DNA of 64,000 nucleotides, from assembly GCF_021134715.1 (NCBI RefSeq), contig NC_060026.1, positions 10,779,001 through 10,843,000 of the forward strand, read 5' to 3'. How positions within the stretch are numbered: the stretch's first letter is position 1; every line of letters begins with the position of its first letter. Positions 1 to 64,000 of this stretch are shown one piece after another. The translations under genes and the position numbers were made by a program. This stretch comes from Daphnia pulex. Its lineage: Eukaryota; Arthropoda; Branchiopoda; Diplostraca; Daphniidae. The notes under the pieces are model-generated. The model worked only from the letters and a program-made list of their open reading frames with translations, had not been told where the DNA came from and did not search any database.

Positions 1-132
1 ATATTAGAAAATGAAATATAGAAAAACAGTGAATTACCTGAGATAGATTTCAGATCAGCACATCACAGAGGATTGAAAAATGACAGGAATTTCAGAGCTT
101 GGCATAGCTGGATCTGGTTGGTTGGCACAGAT

Positions 133-475
133 GCACATGATTACCTGAGATTAACTATTTTGTTGTCTTGTGACTTGCTGCGTGTATATGTTGAATTGAA
201 AATGCATAAGACTCTGCAAATAAGAAAGACAAGTTAATAAAATTAGCGTTGTACTCAATATCTGGCTAGTGTAACTGCACATGATCACCCGGCAGTACTT
301 TTTTGTTGACTATTGACTTGCTGTGTGTATGCTGTTTGATTAGAAGTGAATAATACTCTGTGAATTATACAAACATTTTAATAATGTTAGCATTGTACTC
401 AATATCTGGCTATAGTGTATCTAAACATGGTTACCTGATAGTTTATTTGTCGAATTTTTACTTGTGACTGTTTGA
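133..475. repeat. diverged tandem repeat, ~145-bp period, about 2.3 copies
   Basis: Similar blocks start near 133 (GCACATGATTACCTG), 277 (GCACATGATCACCC) and about 422 (AAACATGGTTACCTGAT). The first two share TTGACTTGCTG-like, ACTCTG and GTACTCAATATCTGGCTA segments in the same order. The copies are clearly diverged, so the duplication is old. No coding potential is visible. The rest of 1-1560 shows nothing else I can support. Confidence 0.6.
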
Positions 476-1566
476 TGGCAACTGCAAGAGAAGAATTGCC
501 CATAACAGTTGTTAACAAAGGCACTTTTAGGTCAATAAACATAGATTGTCCAGTACTAGCAATAGAGCACATGATCAGTTAACAAACACTCAACTTCTAA
601 TGATACGAAGAATAATAGGACACATTTTGAATCAACTTGAACAAGAGTCTTCAGGTTGTTTTGAATACGTCAATTAACCGACTGAAGCCTAGTCTTAACT
701 AATAAAATGTATTTTAAAGTGAGTAGAAATGGATTCTTTGTATTCTTTTCTTGTTTATTAATATTTTTTTCATTGACTTTAAATTTTTGCCTACAAACCA
801 TTCCCCTCTGTTAATTTTGTTTTCTACTGTTTCTGTGAGAAGCTTCATTTCAAAATTGTTCAGTTGCAGTACTGCAGTATGAAAGAAATCTGACTTTGAA
901 ATGGCGAGATACAAGAATTTTGACTAGACAGGTATGAGGTAGCTCCATTTTACCAGGATTTCCACAATTGGTAACATATGATTGCAATGTAAGGAAAAGT
1001 TTAAGTACGTTTAGTAAGTTAATCACTTTGTTCGACAGGTATCCAATTAGATTGTTAGAGATTGGAGGTGAACATTGGTTCACCACAGTTAGCTGGAAGA
1101 TATGTTCCACTTTCAAGACAATCTCAAACGAGCTTCTACATGGAATTTTCAGATTTATATTAAAAACCAAGTTTACTGACATTCTGTCTTTAGATTATTG
1201 ACGTTTTTTAGGAATATTTAATTGAGTGGTTTCATTGCTACTTCTGGTATTGGTTTGTTCCTTTGCCCGTTGATTGTGCAATTCAATCGATTTTTCTAGC
1301 TTGCTATCAAGCTTGTCTTCATTTGAATCTAACGGTGCTAATAAAAGACTCTTGTATTAGAACTCTTAGATTGTCACAAGAGCATGGTCTGTAATGTAGG
1401 GGGTTTCCTCGTTGATAACGTAGTCCGTGATGTAAGCTAAAATTCTTTTCTTGACATTCCATAAGACATTGTTGCAGTGGTGTAACTGGGCATCGTTTAT
1501 CTATACATCTACTCCACTTTTAGTGAGTTTATCGTTTTTTTCCATATCGATTACTTACTAAATTTA

Positions 1567-1966
1567 ACAACTGATCATTTTCCCTAATCGAAGCCGAAAA
1601 TTCCATTTACAAGTGTTTCACTCGGATTGCTGGTGTGATTGCTTCCATTCTAACCGGACCTACTCTGATCATTGCCGAGCGAGAAGTCAACGCCAATTCA
1701 TCCGTGCACATGTTTCCTCAAACGCGGAATTCGTTAACCAACTTATTGACGAATTCTATTTGATCATAGGAGCCAGGAATTTGGAGGTAGCTACCAACGC
1801 CTGTTTGAAAGGAGTCCACTTAGCTGGCCATCTGGCCTCGTCTAAATATGGAGGCCTTTCGGACAACGCTGGTTATCAATTCCCACTACATTCAAATGTC
1901 TTCTCCCATTTATCTCCTCCAATCTCTTTGACGAAAATACGAAAAACGAACGTAGATTGTGTTTAG
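1567..1966 (+). CDS. unrecognised open frame, possible exon
   Basis: One plus-strand frame stays open for about 133 codons and closes at 1964-1966; the first ATG is at 1613. The composition looks protein-like (for example EFVNQLIDEFYLI, then ARNLEVATNACLKG) but I recognise no family. A second frame over 1590-1740 also reads plausibly, so the true frame is uncertain. No clear splice signals frame it. It may be an exon, a decayed gene or chance. Confidence 0.25.
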
Positions 1967-2070
1967 TCGCTGTGTGCCATCTCGCTGTGTGCCATTACCA
2001 TTTAAGTCGCTGTGTGCCATTTCGCTGTGTGTCATCATCATTTAAGTCGCTGTGTGCCATCATTGTTTAG
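1961..2070. repeat. short minisatellite
   Basis: About five imperfect copies of TCGCTGTGTGCCAT are separated by TTTAAG- or ATCATCATT-type linkers. It follows directly after the open frame ending at 1966. Confidence 0.75.
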
Positions 2071-2224
2071 TCATTTTTGCTCGTAAAAATTGTTTTACAT
2101 TCCGTCGATTCGCCAACAGCTTGGCACACATCACTTGGGCAAGATGAAGATGAACAATGAATGCAACAAGGACTGCAAGAAAAATGTTTTGAAGTGGGTT
2201 AGATAACTTCCAAAGTTTTCATAT

Positions 2225-2230
2225 TTTATT
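2225..2230 (-). promoter_or_regulatory. candidate polyadenylation signal AATAAA
   Basis: AATAAA on the minus strand lies about 43 bases beyond the TGA stop of the three-exon gene at 2273-2852, the right place and orientation for that transcript's 3' end. Confidence 0.5.
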
Positions 2231-2272
2231 GGTGACTTCATAAAGGAAAAATTTTCAGAAATAAAAATTATT

Positions 2273-2852
2273 TCATTTCATTAAGAAGAATTCGTCACTA
2301 AACTCGTCAAGCGTTTCATCTGGGCAAGCGTTAGATCTACCCCTAATAGCATTAGTACCGTGATCCTTCCGTTCGTAAAAATCCTCCTTAAAAGAAAATA
2401 AAACACCACTCGTACCACAAACTCCATCTACTATAGGAATTTGGTCATCAATCTGAAAGAAAAGTCTTATTCAATGTTGACATTTTATTTAATTCGTATA
2501 TTTTTTTTACCACATTCTTTAAAAGTTGACAGGATATGCATGTTGTCTCGAACTCTGTTCCCATTTTTCTAATACGTATCCCATGGAAAAGCAAATAAAT
2601 GTCTTGCAGGTCAATCAAATATGATTCAACAGATTTAAACCATTCCATCTATTAGAGAGTGTAAGAAAAAATTAATAGGAAAATTGCAAAATATGATGGT
2701 TATAGGAAAAAAATTACCAGCCCGAAACTGCTAACCACAAATCCACTTGGGTGAAGACAGCAGATAAAGATTGGCTTCCCTTTAGTGTATACGTAAGCAA
2801 TGCGATGGACAAGCGTCACTAAAGTGGTGTAATAACCACCCTGAGAACCCAT
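2273..2852 (-). CDS. predicted three-exon protein gene, family not recognised
   Basis: Three minus-strand exons at 2718-2852, 2511-2648 and 2273-2452 are separated by introns of 69 bp (GTAATT...CTAATAG) and 58 bp (GTAAAA...TTTCAG). All junctions are phase 0. The exons give 45, 46 and 59 codons plus a TGA stop, a 150-residue product if translation starts at the ATG at 2850-2852. Readable segments include GGYYTTLVTLVHRIAY and KGKPIFICCLHPSGF in exon 1, GTEFETTCISCQLL in exon 2 and an acidic end near DETLDEFSDEFF. Exact GT-AG ends, consistent phase and a downstream AATAAA argue this is real. The start is uncertain: a different frame upstream, with an ATG near 2935, also looks coding (GSGRSLQSAMNLHVDEIEE), so the gene may extend further 5'. 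I see no signal peptide or membrane segment and recognise no domain. Confidence 0.55.
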
Positions 2853-3580
2853 AACATCTTTCTTCTATTTCATCGACGTGTAAATTCATAGCTGATTGCA
2901 AGGAGCGACCACTACCCATGCCGACTGTGTTTGGCATTTTAAAGAATTTTTTTTTACATTATTCCATCCCTAGTCAAATTGACAAATATGTAAATGTAAA
3001 TTGTAAACGTAATTTTAATGAAATTGTAAACTTACGAAACAGCTTTGTTGACAAGCTTTTCTATTTTAGTAAAGTAATCGTGTGGGCACGCTTTTCAACC
3101 AGACATTCTTAATTTGAACAAAATTGTTAGTAAATCAATGCTGGAAATCAACACAATTATATATCACCTGTTAACAGAAAAAACAAATACTTCCGTAGAC
3201 AAAGGAATCTCAACCATTCTGCCCAACAAAATTTGGACATTGTGGGAAAGTGACTGTTGATAGTCGGAAAAATAAATTTTCGAGAATGATATACCCCTCG
3301 CAGATTTTTGTGTTACATTTGCTGAAAATGAAGACAATTCTATAGCAAAATCTAGTCATTTCGAATACATTTACATTTATTGATTTAGATTTCCCCCCAC
3401 TCAAAGGTCTTTGATAAACACTCACCTACAGAACATGTCATTTTTCTCGCCGATAATGATCGTGATGATGATGATGAAGAAGTGAAAGAGTTAGATGTTA
3501 GTAAATAAAGTAGTATAGTAGAGTAAAGTAGAGTAAAAACAACAAATAATAATAAATGCTTTTTAAATATCAATCTTAAG

Positions 3581-3718
3581 AAATCTCCTGCAAATCTCCT
3601 TTACTTGTGTCCAAAAAAATTGACATCAAAGTTGCAAGATATGGTATCTGAAACGCTTAAACAAAAAGGTGTGAATATTGATACTGTATCAAAAAGCAAA
3701 TTCAACATTAATAAGTCG
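3581..3718 (+). CDS. candidate internal exon, unrecognised
   Basis: A 46-codon open block follows CTTAAG and ends at TCG followed by GTAAGAG, a good splice donor. It reads as a Lys-rich, helix-like segment (KKLTSKLQDMVSETLKQKG). The acidic stretch just upstream (3450-3500, Asp/Glu-rich) may belong to the same gene. The acceptor is weak and the partner exons are uncertain. Confidence 0.35.
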
Positions 3719-3984
3719 GTAAGAGAGATTATGTTGGGAATGTTTATACTCATACATATTTGGAAAATACCAATTTAATAATTTGCAAAAAAACTATGAT
3801 AATATAAATAATTCTACTATATTAGGTAACAAAAATAATGGTAAAGGTGGAAAAAAGAGAGAGCGTTGAAAGTATAGCACATTAAACCAATCCTGTATCA
3901 CATTGTAAAATAAAATGAAAATGTTCTTTATTCCTCGATATGTTACAAATACTGAAGTAACATTTAATCTTGTTAAAAAAATAT

Positions 3985-4679
3985 ACTATTTAACTGTTCT
4001 CAGCGAAGAAGATAGTTTCTTACATCATCTAAGGAAGAAGGGAAAGTTTAGAGGTGGATAACGAAGGTTTAGAAGATGATAAGTAAGTCAATAAGGATGA
4101 GCAAGGTGACGACAAGGGTGAGCAAAGTGAAAAAGGAAATGAGGAAAGTGAAGGCACGCAGAGGTAGGAGGAGAAACCTAAAAGAAAGTAGCTGAGGAGA
4201 CAATCACGTAAGCAGAGATGGTTAGATAACCAAGGAAAGAAGAAAATGAAACTGGATACTGACACATTGTCAGAAGAGTTGGCTGAAAAATGTAGCACAG
4301 ATAATTTAAATAGTAAAATAGTAAAAAATTAATTTTCCCTAGCAACATTTTTTGCAGACAAAAATTCCGAAGTAGAATCAGACAACGTGGACGAAGTCAG
4401 CAATCTTGTTAAAAACCTTATACTATTCTTAGCGAAAAATATGTTGATTGCTTCAATATTGCAAAAGAAACAAAATTGTTGGTACAAACATTACCTTTAG
4501 TTTCAAATATTTCTTTAGATTACGAACTCCCCCCAGAATTGATCTCCTACAGAGAAGATGAAAACAATTCTAAAGAAGAATCTGGGGAACATTACTTCGG
4601 GGCACAATCCTCAGAATCCAAAGAGGAATCTTATTTAGAGATAGTGACTGAGGAGAGTTACGAAGAAAAAATATTCTAA
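3985..4679 (+). pseudogene. low-complexity acidic/basic coding-like stretch, probably decayed
   Basis: The plus strand is purine-rich and one frame reads as a run of Asp/Glu/Lys/Gln-rich sequence (DEQGDDKGEQSEKG near 4100) followed by basic and then mixed sequence, but it is not open throughout. From about 4449 a different frame is open to the TAA at 4677-4679 and reads YVDCFNIAKETKLL, then ELPPELISYREDE, ending very acidic. It may be a decayed gene or spliced exons I cannot delimit. No family is recognised. Confidence 0.3.
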
Positions 4680-5059
4680 AAAAAATATGACATCCTGGAC
4701 AGTTTCGCCAAAAAGAACTAAAGCTCCTGTAAAATCATATGGAAACTCGCTGCAATTGTTAACAACTAGAACTTGAAGAATATTCAGATTGAATAAAACA
4801 TAAAATGCGAAAATTAATGTTGGTGATAACGATCACCAGGATTCATTATCCATAAAGCGCGAGTCGACATGGGCATCCAATTACAGCAGCAAACGGCATT
4901 ATGTAAGATCGAAGAAAGCTTGTAGAAGACAGAAGCCAACGATGCTAGCGGTCTTCCTTGACTGGAGGCTTCCGGGTAGGCTTCCAAAGAAACGAGTGAA
5001 TCCAGCACGTATATATCTATCGTATATACATCTGACTGTTTAAGAACGGCAGCTCTTTT

Positions 5060-5217
5060 CTAGTCAATGATGGCCATCGACGACGCTACACAATCTCCAA
5101 CAAGCATAGCTCCTTTCACGCATTTGACGCCAAGAAAGTACTGAACCATTTTGATAATCGGTACGAATTGGTTGCCTATACGACGTCCTTTGATCAGATC
5201 AATGCAATCGCCCAAAC
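5060..5217 (-). CDS. candidate exon ending in TAG, unrecognised
   Basis: A strong minus-strand acceptor (TTTTTTCTTTAG) precedes an open block of 52 codons that begins in mid-codon and ends with a TAG at 5060-5062. It includes GDCIDLIKGRRIGNQF and GVKCVKGAMLVGDC. The same frame stays open beyond the stop for about 80 more codons to 4814, also protein-like. The product is not recognised. Confidence 0.35.
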
Positions 5218-5374
5218 CTAAAGAAAAAAGCAAATTATATGGGCTGACTATTAACCTTAACAAAACAAAGAAAACTCACACCATTGCTTTAACAGACGAA
5301 TTTGACGACTTCTTGAGCTACTTGCTCATTCTGTTAAATGCCTTCAAAAGTCTTCAATGTTTTTTTTTGTTTAT

Positions 5375-5591
5375 TTAATCTCGAATTTGGACCCAAGAAT
5401 CTTTAATATCTCGAGACCTTCTTTCTGTGCTATTTACAGGTAACTGAAGAATCCTCGTACAGAGTGTGCCTATCATGATCGACGTATAATCAGCACAATC
5501 AATCGATAACAAAATAACTGAGTCACTAAATTCTTTCCCTGAATCAAAGGTATCGTCGGTGTACTGCCTATCTACCTCAAACAGCAGCTCA
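5375..5591 (-). CDS. candidate exon, unrecognised
   Basis: The minus strand shows a branch-like TTACTAAAAC, then TTTCAAAG, then about 72 open codons (ELLFEVDRQYTDDTFDSG; DSVILLSIDCADYTSIM). It closes with a TAA at 5375-5377 overlapping an AATAAA, so it may be a terminal exon. A GTAAAT donor inside it (after QLP) would alternatively splice towards the exon at 5060-5217. No family is recognised. Confidence 0.4.
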
Positions 5592-6663
5592 CTTTGAAAT
5601 CCATTGTTTTAGTAAGATGTAAACTTGTAACCCTAACATCTTGTATGTGTAGTGTTGAAAAATGGATTTTATCCGAACATATTTCAAAAGTGTTTCTGTG
5701 AGGGGATCAGGGTTAGTGAGGCTTTTGCATGTAGTTGTTTTTCTGAAAACGCCTATTTTAAAAATCTTTCAGCATCCTAAAGTATCCAAATAACAAAAAA
5801 AAGATGTGATAAGAAAAATACTCAATATATTGAACAGGAAATCCCATTTAAAAATGATCATATAGGCCTACCAAAAGAAGGGATAATAAGGTTTTTTGAT
5901 GTTTCCAATTTCTTCCAGCTGCATATAGAAGGGTAGAGAGATTTCATCTGGTAATACATATACCCAGCTGAAAAATCTATCAAAAGCTCCTTAGCTGGCA
6001 AAATAGCTCCAGCTACGTATTTTTCAATCAATTTTCGATGAAGAATTCATGATTCTTCTGTGTCATCCCTCTCGATTGATTGACGTTTTACAGTTGCTCA
6101 CGAACCAGGTGGCTATTTTCGTCTTGGATGTTATGTTGATCCCGTTATACTATTATAGTTTGTCCAGTCATCGGCCACTTGTTGCACAGTCAATTTTTTC
6201 TTGAGTTTGAAATGAAATCCGCTAAAAGCTAATAATCCACGAAAACGTAACAGTAAAATCCGTTCAAGCACGAAAAGAAAAAAGGTAGATTGGTTGACTG
6301 ATGTTAGTCTTGTCTAACGTTCCTTCCTTCTTAGCCTCGTAAAACCGTTCCGTCATAGAGTTGGAGACGTTCTTTGGGTTACAACTGTGTCTTATTCTTC
6401 CATCCATCCATCCGTCCATCCCCGTATGTATCGAGTGAATGGAAAAAAGGACCGACGAAAGCCGCCGCCGCCCGGCCGCAGAAACCGACAACAGTTTCTT
6501 TCTATGCTTGTTGTTGTGTGTGTGTAAAAAACACTCCGCCCATATCTTCTCCTTTTTTTTATAGGCTAGAGAGAAAAAGAAAAAACATTTTTGTGATATG
6601 CTTTGAGGCCCGGAATTTTTTTTCTCCAGTGGGACGTGCTAAAACGGTCACCTTCTTTTTTTT
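5592..6663. other. flank with no supported gene
   Basis: I see no convincing exon, RNA gene or transposon end here. A short GC-rich patch lies near 6458-6480 (GCCGCCGCCGCCCGGCCGC). Open frames near 6264-6769 are broken up by simple sequence and run into the array, and are not credible genes. Confidence 0.4.
6399..6422. repeat. (ATCC)n microsatellite
   Basis: A run of CATCCATCCATCC-type tetranucleotides with one ATCCG interruption. Confidence 0.85.
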
Positions 6664-6748
6664 GCTAACAAGCTTAGGCATGATAGTCGGCTACAATAGA
6701 TGGGTTGTCGTCGTGCAATTTGTATCAAGAAGTATACGTGAGGGGCAA

Positions 6749-6819
6749 GCATCGATGGTTCAGTGGTAGAAATCTCGCCTGCCACGCGGGCGGCCCGGGT
6801 TCGATTCCCAGTCGATGCA
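6749..6819 (+). tRNA. tRNA-Gly-GCC: tRNA-Gly(GCC), array edge copy
   Basis: This is the first Gly of the array. It differs from the reference at positions 25-26 (AT for TG), giving a G10-A25 mismatch, and at position 64 (A for G), breaking a T-stem pair. It still has the GCC anticodon, intact acceptor stem and TTTT. It is probably weakened by its edge position. Confidence 0.8.
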
Positions 6820-7360
6820 TTTTAATCATCATTGCCCAAGACAGATTGGTAGAATCTACTCTATTGAGTTTAGTTTGCTGATATTCTTGCGCAGTACGTA
6901 TAAGGACGGTACTTAGTGGTTAGTGGTGGTTGAAGCAATCTCCTTAAGCGGACTCTTTTTTGTTTGCCAGATTGGTTTAGATTACTTAATCTTCCTTTGA
7001 TCATACCAATTGGCGAATAAACCATTTGTAGGACAGAGAGGTACAAGTTATATCCATCGCCAGACTCTGTGTTTGTATCGTGGAAACCCAAGTATAGTTA
7101 TCGGTTCAAACTCGTCGTGTTCCAACTGCTGTGGTAATCGACATTCAGACGCAAATGTTCCTTTTTTTGTAAACTCATTTGGTTCTATGCTCTCCCATTC
7201 CAAAAACTGTAGTCCCGTGTAGATCTAAAGTCACATTTTGATAAAAAGAAAAAAAGAAACAGTTGACTAAGATTCAAATTGAATTAGGATACATGTGTGT
7301 TGAGATAACAAGATATAGAAACAATGGTGATTAATGTTATTTGAACGTTGTATCCGTCTT

Positions 7361-7364
7361 AAAA
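7361..7364 (-). terminator. Pol III terminator TTTT of tRNA-Trp (representative)
   Basis: The first minus-strand T4 after the Trp gene at 7399 lies ~35 bases downstream (plus strand TTAAAAGCC). About 15 units carry CTATAAGCCC here instead and lack it; four units have a T6 much closer to the gene. Confidence 0.6.
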
Positions 7365-7398
7365 GCCTAAACATACCTTCACAAGAAATATTTTTGCT

Positions 7399-7470
7399 TG
7401 ATCTCGACGTGATTTGAACACGCAACCTCCTGATCTGGAGTCAGGCGCGCTACCGTTGCGCCACGAAATC
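7399..7470 (-). tRNA. tRNA-Trp-CCA: tRNA-Trp(CCA), reference copy
   Basis: Reads UGG codons with Trp. The 72-nt cloverleaf has acceptor GATTTCG/CGAGATC (one G-U pair) with discriminator A, D-stem GCGC/GCGC, anticodon stem CCTGA/TCAGG around loop CTCCAGA, five-base variable loop AGGTT, and T-arm GCGTG/CACGT with loop TTCAAAT. The A box (TGGCGCAACGG) and B box (GTTCAAATC) are present; there is no intron and no encoded CCA. A TATAA lies at -30 and a T4 ~35 bases downstream. The body resembles animal tRNA-Trp. It diverges from the Gly gene at 7753 across a ~280-bp shared upstream region. Confidence 0.97.
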
Positions 7471-7495
7471 TTGATTTTCGATGTAATTACTATCG

Positions 7496-7500
7496 TTATA
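7496..7500 (-). promoter_or_regulatory. TATAA element 26-30 bases upstream of tRNA-Trp
   Basis: On the minus strand TATAACG sits at -30 to -26 of the Trp 5' end at 7470, where TFIIIB-positioning TATA-like boxes occur in many invertebrate and plant tRNA genes. The element recurs in essentially every unit. CAA immediately precedes both the Trp and the Gly 5' ends. The Gly gene has only weaker TAT/TATAC motifs at about -27 and -17. Confidence 0.5.
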
Positions 7501-7752
7501 TTTTGGGAACTACGGTGTCTTTTATAAAGGAATAGATTCTGATGGTAAGATTGATTATCACACGAACACATTTAGTCTTTTGAAAGAGTCAGTCAGATTA
7601 GTCAGGTTATTTTTTTATATTTCCTTGGATCTTTTGATCGCCACAAGCCTTGATTTCCGTAATGAAAGCTAACAAGCTTAGGCATGATAGTCGGCTAAAA
7701 TAGATGGGTTGTCGTCGTGCAATTTGTATCAAGAAGTATACGTGAGGGGCAA

Positions 7753-7823
7753 GCATCGATGGTTCAGTGGTAGAATGCTCGCCTGCCACGCGGGCGGCCC
7801 GGGTTCGATTCCCGGTCGATGCA
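7753..7823 (+). tRNA. tRNA-Gly-GCC: tRNA-Gly(GCC)
   Basis: The body matches the reference at 8753. The 3' flank is TTTGAATC, so only three T residues follow the gene. Confidence 0.96.
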
Positions 7824-8010
7824 TTTGAATCACCATTGCCCAAGACAGATTGGTAGAATCTACTCTATTGAGTTTAGTTTGCTGATATTCTTGCGCAGTA
7901 CGTATAAGGACGGTACTTAGTGGTTAGTGGTGGTTGAAGCAATCTCTTTAAGCGGACTCTTTTTTGTTTGCCAGATTGGTTTAGATTACTTAATCTTCCT
8001 TTGATCATAC

Positions 8011-8227
8011 CAATTGGTGAATAAACCATTTGTAGGACAGAGAGGTACAAGTTATATCCATCGCCAGACTCTGTGTTTGTATCGTGGAAACCCAAGATAG
8101 TTATCGGTTCAAACTCGTCGTGTTCCAACTGCTGTGGTAATCGACATTCAGACGCAAATGTTCCTCTTTTTGTAAACTCACTTGGTTCTATGCTCTCCCA
8201 TTCCAAAAACTGTAGTCCCGTGTAGAT
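8011..8227 (-). other. exon-like block in the spacer (one example; present in nearly every unit)
   Basis: On the minus strand a long pyrimidine tract and TGACTTTAG precede 72 open codons plus one base, ending at GTATGATC, a plausible donor. The frame reads protein-like (LEWESIEPSEFTKGG, LPQQLEHDEFEPITILGF, GDGYNLYLSVLQMVYS). The open frame actually runs on to 7874 through the putative donor. The frame is kept in all but a few units, and this block looks less variable than the A-rich stretch next to it. However, many differences between copies change amino acids, and there is no ATG at the start of the block. Best guess: an exon of a host gene trapped in the founding unit, no longer under obvious constraint. 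Confidence 0.4.
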
Positions 8228-8398
8228 CTAAAGTCACATTTTGATAAAAAGAAAAAAAACAGCTGACTTAGATTCAAATTGAATTAGGATACATGTGTGT
8301 TGAGATAACAAGATATAGAAACAATGGTGATTAATGTTATTTGAACGTTGTATCCGTTTTAAAAGACTAAACATACCTTCACAAGAAATATTTTTGCT

Positions 8399-8470
8399 TG
8401 ATCTCAACGTGATTTGAACCCGCAACCTCCTGATCTGGAGTCAGGCGCGCTACCGTTGCGCCACGAAATC
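8399..8470 (-). tRNA. tRNA-Trp-CCA: tRNA-Trp(CCA) variant
   Basis: It has G52 (T-stem GCGGG, G-A mismatch with position 62, though the B box becomes GGTTC) and U66 (G-U at the base of the acceptor). The same pair of changes occurs at 35784. Confidence 0.9.
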
Positions 8471-8752
8471 TTGATTTTCGAGGTAATTACTATCGTTATA
8501 TTTTGGGAACTACGGTGTCTTTTATAAAGGAATAGATTCTGATGGTAAGATTGGTTATCACACGAACACATTTAGTCTTTTGAAAGAGTCAGTCAGATTA
8601 GTCAGGTTATTTTTTTATATTTCCTTGGATCTTTTGATCACCACAAGCCTTGATTTCCGTAATGAAAGCTAACAAGCTTAGGCATGATAGTCGGCTATAA
8701 TAGATGGGTTGTCGTCGTGCAATTTGTATCAAGAAGTATACGTGAGGGGCAA

Positions 8753-8823
8753 GCATCGATGGTTCAGTGGTAGAATGCTCGCCTGCCACGCGGGCGGCCC
8801 GGGTTCGATTCCCGGTCGATGCA
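8753..8823 (+). tRNA. tRNA-Gly-GCC: tRNA-Gly(GCC), reference copy
   Basis: Reads GGC/GGU with Gly. The 71-nt cloverleaf has acceptor GCATCGA/TCGATGC plus discriminator A, D-arm GTTC AGTGGTA GAAT, anticodon stem CTCGC/GCGGG around loop CTGCCAC (anticodon GCC), variable loop CGGC, and T-arm CCGGG/CCCGG with loop TTCGATT. The B box GGTTCGATTCC is canonical, there is no intron, and TTTT follows directly. It closely resembles arthropod tRNA-Gly(GCC), differing mainly in acceptor-stem pairs. Confidence 0.98.
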
Positions 8824-8827
8824 TTTT
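8824..8827 (+). terminator. Pol III terminator TTTT of tRNA-Gly (representative)
   Basis: Four T residues directly follow the discriminator base. The same TTTT follows most Gly copies; exceptions are noted at 7753, 9755, 22751 and 63717. Confidence 0.8.
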
Positions 8828-9400
8828 AATCACCAATGCCCAAGACAGGTTGGTAGAATCTACTCTATTGAGTTTAGTTTGCTGATATTCTTGCGCAGTG
8901 CGTATAAGGACGGTACTTAGTGGTTAGTGGTGGTTGAAGCAATCTCTTTAAGCGGACTCTTTTTTGTTTGCCAGATTGGTTTAGATTACTTAATCTTCCT
9001 TTGATCATACCAATTGGCGAATAAACCATTTGTAGGACAGAGAGGTACAAGTTATATCCATCGCCAGACTCTGTGTTTGTATCGTGGAAACCCAAGATAG
9101 TTATCGGTTCAAACTCGTCGTGTTCCAACTGCTGTGGTAATCGACATTCAGACGCAAATGTTCCCCCTTTTGTAAACTCACTTGGTTCTATGCTCTCCCA
9201 TTCCAAAAACTGTAGTCCCGTGTAGATCTAAAGTCACATTTTGATAAAAAGAAAAAAAAAACAGCTGACTAAGATTCAAATTGAATTAGGATACATGTGT
9301 GTTGAGATAACAAGATATAGAAACAATGGTGATTAATGTTATTTGAACGTTGTATCCGTTTTAAAAGCCTAAACATACCTTCACAAGAAATATTTTTGCT

Positions 9401-9472
9401 TGATCTCGACGTGATTTGAACACGCAACCTCCTGATCTGGAGTCAGGCGCGCTACCGTTGCGCCACGAAATC
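9401..9472 (-). tRNA. tRNA-Trp-CCA: tRNA-Trp(CCA)
   Basis: No difference seen from the reference Trp at 7399; T4 trailer type. Confidence 0.97.
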
Positions 9473-9754
9473 TTGATTTTCGATCTAATTACTATCGTTA
9501 TATTTTGGGAACTACGGTGTCTTTTATAAAGGAATAGATTCTGATGGTAAGATTGATTATCACACGAACACATTTAGTCTTTTGAAAGAGTCAGTCAGAT
9601 TAGTCAGGTTATTTTGTTATATTTCCTTGGATCTTTTGATCGCCACAAGCCTTGATTTCCGTAATGAAAGCTAACAAGCTTAGGCATGATAGTCGGCTAC
9701 AATAGATGGGTTGTCGTCGTGCAATTTGTATCAAGAAGTATACGTGAGGGGCAA

Positions 9755-9825
9755 GCATCGATGGTTCAGTGGTAGAATGCTCGCCTGCCACGCGGGCGGC
9801 CCGGGTTCGATTCCCGGTCGATGCA
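9755..9825 (+). tRNA. tRNA-Gly-GCC: tRNA-Gly(GCC), terminator lost
   Basis: The body matches the reference. The 3' flank is TTAGAATC, so the T4 terminator is gone. Confidence 0.96.
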
Positions 9826-10400
9826 TTAGAATCACCATTGCCCAAGACAGATTGGTAGAATCTACTCTATTGAGTTTAGTTTGCTGATATTCTTGCGCAG
9901 TACGTATAAGGACGGTACTTAGTGGTTAGTGGTGGTTGAAGCAATCTCTTTAAGCGGACTCTTTTTTGTTTGCCAGATTGGTTTAGATTACTTAATCTTC
10001 CTTTGATCATACCAATTGGTGAATAAACCATTTGTAGGACAGAGAGGTACAAGTTATATCCATCGCCAGACTCTGTGTTTGTATCGTGGAAACCCAAGAT
10101 AGTTATCGGTTCAAACTCGTCGTGTTCCAACTGCTGTGGTAATCGACATTCAGACGCAAATGTTCCTCTTTTTGTAAACTCACTTGGTTCTATGCTCTCC
10201 CATTCCAAAAACTGTAGTCCCGTGTAGATCTAAAGTCACATTTTGATAAAAAGAAAAAAAACAGCTGACTTAGATTCAAATTGAATTAGGATACATGTGT
10301 GTTGAGATAACAAGATATAGAAACAATGGTGATTAATGTTATTTGAACGTTGTATCCGTTTTAAAAGACTAAACATACCTTCACAAGAAATATTTTTGCT

Positions 10401-10472
10401 TGATCTCGACGTGATTTGAACACGCAACCTCCTGATCTGGAGTCAGGCGCGCTACCGTTGCGCCACGAAATC
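10401..10472 (-). tRNA. tRNA-Trp-CCA: tRNA-Trp(CCA)
   Basis: Matches the reference; GACTAAAC trailer type, shared with 8399, 13402, 15392, 18394 and 20394. Confidence 0.97.
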
Positions 10473-10754
10473 TTGATTTTCGATCTAATTACTATCGTTA
10501 TATTTTGGGAACTACGGTGTCTTTTATAAAGGAATAGATTCTGATGGTAAGATTGATTATCACACGAACACATTTAGTCTTTTGAAAGAGTCAGTCAGAT
10601 TAGTCAGGTTATTTTTTTATATTTCCTTGGATCTTTTGATCACCACAAGCCTTGATTTCCGTAATGAAAGCTAACAAGCTTAGGCATGATAGTCGGCTAC
10701 AATAGATGGGTTGTCGTCGTGCAATTTGTATCAAGAAGTATACGTGAGGGGCAA

Positions 10755-10825
10755 GCATCGATGGTTCAGTGGTAGAATGCTCGCCTGCCACGCGGGCGGC
10801 CCGGGTTCGATTCCCGGTCGATGCA
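10755..10825 (+). tRNA. tRNA-Gly-GCC: tRNA-Gly(GCC)
   Basis: Matches the reference, with TTTT. Confidence 0.98.
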
Positions 10826-11400
10826 TTTTAATCACTATTGCCCAAGACAGATTGGTAGAATCTACTCTATTGAGTTTAGTTTGCTGATATTCTTGCGCAG
10901 TACGTCTAAGGACGGTACTTAGTGGTTAGTGGTGGTTGAAGCAATCTCTTTAAGCGGACTCTTTTTTGTTTGCCAGATTGGTTTAGATTACTTAATCTTC
11001 CTTTGATCATACCAATTGGCGAATAAACCATTTGTAGGACAGAGAGGTACAAGTTATATCCATCGCCAGACTCTGTGTTTGTATCGTGGAAACCCAAGAT
11101 AGTTATCGGTTCAAACTCGTCGTGTTCCAACTGCTGTGGTAATCGACATTCAGACGCAAATGTTCCCCCTTTTGTAAACTCACTTGGTTCTATGCTCTCC
11201 CATTCCAAAAACTGTAGTCCCGTGTAGATCTAAAGTCACATTTTGATAAAAAGAAAAAAAGCAGCTGACTACAATTCAAATTGAATTAGGATACATGTGT
11301 GTTGAGATAATAAGATATAGAAACGATGGTGATTAATGTTATTTGAACGTTGTATCTGTTCTATAAGCCCAAACATACCTTCACAAGAAATATTTTTGCT

Positions 11401-11472
11401 TGATCTCGACGTGATTTGAACACGCAACCTCCTGATCTGGAGTCAGGCGCGCTACCGTTGCGCCACGAAAAC
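11401..11472 (-). tRNA. tRNA-Trp-CCA: tRNA-Trp(CCA) with acceptor mismatch
   Basis: Position 2 is U instead of A, giving a U2-U71 mismatch. CTATAAG trailer type without the T4. Confidence 0.88.
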
Positions 11473-11754
11473 TTGATTTTCGATGTAATTACTATCGTTA
11501 TATTTTGGGAACTACGGTGTCTTTTATAAAGGAATAGATTCTGATGGTAAGATTGATTATCACACGAACACATTTAGTCTTTTGAAAGAGTCAGTCAGAT
11601 TAGTCAGGTTATTTTTTTATATTTCCTTGGATCTTTTGATCGCCACAAGCCTTGATTTCCGTAATGAAAGCTAACAAGCTTAGGCATGATAGTCGGCTAT
11701 AATAGATGGGTTGTCGTCGTGCAATTTGTATCAAGAAGTATACGTGAGGGGCAA

Positions 11755-11825
11755 GCATCGATGGTTCAGTGGTAGAATGCTCGCCTGCCACGCGGGCGGC
11801 CCGGGTTCGATTCCCGGTCGATGCA
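11755..11825 (+). tRNA. tRNA-Gly-GCC: tRNA-Gly(GCC)
   Basis: Matches the reference, with TTTT. Confidence 0.98.
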
Positions 11826-12401
11826 TTTTAATCACCAATGCCCAAGACAGGTTGGTAGAATCTACTCTATTGAGTTTAGTTTGCTGATATTCTTGCGCAG
11901 TGCGTATAAGGACGGTACTTAGTGGTTAGTGGTGGTTGAAGCAATCTCTTTAAGCGGACTCTTTTTTGTTTGCCAGATTGGTTTAGATTACTTAATCTTC
12001 CTTTGATCATACCAATTGGCGAATAAACCATTTGTAGGACAGAGAGGTACAAGTTATATCCATCGCCAGACTCTGTGTTTGTATCGTGGAAACCCAAGAT
12101 AGTTATCGGTTCAAACTCGTCGTGTTCCAACTGCTGTGGTAATCGACATTCAGACGCAAATGTTCCCCCTTTTGTAAACTCACTTGGTTCTATGCTCTCC
12201 CATTCCAAAAACTGTAGTCCCGTGTAGATCTAAAGTCACATTTTGATAAAAAGAAAAAAAAACAGCTGACTAAGATTCAAATTGAATTAGGATACATGTG
12301 TGTTGAGATAACAAGATATAGAAACAATGGTGATTAATGTTATTTGAACGTTGTATCCGTTTTAAAAGCCTAAACATACCTTCACAAGAAATATTTTTGC
12401 T

Positions 12402-12473
12402 TGATCTCGACGTGATTTGAACACGCAACCTCCTGATCTGGAGTCAGGCGCGCTACCGTTGCGCCACGAAATC
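12402..12473 (-). tRNA. tRNA-Trp-CCA: tRNA-Trp(CCA)
   Basis: Matches the reference; first Trp of the five-unit higher-order repeat. Confidence 0.97.
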
Positions 12474-12755
12474 TTGATTTTCGATGTAATTACTATCGTT
12501 ATATTTTGGGAACTACGGTGTCTTTTATAAAGGAATAGATTCTGATGGTAAGATTGATTATCACACGAACACATTTAGTCTTTTGAAAGAGTCAGTCAGA
12601 TTAGTCAGGTTATTTTTTTATATTTCGTTGGATCTTTTGATCGCCACAAGCCTTGATTTCCGTAATGAAAGCTAACAAGCTTAGGCATGATAGTCGGCTA
12701 CAATAGATGGGTTGTCGTCGTGCAATTTGTATCAAGAAGTATACGTGAGGGGCAA

Positions 12756-12826
12756 GCATCGATGGTTCAGTGGTAGAATGCTCGCCTGCCACGCGGGCGG
12801 CCCGGGTTCGATTCCCGGTCGATGCA
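12756..12826 (+). tRNA. tRNA-Gly-GCC: tRNA-Gly(GCC)
   Basis: Matches the reference, with TTTT. Confidence 0.98.
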
Positions 12827-13401
12827 TTTTAATCACTATTGCCCAAGACAGATTGGTAGAATCTACTCTATTGAGTTTAGTTTGCTGATATTCTTGCGCA
12901 GTACGTCTAAGGACGGTACTTAGTGGTTAGTGGTGGTTGAAGCAATCTCTTTAAGCGGACTCTTTTTTGTTTGCCAGATTGGTTTAGATTACTTAATCTT
13001 CCTTTGATCATACCAATTGGCGAATAAACCATTTGTAGGACAGAGAGGTACAAGTTATATCCATCGCCAGACTCTGTGTTTGTATCGTGGAAACCCAAGA
13101 TAGTTATCGGTTCAAACTCGTCGTGTTCCAACTGCTGTGGTAATCGACATTCAGACGCAAATGTTCCTCTTTTTGTAAACTCACTTGGTTCTATGCTCTC
13201 CCATTCCAAAAACTGTAGTCCCGTGTAGATCTAAAGTCACATTTTGATAAAAAGAAAAAAAACAGCTGACTTAGATTCAAATTGAATTAGGATACATGTG
13301 TGTTGAGATAACAAGATATAGAAACAATGGTGATTAATGTTATTTGAACGTTGTATCCGTTTTAAAAGACTAAACATACCTTCACAAGAAATATTTTTGC
13401 T

Positions 13402-13473
13402 TGATCTCGACGTGATTTGAACACGCAACCTCCTGATCTGGAGTCAGGCGCGCTACCGTTGCGCCACAAAATC
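13402..13473 (-). tRNA. tRNA-Trp-CCA: tRNA-Trp(CCA)
   Basis: U6 replaces C6, leaving a U-G pair in the acceptor; otherwise reference. Confidence 0.94.
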
Positions 13474-13755
13474 TTGATTTTTGATGTAATTACTATCGTT
13501 ATATTTTGGGAACTACGGTGTCTTTTATAAAGGAATAGATTCTGATGGTAAGATTGATTATCACACGAACACATTTAGTCTTTTGAAAGAGTCAGTCAGA
13601 TTAGTCAGGTTATTTTTTTATATTTCGTTGGATCTTTTGATCGCCACAAGCCTTGATTTCCGTAATGAAAGCTAACAAGCTTAGGCATGATAGTCGGCTA
13701 CAATAGATGGGTTGTCGTCGTGCAATTTGTATCAAGAAGTATACGTGAGGGGCAA

Positions 13756-13826
13756 GCATCGATGGTTCAGTGGTAGAATGCTCGCCTGCCACGCGGGCGG
13801 CCCGGGTTCGATTCCCGGTCGATGCA
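13756..13826 (+). tRNA. tRNA-Gly-GCC: tRNA-Gly(GCC)
   Basis: Matches the reference. It is the higher-order-repeat partner of the GCA variant at 18748, so it shows the ancestral anticodon. Confidence 0.98.
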
Positions 13827-14401
13827 TTTTAATCATCATTGCCCAAGACAGATTGGTAGAATCTACTCTATTGAGTTTAGTTTGCTGATATTCTTGCGCA
13901 GTACGTATAAGGACGGTACTTAGTGGTTAGTGGTGGTTGAAGCAATCTCTTTAAGCGGACTCTTTTTTGTTTGCCAGATTGGTTTAGATTACTTAATCTT
14001 CCTTTGATCATACCAATTGGCGAATAAACCATTTGTAGGACAGAGAGGTACAAGTTATATCCATCGCCAGACTCTGTGTTTGTATCGTGGAAACCCAAGA
14101 TAGTTATCGGTTCAAACTCGTCGTGTTCCAACTGCTGTGGTAATCAACATTCAGACGCAAATGTTCCCCCTTTTGTAAACTCACTTGGTTCTATGCTCTC
14201 CCATTCCAAAAACTGTAGTCCCGTGTAGATCTAAAGTCACATTTTGATAAAAAGAAAAAAAGCAGCTGACTACAATTCAAATTGAATTAGGATACATGTG
14301 TGTTGAGATAACAAGATATAGAAACGATGGTGATTAATGTTATTTGAACGTTGTATCTGTTCTATAAGCCCAAACATACCTTCACAAGAAATATTTTTGC
14401 T

Positions 14402-14473
14402 TGATCTCGACGTGATTTGAACACGCAACCTCCTGATCTGGAGTCAGGCGCGCTACCGTTGCGCCACGAAATC
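14402..14473 (-). tRNA. tRNA-Trp-CCA: tRNA-Trp(CCA), altered upstream spacing
   Basis: The body matches the reference. A 10-bp deletion just upstream moves the TATA-like element closer, and the trailer is the CTATAAG type. Confidence 0.95.
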
Positions 14474-14745
14474 TTGATTTTTGATGTGTTATATTTTGGG
14501 AACTACGGTGTCTTTTATAAAGGAATAGATTCTGATGGTAAGATTGATTATCACACGAACACATTTAGTCTTTTGAAAGAGTCAGTCAGATTAGTCAGGT
14601 TATTTTTTTATATTTCGTTGGATCTTTTGATCGCCACAAGCCTTGATTTCCGTAATGAAAGCTAACAAGCTTAGGCATGATAGTCGGCTACAATAGATGG
14701 GTTGTCGTCGTGCAATTTGTATCAAGAAGTATACGTGAGGGGCAA

Positions 14746-14816
14746 GCATCGATGGTTCAGTGGTAGAATGCTCGCCTGCCACGCGGGCGGCCCGGGTTCG
14801 ATTCCCGGTCGATGCA
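14746..14816 (+). tRNA. tRNA-Gly-GCC: tRNA-Gly(GCC)
   Basis: Matches the reference, with TTTT. Confidence 0.98.
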
Positions 14817-15391
14817 TTTTAATCATCATTGCCCAAGACAGATTGGTAGAATCTACTCTATTGAGTTTAGTTTGCTGATATTCTTGCGCAGTACGTATAA
14901 GGACGGTACTTAGTGGTTAGTGGTGGTTGAAGCAATCTCTTTAAGCGGACTCTTTTTTGTTTGCCAGATTGGTTTAGATTACTTAATCTTCCTTTGATCA
15001 TACCAATTGGCGAATAAACCATTTGTAGGACAGAGAGGTACAAGTTATATCCATCGCCAGACTCTGTGTTTGTATCGTAGAAACCCAAGATAGTTATCGG
15101 TTCAAACTCGTCGTGTTCCAACTGCTGTGGTAATCGACATTCAGACGCAAATGTTCCTCTTTTTGTAAACTCACTTGGTTCTATGCTCTCCCATTCCAAA
15201 AACTGTAGTCCCGTGTAGATCTAAAGTCACATTTTGATAAAAAGAAAAAAAACAGCTGACTTAGATTCAAATTGAATTAGGATACATGTGTGTTGAGATA
15301 ACAAGATATAGAAACAATGGTGATTAATGTTATTTGAACGTTGTATCCGTTTTAAAAGACTAAACATACCTTCACAAGAAATATTTTTGCT

Positions 15392-15463
15392 TGATCTCGA
15401 CGTGATTTGAACACGCAACCTCCTGATCTGGAGTCAGGCGCGCTACCGTTGCGCCACGAAATC
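15392..15463 (-). tRNA. tRNA-Trp-CCA: tRNA-Trp(CCA)
   Basis: Matches the reference; GACTAAAC trailer type. Confidence 0.97.
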
Positions 15464-15745
15464 TTGATTTTCGATGTAATTACTATCGTTATATTTTGGG
15501 AACTACGGTGTCTTTTATAAAGGAATAGATTCTGATGGTAAGATTGATTATCACACGAACACATTTAGTCTTTTGAAAGAGTCAGTCAGATTAGTCAGGT
15601 TATTTTTTTATATTTCCTTGGATCTTTTGATCGCCACAAGCCTTGATTTCCGTAATGAAAGCTAACAAGCTTAGGCATGATAGTCGGCTATAATAGATGG
15701 GTTGTCGTCGTGCAATTTGTATCAAGAAGTATACGTGAGGGGCAA

Positions 15746-15816
15746 GCATCGATGGTTCAGTGGTAGAATGCTCGCCTGCCACGCGGGCGGCCCGGGTTCG
15801 ATTCCCGGTCGATGCA
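15746..15816 (+). tRNA. tRNA-Gly-GCC: tRNA-Gly(GCC)
   Basis: Matches the reference, with TTTT. Confidence 0.98.
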
Positions 15817-16393
15817 TTTTAATCATCATTGCCCAAGACAGATTGGTAGAATCTACTCTATTGAGTTTAGTTTGCTGATATTCTTGCGCAGTACGTATAA
15901 GGACGGTACTTAGTGGTTAGTGGTGGTTGAAGCAATCTCTTTAAGCGGACTCTTTTTTGTTTGCCAGATTGGTTTAGATTACTTAATCTTCCTTTGATCA
16001 TACCAATTGGCGAATAAACCATTTGTAGGACAGAGAGGTACAAGTTATATCCATCGCCAGACTCTGTGTTTGTATCGTAGAAACCCAAGATAGTTATCGG
16101 TTCAAACTCGTCGTGTTCCAACTGCTGTGGTAATCGACATTCAGACGCAAATGTTCCTCTTTTTGTAAACTCACTTGGTTCTATGCTCTCCCATTCCAAA
16201 AACTGTAGTCCCGTGTAGATCTAAAGTCACATTTTGATAAAAAGAAAAAAAAAACAGCTGACTAAACTTCAAATTGAATTAGGATACATGTGTGTTGAGA
16301 TAACAAGATATAGAAACAATGGTGATTAATGTTATTTGAACGTTGTATCCGTTTTAAAAGCCTAAACATACCTTCACAAGAAATATTTTTGCT

Positions 16394-16465
16394 TGATCTC
16401 GACGTGATTTGAATACGCAACCTCCTGATCTGGAGTCAGGCGCGCTACCGTTGCGCCACGAAATC
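16394..16465 (-). tRNA. tRNA-Trp-CCA: tRNA-Trp(CCA) with B-box change
   Basis: A replaces G53, breaking the conserved 53-61 pair and changing the B box to ATTCAAATC. Shared with 21396. Confidence 0.85.
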
Positions 16466-16747
16466 TTGATTTTCGATGTAATTACTGTCGTTATATTTTG
16501 GGAACTACGGTGTCTTTTATAAAGGAATAGATTCTGATGGTAAGATTGATTATCACACGAACACATTTAGTCTTTTGAAAGAGTCAGTCAGATTAGTCAG
16601 GTTATTTTTTTATATTTCCTTGGATCTTTTGATCGCCACAAGCCTTGATTTCCGTAATGAAAGCTAACAAGCTTAGGCATGATAGTCGGCTATAATAGAT
16701 GGGTTGTCGTCGTGCAATTTGTATCAAGAAGTATACGTGATGGGCAA

Positions 16748-16818
16748 GCATCGATGGTTCAGTGGTAGAATGCTCGCCTGCCACGCGGGCGGCCCGGGTT
16801 CGATTCCCGGTCGATGCA
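16748..16818 (+). tRNA. tRNA-Gly-GCC: tRNA-Gly(GCC)
   Basis: Body matches the reference; the 5' flank reads GATGGGCAA instead of GAGGGGCAA. Confidence 0.98.
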
Positions 16819-17393
16819 TTTTAATCACCAATGCCCAAGACAGGTTGGTAGAATCTACTCTATTGAGTTTAGTTTGCTGATATTCTTGCGCAGTGCGTAT
16901 AAGGACGGTACTTAGTGGTTAGTGGTGGTTGAAGCAATCTCTTTAAGCGGACTCTTTTTTGTTTGCCAGATTGGTTTAGATTACTTAATCTTCCTTTGAT
17001 CATACCAATTGGCGAATAAACCATTTGTAGGACAGAGAGGTACAAGTTATATCCATCGCCAGACTCTGTGTTTGTATCGTGGAAACCCAAGATAGTTATC
17101 GGTTCAAACTCGTCGTGTTCCAACTGCTGTGGTAATCGACATTCAGACGCAAATGTTCCCCCTTTTGTAAACTCCTTGGTTCTATGCTCTCCCATTCCAA
17201 AAACTGTAGTCCCGTGTAGATCTAAAGTCACATTTTGATAAAAAGAAAAAAAAACAGCTGACTAAGATTCAAATTGAATTAGGATACATGTGTGTTGAGA
17301 TAACAAGATATAGAAACAATGGTGATTAATGTTATTTGAACGTTGTATCCGTTTTAAAAGCCTAAACATACCTTCACAAGAAATATTTTTGCT

Positions 17394-17465
17394 TGATCTC
17401 GACGTGATTTGAACACGCAACCTCCTGATCTGGAGTCAGGCGCGCTACCGTTGCGCCACGAAATC
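17394..17465 (-). tRNA. tRNA-Trp-CCA: tRNA-Trp(CCA)
   Basis: Matches the reference; start of the second five-unit repeat copy. The spacer before it carries a 1-bp deletion in the exon-like block. Confidence 0.97.
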
Positions 17466-17747
17466 TTGATTTTCGATGTAATTACTATCGTTATATTTTG
17501 GGAACTACGGTGTCTTTTATAAAGGAATAGATTCTGATGGTAAGATTGATTATCACACGAACACATTTAGTCTTTTGAAAGAGTCAGTCAGATTAGTCAG
17601 GTTATTTTTTTATATTTCGTTGGATCTTTTGATCGCCACAAGCCTTGATTTCCGTAATGAAAGCTAACAAGCTTAGGCATGATAGTCGGCTACAATAGAT
17701 GGGTTGTCGTCGTGCAATTTGTATCAAGAAGTATACGTGAGGGGCAA

Positions 17748-17818
17748 GCATCGATGGTTCAGTGGTAGAATGCTCGCCTGCCACGCGGGCGGCCCGGGTT
17801 CGATTCCCGGTCGATGCA
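17748..17818 (+). tRNA. tRNA-Gly-GCC: tRNA-Gly(GCC)
   Basis: Matches the reference, with TTTT. Confidence 0.98.
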
Positions 17819-18393
17819 TTTTAATCACTATTGCCCAAGACAGATTGGTAGAATCTACTCTATTGAGTTTAGTTTGCTGATATTCTTGCGCAGTACGTCT
17901 AAGGACGGTACTTAGTGGTTAGTGGTGGTTGAAGCAATCTCTTTAAGCGGACTCTTTTTTGTTTGCCAGATTGGTTTAGATTACTTAATCTTCCTTTGAT
18001 CATACCAATTGGCGAATAAACCATTTGTAGGACAGAGAGGTACAAGTTATATCCATCGCCAGACTCTGTGTTTGTATCGTGGAAACCCAAGATAGTTATC
18101 GGTTCAAACTCGTCGTGTTCCAACTGCTGTGGTAATCGACATTCAGACGCAAATGTTCCTCTTTTTGTAAACTCACTTGGTTCTATGCTCTCCCATTCCA
18201 AAAACTGTAGTCCCGTGTAGATCTAAAGTCACATTTTGATAAAAAGAAAAAAAACAGCTGACTTAGATTCAAATTGAATTAGGATACATGTGTGTTGAGA
18301 TAACAAGATATAGAAACAATGGTGATTAATGTTATTTGAACGTTGTATCCGTTTTAAAAGACTAAACATACCTTCACAAGAAATATTTTTGCT

Positions 18394-18465
18394 TGATCTC
18401 GACGTGATTTGAACACGCAACCTCCTGATCTGGAGTCAGGCGCGCTACCGTTGCGCCACGAAATC
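18394..18465 (-). tRNA. tRNA-Trp-CCA: tRNA-Trp(CCA)
   Basis: Matches the reference; GACTAAAC trailer type. Confidence 0.97.
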
Positions 18466-18747
18466 TTGATTTTTGATGTAATTACTATCGTTATATTTTG
18501 GGAACTACGGTGTCTTTTATAAAGGAATAGATTCTGATGGTAAGATTGATTATCACACGAACACATTTAGTCTTTTGAAAGAGTCAGTCAGATTAGTCAG
18601 GTTATTTTTTTATATTTCGTTGGATCTTTTGATCGCCACAAGCCTTGATTTCCGTAATGAAAGCTAACAAGCTTAGGCATGATAGTCGGCTACAATAGAT
18701 GGGTTGTCGTCGTGCAATTTGTATCAAGAAGTATACGTGAGGGGCAA

Positions 18748-18818
18748 GCATCGATGGTTCAGTGGTAGAATGCTCGCCTGCAACGCGGGCGGCCCGGGTT
18801 CGATTCCCGGTCGATGCA
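18748..18818 (+). tRNA. tRNA-Gly body with GCA (Cys) anticodon
   Basis: One base differs from the reference: the anticodon loop is CTGCAAC, so the anticodon is GCA (UGC/UGU codons) instead of GCC. All stems, both promoter boxes and TTTT are intact, so it should be transcribed and folded. GlyRS is known to read C35 and C36, so glycine charging is probably reduced. CysRS prefers a U73 discriminator and this copy has A73. If it is charged at all, the outcome could be Gly at Cys codons. Its partner copy at 13756 has the normal GCC. Confidence 0.93.
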
Positions 18819-19393
18819 TTTTAATCATCATTGCCCAAGACAGATTGGTAGAATCTACTCTATTGAGTTTAGTTTGCTGATATTCTTGCGCAGTACGTAT
18901 AAGGACGGTACTTAGTGGTTAGTGGTGGTTGAAGCAATCTCTTTAAGCGGACTCTTTTTTGTTTGCCAGATTGGTTTAGATTACTTAATCTTCCTTTGAT
19001 CATACCAATTGGCGAATAAACCATTTGTAGGACAGAGAGGTACAAGTTATATCCATCGCCAGACTCTGTGTTTGTATCGTGGAAACCCAAGATAGTTATC
19101 GGTTCAAACTCGTCGTGTTCCAACTGCTGTGGTAATCAACATTCAGACGCAAATGTTCCCCCTTTTGTAAACTCACTTGGTTCTATGCTCTCCCATTCCA
19201 AAAACTGTAGTCCCGTGTAGATCTAAAGTCACATTTTGATAAAAAGAAAAAAAGCAGCTGACTACAATTCAAATTGAATTAGGATACATGTGTGTTGAGA
19301 TAACAAGATATAGAAACGATGGTGATTAATGTTATTTGAACGTTGTATCTGTTCTATAAGCCCAAACATACCTTCACAAGAAATATTTTTGCT

Positions 19394-19465
19394 TGATCTC
19401 GACGTGATTTGAACACGCAACCTCCCGATCTGGAGTCAGGCGCGCTACCGTTGCGCCACGAAATC
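19394..19465 (-). tRNA. tRNA-Trp-CCA: tRNA-Trp(CCA)
   Basis: G41 replaces A41, leaving a U29-G41 wobble in the anticodon stem. CTATAAG trailer type. Confidence 0.94.
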
Positions 19466-19747
19466 TTGATTTTTGATGTAATTACTATCGTTATATTTTG
19501 GGAACTACGGTGTCTTTTATAAAGGAATAGATTCTGATGGTAAGATTGATTATCACACGAACACATTTAGTCTTTTGAAAGAGTCAGTCAGATTAGTCAG
19601 GTTATTTTTTTATATTTCGTTGGATCTTTTGATCGCCACAAGCCTTGATTTCCGTAATGAAAGCTAACAAGCTTAGGCATGATAGTCGGCTACAATAGAT
19701 TGGTTGTCGTCGTGCAATTTGTATCAAGAAGTATACGTGAGGGGCAA

Positions 19748-19818
19748 GCATCGATGGTTCAGTGGTAGAATGCTCGCCTGCCACGCGGGCGGCCCGGGTT
19801 CGATTCCCGGTCGATGCA
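19748..19818 (+). tRNA. tRNA-Gly-GCC: tRNA-Gly(GCC)
   Basis: Matches the reference, with TTTT. Confidence 0.98.
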
Positions 19819-20393
19819 TTTTAATCACTATTGCCCAAGACAGATTGGTAGAATCTACTCTATTGAGTTTAGTTTGCTGATATTCTTGCGCAGTACGTAT
19901 AAGGACGGTACTTAGTGGTTAGTGGTGGTTGAAGCAATCTCTTTAAGCGGACTCTTTTTTGTTTGCCAGATTGGTTTAGATTACTTAATCTTCCTTTGAT
20001 CATACCAATTGGCGAATAAACCATTTGTAGGACAGAGAGGTACAAGTTATATCCATCGCCAGACTCTGTGTTTGTATCGTAGAAACCCAAGATAGTTATC
20101 GGTTCAAACTCGTCGTGTTCCAACTGCTGTGGTAATCGACATTCAGACGCAAATGTTCCTCTTTTTGTAAACTCACTTGGTTCTATGCTCTCCCATTCCA
20201 AAAACTGTAGTCCCGTGTAGATCTAAAGTCACATTTTGATAAAAAGAAAAAAAACAGCTGACTTAGATTCAAATTGAATTAGGATACATGTGTGTTGAGA
20301 TAACAAGATATAGAAACAATGGTGATTAATGTTATTTGAACGTTGTATCCGTTTTAAAAGACTAAACATACCTTCACAAGAAATATTTTTGCT

Positions 20394-20465
20394 TGATCTC
20401 GACGTGATTTGAACACGCAACCTCCTGATCTGGAGTCAGGCGCGCTACCGTTGCGCCACGAAATC
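20394..20465 (-). tRNA. tRNA-Trp-CCA: tRNA-Trp(CCA)
   Basis: Matches the reference; GACTAAAC trailer type. Confidence 0.97.
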
Positions 20466-20747
20466 TTGATTTTCGATGTAATTACTATCGTTATATTTTG
20501 GGAACTACGGTGTCTTTTATAAAGGAATAGATTCTGATGGTAAGATTGATTATCACACGAACACATTTAGTCTTTTGAAAGAGTCAGTCAGATTAGTCAG
20601 GTTATTTTTTTATATTTCCTTGGATCTTTTGATCGCCACAAGCCTTGATTTCCGTAATGAAAGCTAACAAGCTTAGGCATGATAGTCGGCTATAATAGAT
20701 GGGTTGTCGTCGTGCAATTTGTATCAAGAAGTATACGTGAGGGGCAA

Positions 20748-20818
20748 GCATCGATGGTTCAGTGGTAGAATGCTCGCCTGCCACGCGGGCGGCCCGGGTT
20801 CGATTCCCGGTCGATGCA
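20748..20818 (+). tRNA. tRNA-Gly-GCC: tRNA-Gly(GCC)
   Basis: Matches the reference, with TTTT. Confidence 0.98.
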
Positions 20819-21395
20819 TTTTAATCACCAATGCCCAAGACAGGTTGGTAGAATCTACTCTATTGAGTTTAGTTTGCTGATATTCTTGCGCAGTACGTCT
20901 AAGGACGGTACTTAGTGGTTAGTGGTGGTTGAAGCAATCTCTTTAAGCGGACTCTTTTTTGTTTGCCAGATTGGTTTAGATTTCTTAATCTTCCTTTGAT
21001 CATACCAATTGGCGAATAAACCATTTGTAGGACAGAGAGGTACAAGTTATATCCATCGCCAGACTCTGTGTTTGTATCGTGGAAACCCAAGATAGTTATC
21101 GGTTCAAACTCGTCGTGTTCCAACTGCTGTGGTAATCGACATTCAGACGCAAATGTTCCCCCTTTTGTAAACTCACTTGGTTCTATGCTCTCCCATTCCA
21201 AAAACTGTAGTCCCGTGTAGATCTAAAGTCACATTTTGATAAAAAGAAAAAAAAAACAGCTGACTAAACTTCAAATTGAATTAGGATACATGTGTGTTGA
21301 GATAACAAGATATAGAAACAATGGTGATTAATGTTATTTGAACGTTGTATCCGTTTTAAAAGCCTAAACATACCTTCACAAGAAATATTTTTGCT

Positions 21396-21467
21396 TGATC
21401 TCGACGTGATTTGAATACGCAACCTCCTGATCTGGAGTCAGGCGCGCTACCGTTGCGCCACGAAATC
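21396..21467 (-). tRNA. tRNA-Trp-CCA: tRNA-Trp(CCA) with B-box change
   Basis: Same G53-to-A change as 16394, its higher-order-repeat partner 5,002 bp away. Confidence 0.85.
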
Positions 21468-21750
21468 TTGATTTTCGATGTAATTACTATCGTTATATTT
21501 TGGGAACTACGGTGTCTTTTATAAAGGAATAGATTCTGATGGTAAGATTGATTATCACACGAACACATTTAGTCTTTTGAAAGAGTCAGTCAGATTAGTC
21601 AGGTTATTTTTTTTATATTTCGTTGGATCTTTTGATCGCCACAAGCCTTGATTTCCGTAATGAAAGCTAACAAGCTTAGGCATGATAGTCGGCTACAATA
21701 GATGGGTTGTCGTCGTGCAATTTGTATCAAGAAGTATACGTGAGGGGCAA

Positions 21751-21821
21751 GCATCGATGGTTCAGTGGTAGAATGCTCGCCTGCCACGCGGGCGGCCCGG
21801 GTTCGATTGCCGGTCGATGCA
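21751..21821 (+). tRNA. tRNA-Gly-GCC: tRNA-Gly(GCC) with broken 53-61 pair
   Basis: G replaces C61 (GTTCGATTGCC), disrupting the near-universal G53-C61 pair and the B box. Probably impaired. Confidence 0.85.
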
Positions 21822-22396
21822 TTTTAATCACTATTGCCCAAGACAGATTGGTAGAATCTACTCTATTGAGTATAGTTTGCTGATATTCTTGCGCAGTACG
21901 TATAAGGACGGTACTTAGTGGTTAGTGGTGGTTGAAGCAATCTCTTTAAGCGGACTCTTTTTTGTTTGCCAGATTGGTTTAGATTACTTAATCTTCCTTT
22001 GATCATACCAATTGGCGAATAAACCATTTGTAGGACAGAGAGGTACAAGTTATATCCATCGCCAGACTCTGTGTTTGTATCGTGGAAACCCAAGATAGTT
22101 ATCGGTTCAAACTCGTCGTGTTCCAACTGCTGTGGTAATCGACATTCAGACGCAAATGTTCCCCCTTTTGTAAACTCACTTGGTTCTATGCTCTCCCATT
22201 CCAAAAACTGTAGTCCCGTGTAGATCTAAAGTCACATTTTGATAAAAAGAAAAAAATCAGCTGACTACAATTCAAATTGAATTAGGATACATGTGTGTTG
22301 AGATAATAAGATATAGAAACGATGGTGATTAATGTTATTTGAACGTTGTATCTGTTCTATAAGCCCAAACATACCTTCACAAGAAATATTTTTGCT

Positions 22397-22468
22397 TGAT
22401 CTCAACGTGATTTGAACACGCAACCTCCTGATCTGGAGTCAGGCGCGCTACCGTTGCGCCACGAAATC
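22397..22468 (-). tRNA. tRNA-Trp-CCA: tRNA-Trp(CCA)
   Basis: U66 gives a G7-U66 wobble; otherwise reference. CTATAAG trailer type. Confidence 0.94.
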
Positions 22469-22750
22469 TTGATTTTCGATGTAATTACTATCGTTATATT
22501 TTGGGAACTACGGTGTCTTTTATAAAGGAATAGATTCTGATGGTAAGATTGATTATCACACGAACACATTTAGTCTTTTGAAAGAGTCAGTCAGATTAGT
22601 CAGGTTATTTTTTTATATTTCCTTGGATCTTTTGATCGCCACAAGCCTTGATTTCCGTAATGAAAGCTAACAAGCTTAGGCATGATAGTCGGCTATAATA
22701 GATGGGTTGTCGTCGTGCAATTTGTATCAAGAAGTATACGTGACGGGCAA

Positions 22751-22821
22751 GCATCGATGGTTCAGTGGTAGAATGCTCGCCTGCCACGCGGGCGGCCCGG
22801 GTTCGATTCCCGGTCGATGCA
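22751..22821 (+). tRNA. tRNA-Gly-GCC: tRNA-Gly(GCC), terminator lost
   Basis: Body matches the reference; the 3' flank is TTATAATC, so the T4 terminator is interrupted. Confidence 0.96.
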
Positions 22822-23396
22822 TTATAATCACCAATGCCCAAGACAGGTTGGTAGAATCTACTCTATTGAGTTTAGTTTGCTGATATTCTTGCGCAGTGCG
22901 TATAAGGACGGTACTTAGTGGTTAGTGGTGGTTGAAGCAATCTCTTTAAGCGGACTCTTTTTTGTTTGCCAGATTGGTTTAGATTACTTAATCTTCCTTT
23001 GATCATACCAATTTGCGAATAAACCATTTGTAGGACAGAGAGGTACAAGTTATATCCATCGCCAGACTCTGTGTTTGTATCGTGGAAACCCAAGATAGTT
23101 ATCGGTTCAAACTCGTTGTGTTCCAACTGCTGTGGTAATCGACATTCAGACGCAAATGTTCCCCCTTTTGTAAACTCACTTGGTTCTATGCTCTCCCATT
23201 CCAAAAACTGTAGTCCCGTGTAGATCTAAAGTCACATTTTGATAAAAAGAAAAAAAGCAGCTGACTACAATTCAAATTGAATTAGGATACATGTGTGTTG
23301 AGATAATAAGATATAGAAACGATGGTGATTAATGTTATTTGAACGTTGTATCCGTTTTAAAAGCCTAAACATACCTTCACAAGAAATATTTTTGCT

Positions 23397-23468
23397 TGAT
23401 CTCGACGTGATTTGAACACGCAACCTCCTGATCTGGAGTCAGGCGCGCTACCGTTGCGCCACGAAATC
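23397..23468 (-). tRNA. tRNA-Trp-CCA: tRNA-Trp(CCA)
   Basis: Matches the reference. Confidence 0.97.
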
Positions 23469-23750
23469 TTGATTTTCGATGTAATTATTATCGTTATATT
23501 TTGGGAACTACGGTGTCTTTTATAAAGGAATAGATTCTGATGGTAAGATTGATTATCACACGAACACATTTAGTCTTTTGAAAGAGTCAGTCAGATTAGT
23601 CAGGTTATTTTTTTATATTTCGTTGGATCTTTTGATCGCCACAAGCCTTGATTTCCGTAATGAAAGCTAACAAGCTTAGGCATGATAGTCGGCTACAATA
23701 GATGGGTTGTCGTCGTGCAATTTGTATCAAGAAGTATACGTGAGGAGCAA

Positions 23751-23821
23751 GCATCGATGGTTCAGTGGTAGAATGCTCGCCTGCCACGTGGGCGGCCCGG
23801 GTTCGATTCCCGGTCGATGCA
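23751..23821 (+). tRNA. tRNA-Gly-GCC: tRNA-Gly(GCC)
   Basis: U40 leaves a G30-U40 wobble in the anticodon stem (ACGTGGG). The same haplotype occurs at 25748. Confidence 0.95.
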
Positions 23822-24396
23822 TTTTAATCACCATTGCCCAAGACAGATTGGTAGAATCTACTCTGTTGAGTTTAGTTTGCTGATATTCTTGCGCAGTGCG
23901 TATAAGGACGGTACTTAGTGGTTAGTGGTGGTTGAAGCAATCTCTTTAAGCGGACTCTTTTTTGTTTGCCAGATTGGTTTAGATTACTTAATCTTCCTTT
24001 GATCATACCAATTGGCGAATTAACCATTTGTAGGACAGAGAGGTACAAGTTATATCCATCGCCAGACTCTGTGTTTGTATCGTGGAAACCCAAGATAGTT
24101 ATCGGTTCAAACTCGTCGTGTTCCAACTGCTGTGGTAATCGACATTCAGACGCAAATGTTCCCCCTTTTGTAAACTCACTTGGTTCTATGCTCTCCCATT
24201 CCAAAAACTGTAGTCCCGTGTAGATCTAAAGTCACATTTTGATAAAAAGAAAAAAAGCAGCTGACTAAGATTCAAATTGAATTAGGATACATGTGTGTTG
24301 AGATAACAAGATATAGAAACAATGGTGATTAATGTTATTTGAACATTGTATCTGTTCTATAAGACCAAACATACCTTCACAAGAAATATTTATGCT

Positions 24397-24468
24397 TGAT
24401 CTCGACGTGATTTGAACACGCAACCTCCTGATCTGGAGTCAGGCGCGCTACCGTTGCGCCACGAAATC
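24397..24468 (-). tRNA. tRNA-Trp-CCA: tRNA-Trp(CCA)
   Basis: Matches the reference; trailer reads CTATAAGACC, no T4. Confidence 0.97.
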
Positions 24469-24750
24469 TTGATTTTCGTTGTTATTACTATCGTTATATT
24501 TTGGGAACTACGGTGTCTTTTATAAAGGAATAGATTCTGATGGTAAGATTGATTATCACACGAACACATTTAGTCTTTTGAAAGAGTCAGTCAGATTAGT
24601 CAGGTTATTATTTTATATTTCCTTGGATCTTTTGATCGCCACAAGCCTTGATTTCCGTAATGAAAGCTAACAAGCTTAGGCATGATAGTCGGCTACAATA
24701 GATGGGTTGTCGTCGTGCAATTTGTATCAAGAAGTATACGTGAGGGGCAA

Positions 24751-24821
24751 GCATCGATGGTTCAGTGGTAGAATGCTCGCCTGCCACGCGGGCGGCCCGG
24801 GTTCGATTCCCGGTCGATGCA
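24751..24821 (+). tRNA. tRNA-Gly-GCC: tRNA-Gly(GCC)
   Basis: Matches the reference, with TTTT. Confidence 0.98.
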
Positions 24822-25393
24822 TTTTAATCACCATTGCCCAAGACAGATTGGTAGAATCTGCTCTATTGAGTTTAGTTTGCTGATATTCTTGCGCAGTACG
24901 TATAAGGACGGTACTTAGTGGTTAGTGGTGGTTGAAGCAATCTCTTTAAGCGGACTCTTTTTTGTTTGCCAGATTGGTTTAGATTACTTAATCTTCCTTT
25001 GATCATACCAATTGGTGAATAAACCATTTGTAGGACAGAGAGGTACAAGTTATATCCATCGCCAGACTCTGTGTTTGTATTGTGGAAACCCAAGATAGTT
25101 ATCGGTTCAAACTCGTCGTGTTACAACTGCTGAGGTAATCGAAATTCAGACGCAAATGTTCCCCCTTTTGTAAACTCACTTGGTTCTATGCTCTCCCATT
25201 CCAAAAACTGTAGTCCCGTGTAGATCTAAAGTCACATTTTGATTTAAAAAAAAACAGCTGACTAAGATTCAAATTGAATCAGGATACATGTGTGTTGAGA
25301 TAACAAGATATAGAAACAATGGTGATTAATGTTATTTGAACGTTGTATCCGTTTTAAAAGCCTAAACATACCTTCACAAGATATATTTTTGCT

Positions 25394-25465
25394 TGATCTC
25401 GACGTGATTTGAACACGCAACCTCCTGATCTGGAGTCAGGCGCGCTACCGTTGCGCCACGAAATC
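25394..25465 (-). tRNA. tRNA-Trp-CCA: tRNA-Trp(CCA)
   Basis: Matches the reference. Confidence 0.97.
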
Positions 25466-25747
25466 TTGTTTTTCGATGTAATTACTATCGTTATATTTTG
25501 GGAACTACGGTGTCTTTTATAAAGGAATAGATTCTGATGGTAAGATTGATTATCACACGAACACATTTAGTCTTTTGAAAGAGTCAGTCAGATTAGTCAG
25601 GTTATTTTTTTATATTTCGTTGGATCTTTTGATCGCCACAAGCCTTGATTTCCGTAATGAAAGCTAACAAGCTTAGGCATGATAGTCGGCTACAATAGAT
25701 GGGTTGTCGTCGTGCAATTTGTATCAAGAAGTATACGTGAGGAGCAA

Positions 25748-25818
25748 GCATCGATGGTTCAGTGGTAGAATGCTCGCCTGCCACGTGGGCGGCCCGGGTT
25801 CGATTCCCGGTCGATGCA
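25748..25818 (+). tRNA. tRNA-Gly-GCC: tRNA-Gly(GCC)
   Basis: U40 wobble variant as at 23751; last Gly before the 1.4-kb insert. Confidence 0.95.
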
Positions 25819-26501
25819 TTTTAATCACCATTGCCCAAGACAGATTGGTAGAATCTACTCTATTGAGTTTAGTTTGCTGATATTCTTGCGCAGTGCGTAT
25901 AAGGACGGTACTTAGTGGTTAGTGGTGGTTGAAGCAATCTCTTTAAGCGGACTCTTTTTTGTTTGCCAGATTGGTTTAGATTACTTAATCTTCCTTTGAT
26001 CATACCAATTGGCGAATTAACCATTTGTAGGACAGAGAGGTACAAGTTATATCCATCGCCAGACTCTGTGTTTGTATCGTGGAAACCCAAGATAGTTATC
26101 GGTTCAAACTCGTCGTGTTCCAACTGCTGTGGTAATCGACATTCAGACGCAAATGTTCCCCCTTTTGTAAACTCACTTGGTTCTATGCTCTCCCATTCCA
26201 AAAACTGTAGTCCCGTGTAGATCTAAAGTCACATTTTGATAAAAAGAAAAAAATCAGCTGACTAAGATTCAAATTGAATCAGGATACATGTGTGTTGAGA
26301 TAACAAGATATAGAAACAATGGTGACAAGATTCCTTCGGTAACGTCCTTCGGTAATTTTTTTAAACGTTAAAGAGACAGAAAATCAAGGTTATAGTAGAT
26401 TAATACATACTATAACGTTTGGAAAATTCTGTTTCCCTTTATTATCTTCCATAATTGATTCTTTATAACTAATTGAAAAATAATCTGTAATATTATGAGT
26501 G

Positions 26502-26550
26502 GTGCGAATTATGAATGGCGGAGGATTCGCCCCGCCACCCCACGTCGCAC
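26502..26550. other. nested stem-loop structure
   Basis: An outer stem GTGCGA (26502-26507) pairs with TCGCAC (26545-26550), and an inner stem GGCGG (26517-26521) pairs with CCGCC (26532-26536). The GC-rich patch stands out in AT-rich surroundings. Function unknown. Confidence 0.5.
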
Positions 26551-26743
26551 TTCATGTTTAGATTAAGTTATAGCAATTTTTATTACTATAGTAACATGGA
26601 ATTAGAAAAATTATTAGTTACATATTAACTACAAAGAATTGGATGTGCTCTTATAGCAGTTTGATTAAACCACCGCTGAAAAAATCTTTATAATTAAGGC
26701 ATATAACCTAAGTGTTTTACGACCGGTTCCGAAATCGATACCG

Positions 26744-26771
26744 ATGGTAGCGTCGCTAGCGATATTACCAT
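26744..26771. other. imperfect palindrome
   Basis: A perfect 10-bp palindrome TCGCTAGCGA (26753-26762) is flanked by ATGGTA and TACCAT, separated from it by 3 bp on each side. Confidence 0.6.
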
Positions 26772-26856
26772 TGCTTTACTTCGACTTTTGTTACATTATT
26801 TGGTGTACTCACCAACCGGGCCAAGCATTCTGGCCCTTATATAAAAATGTCAATGT

Positions 26857-26926
26857 TGTTCTAATGGTTAGCAACTCGGGCTGCCACTCGTATTGTTTAG
26901 GGTTCGAATCTCGATCTCGAAAAATT
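26857..26926 (+). other. tRNA-like or tRNA-derived SINE head
   Basis: TGGTTAGCAAC (26865-26875) resembles an A box and GGTTCGAATCT (26901-26911) a B box. The spacing is shorter than in a normal tRNA and the anticodon and acceptor stems do not pair well, so this is a tRNA pseudogene or SINE head rather than a functional gene. Confidence 0.4.
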
Positions 26927-27783
26927 AATTTGTAATTTTTGAAAAATTACACTTAAAAAGCTTTCGGAGGTAAATGGAAGTGGAAGATCGGCGGTAACTC
27001 TTCACGACCACCAGAAGATCTTGATGACTGTGAAGAGGACAAGGGAAGAAGAGAGAGATGACCCAGAGCTTCAAAATGAGTATAATCAAACATTTTTAAA
27101 TGTTCCTCAACTTCTTGGTTGATGACTAACTGTTAAAAAAAGGAGGAATAGAAATTTTACTTGATCAAAAAATTTATTAAAATCAAGACAAAAAACAGTA
27201 AACAAAAAGAGGTGATAATAAAACAAAAGATTTAAAAAAGTAATAATGGGAAAATACAAAGTAAAAAGAAGAATAAAGACGAAATCGAAATCGAACATAA
27301 AAACAAAATCAAATAATAAATACTCTCCACTCCCGTAGCAGAAAACTTGTCTTGCTAGGGAAGATCCAAACTTTTTTTTTTGTTTTTGTTTACACTGCTG
27401 AGCATGCACTGACAGTTGGAAGGTTACGCAAAAAAAGCGAATTCACTGCCTAGGATTCGGCAACCAGCTAGGTAACAAGTACGCAAATTAAATTTTTAAA
27501 ACAGTAATGAAAACAAATGAAAACCCCGTTACGCCATGTATCAAATTTTGACAGAATTATGTACAACATTTGGTGACGATTGGTCATTCAGGGAAGAAAC
27601 GTATAAAGGAACACTAAATGGACATTAAACCCTCTGAATTTCACTACTAGCTACTACTACCCTACCCCCTATACCCCACACCCTATATTGTTAAGGACCT
27701 TAGTATATAAATATACCTCAGGGATTAATGTTATTTGACCGTTTTAAAAGCCTAATCATACCTTCACAAGAAATATTTTTGCT

Positions 27784-27855
27784 TGATCTCGACGTGATTT
27801 GAACCCGCAACCTCCTGATCTGGAGTCAGGCGCGCTACCGTTGCGCCACGAAATC
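27784..27855 (-). tRNA. tRNA-Trp-CCA: tRNA-Trp(CCA) variant
   Basis: G52 variant (T-stem GCGGG, mismatch with A62). First Trp after the insert. Confidence 0.91.
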
Positions 27856-28137
27856 TTGATTTTCGATGTAATTACTATCGTTATATTTTGGGAACTACGG
27901 TGTCTTTTATAAAGGAATAGATTCTGATGGTAAGATTGATTATCACACGAACACATTTAGTCTTTTGAAAGAGTCAGTCAGATTAGTCAGGTTATTTTTT
28001 TATATTTCTTTGGATCTTTTGATCGCCACAAGCCTTGATTTCCGTAATGAAAGCTAACAAGCTTAGGCATGATAGTCGGCTACAATAGATGGGTTGTCGT
28101 CGTGCAATTTGTATCAAGAAGTATACATGAGGGGCAA

Positions 28138-28208
28138 GCATCGATGGTTCAGTGGTAGAATGCTCGCCTGCCACGTGGGCGGCCCGGGTTCGATTCCCGG
28201 TCGATGCA
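28138..28208 (+). tRNA. tRNA-Gly-GCC: tRNA-Gly(GCC)
   Basis: U40 wobble variant as at 23751 and 25748. Confidence 0.95.
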
Positions 28209-28784
28209 TTTTAATCACCATTGCCCAAGACAGATTGGTAGAATCTACTCTATTGAGTTTAGTTTGCTGATATTCTTGCGCAGTGCGTATAAGGACGGTA
28301 CTTAGTGGTTAGTGGTGGTTGAAGCAATCTCTTTAAGCGGACTCTTTTTTGTTTGCCAGATTGGTTTAGATTACTTAATCTTCCTTTGATCATACCAATT
28401 GGCGAATAAACCATTTGTAGGACAGAGAGGTACAAGTTATATCCATCGCCAGACTCTGTGTTTGTATCGTGGAAACCCAAGATAGTTATCGGTTCAAACT
28501 CGTCGTGTTCCAACTGCTGTGGTAATCGACATTCAGACGCAAATGTTCCCCCTTTTTTAAACTCATTTGGTTCTATGCTCTCCCATTCCAAAAACTGTAG
28601 TCCCGTGTAGATCTAAAGTCACATTTTGATAAAAAGAAAAAAAAACAGCCGACTAAGATTCAAATTGAATCAGGATACATGTGTGTTGAGATAACAAGAT
28701 ATAGAAACAATGGTGATTAATGTTATTTGAACGTTGTATCCATTTTAAAAGCCTAAACATACCTTCACAAGAAATATTTTTGCT

Positions 28785-28856
28785 TGATCTCGACGTGATT
28801 TGAACACGCAACCTCCTGATCTGGAGTCAGGCGCGCTACCGTTGCGCCACGAAATC
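28785..28856 (-). tRNA. tRNA-Trp-CCA: tRNA-Trp(CCA)
   Basis: Matches the reference. Confidence 0.97.
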
Positions 28857-29138
28857 TTGATTTTCGATTTAATTACTATCGTTATATTTTGGGAACTACG
28901 GTGTCTTTTATAAAGGAATAGATTCTGATGGTAAGATTGATTATCACACGAACACATATAGTCTTTTGAAAGAGTCAGTCAGATTAGTCAGGTTATTTTT
29001 TTATATTTCCTTGGATCTTTTGATCGCCACAAGCCTTGATTTCCGTAATGAAAGCTAACAAGCTTAGGCATGATAGTCGGCTACAATAGATGGGTTGTCG
29101 TCGTGCAATTTGTATCAAGAAGTATACGTGAGGGGCAA

Positions 29139-29209
29139 GAATCGATGGTTCAGTGGTAGAATGCTCGCCTGCCACGCGGGCGGCCCGGGTTCGATTCCCG
29201 GTCGATGCA
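29139..29209 (+). tRNA. tRNA-Gly-GCC: tRNA-Gly(GCC) with acceptor mismatch
   Basis: A2 replaces C2, opposite G71. Otherwise reference. Confidence 0.88.
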
Positions 29210-29785
29210 TTTTAATCACCATTGCCCAAGACAGATTGGTAGAATCTACTCTATTGAGTTTAGTTTGCTGATATTCTTGCGCAGTACGTATAAGGACGGT
29301 ACTTAGTGGTTAGTGGTGGTTGAAGCAATCTCTTTAAGCGGACTCTTTTTTGTTTGCCAGATTGGTTTAGATTACTTAATCTTCCTTTGATCATACCAAT
29401 TGGCGAATAAACCATTTGTAGGACAGAGAGGTACAAGTTATATCCATCGCCAGACTCTGTGTTTGTATCGTGGAAACCCAAGATAGTTATCGGTTCAAAC
29501 TCGTCGTGTTCCAACTGCTGTGGTAATCGACATTCAGACGCAAATGTTCCCCCTTTTGTAAACTCACTTGGTTCTATGCTCTCCCATTCCAAAAACTGTA
29601 GTCCCGTGTAGATCTAAAGTCACATTTTGATAAAAAGAAAAAAAAACAGCTGACTAAGATTCAAATTGAATTAGGATACATGTGTGTTGAGATAACAAGA
29701 TATAGAAACAATGGTGAATAATGTTATTTGAACGTTGTATCCGTTTAAAGAGCCTAAACATACCTTCACAAGAAATATTTTTGCT

Positions 29786-29857
29786 TGATCTCGACGTGAT
29801 TTGAACACGCAACCTCCTGATCTGGAGTCAGGCGCGCTACCGTTGCGCCACGAAATC
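29786..29857 (-). tRNA. tRNA-Trp-CCA: tRNA-Trp(CCA)
   Basis: Matches the reference; the trailer is TTTAAAGAGCC, which lacks the usual T4. Confidence 0.96.
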
Positions 29858-30139
29858 TTGATTTTCGATGTTATTACTATCGTTATATTTTGGGAACTAC
29901 GGTGTATTTTATAAAGGAATAGATTCTGGTGGTAAGATTGATTATCACACGAACACATTTAGTCTTTTGAAAGAGTCAGTCAGATTAGTCAGGTTATTTT
30001 TTTATATTTCTTTGGATCTTTTGATCGCCACAAGCCTTGATTTCCGTAATGAAAGCTAACAAGCTTAGGCATGATAGTCGGCTACAATAGATGGGTTGTC
30101 GTCGTGCAATTTGTATCAAGAAGTATACGTGAGAGTCAA

Positions 30140-30209
30140 GCATCGATGGTTCAGTGGTAGAATGCTTGCTGCCACGCGGGCGCCCCGGGATCGATTCTCG
30201 GTCGATGCA
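30140..30209 (+). pseudogene. degraded tRNA-Gly, 70 nt
   Basis: One base is missing in the anticodon arm (GCTTGCTGCC), the T-loop starts ATC instead of TTC (U54 lost) and the variable loop and T-stem are altered. The acceptor stem is kept. Nearly identical copies occur at 31141 and 33143. Confidence 0.8.
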
Positions 30210-30785
30210 TTTTAATCATCATTGCCCAAGACAGATTTGTAGAATCTACTCTATTGAGTTTAGTTTGCTGATATTCTTGCGCAGTACGTATAAGTACGGT
30301 ACTTAGTGGTTAGTGGTGGTTGAAGCAATCTCTTTAAGCGGACTCTTTTTTGTTTGCCAGATTGGTTTAGATTACTTAATCTTCCTTTGATCATACCAAT
30401 TGGCGAATAAACCATTTGTAGGACAGAGAGGTACAAGTTATATCCATCGCCAGACTCTGTGTTTGTATCGTGGAAACCCAAGATAGTTATCGGTTCAAAC
30501 TCGTCGTGTTCCAACTGCTGTGGTAATCTACATTCAGACGCAAATGTTCCCCCTTTTGTAAACTCACTTGGTTCTATGCTCTCCCATTCCAAAAACTGTA
30601 GTCCCGTGTAGATCTAAAGTCACATTTTGATAAAAAGAAAAAAAAACAGCTGACTAAGATTCAAATTGAATTAGGATACATGTGTGTTGAGATAACAAGA
30701 TATAGAAACAATGGTGATTAATGTTATTTGAACGTTGTATCCGTTTTAAAAGCCTAGACATACCTTCAAAAGAAATATTTTTGCT

Positions 30786-30858
30786 TGATCTCGACGTGAT
30801 TTGAACACGGAACCCTTCTGATCTGGAGTCAGGCGCGCTACCGTTGCGCCACGAAATC
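30786..30858 (-). tRNA. tRNA-Trp-CCA: tRNA-Trp(CCA), 73-nt variant
   Basis: It has one extra base in the variable region, a C27-A43 mismatch and C49 in the T-stem. The anticodon, acceptor and B box are intact. Function uncertain; the same form occurs at 31787 and 33789. Confidence 0.75.
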
Positions 30859-31140
30859 TTGATTCTCGATGTAATTACTATCGTTATATTTTGGGAACTA
30901 CGGTGTCTTTTATAAAGGAATAGATTCTGATGGTAAAATTGATTATCACACGAACACATATAGTCTTTTGAAAGAGTCAGTCAGATTAGTCAGGTTATTT
31001 TTTTATATTTCCTTGGATCTTTTGATCGCCACAAGCCTTGATTTCCGTAATGAAAGCTAACAAGCTTAGGCATGATAGTCGGCTACAATAGATGGGTTGT
31101 CGTCGTGCAATTTGTATCAAGAAGTATACGTGAGAGTCAA

Positions 31141-31210
31141 GCATCGATGGTTCAGTGGTAGAATGCTTGCTGCCACGCGGGCGCCCCGGGATCGATTCTC
31201 GGTCGATGCA
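31141..31210 (+). pseudogene. degraded tRNA-Gly, 70 nt
   Basis: Same degraded haplotype as 30140. Confidence 0.8.
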
Positions 31211-31786
31211 TTTTAATCATCATTGCCCAAGACAGATTTGTAGAATCTACTCTATTGAGTTTAGTTTGCTGATATTCTTGCGCAGTACGTATAAGTACGG
31301 TACTTAGTGGTTAGTGGTGGTTGAAGCAATCTCTTTAAGCGGACTCTTTTTTGTTTGCCAGATTGGTTTAGATTACTTAATCTTCCTTTGATCATACCAA
31401 TTGGCGAATAAACCATTTGTAGGACAGAGAGGTACAAGTTATATCCATCGCCAGACTCTGTGTTTGTATCGTGGAAACCCAAGATAGTTATCGGTTCAAA
31501 CTCGTCGTGTTCCAACTGCTGTGGTAATCTACATTCAGACGCAAATGTTCCCCCTTTTGTAAACTCACTTGGTTCTATGCTCTCCCATTCCAAAAACTGT
31601 AGTCCCGTGTAGATCTAAAGTCACATTTTGATAAAAAGAAAAAAAAACAGCTGACTAAGATTCAAATTGAATTAGGATACATGTGTGTTGAGATAACAAG
31701 ATATAGAAACAATGGTGATTAATGTTATTTGAACGTTGTATCCGTTTTAAAAGCCTAGACATACCTTCAAAAGAAATATTTTTGCT

Positions 31787-31859
31787 TGATCTCGACGTGA
31801 TTTGAACACGGAGCCCTTCTGATCTGGAGTCAGGCGCGCTACCGTTGCGCCACGAAATC
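31787..31859 (-). tRNA. tRNA-Trp-CCA: tRNA-Trp(CCA), 73-nt variant
   Basis: As 30786 with one further variable-region change (GAGCCC on the plus strand). Confidence 0.75.
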
Positions 31860-32141
31860 TTGATTCTCGATGTAATTACTATCGTTATATTTTGGGAACT
31901 ACGGTGTCTTTTATAAAGGAATAGATTCTGATGGTAAGATTGATTATCACACGAACACATATAGTCTTTTGAAAGAGTCAGTCAGATTAGTCAGGTTATT
32001 TTTGTATATTTCCTTGGATCTTTTGATCGCCACAAGCCTTGATTTCCGTAATGAAAGCTAACAAGCTTAGGCATGATAGTCGGCTACAATAGATGGGTTG
32101 TCGTCGTGCAATTTGTATCAAGAAGTATACGTGAGGGGCAA

Positions 32142-32212
32142 GTATCGATGGTTCAGTGGTAGAATGCTCGCCTGCCACGCGGGCGGCCCGGGTTCGATTC
32201 CCGGTCGATGCA
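32142..32212 (+). tRNA. tRNA-Gly-GCC: tRNA-Gly(GCC), U2 variant
   Basis: U2 replaces C2, leaving a U2-G71 wobble. Same change at 52128, 61726 and 62716. Confidence 0.94.
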
Positions 32213-32788
32213 TTTTAATCACCATTGCCCAAGACAGATTGGTAGAATCTACTCTATTGAGTTTAGTTTGCTGATATTATTGCGCAGTACGTATAAGGAC
32301 GGTACTTAGTGGTTAGTGGTGGTTGAAGCAATCTCTTTAAGCGGACTCTTTTTTGTTTGCCAGATTGGTTTAGATTACTTAATCTTCCTTTGATCATACC
32401 AATTGGCGAATAAACCATTTGTAGGACAGAGAGGTACAAGTTATATCCATCGCCAGACTCTGTGTTTGTATCGTGGAAACCCAAGATAGTTATCGGTTCA
32501 AACTCGTCGTGTTCCAACTGCTGTGGTAATCGACATTCAGACGCAAATGTTCCCCCTTTTGTAAACTCACTTGGTTCTATGCTCTCCCATTCCAAAAACT
32601 GTAGTCCCGTGTAGATCTAAAGTCACATTTTGATAAAAAGAAAAAAAAACAGCTGACTAAGATTCAAATTGAATTAGGATACATGTGTGTTGAGATAACA
32701 AGATATAGAAACAATGGTGAATAATGTTATTTGAACGTTGTATCCGTTTAAAGAGCCTAAACATACCTTCACAAGAAATATTGTTGCT

Positions 32789-32860
32789 TGATCTCGACGT
32801 GATATGAACACGCAACCTCCTGATCTGGAGTCAGGCGCGCTACCGTTGCGCCACGAAATC
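32789..32860 (-). tRNA. tRNA-Trp-CCA: tRNA-Trp(CCA) lacking A58
   Basis: The T-loop is TTCATAT: U replaces the near-invariant A58, which pairs with U54 and is the m1A site. Probably impaired. Confidence 0.8.
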
Positions 32861-33142
32861 TTGATTTTCGATGTTATTACTATCGTTATATTTTGGGAAC
32901 TACGGTGTATTTTATAAAGGAATAGATTCTGATGGTAAGATTGATTATCACACGAACACATTTAGTCTTTTGAAAGAGTCAGTCAGATTAGTCAGGTTAT
33001 TTTTTTATATTTCTTTGGATCTTTTGATCGCCACAAGCCTTGATTTCCGTAATGAAAGCTAACAAGCTTAGGCATGATAGTCGGCTACAATAGATGGGTT
33101 GTCGTCGCGCAATTTGTATCAAGAAGTATACGTGAGAGTCAA

Positions 33143-33212
33143 GCATCGATGGTTCAGTGGTAGAATGCTTGCTGCCACGCGGGCGCCCCGGGATCGATTC
33201 TCGGTCGATGCA
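33143..33212 (+). pseudogene. degraded tRNA-Gly, 70 nt
   Basis: Same degraded haplotype as 30140, offset 3,003 bp. Confidence 0.8.
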
Positions 33213-33788
33213 TTTTAATCATCATTGCCCAAGACAGATTTGTAGAATCTACTCTATTGAGTTTAGTTTGCTGATATTCTTGCGCAGTACGTATAAGGAC
33301 GGTACTTAGTGGTTAGTGGTGGTTGAAGCAATCTCTTTAAGCGGACTCTTTTTTGTTTGCCAGATTGGTTTAGATTACTTAATCTTCCTTTGATCATACC
33401 AATTGGCGAATAAACCATTTGTAGGACACAGAGGTACAAGTTATATCCATCGTCAGACTCTGTGTTTGTATCGTGGAAACCCAAGATAGTTATCGGTTCA
33501 AACTCGTCGTGTTCCAACTGCTGTGGTAATCGACATTCAGACGCAAATGTTCCCCCTTTTGTAAACTCACTTGGTTCTATGCTCTCCCATTCCAAAAACT
33601 GTAGTCCCGTGTAGATCTAAAGTCACATTTTGATAAAAAGAAAAAAAAACAGCTGACTAAGATTCAAATTGAATTAGGATACATTTGTGTTGAGATAACA
33701 AGATATAGAAACAATGGTGATTAATGTTATTTGAACGTTGTATCCGTTTTAAAAGCCTAGACATACCTTCAAAAGAAATATTTTTGCT

Positions 33789-33861
33789 TGATCTCGACGT
33801 GATTTGAACACGGAACCCTTCTGATCTGGAGTCAGGCGCGCTACCGTTGCGCCACGAAATC
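33789..33861 (-). tRNA. tRNA-Trp-CCA: tRNA-Trp(CCA), 73-nt variant
   Basis: Same form as 30786. Confidence 0.75.
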
Positions 33862-34143
33862 TTGATTCTCGCTGTAATTACTATCGTTATATTTTTGGAA
33901 CTACGGTGTCTTTTATAAAGGAATAGATTCTGATGGTAAGATTGATTATCACACGAACACATATAGTCTTTTGAAAGAGTCAGTCAGATTAGTCAGGTTA
34001 TTTTTGTATATTTCCTTGGATCTTTTGATCGCCACAAGCCTTGATTTCCGTAATGAAAGCTAACAAGCTTAGGCATGATAGTCGGCTACAATAGATGGGT
34101 TGTCGTCGTGCAATTTGTATCAAGAAGTATACGTGAGGGGCAA

Positions 34144-34214
34144 GTATCGATGGTTCAGTGGTAGAATGCTCGCCTGCCACGCGGGCGGCCCGGGTTCGAT
34201 TCCCGGTCGATACA
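34144..34214 (+). tRNA. tRNA-Gly-GCC: tRNA-Gly(GCC) with compensatory U2-A71 pair
   Basis: U2 is matched by A71 (TCGATAC), restoring a Watson-Crick pair; other U2 copies keep G71. Otherwise reference, with TTTT. Confidence 0.95.
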
Positions 34215-34790
34215 TTTTAATCACCATTGCCCAAGACAGATTGGTAGAATCTACTCTATTGAGTTTAGTTTGCTGATATTCTTGCGCAGTACGTATAAGG
34301 ACGGTACTTAGTGGTTAGTGGTGGTTGAAGCAATCTCTTTAAGCGGACTCTTTTTTGTTTGCCAGATTGGTTTAGATTACTTAATCTTCCTTTGATCATA
34401 CCAATTGGCGAATAAACCATTTGTAGGACAGAGAGGTACAAGTTATATCCATCGCCAGACTCTGTGTTTGTATCGTGGAAACCCAAGATAGTTATCGGTT
34501 CAAACTCGTCGTGTTCCAACTGCTGTGGTAATCGACATTCAGACGCAAATGTTCCCCCTTTTGTAAACTCACTTGGTTCTATGCTCTCCCATTCCAAAAA
34601 CTGTAGTCCCGTGTAGATCTAAAGTCACATTTTGATAAAAAGAAAAAAAAACAGCTGACTAAGATTCAAATTGAATTAGGATACATGTGTGTTGAGATAA
34701 CAAGATATAGAAACAATGGTGAATAATGTTATTTGAACGTTGTATCCGTTTAAAGAGCCTAAACATACCTTCACAAGAAATATATTTGCT

Positions 34791-34862
34791 TGATCTCGAC
34801 GTGATTTGAACACGCAACCTCCTGATCTGGAGTCAAGCGCGCTACCGTTGTGCCACAAAATC
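34791..34862 (-). tRNA. tRNA-Trp-CCA: tRNA-Trp(CCA), weakened
   Basis: Three changes: U6 (wobble), A12 opposite C23 (D-stem mismatch, A box affected) and U28 (wobble). Confidence 0.78.
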
Positions 34863-35144
34863 TTGATTTTCGATGTTATTACTATCGTTATATTTTGGGA
34901 ACTACGGTGTCTTTTATAAAGGAATAGATTCTGATGGTAAGATTGATTATCACACGAACACATTTAGTCTTTTGAAAGAGTCAGTCAGATTAGTCAGGTT
35001 ATTTTTTTATATTTCCTTGGATCTTTTGATCGCCACAAGCCTTGATTTCCGTAATGAAAGCTAACAAGCTTAGGCATGATAGTCGGCTACAATAGATGGG
35101 TTGTCGTCGTGCAATTTGTATCAAGAAGTATACGTGAGGGACAA

Positions 35145-35215
35145 GCATCGATGGTTCAGTGGTAGAATGCTCGCCTGCCACGCGGGCGGCCCGGGATCGA
35201 TTCCCGGTCGATGCA
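35145..35215 (+). tRNA. tRNA-Gly-GCC: tRNA-Gly(GCC) lacking U54
   Basis: A replaces U54 (GGGATCGATT), altering the T-loop and B box; otherwise reference. Confidence 0.82.
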
Positions 35216-35783
35216 TTTTAATCACCATTGCCCAAGACAGATTGGTAGAATCTACTCTATTGAGTTTAGTTTGCTGATATTCTTGCGCAGTACGTATAAG
35301 GACGGTAGTTAGTGGTGGTTGAAGCAATCTCTTTAAGCGGACTCTTTTTTGTTTGCCAGATTGGTTTAGATTACTTAATCTTCCTTTGATCATACCAATT
35401 GGTGAATAAACCATTTGTAGGACAGTGAGGTACAAGTTATATCCATCGCCAGACTCTGTGTTTGTATCGTGGAAACCCAAGATAGTTATCAGTTCAAACT
35501 CGTCGTGTTCCAACTGCTGTGGTAATCGACATTCAGACGCAAATGTTCCCCCTTTTGTAAACTCACTTGGTTCTATGCTCTCCCATTCCAAAAACTGTAG
35601 TCCCGTGTAGATCTAAAGTCACATTTTGATATAAAGAAAAAATACAGCTGACTTAGATTCAAATTGAATCAGGATACATGTGTGTTGAGATAACAAGATA
35701 TAGAAACAATGGTGATTAATGTTATTTGAACGTTGAATCCGTTTTAAAAGCCTAAACATACCTTCACAAGAAATATTTTTGCT

Positions 35784-35855
35784 TGATCTCAACGTGATTT
35801 GAACCCGCAACCTCCTGATCTGGAGTCAGGCGCGCTACCGTTGCGCCACGAAATC
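35784..35855 (-). tRNA. tRNA-Trp-CCA: tRNA-Trp(CCA) variant
   Basis: Same G52 plus U66 combination as 8399, 27 kb away. Confidence 0.9.
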
Positions 35856-36137
35856 TTGATTTTTGATGTAATTACTATCGTTATATTTTGAAAACTACGG
35901 TGTCTTTTATAAAGGAATAGATTCTGATGGTAAGATTGATTATCACACGAACACATTTAGTCTTTTGAAAGAGTCAGTCAGATTAGTCAGGTTATGTTTT
36001 TATATTTCTTTGGATCTTTTGATCGCCACAAGCCTTGATTTCCGTAATGAAAGCTAACAAGCTTAGGCATGATAGTCGGCTACAATAGATGGGTTGTCGT
36101 CGCGCAATTTGTATCAAGAAGTATACGTGAGGGGCAA

Positions 36138-36208
36138 GCATCGATGGTTCAGTGGTAGAATGCTCGCCTGCCACACGGGCGGCCTGGGTTCGGTTCCCGG
36201 TCGATGCA
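36138..36208 (+). tRNA. tRNA-Gly-GCC: tRNA-Gly(GCC), probably inactive
   Basis: A39 (anticodon-stem mismatch), U50 (wobble) and G58 in place of invariant A58 (B box GGTTCGGTTCC). Confidence 0.72.
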
Positions 36209-36785
36209 TTTTAATCATCGTTGCCCAAGACAGATTTGTAGAATCTACTCTGTTGAGTTTAGTTTGCTGATATTCTTGCGCAGTACGTATAAGGACGGTA
36301 CTTAGTGGTTAGTGGTGGTTGAAGCAATCTCTTTAAGCGGACTCTTGTTTGTTTGCCAGATTGGTTTAGATTACTTAATCTTCCTTTGATCATACCAACT
36401 GGCGAATAAACCATTTGTAGGACAGAGAGGTACAAGTTATATCCATCGCCAGACTCTGTGTTTGTATCGTGGAAACCCAAGATAGTTATCGGTTCAAACT
36501 CGTCGTGTTCCAACTGCTGTGGTAATCGACATTCAGACGCAAATGTTCCCCCTTTTGTAAACTCACTTGGTTCTATGCTCTCCCATTCCAAAAACTGTAG
36601 TCCCGTGTAGATCTAAAGTCACATTTTGATAAAAAGAAAAAAAAAACAGCTGACTAAGATTCAAATTGAATTAGGATACATGTGTGTTGAGATAACAAGA
36701 TATAGAAACAATGGTGATTAATGTTATTTGAACGTTGTATCCGTTTTAAAAGCCTAAACATACCTTCACAAGAAATATTTTTGCT

Positions 36786-36857
36786 TGATCTCGACGTGAT
36801 TTGAACACACAACCTTCTGATCTGGAGTCAGGCGCGCTACCGTTGCGCCACGAAATC
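36786..36857 (-). tRNA. tRNA-Trp-CCA: tRNA-Trp(CCA) variant
   Basis: A43 opposite C27, and U50 in the T-stem. Confidence 0.85.
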
Positions 36858-37140
36858 TTGATTTTTATAAGTAATTACTATCGTTATATTTTGGGAACTA
36901 CGGTGTCTTTTATAAAGGAATAGATTCTGATGGTAAGATTGATTATCACACGAACACATTTAGTCTTCTGAAAGAGTCAGTCAGATTAGTCAGGTTATGT
37001 TTTTATATTTCTTTGGATCTTTTGATCGCCACAAGCCTTGATTTCCGTAATGAAAGCTTACAAGCTTAGGCATGATAGTCGGCTACAATAGATGGGTTGT
37101 TGTCGTGCAATTTGTATCAAGAAGTATACGTGAGGGGAAA

Positions 37141-37211
37141 GCATCGATGGTTCAGTGGTAGAATGCTCGCCTGCCACGCGGGCGGCCCGTGTTCGATTCC
37201 CGGTCGATGCA
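37141..37211 (+). tRNA. tRNA-Gly-GCC: tRNA-Gly(GCC), U52 variant
   Basis: U52 replaces G52 (CCGTG), a T-stem mismatch in the B box. Shared with 39142, offset 2,001 bp. Confidence 0.85.
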
Positions 37212-37786
37212 TTTTAATTACCATTGCCCAAGACAGATTGGTAGAATCTACTCAATTGAGTTTAGTTTGCTGATATTCTTGCGCAGTACGTATAAGGACG
37301 GTACTTAGTGGTTAGTGGTGGTTGAAGCAATCTCTTTAAGCGGACTCTTTTTTGTTTGCCAGATTGGTTTAGATTACTTAATCTTCCTTTGATCATACCA
37401 ATTGGCGAATAAACCATTTGTAGGACAGAGAGGTACAAGTTATATCCATCGCCAGACTCTGTGTTTGTATCGTGGAAACCCAAGATAGTTATCGGTTCAA
37501 ACTCGTCATGTTCCAACTGCTGTGGTAATCGACATTCAGACGCAAATGTTCCTTCTTTTGTAAACTCACTTGGTTCTATGCTCTCCCATTCCAAAAACTG
37601 TAGTCCCGTGTAGATCTAAAGTCACATTTTGATAAAAAGAAAAAAAGCAGCTGACTACAATTCAAATTGAATTAGGATACATGTGTGTTGAGATAACAAG
37701 ATATTGAACTAATGGTGATCAATGTTAATTGAATGTTGTATCTGTTCTATAAGCCCAAACATACCTTCACAAGAAATATTTTTGCT

Positions 37787-37858
37787 TGATCTCGACGTGA
37801 TTTGAACACGCAACCTCCTGATCTGGAGTCAGGCGCGCTACCGTTGCGCCACGAAATC
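37787..37858 (-). tRNA. tRNA-Trp-CCA: tRNA-Trp(CCA)
   Basis: Matches the reference; CTATAAG trailer type. Confidence 0.97.
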
Positions 37859-38140
37859 TTGATTTTCGATGTAATTACTATCGTTATATTTTGGGAACTA
37901 CGGTGTCTTTTATAAAGGAATAGATTCTGATGGTAAGATTGATTATCACACGAACACATTTAGTCTTTTGAAAGAGTCAGTCAGATTAGTCAGGTTATTT
38001 TTTTATATTTCTTTGGATCTTTTGATCGCCACAAGCCTTGATTTCCGTAATGAAAGCTAAGAAGCTTAGGCATGATAGTCGGCTACAATAGATGGGTTGT
38101 CGTCGTGCATTTTGTATCAAGAAGTATACGTGAGGGGCAA

Positions 38141-38211
38141 GCATCGATGGTTCAGTGGTAGAATGCTCGCCTGCCACGCGGATGGCCCGGGTTCGATTCC
38201 CGGTCGATGCA
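38141..38211 (+). tRNA. tRNA-Gly-GCC: tRNA-Gly(GCC) variant
   Basis: A43 opposite C27 and U44 (GCGGATGG). Confidence 0.87.
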
Positions 38212-38787
38212 TTTTAATCACCATTGCCCAAGACAGATTGGTAGAATCTACTCTATTGAGTTTAGTTTGCTGATATTCTTGCGCAGTACGTATAAGGACG
38301 GTACTTAGTGGTTAGTGGTGGTTGAAGCAATCTCTTTAAGCGGACTCTTTTTGTTTGCCAGATTGGTTTAGATTACTTAATCTTCCTTTGATCATACCAA
38401 TTGGTGAATAAACCATTTGTAGGACAGAGAGGTACAAATTATATCCATCGCCAGACTCTGTGTTTGTATCGTGGAAACCCAAGATAGTTATCGGTTCAAA
38501 CTCGTCGTGTTCCAACTGCTGTGGTAATCGACATTCAGACGCAAATGTTCCCCCCTTTGTAAACTCACTTGGTTCTATGCTCTCCCATTCCAAAAACTGT
38601 AGTCCCGTGTAGATCTAAAGTCACATTTTGATAAAAAGAAAAAAAAAACAGCTGGCTAAGATTCAAATTGAATTAGGATACATGTGTGTTGAGATAAAAA
38701 GATATAGAAATAATGGTGATTAATGTTATTTGAACGTTGAATCCGTTTTAAAAGCCTAAACATACCTTCACAAGAAATATTTTTGCT

Positions 38788-38859
38788 TGATCTCGACGTG
38801 ATTTGAACACGCAACCTCCTGATCTGGAGTCAGACGCGCTACCGTTGCGCCACGAAATC
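38788..38859 (-). tRNA. tRNA-Trp-CCA: tRNA-Trp(CCA)
   Basis: U27 leaves a U27-G43 wobble; otherwise reference. Confidence 0.94.
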
Positions 38860-39141
38860 TTGATTTTCGATGTAATTACTATCGTTATATTTTGGGAACT
38901 ACGGTGTCTTTTATAAAGGAATAGATTCTGATGGTAAGATTGATTATCACACGAACACATTTAGTCTTTTGAAAGAGTCAGTCAGATTAGTCAGGTTATG
39001 TTTTTATATTTCTTTGGATCTTTTGATCGCCACAAGCCTTGATTTCCGTAATGAAAGCTTACAAGCTTAGGCATGATAGTCGGCTACAATAGATGGGTTG
39101 TCGTCGTGCAATTTGTATCAAGAAGTATACGTGAGGGGAAA

Positions 39142-39212
39142 GCATCGATGGTTCAGTGGTAGAATGCTCGCCTGCCACGCGGGCGGCCCGTGTTCGATTC
39201 CCGGTCGATGCA
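39142..39212 (+). tRNA. tRNA-Gly-GCC: tRNA-Gly(GCC), U52 variant
   Basis: Same change as 37141. Confidence 0.85.
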
Positions 39213-39787
39213 TTTTAATCACCATTGCCCAAGACAGATTGGTAGAATCTACTTTATTGAGTTTAGTTTGCTGATATTCTTGCGCAGTACGTATAAGGAC
39301 GGTACTTAGTGGTTAGTGGTGGTTGAAGCAATCTCTTTAAGCGGACTCTTTTTTGTTTGCCAGATTGGTTTAGATTACTTAATCTTCCTTTGATCATACC
39401 AATTGGCGAATAAACCATTTGTAGGACAGAGAGGTACAAGTTATATCCATCGCCAGACTCTGTGTTTGTATCGTGGAAACCCAAGATAGTTATCGGTTCA
39501 AACTCGTCGTGTTCCAACTGCTGTGGTAATCGACATTCAGACGCAAATGTTCCTTCTTTTGTAAACTCACTTGGTTCTATGCTCTCCCATTCCAAAAACT
39601 GTAGTCCCGTGTAGATCTAAAGTCACATTTTGATAAAAAGAAAAAAAGCAGCTGACTACAATTCAAATTGAATTAGGATACATGTGTGTTGAGATAACAA
39701 GATATTGAACTAATGGTGATTAACGTTAATTGAATGTTGTATCTGTTCTATAAGCCCAAACATACCTTCACAAGAAATATTTTTGCT

Positions 39788-39859
39788 TGATCTCGACGTG
39801 ATTTGAACACGCAACCTCCTGATCTGGAGTCAGGCGCGCTACCGTTGCGCCACGAAATC
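39788..39859 (-). tRNA. tRNA-Trp-CCA: tRNA-Trp(CCA)
   Basis: Matches the reference. It is the duplicate partner (4,994 bp away) of the CUA-anticodon copy at 44782 and shows the ancestral CCA. Confidence 0.97.
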
Positions 39860-40141
39860 TTGATTTTCGATGTAATTACTATCGTTATATTTTGGGAACT
39901 ACGGTGTCTTTTATAAAGGAATAGATTCTGATGGTAAGATTGATTATCACACGAACACATTTAGTCTTTTGAAAGAGTCAGTCAGATTAGTCAGGTTATT
40001 TTTTTATATTTCTTTGGATCTTTTGATCGCCACAAGCCTTGATTTCCGTAATGAAAGCTAAGAAGCTTAGGCATGATAGTCGGCTACAATAGATGGGTTG
40101 TCGTCGTGCATTTTGTATCAAGAAGTATACGTGAGGGGCAA

Positions 40142-40212
40142 GCATCGATGGTTCAGTGGTAGAATGCTCGCCTGCCACGCGGGTGGCCCGGGTTCGATTC
40201 CCGGTCGATGCA
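40142..40212 (+). tRNA. tRNA-Gly-GCC: tRNA-Gly(GCC)
   Basis: U44 in the variable loop; otherwise reference. Confidence 0.96.
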
Positions 40213-40787
40213 TTTTAATCACCATTGCCCAAGACAGATTGGTAGAATCTACTCTATTGAGTTTAGTTTGCTGATATTCTTGCGCAGTACGTATAAGGAC
40301 GGTACTTAGTGGTTAGTGGTGGTTGAAGCAATCTCTTTAAGCGGACTCTTTTTGTTTGCCAGATTGGTTTAGATTACTTAATCTTCCTTTGATCATACCA
40401 ATTGGTGAATAAACCATTTGTAGGACAGAGAGGTACAAATTATATCCATCGCCAGACTCTGTGTTTGTATCGTGGAAACCCAAGATAGTTATCGGTTCAA
40501 ACTCGTCGTGTTCCAACTGCTGTGGTAATCGACATTCAGACGCAAATGTTCCCCCCTTTGTAAACTCACTTGGTTCTATGCTCTCCCATTCCAAAAACTG
40601 TAGTCCCGTGTAGATCTAAAGTCACATTTTGATAAAAAGAAAAAAAAACAGCTGGCTAAGATTCAAATTGAATTAGGATACATGTGTGTTGAGATAAAAA
40701 GATATAGAAACAATGGTGATTAATGTTATTTGAACGTTGAATCCGTTTTAAAAGCCTAAACATACCTTCACAAGAAATATTTTTGCT

Positions 40788-40859
40788 TGATCTCGACGTG
40801 ATTTGAACACGCAACCACCTGATCTGGAGTCTGGCGCACTACCGTTGCGCCACGAAATC
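40788..40859 (-). tRNA. tRNA-Trp-CCA: tRNA-Trp(CCA) with anticodon-stem mismatch
   Basis: A29 opposite A41, U23 (D-stem wobble) and U44. Same haplotype at 45782. Confidence 0.83.
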
Positions 40860-41141
40860 TTGATTTTCAATGTAATTACTATCGTTATATTTTGGGAACT
40901 ACGGTGTCTTTTATAAAGGAATAGATTCTGATGGTAAGATTGATTATCACACGAACACATTTAGTCTTTTGAAAGAGTCAGTCAGATTAGTCAGGTTATT
41001 TTTTTATATTTCTTTGGATCTTTTGATCGCCACAAGCCTTGATTTCCGTAATGAAAGCTAAGAAGCTTAGGCATGATAGTCGGCTACAATAGATGGGTTG
41101 TCGTCGTGCATTCTGTATCAAGAAGTATACGTGAGGGGCAA

Positions 41142-41212
41142 GCATCGATGGTTCAGTGGTAGAATGCTCGCCTGCCACGCGGGCGGCCCGGGTTCGATTC
41201 CCGGTCGATGCA
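41142..41212 (+). tRNA. tRNA-Gly-GCC: tRNA-Gly(GCC)
   Basis: Matches the reference, with TTTT. Confidence 0.98.
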
Positions 41213-41787
41213 TTTTAATCACCATTGCCCAAGACAGATTGGTAGAATCTACTCTATTGAGTTTAGTTTGCTGATATTCTTGCGCAGTACGTATAAGGAC
41301 GGTACTTAGTGGTTAGTGGTGGTTGAAGCAATCTCTTTAAGCGGACTCTTTTTGTTTGCCAGATTGGTTTAGATTACTTAATCTTCCTTTGATCATACCA
41401 ATTGGTGAATAAACCATTTGTAGGACAGAGAGGTACAAATTATATCCATCGCCAGACTCTGTGTTTGTATCGTGGAAACCCAAGATAGTTATCGGTTCAA
41501 ACTCGTCGTGTTCCAACTGCTGTGGTAATCGACATTCAGACGCAAATGTTCCCCCCTTTGTAAACTCACTTGGTTCTATGCTCTCCCATTCCAAAAACTG
41601 TAGTCCCGTGTAGATCTAAAGTCACATTTTGATAAAAAGAAAAAAAAACAGCTGGCTAAGATTCAAATTGAATTAGGATACATGTGTGTTGAGATAAAAA
41701 GATATAGAAACAATGGTGATTAATGTTATTTGAACGTTGAATCCGTTTTAAAAGCCTAAACATACCTTCACAAGAAATATTTTTGCT

Positions 41788-41859
41788 TGATCCCGACGTG
41801 ATTTGAACACGCAACCTCCTGATCTGGAGTCTGGCGCACTACCGTTGCGCCAAGAAATC
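41788..41859 (-). tRNA. tRNA-Trp-CCA: tRNA-Trp(CCA), weakened
   Basis: U7 opposite C66, G68 (wobble), U23 and A29 opposite A41. Confidence 0.75.
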
Positions 41860-42141
41860 TTGATTTTCAATGTTATTACTATCGTTATATTTTGGGAACT
41901 ACGGTGTCTTTTATAAAGGAATAGATTCTGATGGTAAGATTGATTATCACACGAACACATTTAGTCTTTTGAAAGAGTCAGTCAGATTAGTCAGGTTATT
42001 TTTTTATATTTCTTTGGATCTTTTGATCGCCACAAGCCTTGATTTCCGTAATGAAAGCTAAGAAGCTTAGGCATGATAGTCGGCTACAATAGATGGGTTG
42101 TCGTCGTGCATTTTGTATCAAGAAGTATACGTGAGGGGCAA

Positions 42142-42212
42142 GCATCGATGGTTCAGTGGTAGAATGCTCGCCTGCCACGCGGGCGGCCCGGGTTCGATTC
42201 CCGGTCGATGCA
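42142..42212 (+). tRNA. tRNA-Gly-GCC: tRNA-Gly(GCC)
   Basis: Matches the reference, with TTTT. Confidence 0.98.
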
Positions 42213-42779
42213 TTTTAATCACCATTGCCCAAGACAGATTGGTAGAATCTACTCTATTGAGTTTAGTTTGCTGATATTCTTGCGCAGTACGTATAAGGAC
42301 GGTACTTAGTGGTTAGTGGTGGTTGAAGCAATCTCTTTAAGCGGACTCTTTTTGTTTGCCAGATTGGTTTAGATTACTTAATCTTCCTTTGATCATACCA
42401 ATTGGTGAATAAACCATTTGTAGGACAGAGAGGTACAAATTATATCCATCGCCAGACTCTGTGTTTGTATCTTGGAAACCCAAGATAGTTATCGGTTGAA
42501 ACTCGTCGTGTTCCAACTGCTGTGGTAATCGACATTCAGACGCAAATGTTCCCCCTTTTGTAAACTCACTTGGTTCTATGCTCTCCCATTCCAAAAACTG
42601 TAGTCCCGTGTAGATCTAAAGTCACATTTTGATAAAAAGAAAAAAAAACAGCTGACTAAGATTCAAATTGAATTAGGATACATGTGTGTTGAGATAAAAA
42701 GATATAGAAACAATGGTGATTAATGTTATTTGATCCGTTTTAAAAGCCTAAACATACCTTCACAAGAAATATTTTTGCT

Positions 42780-42851
42780 TGATCTCGACGTGATTTGAAC
42801 ACGCAACCTCCTGATCTGGAGTCTGGCGCACTACCGTTGAGCCACGAAATC
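42780..42851 (-). tRNA. tRNA-Trp-CCA: tRNA-Trp(CCA), weakened
   Basis: U12 opposite U23 (D-stem mismatch, A box GGCTCAACGG) and A29 opposite A41. Same haplotype at 46774 and 51774. Confidence 0.78.
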
Positions 42852-43133
42852 TTGATTTTCGATGTAATTACTATCGTTATATTTTGGGAACTACGGTGTC
42901 TTTTATAAAGGAATAGATTCTGATGGTAAGATTGATTATCACACGAACACATTTAGTCTTTTGAAAGAGTCAGTCAGATTAGTCAGGTTATTTTTTTATA
43001 TTTCCTTGGATCTTTTGATCGCCACAAGCCTTGATTTCCGTAATGAAAGCTAACAAGCTTAGGCATGATAGTCGGCTACAATAGATGGGTTGTCGTCGTG
43101 CAATTTGTATCAAGAAGTATACGTGAGGGGCAA

Positions 43134-43204
43134 GCATCGATGGTTCAGTGGTAGAATGCTCGCCTGCCACGCGGGCGGCCCGGGTTCGATTCCCGGTCGA
43201 TGCA
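43134..43204 (+). tRNA. tRNA-Gly-GCC: tRNA-Gly(GCC)
   Basis: Matches the reference, with TTTT. Confidence 0.98.
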
Positions 43205-43781
43205 TTTTAATCACCACTGCCCAAGACAGATTGGTAGAATCTACTCTATTGAGTTTAGTTTGCTGATATTCTTGCGCAGTACGTATAAGGACGGTACTTA
43301 GTGGTTAGTGGTGGTTGAAGCAATCTCTTTAAGCGGACTCTTTTTTGTTTGCCAGATTGGTTTAGATTACTTAATCTTCCTTTGATCATACCAATTTGCG
43401 AATAAACCATTTGTAGGACAGAGAGGTACAAGTTATATCCATCGCCAGACTCTGTGTTTGTATCGTGGAAACCCAAGATAGTTATCGGTTCAAACTCGTC
43501 GTGTTCCAACTGCTGTGGTAATCGACATTCAGACGCAAATGTTCCCCCTTTTGTAAACTCACTTGGTTCTATGCTCTCCCATTCCAAAAACTGTAGTCCC
43601 GTGTAGATCTAAAGTCACATTTTGATAAAAAGAAAAAAAAGCAGCTGACTACAATTCAAATTGAATTAGGATACATGTGTGTTGAGATAACAAGATATTG
43701 AACCAATGGTGATTAATGTTATTTGAACGTTGTATCTGTTCTATAAGCCCAAACATACCTTCACAAAAAATTTTTTTTGAT

Positions 43782-43853
43782 TGATCTCGACGTGATTTGA
43801 ACACGCAACCTCCTGATCTGGAGTCAGGCGCTCTACCGTTGCGCCACGAAATC
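43782..43853 (-). tRNA. tRNA-Trp-CCA: tRNA-Trp(CCA) with new proximal terminator
   Basis: A23 opposite G12 in the D-stem. A minus-strand T6 (43765-43770) lies 12 bases past the gene, and the 5' part of the trailer is altered (GATTGATC on the plus strand). Confidence 0.83.
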
Positions 43854-44135
43854 TTGATTTTCAATGTAATTACTATCGGTATATTTTGGGAACTACGGTG
43901 TCTTTTATAAAGGAATAGATTCTGATGGTAAGATTGATTATCACACGAACACATTTAGTCTTTTGAAAGAGTCAGTCAGATTAGTCAGGTTATTTTTTTA
44001 TATTTCTTTGGATCTTTTGATCGCCACAAGCCTTGATTTCCGTAATGAAAGCTAACAAGCTTAGGCATGATAGTCGGCTACAATAGATGGGTTGTCGTCG
44101 TGCAATTTGTATCAAGAAGTATACGTGAGGGGCAA

Positions 44136-44206
44136 GCATCGATGGTTCAGTGGTAGAATGCTCGCCTGCCACGTGGGCGGCCTGGGTTCGATTCCCGGTC
44201 GATGCA
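44136..44206 (+). tRNA. tRNA-Gly-GCC: tRNA-Gly(GCC)
   Basis: U40 and U50, both leaving wobble pairs. Confidence 0.93.
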
Positions 44207-44781
44207 TTTTAATCACCATTGCCCAAGACAGATTGGTAGAATCTACTCTATTGAGTTTAGTTTGCTGATATTCTTGCGCAGTACGTATAAGGACGGTACT
44301 TAGTGGTTAGTGGTGGTTGAAGCAATCTCTTTAAGCGGACTCTTTTTTGTTTGCCAGATTGGTTTAGATTACTTAATCTTCCTTTGATCATACCAATTGG
44401 CGAATAAACCATTTGTAGGACAGAGAGGTACAAGTTATATCCATCGCCAGACTCTGTGTTTGTATCGTGGAAACCCAAGATAGTTATCGGTTCAAACTCG
44501 TCGTGTTCCAACTGCTGTGGTAATCGACATTCAGACGCAAATGTTCCTTCTTTTGTAAACTCACTTGGTTCTATGCTCTCCCATTCCAAAAACTGTAGTC
44601 CCGTGTAGATCTAAAGTCACATTTTGATAAAAAGAAAAAAAGCAGCTGACTACAATTCAAATTGAATTAGGATACATGTGTGTTGAGATAACAAGATATT
44701 GAACTAATGGTGATTAACGTTAATTGAATGTTGTATCTGTTCTATAAGCCCAAACATACCTTCACAAGAAATATTTTTGCT

Positions 44782-44853
44782 TGATCTCGACGTGATTTGA
44801 ACACGCAACCTCCTGATCTAGAGTCAGGCGCGCTACCGTTGCGCCACGAAATC
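44782..44853 (-). tRNA. tRNA-Trp body with CUA anticodon: predicted amber (UAG) suppressor
   Basis: One base differs from the reference Trp: C35 is U, so loop CTCCAGA becomes CTCTAGA and the anticodon becomes CUA, complementary to the UAG stop codon. Every stem, the A and B boxes, A73 and the upstream TATAA are intact. The trailer is the CTATAAG type that lacks the nearby T4. The identical CCA-to-CUA change made the C. elegans sup-5/sup-7 and E. coli Su7 suppressors, so function is plausible if the gene is expressed. Its duplicate partner at 39788 has CCA, so the change is recent. A sequencing or assembly error is the main alternative. Confidence 0.93.
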
Positions 44854-45135
44854 TTGATTTTCGATGTAATTACTATCGTTATATTTTGGGAACTACGGTG
44901 TCTTTTATAAAGGAATAGATTCTGATGGTAAGATTGATTATCACACGAACACATTTAGTCTTTTGAAAGAGTCAGTCAGATTAGTCAGGTTATTTTTTTA
45001 TATTTCTTTGGATCTTTTGATCGCCACAAGCCTTGATTTCCGTAATGAAAGCTAAGAAGCTTAGGCATGATAGTCGGCTACAATAGATGGGTTGTCGTCG
45101 TGCATTTTGTATCAAGAAGTATACGTGAGGGGCAA

Positions 45136-45206
45136 GCATCGATGGTTCAGTGGTAGAATGCTCGCCTGCCACGCGGGTGGCCCGGGTTCGATTCCCGGTC
45201 GATGCA
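45136..45206 (+). tRNA. tRNA-Gly-GCC: tRNA-Gly(GCC)
   Basis: U44 variant like its partner at 40142. Confidence 0.96.
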
Positions 45207-45781
45207 TTTTAATCACCATTGCCCAAGACAGATTGGTAGAATCTACTCTATTGAGTTTAGTTTGCTGATATTCTTGCGCAGTACGTATAAGGACGGTACT
45301 TAGTGGTTAGTGGTGGTTGAAGCAATCTCTTTAAGCGGACTCTTTTTGTTTGCCAGATTGGTTTAGATTACTTAATCTTCCTTTGATCATACCAATTGGT
45401 GAATAAACCATTTGTAGGACAGAGAGGTACAAATTATATCCATCGCCAGACTCTGTGTTTGTATCGTGGAAACCCAAGATAGTTATCGGTTCAAACTCGT
45501 CGTGTTCCAACTGCTGTGGTAATCGACATTCAGACGCAAATGTTCCCCCCTTTGTAAACTCACTTGGTTCTATGCTCTCCCATTCCAAAAACTGTAGTCC
45601 CGTGTAGATCTAAAGTCACATTTTGATAAAAAGAAAAAAAAACAGCTGGCTAAGATTCAAATTGAATTAGGATACATGTGTGTTGAGATAAAAAGATATA
45701 GAAACAATGGTGATTAATGTTATTTGAACGTTGAATCCGTTTTAAAAGCCTAAACATACCTTCACAAGAAATATTTTTGCT

Positions 45782-45853
45782 TGATCTCGACGTGATTTGA
45801 ACACGCAACCACCTGATCTGGAGTCTGGCGCACTACCGTTGCGCCACGAAATC
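45782..45853 (-). tRNA. tRNA-Trp-CCA: tRNA-Trp(CCA) with anticodon-stem mismatch
   Basis: Same A29, U23, U44 haplotype as 40788, offset 4,994 bp. Confidence 0.83.
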
Positions 45854-46135
45854 TTGATTTTCAATGTAATTACTATCGTTATATTTTGGGAACTACGGTG
45901 TCTTTTATAAAGGAATAGATTCTGATGGTAAGATTGATTATCACACGAACACATTTAGTCTTTTGAAAGAGTCAGTCAGATTAGTCAGGTTATTTTTTTA
46001 TATTTCTTTGGATCTTTTGATCGCCACAAGCCTTGATTTCCGTAATGAAAGCTAAGAAGCTTAGGCATGATAGTCGGCTACAATAGATGGGTTGTCGTCG
46101 TGCATTTTGTATCAAGAAGTATACGTGAGGGGCAA

Positions 46136-46206
46136 GCATCGATGGTTCATTGGTAGAATGCTCGCCTGCCACGCGGGCGGCCCGGGTTCGATTCCCGGTC
46201 GATGCA
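46136..46206 (+). tRNA. tRNA-Gly-GCC: tRNA-Gly(GCC) with D-loop change
   Basis: U replaces G15 (GTTCATTGG), altering the Levitt pair position and the A box; otherwise reference. Confidence 0.88.
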
Positions 46207-46773
46207 TTTTAATCACCATTGCCCAAGACAGATTGGTAGAATCTACTCTATTGAGTTTAGTTTGCTGATATTCTTGCGCAGTACGTATAAGGACGGTACT
46301 TAGTGGTTAGTGGTGGTTGAAGCAATCTCTTTAAGCGGACTCTTTTTGTTTGCCAGATTGGTTTAGATTACTTAATCTTCCTTTGATCATACCAATTGGT
46401 GAATAAACCATTTGTAGGACAGAGAGGTACAAATTATATCCATCGCCAGACTCTGTGTTTGTATCGTGGAAACCCAAGATAGTTATCGGTTGAAACTCGT
46501 CGTGTTCCAACTGCTGTGGTAATCGACATTCAGACGCAAATGTTCCCCCTTTTGTAAACTCACTTGGTTCTATGCTCTCCCATTCCAAAAACTGTAGTCC
46601 CGTGTAGATCTAAAGTCACATTTTGATAAAAAGAAAAAAAAACAGCTGACTAAGATTCAAATTGAATTAGGATACATGTGTGTTGAGATAAAAAGATATA
46701 GAAACAATGGTGATTAATGTTATTTGATCCGTTTTAAAAGCCTAAACATACCTTCACAAGAAATATTTTTGCT

Positions 46774-46845
46774 TGATCTCGACGTGATTTGAACACGCAA
46801 CCTCCTGATCTGGAGTCTGGCGCACTACCGTTGAGCCACGAAATC
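46774..46845 (-). tRNA. tRNA-Trp-CCA: tRNA-Trp(CCA), weakened
   Basis: Same haplotype as 42780, offset 3,994 bp. Confidence 0.78.
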
Positions 46846-47127
46846 TTGATTTTCGATGTAATTACTATCGTTATATTTTGGGAACTACGGTGTCTTTTAT
46901 AAAGGAATAGATTCTGATGGTAAGATTGATTATCACACGAACACATTTAGTCTTTTGAAAGAGTCAGTCAGATTAGTCAGGTTATTTTTTTATATTTCCT
47001 TGGATCTTTTGATCGCCACAAGCCTTGATTTCCGTAATGAAAGCTAACAAGCTTAGGCATGATAGTCGGCTACAATAGATGGGTTGTCGTCGTGCAATTT
47101 GTATCAAGAAGTATACGTGAGGGGCAA

Positions 47128-47198
47128 GCATCGATGGTTCAGTGGTAGAATGCTCGCCTGCCACGCGGGCGGCCCGGGTTCGATTCCCGGTCGATGCA
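47128..47198 (+). tRNA. tRNA-Gly-GCC: tRNA-Gly(GCC)
   Basis: Matches the reference, with TTTT. Confidence 0.98.
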
Positions 47199-47774
47199 TT
47201 TTAATCACCACTGCCCAAGACAGATTGGTAGAATCTACTCTATTGAGTTTAGTTTGCTGATATTCTTGCGCAGTACGTATAAGGACGGTACTTAGTGGTT
47301 AGTGGTGGTTGAAGCAATCTCTTTAAGCGGACTCTTTTTTGTTTGCCAGATTGGTTTAGATTACTTAATCTTCCTTTGATCATACCAATTTGCGAATAAA
47401 CCATTTGTAGGACAGAGAGGTACAAGTTATATCCATCGCCAGACTCTGTGTTTGTATCGTGGAAACCCAAGATAGTTATCGGTTCAAACTCGTCGTGTTC
47501 CAACTGCTGTGGTAATCGACATTCAGACGCAAATGTTCCCCCTTTTGTAAACTCACTTGGTTCTATGCTCTCCCATTCCAAAAACTGTAGTCCCGTGTAG
47601 ATCTAAAGTCACATTTTGATAAAAAGAAAAAAAAGCAGCTGACTACAATTCAAATTGAATTAGGATACATGTGTGTTGAGATAACAAGATATTGAACCAA
47701 TGGTGATTAATGTTATTTGAACGTTGTATCTGTTCTATAAGCCCAAACATACCTTCACAAAAAATATTTTTGCT

Positions 47775-47846
47775 TGATCTCGACGTGATTTGAACACGCA
47801 ACCTTCTGATCTGGAGTCAGGCGCTCTACCGTTGCGCCACGAAATC
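47775..47846 (-). tRNA. tRNA-Trp-CCA: tRNA-Trp(CCA) with proximal T6
   Basis: A23 opposite G12 and A43 opposite C27. A T6 (47759-47764) lies 11 bases past the gene. Confidence 0.8.
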
Positions 47847-48128
47847 TTGATTTTCAATGTAATTACTATCGGTATATTTTGGGAACTACGGTGTCTTTTA
47901 TAAAGGAATAGATTCTGATGGTAAGATTGATTATCACACGAACACATTTAGTCTTTTGAAAGAGTCAGTCAGATTAGTCAGGTTATTTTTTTATATTTCT
48001 TTGGATCTTTTGATCGCCACAAGCCTTGATTTCCGTAATGAAAGCTAACAAGCTTAGGCATGATAGTCGGCTACAATAGATGGGTTGTCGTCGTGCAATT
48101 TGTATCAAGAAGTATACGTGAGGGGCAA

Positions 48129-48199
48129 GCATCGATGGTTCAGTGGTAGAATGCTCGCCTGCCACGCGGGCGGCCTGGGTTCGATTCCCGGTCGATGCA
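48129..48199 (+). tRNA. tRNA-Gly-GCC: tRNA-Gly(GCC)
   Basis: U50 wobble in the T-stem; otherwise reference. Confidence 0.95.
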
Positions 48200-48775
48200 T
48201 TTTAATCACCATTGCCCAAGACAGATTGGTAGAATCTACTCTATTGAGTTTAGTTTGCTGATATTCTTGCGCAGTACGTATAAGGACGGTACTTAGTGGT
48301 TAGTGGTGGTTGAAGCAATCTCTTTAAGCGGACTCTTTTTTGTTTGCCAGATTGGTTTAGATTACTTAATCTTCCTTTGATCATACCAATTGGCGAATAA
48401 ACCATTTGTAGGACAGAGAGGTACAAGTTATATCCATCGCCAGACTCTGTGTTTGTATCGTGGAAACCCAAGATAGTTATCGGTTCAAACTCGTCGTGTT
48501 CCAACTGCTGTGGTAATCGACATTCAGACGCAAATGTTCCCCCTTTTGTAAACTCACTTGGTTCTATGCTCTCCCACTCCAAAAACTGTAGTCCCGTGTA
48601 GATCTAAAGTCACATTTTGATAAAAAGAAAAAAAAGCAGCTGACTACAATTCAAATTGAATTAGGATACATGTGTGTTGAGATAACAAGATATTGAACCA
48701 ATGGTGATTAATGTTATTTGAACGTTGTATCTGTTCTATAAGCCCAAACATACCTTCACAAGAAATATTTTTGCT

Positions 48776-48847
48776 TGATCTCGACGTGATTTGAACACAC
48801 AACCTCCTTATCTGGAGTCAGGCGCGCTACCGTTGCGCCACGAAATC
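48776..48847 (-). tRNA. tRNA-Trp-CCA: tRNA-Trp(CCA) with anticodon-stem mismatch
   Basis: A40 opposite G30, and U50 in the T-stem. Confidence 0.82.
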
Positions 48848-49130
48848 TTGATTTTTATATGTAATTACTATCGTTATATTTTGGGAACTACGGTGTCTTT
48901 TATAAAGGAATAGATTCTGATGGTAAGATTGATTATCACACGAACACATTTAGTCTTTTGAAAGAGTCAGTCACATTAGTCAGGTTATTTTTTTATATTT
49001 GCTTGGATCTTTTGATCGCCACAAGCCTTGATTTCCGTAATGAAAGCTAACAAGCTTAGGCATGATAGTCGGCTACAATAGATGGGTTGTCGTCGTGCAA
49101 TTTGTATCAAGAAGTATACGTGAAGGGCAA

Positions 49131-49201
49131 GCATCGATGGTTCAGTGGTAGAATGCTCGCCTGCCACGCGGGCGGCCCGGGTTCGATTCCCGGTCGATGC
49201 A
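49131..49201 (+). tRNA. tRNA-Gly-GCC: tRNA-Gly(GCC)
   Basis: Matches the reference, with TTTT. Confidence 0.98.
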
Positions 49202-49777
49202 TTTTAATCACCATTGCCCAAGACAGATTGGTAGAATCTACTCTATTGAGTTTAGTTTGCTGATATTCTTGCGCAGTACGTATAAGGACGGTACTTAGTG
49301 GTTAGTGGTGGTTGAAGCAATCTCTTTAAGCGGACTCTTTTTTGTTTGCCAGATTGGTTTAGATTACTTAATCTTCCTTTGATCATACCAATTTGCGAAT
49401 AAACCATTTGTAGGACAGATAGGTACAAGTTATATCCATCGCCGGACTCTGTGTTTGTATCGTGGAAACCCAAGATAGTTATCGGTTCAAACTCGTCGTG
49501 TTCCAACTGCTGTGGTAATCGACATTCAGACGCAAATGTTCCCCCTTTTGTAAACTCACTTGGTTCTATGCTCTCCCATTCCAAAAACTGTAGTCCCGTG
49601 TAGATCTAAAGTCACATTTTGATAAAAAGAAAAAAAAACAGCTGACTAAGATTCAAATTGAATTAGGATACATGTGTGTTGAGATAACAAGATATAGAAA
49701 CAATGGTGATTAATGTTATTTGAACGTTGTATCCGTTTTAAAGGCCTAAACATACCTTCAAAAGAATTATTTTTGCT

Positions 49778-49849
49778 TGATCTCGACGTGATTTGAACAC
49801 GCAACCTCCTGATCTGGAGTCTGGCGCGCTACCGTTGCGCCACGAAATC
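49778..49849 (-). tRNA. tRNA-Trp-CCA: tRNA-Trp(CCA) variant
   Basis: A29 opposite A41 only. Confidence 0.88.
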
Positions 49850-50131
49850 TTGATTTTCAATGTAATTACTATCGTTATATTTTGGGAACTACGGTGTCTT
49901 TTATAAAGGAATAGATTCTGATGGTAAGATTGATTATCACACGAACACATTTAGTCTTTTGAAAGAGTCAGTCAGATTAGTCAGGTTATTTTTTTATATT
50001 TCGTTGGATCTTTTGATCGCCACAAGCCTTGATTTCCGTAATGAAAGCTAACAAGCTTAGGCATGATAGTCGGCTACAATAGATGGGTTGTCGTCGTGCA
50101 ATTTGTATCAAGAAGTATACGTGAGGGGCAA

Positions 50132-50202
50132 GCATCGATGGTTCAGTGGTAGAATGCTCGCCTGCCACGCGGGCGGCCCGGGTTCGATTCCCGGTCGATG
50201 CA
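50132..50202 (+). tRNA. tRNA-Gly-GCC: tRNA-Gly(GCC)
   Basis: Matches the reference, with TTTT. Confidence 0.98.
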
Positions 50203-50779
50203 TTTTAATCACCATTGCTCAAGACAGATAGGTAGAATCTACTCTATTGAGTTTAGTTTGCTGATATTCTTGCGCAGTACGTATAAGGACGGTACTTAGT
50301 GGTTAGTGGTGGTTGAAGCAATCTCTTTAAGCGGACTCTTTTTGTTTGCCAGATTGGTTTAGATTACTTAATCTTCCTTTGATCATACCAATTGGCGAAT
50401 AAACCATTTGTAGGACAGAGAGGTACAAGTTATATCCATCGCCAGACTCTGTGTTTGTATCGTGGAAACCCAAGATAGTTATCGGTTCAAACTCGTCGTG
50501 TTCCAACTGCTGTGGTAATCGACATTCAGACGCAAATGTTCCCCCTTTTGTAAACTCACTTGGTTCTATGCTCTCCCATTCCAAAAACTGTAGTCCCGTG
50601 TAGATCTAAAGTCACATTTTGATAAAAAGAAAAAAAAAAACAGCTGACTAAGATTCAAATTGAATTAGGATACATGTGTGTTGAGATAACAAGATATAGA
50701 AACAATGGTGATTAATGTTATTTGAACGTTGTGTCCGTTTTAAAAGCCTAAACATACCTTCACAAAAAATATTTTTGCT

Positions 50780-50851
50780 TGATCTCGACGTGATTTGAAC
50801 ACGCAACCTCCTGATCTGGAGTCAGGCGCGCTACCGTTGCGCCACGGAAAC
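50780..50851 (-). tRNA. tRNA-Trp-CCA: tRNA-Trp(CCA), weakened
   Basis: U2 and C5 give two acceptor mismatches (GTTTCCG). A T6 (50764-50769) lies just downstream. Confidence 0.76.
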
Positions 50852-51134
50852 TTGATTTTTTTATGTAATTACTATCGATATATTTTGGGAACTACGGTGT
50901 CTTTTATAAAGGAAAAGATTCTGATGGTAAGATTGATTATCACACGAACACATTTAGTCTTTTGAAAGAGTCAGTCAGATTAGTCAGGTTATTTTTTTAT
51001 ATTTCTTTTGATCTTTTGATCGCCACAAGCCTTGATTTCCGTAATGAAAGCTAACAAGCTTAGGCATGATAGTCGGCTACAATAGATGGGTTGTCGTTGT
51101 GCAATTTGTATCAAGAAGCATACATAAGGGCCAA

Positions 51135-51205
51135 GCATCGATGGTTCAGTGGTAGAATGCTCGCCTGCCCCGCGGGCGGCCCGGGTTCGATTCCCGGTCG
51201 ATGCA
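51135..51205 (+). tRNA. tRNA-Gly-GCC: tRNA-Gly(GCC) with C37
   Basis: Loop CTGCCCC: the purine 3' of the anticodon (A37) is C. Otherwise reference. Confidence 0.87.
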
Positions 51206-51773
51206 TTTTAATCACAATTGCCCAAGACAGATTGGTAGAATCTACTCTATTGAGTTTAGTTTGCTGATATTCTTGCGCAGTACGTATAAGGACGGTACTT
51301 AGTGGTTAGTGGTGGTTGAAGCAATCTCTTTAAGCGGACTCTTTTTTGTTTGCCAGATTGGTTTAGATTAGTTAATCTTCCTTTGATCATACCAATTGGC
51401 GAATAAACCATTTGTAGGACAGAGAGGTACAAGTTATATCCATCGCCAGACTCTGTGTTTGTATCGTGGAAACCCAAGATAGTTATCGGTTGAAACTCGT
51501 CGTGTTCCAACTGCTGTGGTAATCGACATTCAGACGCAAATGTTCCCCCTTTTGTAAACTCACTTGGTTCTATGCTCTCCCATTCCAAAAACTGTAGTCC
51601 CGTGTAGATCTAAAGTCACATTTTGATAAAAAGAAAAAAAAGCAGCTGACTAAGATTCAAATTGAATTAGGATACATGTGTGTTGAGATAAAAAGATATA
51701 GAAACAATGGTGATTAATGTTATTTGATCCGTTTTTAAAGCCTAAACATACCTTCACAAGAAATATTTTTGCT

Positions 51774-51845
51774 TGATCTCGACGTGATTTGAACACGCAA
51801 CCTCCTGATCTGGAGTCTGGCGCACTACCGTTGAGCCACGAAATC
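51774..51845 (-). tRNA. tRNA-Trp-CCA: tRNA-Trp(CCA), weakened
   Basis: Same U12, U23, A29 haplotype as 42780. Confidence 0.78.
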
Positions 51846-52127
51846 TTGATTTTCGATGTAATTACTATCGTTATATTTTGGGAACTACGGTGTCTTTTAT
51901 AAAGGAATAGATTCTGATGGTAAGATTGATTATCACACGAACACATTTAGTCTTTTGAAAGAGTCAGTCAGATTAGTCAGGTTATTTTTTTATATTTCCT
52001 TGGATCTTTTGATCGCCACAAGCCTTGATTTCCGTAATGAAAGCTAATAAGCTTAGGCATGATAGTCGGCTACAATAGATGGGTTGTCGTCGTGCAATTT
52101 GTATCAAGAAGTATACGTGAGGGGCAA

Positions 52128-52198
52128 GTATCGATGGTTCAGTGGTAGAATGCTCGCCTGCTACGCGGGCGGCCCGGGTTCGATTCCCGGTCGATGCA
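52128..52198 (+). tRNA. tRNA-Gly body with GCU (Ser) anticodon
   Basis: Loop CTGCTAC gives anticodon GCU (AGC/AGU codons) instead of GCC. U2 leaves a U-G wobble. Everything else, including TTTT, is intact. SerRS recognises the long variable arm, absent here, so serine charging is unlikely. Residual charging by GlyRS would place Gly at Ser codons; loss of C36 may instead prevent charging. Confidence 0.92.
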
Positions 52199-52645
52199 TT
52201 TTAATCACCATTGCTCAAGACAGATTGGTAGAATCTACTCTATTGAGTTTAGTTTGCTGATATTCTTGCGCAGTACGTATAAGGACGGTACTTAGTGGTT
52301 AGTGGTGGTTGAAGCAATCTCTTTAAGCGGACTCTTTTTTGTTTGCCAGATTGGTTTAGATTACTTAATCTTCCTTTGATCATACCAATTGGCGAATAAA
52401 CCATTTGTAGGACAGAGAGGTACAAGTTATATCCATCGCGAGACTCTGTGTTTGTATCGTGGAAACCCAAGATAGTTATCGGTTCAAACTCGTCGTGTTC
52501 CAACTGCTGTGGTAATCGACATTCAGACGCAAATGTTCCCCCTTTTGTAAACTCATTTGGTTCTATGCTCTCCCATTCCAAAAACTGTAGTCCCGTGTAG
52601 ATCTAAAGTCACATTTTGATAAAAAGAAAAAAAAGCAGCTGACTA

Positions 52646-53496
52646 GGGGAGACCGGGGCTATGTGGGACACGGGGCTAAAATGTACAGGGCAATTTTAAT
52701 ATGTACAATTTGTCTAAAAATGATGAAATAAATAAAGCGTATGTTAAATGATGTTTTATTTATCTTATAAACTTTTTTTCTTGAAATTATGATGAATTGG
52801 TCGAGTTTTATGAGAAAAACAAAAAAATGGGAATCGGAAAAAAAAATTCTGACGTTTTATTTTTCATTTTCGTAATACTTTTTTTTATTTTTTTATAAAA
52901 CCCATACAGCTGTTTTATAGGGTTTTCTTTCTAGTTTGAGATAATAATAATATTTTATAAAAAATGTTTTCCTAAGTATGTTATAATTTAGTTTATTTCA
53001 TGTTGTTTGGGTTCGGGTTAAACGGGACATGGAAAACGGGGTAAAACAGGTATTGCTAGATCAACGTTTTTTCCAGAAAAACGCCCCCTGGCAACAAAAA
53101 CAAAGGAAAAATGACCGAAAAAACTTTTTTGATAATATCTCCACTGCTACTTTATAAAATAAATAAAAATATAGCACTTCTGAAAGGGAAATGAATTTCC
53201 TGTTCACCAGTGCATTATTTATTAAATATCGTTAAGCCGTTGCAGAGAAAAATGATGTTCCATTTAACGCCTGGCTCTGTTCCGTTTAACCCTAAATTTT
53301 TTGTTTTTCGGCATTTTTTCATGTTGGCATTTCATCACATAACTATTAAATGATTCAACGAAAAAAATTAAAAAAATTACCAAATGTAAATAAATGCTAG
53401 GGAATCACCCCTATACTTTTATTTTTTTATAATTCTTATTTTTATTTAAATGGAAGCATAAAGAAAAAAAATGTCCCACATAGCCCCGGTCTCCCC
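52646..53496. mobile_element. 851-bp non-autonomous DNA transposon (MITE-like), TA target site
   Basis: Perfect 25-bp terminal inverted repeats start GGGGAGACCGGGG and are flanked by TA on both sides (52644-52645 and 53497-53498). The empty site GACTACAATTC is present in other units. Subterminal motifs resembling the ends recur inside (GGGTTAAACGGGACA at 53014; an inverted relative at 53256-53292). No transposase frame is present. The TA duplication suggests the Tc1/mariner group, but the ends alone do not prove the superfamily. Perfect ends and a clean duplication suggest recent insertion. Confidence 0.88.
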
Positions 53497-53627
53497 TACA
53501 ATTCAAATTGAATTAGGATACATGTGTGTTGAGATAACAAGATATTGAACCAATGGTGATTAATGTTATTTGAACGTTGTATCTGTTCTATAAGCCCAAA
53601 CATACCTTCACAAAAAATATTTTTGCT

Positions 53628-53699
53628 TGATCTCGACGTGATTTGAACACGCAACCTCCTGATCTGGAGTCAGGCGCGCTGACGTTGCGCCACGAAATC
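53628..53699 (-). tRNA. tRNA-Trp-CCA: tRNA-Trp(CCA) with D-loop change
   Basis: D-loop AACGTCA: G19 is U and U20 is C, damaging the A box and the G19-C56 contact. A T6 (53612-53617) lies just downstream. First Trp after the transposon. Confidence 0.78.
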
Positions 53700-53981
53700 T
53701 TGATTTTCGATGTAATTACTATCGGTATATTTTGGGAACTACGGTGTCTTTTATAAAGGAATAGATTCTGATGGTAAGATTGATTATCACACGAACACAT
53801 TTAGTCTTTTGAAAGAGTCAGTCAGATTAGTCAGGTTATTTTTTTATATTTCTTTGGATCTTTTGATCGCCACAAGCCTTGATTTCCGTAATGAAAGCTA
53901 ACAAGCTTAGGCATGATAGTCGGCTACAATAGATGGGTTGTCGTCGTGCAATTTGTATCAAGAAGTATACGTGAGGGGCAA

Positions 53982-54052
53982 GCATCGATGGTTCAGTGGT
54001 AGAATGCTCGCCTGCCACGCGGGCGGCCTGGGTTCGATTCCCGGTCGATGCA
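53982..54052 (+). tRNA. tRNA-Gly-GCC: tRNA-Gly(GCC)
   Basis: U50 wobble; otherwise reference. Confidence 0.95.
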
Positions 54053-54627
54053 TTTTAATCACCATTGCCCAAGACAGATTGGTAGAATCTACTCTATTGA
54101 GTTTAGTTTGCTGATATTCTTGCGCAGTACGTATAAGGACGGTACTTAGTGGTTAGTGGTGGTTGAAGCAATCTCTTTAAGCGGACTCTTTTTTGTTTGC
54201 CAGATTGGTTTAGATTAGTTAATCTTCCTTTGATCATACCAATTGGCGAATAAACCATTTGTAGGACAGATAGGTACAAGTTATATCCATCGCCAGACTC
54301 TGCGTTTGTATCGTGGAAACCCAAGATAGTTATCGGTTCAAACTCGTCGTGTTCCAACTGCTGTGGTAATCTACATTCAGACGCAAATGTTCCCCCTTTT
54401 GTAAACTCACTTGGTTCTATGCTCTCCCATTCCAAAAACTGTAGTCCCGTGTAGATCTAAAGTCACATTTTTATAAAAAGAAAAAAAGCAGCTGACTACA
54501 ATTCAAATTGAATTAGGATACATGTGTGTTGAGATAACAAGATATAGAAACAATGGTGATTAATGTTATTTGAACGTTGTATCCGTTTTAAAAGCCTAAA
54601 CATACCTTCACAAGAAATATTTTTGCT

Positions 54628-54699
54628 TGATCTCGACGTGATTTGAACACGCAACCTCCTGATCTGGAGTCAGGCGCGCTACCGTTGCGCCACGAAATC
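54628..54699 (-). tRNA. tRNA-Trp-CCA: tRNA-Trp(CCA)
   Basis: Matches the reference. Its unit is truncated immediately upstream at 54.77 kb, but the TATAA is kept. Confidence 0.96.
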
Positions 54700-54778
54700 T
54701 TGATTTTCGATGTAATTACTATCGTTATATTTTGGGAACTACGGTGTCTTTTATAAAGGAATAGATTCTGATGTCCCA

Positions 54779-54809
54779 GGCGGCCCGGGTTCGATTCCCG
54801 GTTGATGCA
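54779..54809 (+). pseudogene. 3' fragment of tRNA-Gly
   Basis: Only the last 31 bases (variable loop, T-arm, 3' acceptor strand) remain, after a ~243-bp deletion joining the shared upstream region to the middle of the gene. One further change lies in the acceptor strand (GTTGATGC). Confidence 0.9.
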
Positions 54810-55385
54810 TTTTAATCATCATTGCCCAAGACAGATTTGTAGAATCTACTCTATTGAGTTTAGTTTGCTGATATTCTTGCGCAGTACGTATAAGGACGGT
54901 ACTTAGTGGTTAGTGGTGGTTGAAGCAATCTCTTTAAGCGGACTCTTTTTTGTTTGCCAGATTGGTTTAGATTACTTAATCTTCCTTTGATCATACCAAT
55001 TGGTGAATTAACCATTTGTAGGACAGAGAGGTACAAATTATATCCATCGCCAGACTCTGTGTTTGTATCGTGGAAACCCAAGATAGTTATCGGTTCAAAC
55101 TCGTCGTGTTCCAACTGCTGTGGTAATCGACATTCAGACGCAAATGTTCCCCCTTTTGTAAACTCACTTGGTTCTATGCTCTCCCATTCCAAATACTGTA
55201 GTCCCGTGTAGATCTAAAGTCACATTTTGATAAAAAGAAAAAAAAAGAGCTGGCTAAGATTCAAATTGAATTAGGATACATGTGTGTTGAGATAAAAAGA
55301 TATAGAAACAATGGTGATTAATGTTATTTGAACGTTGAATCCGTTTTAAAAGCCTAAACATACCTTCACAAGAAATATTTTTGCT

Positions 55386-55457
55386 TGATCTCGACGTGAT
55401 TTGAACACGCAACCTCCTGATCTGGAGTCTGGCGCGCTACCGTTGCGCCTAGAAATC
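55386..55457 (-). tRNA. tRNA-Trp-CCA: tRNA-Trp(CCA), probably inactive
   Basis: U7 opposite C66, A8 in place of invariant U8 (A box), and A29 opposite A41. Confidence 0.7.
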
Positions 55458-55739
55458 TTGATTTTCAATGTAATTACTATCGTTATATTTTGGGAACTAC
55501 GGTGTCTTTTATAAAGGAATAGATTCTGATGGTAAGATTGATTATCACACGAATACATTTAGTCTTTTGATAGAGTCAGTCAGATTAGTCAGGTTATTTT
55601 TTTATATTTCTTTGGATCTTTTGATCGCCACAAGCCTTGATTTCCGTAATGAAAGCTAAGAAGCTTAGGCATGATAGTCGGCTACAATAGATGGGTTGTC
55701 GTCGTGCAATTTGTATCAAGAAGTATACGTGAGGGGCAA

Positions 55740-55810
55740 GCATCGATGGTTCAGTGGTAGAATGCTCGCCTGCCTCGCGGGCGGCCCGGGTTCGATTCCC
55801 GGTCGATGCA
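55740..55810 (+). tRNA. tRNA-Gly-GCC: tRNA-Gly(GCC) with U37
   Basis: Loop CTGCCTC: U replaces the purine at 37. Otherwise reference. Confidence 0.88.
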
Positions 55811-56377
55811 TTTTAATCACCATTGCCCAAGACAGATTGGTAGAATCTACTCTATTGAGTTTAGTTTGCTGATATTCTTGCGCAGTACGTATAAGGACGG
55901 TACTTAGTGGTTAGTGGTGGTTGAAGCAATCTCTTTAAGCGGACTCTTTTTGTTTGCCAGATTGGTTTAGATTACTAATCTTACTTTGATCATACCAATT
56001 GGTGAATAAACCATTTGTAGGACAGAGAGGTACAAATTATATCCATCGCCAGACTCTGTGTTTGTATCGTGGAAACCCAAGATAGTTATCGGTTCAAACT
56101 CGTCGTGTTCCAACTGCTGTGGTAATCGACATTCAGACGCAAATGTTCCCCCTTTTGTAAACTCACTTGGTTCTATGCTCTCCCATTCCAAAAACTGTAG
56201 TCCCGTGTAGATCTAAAGTCACATTTTGATAAAAAGAAAAAAAAAACAGCTGACTAAGATTCAAATTGAATTAGGATACATGTGTGTTGAGATAAAAAGA
56301 TATAGAAACAATGGTGATTAATGTTATTTGATCCGTTTTAAAAGCCTAAACATACCTTCACAAGAAATATTTTTGCT

Positions 56378-56449
56378 TGATCTCGACGTGATTTGAACAC
56401 ACAACCTCCTGATCTGGAGTCAGGCGCGCTACCGTTGCGCCACGAAATC
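56378..56449 (-). tRNA. tRNA-Trp-CCA: tRNA-Trp(CCA)
   Basis: U50 in the T-stem; otherwise reference. Confidence 0.94.
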
Positions 56450-56731
56450 TTGATTTTCGATGTAATTACTATCGTTATATTTTGGGAACTACGGTGTCTT
56501 TTATAAAGGAATAGATTCTGATGGTAAGATTGATTATCACACGAACACATTTAGTCTTTTGAAAGAGTTAGTCAGATTAGTCAGGTTATTTTTTTATATT
56601 TCCTTGGATCTTTTGATCGCCACAAGCCTTGATTTCCGTAATGAAAGCTAACAAGCTTAGGCATGATAGTCGGCTACAATAGATGGGTTGTCGTCGTGCA
56701 ATTTGTATCAAGAAGTATACGTGAGGGGCAA

Positions 56732-56802
56732 GCATCGATGGTTCAGTGGTAGAATGCTCGCCTGCCAAGCGGGCGACCCTGGTTCGATTCCCGGTCCATG
56801 CA
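56732..56802 (+). pseudogene. degraded tRNA-Gly(GCC)
   Basis: A38 in the anticodon loop, altered variable loop, U51 in the T-stem and C68 opposite C5 in the acceptor. Several stems are weakened. Confidence 0.7.
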
Positions 56803-57369
56803 TTTTAGTCACCATTGCCCAAGACAGATTTACTCTATTGAGTTTAGTTTGCTGATATTCTTGCGCAGTACGTATAAGGACGGTACTTAGTGGTTAGTGG
56901 TGGTTGAAGCAATCTCTTTAAGTGGACTCTTTTTTGTTTGCCAGATTGGTTTAGATTACTTAATCTTCCTTTGATCATACCAATTGGCGAATAAACCATT
57001 TGTAGGACAGAGAGGTACAAGTTATATCCATCGCCAGACTCTGTGTTTGTATCGTGGAAACCCAAGATAGTTATCGGTTCAAACTCGTCGTGTTCCAACT
57101 GCTGTGGTAATCGACATTCAGACGCAAATGTTCCCCCTTTTGTAAAATCACTTGGTTCTATGCTCTCCCATTCAAAAACTGTAGTCCCGTGTAGATCTAA
57201 AGTCACATTTTGATAAAAAGAAAAAAAAAACAGCTGACTAAGATTCAAATTGAATTAGGATACATGTGTGTTGAGATAACAAGATATAGAAACAATGGTG
57301 ATTAATGTTATTTGAACGTTGTATCCGTTTTAAAAGCCTAAACATACCTTCACAAGAAATAGTTTTGCT

Positions 57370-57441
57370 TGATCTCGACGTGATTTGAACACGCAACCTC
57401 CTGATCTGGAGTCAGGCGCGCTACCGTTACGCCACGGAAAC
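57370..57441 (-). tRNA. tRNA-Trp-CCA: tRNA-Trp(CCA), weakened
   Basis: U2 and C5 acceptor mismatches as at 50780, plus U13 (wobble). Confidence 0.75.
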
Positions 57442-57723
57442 TTGATTTTACATGTAATTACTATCGTTATATTTTGGGAACTACGGTGTCTTTTATAAAG
57501 GAAAAGATTCTGATGGTAAGATTGATTATCACACAAACACATTTAGTCTTTTGAAAGAGTCAGTCAGATTAGTCAGGTTATTTTTTTATATTTCTTTGGA
57601 TCTTTTGATCGCCACAAGCCTTGATTTCCGTAATGAAAGCTAACAAGCTTAGGCATGATAGTCGGCTACAATAGATGGGTTGTCGTCGTGCAATTTGTAT
57701 CAAGAAGTATACGTGAGGGGCAA

Positions 57724-57794
57724 GCATCGATGGTTCAGTGGTAGAATGCTCGCCTGCCACGCGGGCGGCCCGGGTTCGATTCCCGGTCGATGCA
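57724..57794 (+). tRNA. tRNA-Gly-GCC: tRNA-Gly(GCC)
   Basis: Matches the reference, with TTTT. Confidence 0.98.
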
Positions 57795-58370
57795 TTTTAA
57801 TCACCATTACCCAAGACAGATTGGTTTAATCTACTCTATTGAGTTTAGTTTGCTGATATTCTTGCGCAGTACGTATAAGGACGGTACTTAGTGGTTAGTG
57901 GTGGTTGAAGCAATCTCTTTAAGCGGACTCTTGTTTGTTTGCCAGATTGGTTTAGATTACTTAATCTTCCTTTGATCATACCAACTGGCGAATAAACCAT
58001 TTGTAGGACAGAGAGGTACAAGTTATATCCATCGCCAGACTCTGTGTTTGTATCGTGGAAACCCAAGATAGTTATCGGTTCAAACTCGTCGTGTTCCAAC
58101 TGCTGTGGTAATCGACATTCAGCCGCAAATGTTCCCCCTTTTGTAAACTCACTTGGTTCTATGCTCTCCCATTCCAAAAACTGTAGTCCCGTGTAGATCT
58201 AAAGTCATATTTTGGTAAAAAGAAAAAAAAACAGCTGACTAAGATTCAAATTGAATTAAAATACATGTGTGTTGAGATAACAAGATATAGAAACAATGGT
58301 GATTAATGTTATTTGAACGTTGTATCCGTTTTAAAAGCCTAAACATATCTTCACAAGAAATATTTTTGCT

Positions 58371-58442
58371 TGATCTCGACGTGATTTGAACACGCAACCT
58401 CCTGATCTGGAGTCAGGCGCGCTACCGTTGCGCCACGAAATC
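58371..58442 (-). tRNA. tRNA-Trp-CCA: tRNA-Trp(CCA)
   Basis: Matches the reference. Confidence 0.97.
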
Positions 58443-58725
58443 TTGATTTTTGATGTAATTACTATCGTTATATTTTGGGAACTACGGTGTCTTTTATAAA
58501 GGAATAGATTCTGATGGTAAGATTGATTATCACACGAACACATTTAGTCTTTTGAAAGAGTCAGTCAGATTAGTCAGGTTATTTTTTTGATATTTCCTTG
58601 GATCTTTTGATCGCCACAAGCCTTGATTTCCGTAATGAAAGCTAACAAGCTTAGGCATGATAGTCGGCTACAATAGATGGGTTGTCGTCGTGCAATTTGT
58701 ATCAAGAAGTATACGTGAGTGGCAA

Positions 58726-58796
58726 GCAACGATGGTTCAGTGGTAGAATGCTCGCCTGCCACGCGGGCGACCCGGGTTCGATTCCCGGTCGATGCA
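58726..58796 (+). tRNA. tRNA-Gly-GCC: tRNA-Gly(GCC) with acceptor mismatch
   Basis: A4 opposite A69 (GCAACGA), and A46 in the variable loop. Duplicate at 60727. Confidence 0.86.
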
Positions 58797-59370
58797 TTTT
58801 AATCACCATTGCCCAAGACAGATTGGTAAAATCTACTCTATTGAGTTTAGTTTGCTGATATTCTTGCGCAGTACGTATAAGGACGGTACTTAGTGGTTAG
58901 TGGTGGTTGAAGCAATCTCTTTAAGTGGACTCTTTTTTGTTTGCCAGATTGGTTTAGATTAGTTAATCTTCCTTTGATCATACCAATTGGCGAATAAACC
59001 ATTTGTAGGACAGAGAGGTACAAGTTATATCCATCGCCAGACTCTGTGTTTGTATCGTGGAAACCCAAGATAGTTATCGGTTCAAACTCGTCGTGTTCCA
59101 ACTGCTGTGGTAATCGACATTCAGACGCAAATGTTCCCCCTTTTGTAAACTCACTTGGTTCTATGCTCTCCCATTCCAAAAACTGTAGTCCCGTGTAGAT
59201 CTAAAGTCACATTTTGATAAAAAGAAAAAATCAGCTGACTAAGATTCAAATTGAATCAGGATACATGTGTTTTGAGATAACAAGATATTGAACCAATGGT
59301 GATTAATGTTATTTGAATGTTGTATCTGTTCTATAAGCCCAAACATACCTTCACAAGAAATATTTTTGCT

Positions 59371-59442
59371 TGATCTCGACGTGATTTGAACACGCAACCT
59401 CCTGATCTGGAGTCTGGCGCGCTATCTTTGCGCCACGGAATC
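59371..59442 (-). tRNA. tRNA-Trp-CCA: tRNA-Trp(CCA), probably inactive
   Basis: D-loop AAAGATA (A box damaged), C5 opposite A68, A29 opposite A41. Confidence 0.68.
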
Positions 59443-59724
59443 TTGATTTCCGGTGTTATTACTATCGTTATATTTTGGGAACTACGGTGTCTTTTATAAA
59501 GGAATAGATTCTGATGGTAAGATTGATTATCACACGAACACATTTAGTCTTTTGAAAGAGTCAGTCAGATTAGTCAGGTTATTTTTTTATATTTCTTTGG
59601 ATCTTTTGATCGCCACAAGCCTTGATTTCCGTAATGAAAGCTAACAAGCTTAGGCATGATAGTCGGCTACAATAGATGGGTTGTCGTCGTGCAATTTGTA
59701 TCAAGAAGTATACGTGAGGGGCAA

Positions 59725-59795
59725 ACATCGATGGTTCAGTGGTAGAATGCTCGCCTGCCACGCGGGCGGCCCGGGTTCGATTCCCGGTCGATGCA
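59725..59795 (+). tRNA. tRNA-Gly-GCC: tRNA-Gly(GCC) with A1
   Basis: A1 replaces G1, giving an A1-C72 mismatch at the end of the acceptor. Otherwise reference. Confidence 0.87.
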
Positions 59796-60371
59796 TTTTA
59801 ATCACCATTACCCAAGACAGATTGGTTTAATCTACTCTATTGAGTTTAGTTTGCTGATATTCTTGCGCAGTACGTATAAGGACGGTACTTAGTGGTTAGT
59901 GGTGGTTGAAGCAATCTCTTTAAGCGGACTCTTGTTTGTTTGCCAGATTGGTTTAGATTACTTAATCTTCCTTTGATCATACCAACTGGCGAATAAACCA
60001 TTTGTAGGACAGAGAGGTACAAGTTATATCCATCGCCAGACTCTGTGTTTGTATCGTGGAAACCCAAGATAGTTATCGGTTCAAACTCGTCGTGTTCCAA
60101 CTGCTGTGGTAATCGACATTCAGCCGCAAATGTTCCCCCTTTTGTAAACTCACTTGGTTCTATGCTCTCCCATTCCAAAAACTGTAGTCCCGTGTAGATC
60201 TAAAGTCATATTTTGGTAAAAAGAAAAAAAAACAGCTGACTAAGATTCAAATTGAATTAAAATACATGTGTGTTGAGATAACAAGATATAGAAACAATGG
60301 TGATTAATGTTATTTGAACGTTGTATCCGTTTTAAAAGCCTAAACATATCTTCACAAGAAATATTTTTGCT

Positions 60372-60443
60372 TGATCTCGACGTGATTTGAACACGCAACC
60401 TCCTGATCTGGAGTCAGGCGCGCTACCGTTGCGCCACGAAATC
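60372..60443 (-). tRNA. tRNA-Trp-CCA: tRNA-Trp(CCA)
   Basis: Matches the reference; duplicate of 58371. Confidence 0.97.
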
Positions 60444-60726
60444 TTGATTTTTGATGTAATTACTATCGTTATATTTTGGGAACTACGGTGTCTTTTATAA
60501 AGGAATAGATTCTGATGGTAAGATTGATTATCACACGAACACATTTAGTCTTTTGAAAGAGTCAGTCAGATTAGTCAGGTTATTTTTTTGATATTTCCTT
60601 GGATCTTTTGATCGCCACAAGCCTTGATTTCCGTAATGAAAGCTAACAAGCTTAGGCATGATAGTCGGCTACAATAGATGGGTTGTCGTCGTGCAATTTG
60701 TATCAAGAAGTATACGTGAGTGGCAA

Positions 60727-60797
60727 GCAACGATGGTTCAGTGGTAGAATGCTCGCCTGCCACGCGGGCGACCCGGGTTCGATTCCCGGTCGATGCA
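60727..60797 (+). tRNA. tRNA-Gly-GCC: tRNA-Gly(GCC) with acceptor mismatch
   Basis: Same A4/A46 haplotype as 58726. Confidence 0.86.
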
Positions 60798-61371
60798 TTT
60801 TAATCACCATTGCCCAAGACAGATTGGTAGAATCTACTCTATTGAGTTTAGTTTGCTGATATTCTTGCGCAGTACGTATAAGGACGGTACTTAGTGGTTA
60901 GTGGTGGTTGAAGCAATCTCTTTAAGTGGACTCTTTTTTGTTTGCCAGATTGGTTTAGATTAGTTAATCTTCCTTTGATCATACCAATTGGCGAATAAAC
61001 CATTTGTAGGACAGAGAGGTACAAGTTATATCCATCGCCAGACTCTGTGTTTGTATCGTGGAAACCCAAGATAGTTATCGGTTCAAACTCGTCGTGTTCC
61101 AACTGCTGTGGTAATCGACATTCAGACGCAAATGTTCCCCCTTTTGTAAACTCACTTGGTTCTATGCTCTCCCATTCCAAAAACTGTAGTCCCGTGTAGA
61201 TCTAAAGTCACATTTTGATAAAAAGAAAAAATCAGCTGACTAAGATTCAAATTGAATCAGGATACATGTGTTTTGAGATAACAAGATATTGAACCAATGG
61301 TGATTAATGTTATTTGAATGTTGTATCTGTTCTATAAGCCCAAACATACCTTCACAAGAAATATTTTTGCT

Positions 61372-61443
61372 TGATCTCGACGTGATTTGAACACGCAACC
61401 TCCTGATCTGGAGTCTGGCGCGCTATCTTTGCGCCACGGAATC
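61372..61443 (-). tRNA. tRNA-Trp-CCA: tRNA-Trp(CCA), probably inactive
   Basis: Duplicate of 59371 with the same defects. Confidence 0.68.
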
Positions 61444-61725
61444 TTGATTTCCGGTGTTATTACTATCGTTATATTTTGGGAACTACGGTGTCTTTTATAA
61501 AGGAATAGATTCTGATGGTAAGATTGATTATCACACGAACACATTTAGTCTTTTGAAAGAGTCAGTCAGATTAGTCAGGTTATTTTTTTATATTTCCTTG
61601 GATCTTTTGATCGCCACAAGCCTTGATTTCCGTAATGAAAGCTAATAAGCTTAGGCATGATAGTCGGCTACAATAGATGGGTTGTCGTCGTGCAATTTGT
61701 ATCAAGAAGTATACGTGAGGGGCAA

Positions 61726-61796
61726 GTATCGATGGTTCAGTGGTAGAATGCTCGCCTGCCACGCGGGCGGCCCGGGTTCGATTCCCGGTCGATGCA
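61726..61796 (+). tRNA. tRNA-Gly-GCC: tRNA-Gly(GCC), U2 variant
   Basis: U2-G71 wobble; otherwise reference. Confidence 0.94.
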
Positions 61797-62361
61797 TTTT
61801 AATCACCATTGCCCAAGACAGATTGGTAGAATCTACTCTATTGAGTTTAGTTTGCTGATATTCTTGCGCAGTACGTATAAGGACGGTACTTAGTGGTTAG
61901 TGGTGGTTGAAGCAATCTCTTTAAGTTGACTCTTTTTTGTTTGCCAGATTGGTTTAGATTACTTAATCTTCCTTTGATCATACCAATTGGCGAATAAACC
62001 ATTTGTAGGACAGAGAGGTACAAGTTATATCCATCGGTTTGTATCGTGGAAACCCAAGATAGTTATCGGTTGAAACTCGTCGTGTTCCAACTGCTGTGGT
62101 AATCGACATTCAGACGCAAATGTTCCCCCTTTTGTAAACTCACTTGGTTCTATGCTCTCCCATTCCAAAAACTGTAGTCCCGTGTAGATCTAAAGTCACA
62201 TTTTGATAAAAAGAAAAAAAAGCAGCTGACTACAATTCAAATTGAATTAGGATACATGTGTGTTGAGATAAAAAGATATTGAACCAATGGTGATTAATGT
62301 TATTTGAATGTTGTATCTGTTCTATAAGCCCAAACATACCTTCACAAGAAATATTTTTGCT

Positions 62362-62433
62362 TGATCTCGACGTGATTTGAACACACAACCTCCTGATCTG
62401 GAGTCATGCGCGCTATCTTTGCGCCACGGAATC
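62362..62433 (-). tRNA. tRNA-Trp-CCA: tRNA-Trp(CCA), probably inactive
   Basis: D-loop AAAGATA, C5 opposite A68, A28 opposite G42, U50. Confidence 0.66.
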
Positions 62434-62715
62434 TTGATTCCCGGTGTTATTATTATCGTTATATTTTGGGAACTACGGTGTCTTTTATAAAGGAATAGAT
62501 TCTGATGGTAAGATTGATTATCACACGAACACATTTAGTCTTTTGAAAGAGTCAGTCAGATTAGTCAGGTTATTTTTTTATATTTCCTTGGATCTTTTGA
62601 TCGCCACAAGCCTTGATTTCCGTAATGAAAGCTAATAAGCTTAGGCATGATAGTCGGCTACAATAGATGGGTTGTCGTCGTGCAATTTGTATCAAGAAGT
62701 ATACGTGAGGGGCAA

Positions 62716-62786
62716 GTATCGATGGTTCAGTGGTAGAATGCTCGCCTGCCACGCGGGCGGCCCGGGTTCGATTCCCGGTCGATGCA
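62716..62786 (+). tRNA. tRNA-Gly-GCC: tRNA-Gly(GCC), U2 variant
   Basis: U2-G71 wobble, as at 61726. Confidence 0.94.
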
Positions 62787-63360
62787 TTTTAATCACCATT
62801 GCCCAAGACAGATTGGTAGAATCTACTCTATTGAGTTTAGTTTGCTGATATTCTTGCGCAGTACGTATAAGGACGGTACTTAGTGGTTAGTGGTGGTTGA
62901 AGCAATCTCTTTAAGTGGACTCTTTTTTGTTTGCCAGATTGGTTTAGATTAGTTAATCTTCCTTTGATCATACCAATTGGCGAATAAACCATTTGTAGGA
63001 CAGAGAGGTACAAGTTATATCCATCGCCAGACTCTGTGTTTGTATCGTGGAAACCCAAGATAGTTATCGGTTCAAACTCGTCGTGTTCCAACTGCTGTGG
63101 TAATCGACATTCAGACGCAAATGTTCCCCCTTTTGTAAACTCACTTGGTTCTATGCTCTCCCATTCCAAAAACTGTAGTCCCGTGTAGATCTAAAGTCAC
63201 ATTTTGATAAAAAGAAAAAAACATCTTACTAAGAATCTAATTGAATTAGGATACATGTGTGTTGAGATAACAAGATATAGAAACAATGGTGATTAATGTT
63301 ATTTGAACGTTGTAACCGTTTTAAAAGCCTAAACATACCTTCACAAGAAATATTTTTGCT

Positions 63361-63432
63361 TGATCTCGACGTGATTTGAACACGCAACCTCCTGATCTGG
63401 AGTCATGCGCGCTATCTTTGCGCCACGGAATC
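63361..63432 (-). tRNA. tRNA-Trp-CCA: tRNA-Trp(CCA), probably inactive
   Basis: D-loop AAAGATA, C5 opposite A68 and A28 opposite G42. Confidence 0.67.
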
Positions 63433-63716
63433 TTGATTTCCGGTGTTATTACTATCGTTATATTTTGGGAACTACGGTGTCTTTTATAAAGGAATAGATT
63501 TTGATGGTAAGATTGATTATCACACGAACACATTTAGTCTTTTGAAAGAGTCAGTCAGATTAGTCAGGTTATTTTTTTTGATATTTCCTTGGATCTTTTG
63601 ATCGCCACAAGCCTTGATTTCCGTAATGAAAGCTAACACGCTTAGGCACGATAGTCGGCTACAATAGATGGGTTGTCGTCGTGCAATTTGTATCAAGAAG
63701 TATACGTGAGGGGCAA

Positions 63717-63787
63717 GCATCGTTGGTTCAGTGGTAGAATGCTCGCCTGCCACGCGGGCGGCCCGGGTTCGATTCCCGGTCGATGCA
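63717..63787 (+). tRNA. tRNA-Gly-GCC: tRNA-Gly(GCC) with acceptor mismatch, weak terminator
   Basis: U7 opposite U66 (GCATCGT). Only TTT follows the gene. Last Gly in the window. Confidence 0.86.
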
Positions 63788-64000
63788 TTTAAATCACCAT
63801 TGCCCAAGACAGATTGGTAGAATCTACTCTATTGAGTTTAGTTTGCTGATATTCTTGCGCAGTACGTATAAGGACGGTACTTAGTGGTTAGTGGTGGTTG
63901 AAGCAATCTCTTTAAGCGGACTCTTTTTTGTTTGCCAGATTGGTTTAGATTACTTAATCTTCCTTTGATCATATCAATTGGTGAATAAACCATTTGTAGG

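Follow-up and report, generated by a model that had tools for sequence, protein, structure and literature searches.

A tRNA-Trp copy with a CUA anticodon in a large Trp/Gly tandem array of Daphnia pulex: a predicted amber suppressor that is ordinary as a mutation

The window analysed here, a stretch of 64,000 nucleotides of Daphnia pulex DNA (contig NC_060026.1), contains a tandem array of tRNA genes (Table 1) that is still continuing at the right end of the window. ARAGORN called 110 tRNA genes in the window, 55 on each strand. Each unit carries a divergent pair in which a tRNA-Trp gene (anticodon CCA) on the minus strand is followed about 280 bases on by a tRNA-Gly gene (anticodon GCC) on the plus strand. 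Among the 54 steps between consecutive genes of the 55 tRNA-Trp genes, 51 measure 990-1002 bases and the other three are irregular (2390, 1854 and 758 bases). Tandem Repeats Finder (periods up to 500, score of at least 50) found no short tandem repeats in the spacers of the array, all seven of its rows ending at or before position 4,082, outside the array. The unit alignment comprised 52 of the 55 units, three being left out as too long; unit pairs were compared, and one count of variable sites was made, with 50 of the 52 aligned units, while the tests of private bases, mutation density and variation used 46 of these 52 (46 of all 55). For counts of mutations in stems and anticodons, only copies of modal length were used, which are 52 of the 55 for each tRNA.

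Table 1. Features of the tRNA array and of the unit with the CUA-bearing copy (window coordinates).
Feature	Position	Strand	Basis
Tandem array of ~1-kb units, with one tRNA-Trp (minus strand) and one tRNA-Gly (plus strand) per unit	6664..64000	.	ARAGORN, unit alignment
72-nt gene body of the tRNA-Trp that bears the CUA anticodon; no intron called	44782..44853	-	ARAGORN, Rfam RF00005, copy table
CUA anticodon; the changed base is 44820	44819..44821	-	unit comparison
Internal Pol III A box (TGGCGCAACGGT), identical in the CCA sister	44835..44846	-	pattern match
Internal Pol III B box (TGTTCAAATCA), identical in the CCA sister	44793..44803	-	pattern match
5' flank containing TATA-like stretches; same sequence as the 39788 flank	44854..44913	-	role inferred
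Predicted 3' trailer, up to the first stretch of at least four T	44642..44781	-	T-run search; termination is a prediction
Sister tRNA-Trp with normal CCA anticodon	39788..39859	-	2 differences in 1000 aligned unit positions
Zones of denser change, in the same places in other units	e.g. ~44642-44913 and 45076-45206		~3x rest of unit

In Entamoeba, tRNA arrays are likewise built of tandem units that each hold one tRNA gene or several (PMC2652664); these are described as mostly uniform, with short repeats in their spacers and no clear pseudogenes. The Daphnia array is like these in that each tandem unit carries tRNA genes, but it differs in that no spacer repeats were found and many of its tRNA copies are damaged. 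In its large size it also resembles the tRNA clusters of fifty and more that PMC2888827 gives for Nematostella and teleosts. A search of open-licence papers for Daphnia tRNA arrays returned mostly organelle genomes among the matches listed, and nothing there on such an array. An exact spacer 28-mer had no match in viral contigs, and a tRNA-Trp pattern matched neither viral contigs nor bacterial and archaeal genome contigs.

The first-pass annotation had singled out one tRNA-Trp gene as the only one of 55 to carry a CUA anticodon in a gene that is otherwise intact, and both halves of this claim held. ARAGORN reads the anticodon CTA in one of the 55 minus-strand genes (44782-44853) and CCA in the other 54, in agreement with the copy table. 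The plus-strand base 44820 is A in this unit and G in the other 45 of the 46 units compared, and a 13-mer with the CUA loop occurs a single time within the 64-kb window. Compared with the commonest Trp sequence, which is shared by 19 of the 55 copies, the sole difference is C35U (position 34 of the gene, position 35 in tRNA numbering), and the score of 67.7 bits against Rfam RF00005 is the highest of the 110 tRNA matches. The same score led us to reject the reading of this copy as a structural pseudogene. We likewise rejected a pyrrolysine tRNA, since the ARAGORN label 'tRNA-Pyl' reflects the anticodon only and the body is that of a tRNA-Trp bar one base.

In the folding model the cloverleaf has an energy of -23.3 for both the CUA copy and its CCA sister, such that the predicted RNA of the former would be able to adopt the same cloverleaf as the latter. 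In both cases, the bare RNA is predicted to be most stable in another fold than the cloverleaf (-23.8 for the CUA copy, -26.0 for the sister), and modified tRNAs in cells often depart from bare-RNA fold predictions. The A and B boxes of the CUA copy match consensus patterns, of which that for the A box fits 46 and that for the B box 49 of the 52 Trp copies. The 5' flank of the CUA copy is identical to that of the sister over all 599 nt compared. With its whole structure and its sister-like boxes and 5' flank, the CUA copy is not a visible pseudogene.

The 3' side varies among the copies. In both the CUA copy and its CCA sister, the closest stretch of at least four T starts 140 bases past the gene; among the 55 Trp copies, the first such run lies 20-59 bases past the gene in 31, nearer in 8 and more than 120 bases away in 14. 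With this run farther off than in most copies, processing of the CUA copy may be poorer, and interrupted T runs may serve as terminators. In four Trp genes (43782, 47775, 50780 and 53628), the sequence 10-11 bases past the gene is TTTTTT instead of the TTTCTT of most other copies; judged by its letters, a canonical Pol III terminator is predicted in some Trp copies and is interrupted in most.

To place the CUA copy among its relatives, we compared its unit with the 51 other aligned units and found the 39788 unit to be the nearest, followed by the 37787 unit with six differences and one gap column. Among 46 units, each of the two sister units has one private base (44248 for 39788 and 44820 for 44782), and a self-comparison of the window at an offset of 4994 gives 44820 as the only mismatch from 44249 to 46106. 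The adjoining units also pair, and do so in matching order (40788 and 41788 with 45782, 42780 with 46774, 43782 with 47775), so that a block of several units was duplicated, and the CUA anticodon arose once the 44782 unit had split from the 39788 unit. The first-pass annotation had derived the CUA copy from the CCA copy at 39788 by a recent duplication; this fits the data, which show the two as sisters within a block of several units and are compatible with either copy as the template.

That the change is private to one unit, in sister stretches that are otherwise identical from 44249 to 46106, is also what an error of base calling, polishing or assembly at 44820 would produce, in which case the true anticodon would be CCA. 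Tandem arrays are hard to polish, which favours an error to some degree. However, private bases are common in the array (104 singletons over 46 units), two further anticodon changes are seen in it, and a high error rate is incompatible with kilobase units that are identical to each other (58371/60372 and 12402/17394). These points apply to the array as a whole and are not specific to base 44820; on balance we consider an error improbable. Of the two pairs named, units 12402 and 17394 differ by no substitution and two gap columns. Units 58371 and 60372, between which lies one further unit, differ by neither a substitution nor a gap column, and the units that follow them (59371 and 61372) are five substitutions apart; the pair is a very recent two-unit duplication or conversion.

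We then asked whether the CUA change exceeds what chance would yield, placing the distinct changes observed in the tRNA copies at random with the same base spectrum. Of the 29 distinct changes in the 52 modal-length Trp copies, 12 disrupt a stem pair versus 10.6 expected (probability of as few or fewer breaks 0.82); the 52 Gly copies hold 27, with 13 stem-breaking changes versus 12.1 expected (0.73). Anticodons are no exception, with three changes in total versus 2.95 expected (Trp, 1 versus 1.65; Gly, 2 versus 1.30). At least one stem position is mispaired in 25 of the 52 Trp copies and in 12 of the 52 Gly copies, in addition to which there are three off-length copies of each. The Trp consensus has 18 C sites, 8 of which carry a C>T allele (7 of 17 without the CUA one), and since C>T at either C of CCA yields an anticodon for a stop codon, drift would be expected to produce about 0.8-0.9 stop-type Trp anticodons if all C sites are alike, versus the one seen. 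Hence, selection on single tRNA copies leaves no visible sign in the array, and as a kind of mutation the CUA change is not more than chance.

This result bears on the idea of a selected element, in which the CUA copy is retained since reading through UAG, or giving that codon another meaning, benefits the organism. Beyond a whole-looking gene, nothing speaks for such a selected element; the change sits in one of 55 copies, split recently from its sister, and stop-type anticodons are not above the drift expectation. We regard this explanation as very improbable, and a programmed or selected suppressor was rejected as the main reading on the basis that anticodon changes match the random expectation. 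The framing of the first-pass annotation, in which a suppressor allele lies hidden in a large array, is weakened for a related reason, as anticodon changes are no rarer or commoner than at random and nearly half of the Trp copies (25 of 52) have a mispaired stem position. With so many damaged copies and anticodons changing at random, the CUA copy requires no special explanation.

Two of the Gly genes bear the other anticodon changes. The plus-strand copies at 18748-18818 and 52128-52198 are tRNA-Gly bodies in which anticodon base 36 is changed, giving GCA (Cys type) and GCU (Ser type), respectively. Charging with glycine would make them misread codons for Cys and Ser, and their status is the same as that of the CUA copy.

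Changes are not spread evenly along the unit. Over 46 units, the Trp gene has 0.375 distinct changes per site, the 140 bases on its 3' side 0.343 and the 60 bases on its 5' side 0.350; the Gly gene has 0.338 and the 60 bases on its 5' side 0.350, versus 0.121 in the rest of the unit. The 3' side of Gly is raised less, with 10 changes over 48 sites of the unit's first 50 bases. Taken together, the zone of genes and flanks has 0.351 events per site versus 0.121 elsewhere, an approximately threefold difference between zones that were partly drawn after looking. Variable sites are about as frequent in gene bodies (45/143) as in the flanks of 60 bases on either side (67/245; p=0.42, 46 units), and with 50 units they number 26/72 in Trp, 24/71 in Gly and 161/857 elsewhere. 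Fisher tests of the density (p from 1e-4 to 1e-12) take neighbouring sites as independent and so overstate the excess. In circular shifts, the fraction reaching the observed value was 0.09 for events and 0.13 for singletons with the two genes alone (not significant), 0.059 and 0.157 with the Trp trailer added, 0.051 with flanks of 60 bases on either side, and 0.005 only for the zone chosen after looking.

An excess of this kind around tRNA genes fits transcription-associated mutagenesis, and if that is its cause, the array would be transcribed in the germline. In Thornlow et al. 2018, as cited in PMC8113476, flanks of tRNA genes are said to mutate fast and bodies to be strongly conserved by purifying selection; bodies that vary like flanks, as they do here, are a prediction of redundancy within the array.

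PMC9976931 gives C34, C35 and A36 as the Trp anticodon identity bases in Eukarya, with C35 a major one, and describes a plant tRNA-Trp with a CUA anticodon that is mischarged by LysRS. Of the determinants listed in that paper, the CUA copy has lost C35 and retained A73 and G1-C72; its 5-68 pair is U-A, as in the array consensus, which is neither of the forms listed there. With C35 lost, the tRNA may be a poor substrate for Trp charging and may receive a different amino acid.

The change itself has counterparts selected in the laboratory. According to PMC4999229, the C. elegans genes sup-5, sup-7, sup-21, sup-24, sup-28, sup-29, sup-33 and sup-34 are tRNA-Trp amber suppressors that arose by CCA to CUA in eight of ten identical Trp genes, from a Trp family of 12 genes, and animals that carry such a suppressor show proper development and fertility, though they are somewhat sick. 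That the CUA copy shares its anticodon change with C. elegans suppressors had been proposed in the first-pass annotation, and PMC4999229 bears this out. In both cases the tRNA-Trp has gone from CCA to CUA with its fold and internal promoter kept. In contrast, the worm genes came out of suppressor screens, read UAG in vivo and belong to a small family, whereas the Daphnia copy is known from sequence alone and belongs to a tandem array with 55 or more Trp genes. E. coli Su7 is a tRNA-Trp amber suppressor with the same C35U change and is charged largely with glutamine. It differs from the CUA copy in being a bacterial tRNA, and the Trp identity sets of bacteria and eukaryotes differ outside the anticodon (PMC9976931).

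Against this background, the CUA copy might be a working but weak amber suppressor that is transcribed, charged with Trp or another amino acid and outnumbered by normal copies, such that it reads a small share of UAG codons. The precedent of the eight worm genes (PMC4999229), the top Rfam score, the A and B boxes, and the 5' flank identical to that of the sister all argue in its favour. On the other hand, the copy lacks C35, an identity base of tRNA-Trp (PMC9976931), and its first run of four T is distant, although this is also the case for other copies of the array; moreover, the copy matches the drift prediction. Nor is expression of such a gene always harmless, as PMC4999229 reports that a sup-7 transgene lacking its host promoter was lethal in worms. 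Weighing both sides, we regard a working suppressor as unlikely, though it carries real weight; weak and diluted UAG suppression by the CUA copy is possible, as far as its letters allow one to predict. Dilution by normal copies, which the first-pass annotation offered as the reason for tolerance, is plausible: one gene among at least 55 would account for little of the Trp tRNA pool, provided that the copies are equally active.

We favour as the probable explanation that the CUA copy is a near-neutral mutant tRNA-Trp without effect in a large tandem Gly/Trp array. According to this explanation, tRNA genes and most of their flanks gather roughly three times more distinct changes per site than the rest of the unit, presumably through transcription-associated mutagenesis, and copies spread by duplication of blocks of several units, as the paired neighbours indicate. 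A C-to-T change, placed by the sister comparison after the split from the 39788 unit, turned one anticodon to CUA. Any RNA made from it would come from one of at least 55 Trp genes and lack a major Trp identity base, which would leave little or no UAG readthrough and no role. Points that tell against this explanation are the whole structure of the copy, its retained A73 and G1-C72, the activity of worm suppressors with the same change, an array that would be transcribed if transcription causes the mutation excess, and the dependence of that excess on the zone tested. The finding is present as sequence and ordinary as a mutation, and it belongs to the class of predicted amber-suppressor tRNAs. 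The degrees of confidence expressed for these explanations are judgements and were not computed.

Annotation programs report predicted suppressor tRNAs in many genomes. Among 331,242 nuclear tRNA genes of plants there are 1,325 (PMC9126412), while blue catfish has 10 (PMC9270728), guppy one and medaka two (PMC5982815), and three flatworm genomes have possible ones (PMC2770079); Gambusia (PMC5982815) and song sparrow (PMC7144075) have none. Like these annotated 'suppressor tRNA' genes, the CUA copy has a stop-type anticodon in an otherwise tRNA-like gene; unlike them, it can be set beside a normal sister copy from which a single changed base separates its anticodon. A search of the open-licence literature (titles and starts of abstracts) returned no natural germline Trp amber suppressor in an animal, nor this array, among the matches listed, which says little.

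The array suggests that drift should be the default reading of predicted suppressor or mis-sense tRNAs in large arrays. Even if the CUA copy is silent, the array offers a clean case of tRNA gene bodies varying like their flanks, and the greater interest lies in how the array leaves its individual tRNA genes without visible constraint, as this copy exemplifies. If expressed, the copy would be the natural equivalent of suppressors obtained in the laboratory and would directly test what level of UAG readthrough an organism tolerates. A bolder proposal, which we consider decidedly unlikely, is that the CUA copy is a natural germline amber suppressor in an animal, transcribed, charged and tolerated by dilution, and that together with the Cys- and Ser-type copies with Gly bodies it is one of several altered-anticodon tRNAs from a mutation-prone, unconstrained array, which would amount to standing variation in the reading of the code.

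Several further observations concern the array itself. A minus-strand open frame of about 117 codons lies in the spacer (e.g. 44257-44610) and is seen again in many units; no Pfam match at E up to 1 was obtained for the three ORFs tested of 52, which included one such frame, and the recurrence is probably a by-product of unit similarity. Three related units (30140-30858, 31141-31859 and 33143-33861) have damaged genes, with Gly copies of 70 nt whose anticodon calls are ambiguous and Trp copies of 73 nt that are altered after the anticodon stem. About 1.4 kb of non-array DNA lies within a unit at 26326-27740, where it replaces unit positions 493-517; it includes a tRNA-like stretch near 26855-26925 with a B-box-like motif, GGTTCGAATC, identified by eye, and is perhaps a SINE. 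A second insertion, AT-rich and about 0.85 kb long, occupies 52646-53495 in another unit, and the unit matches that flank it overlap by three unit positions. At the junction 54774-54778, the 758-base unit lacks unit positions 707-954, and part of its tRNA-Gly gene is gone.
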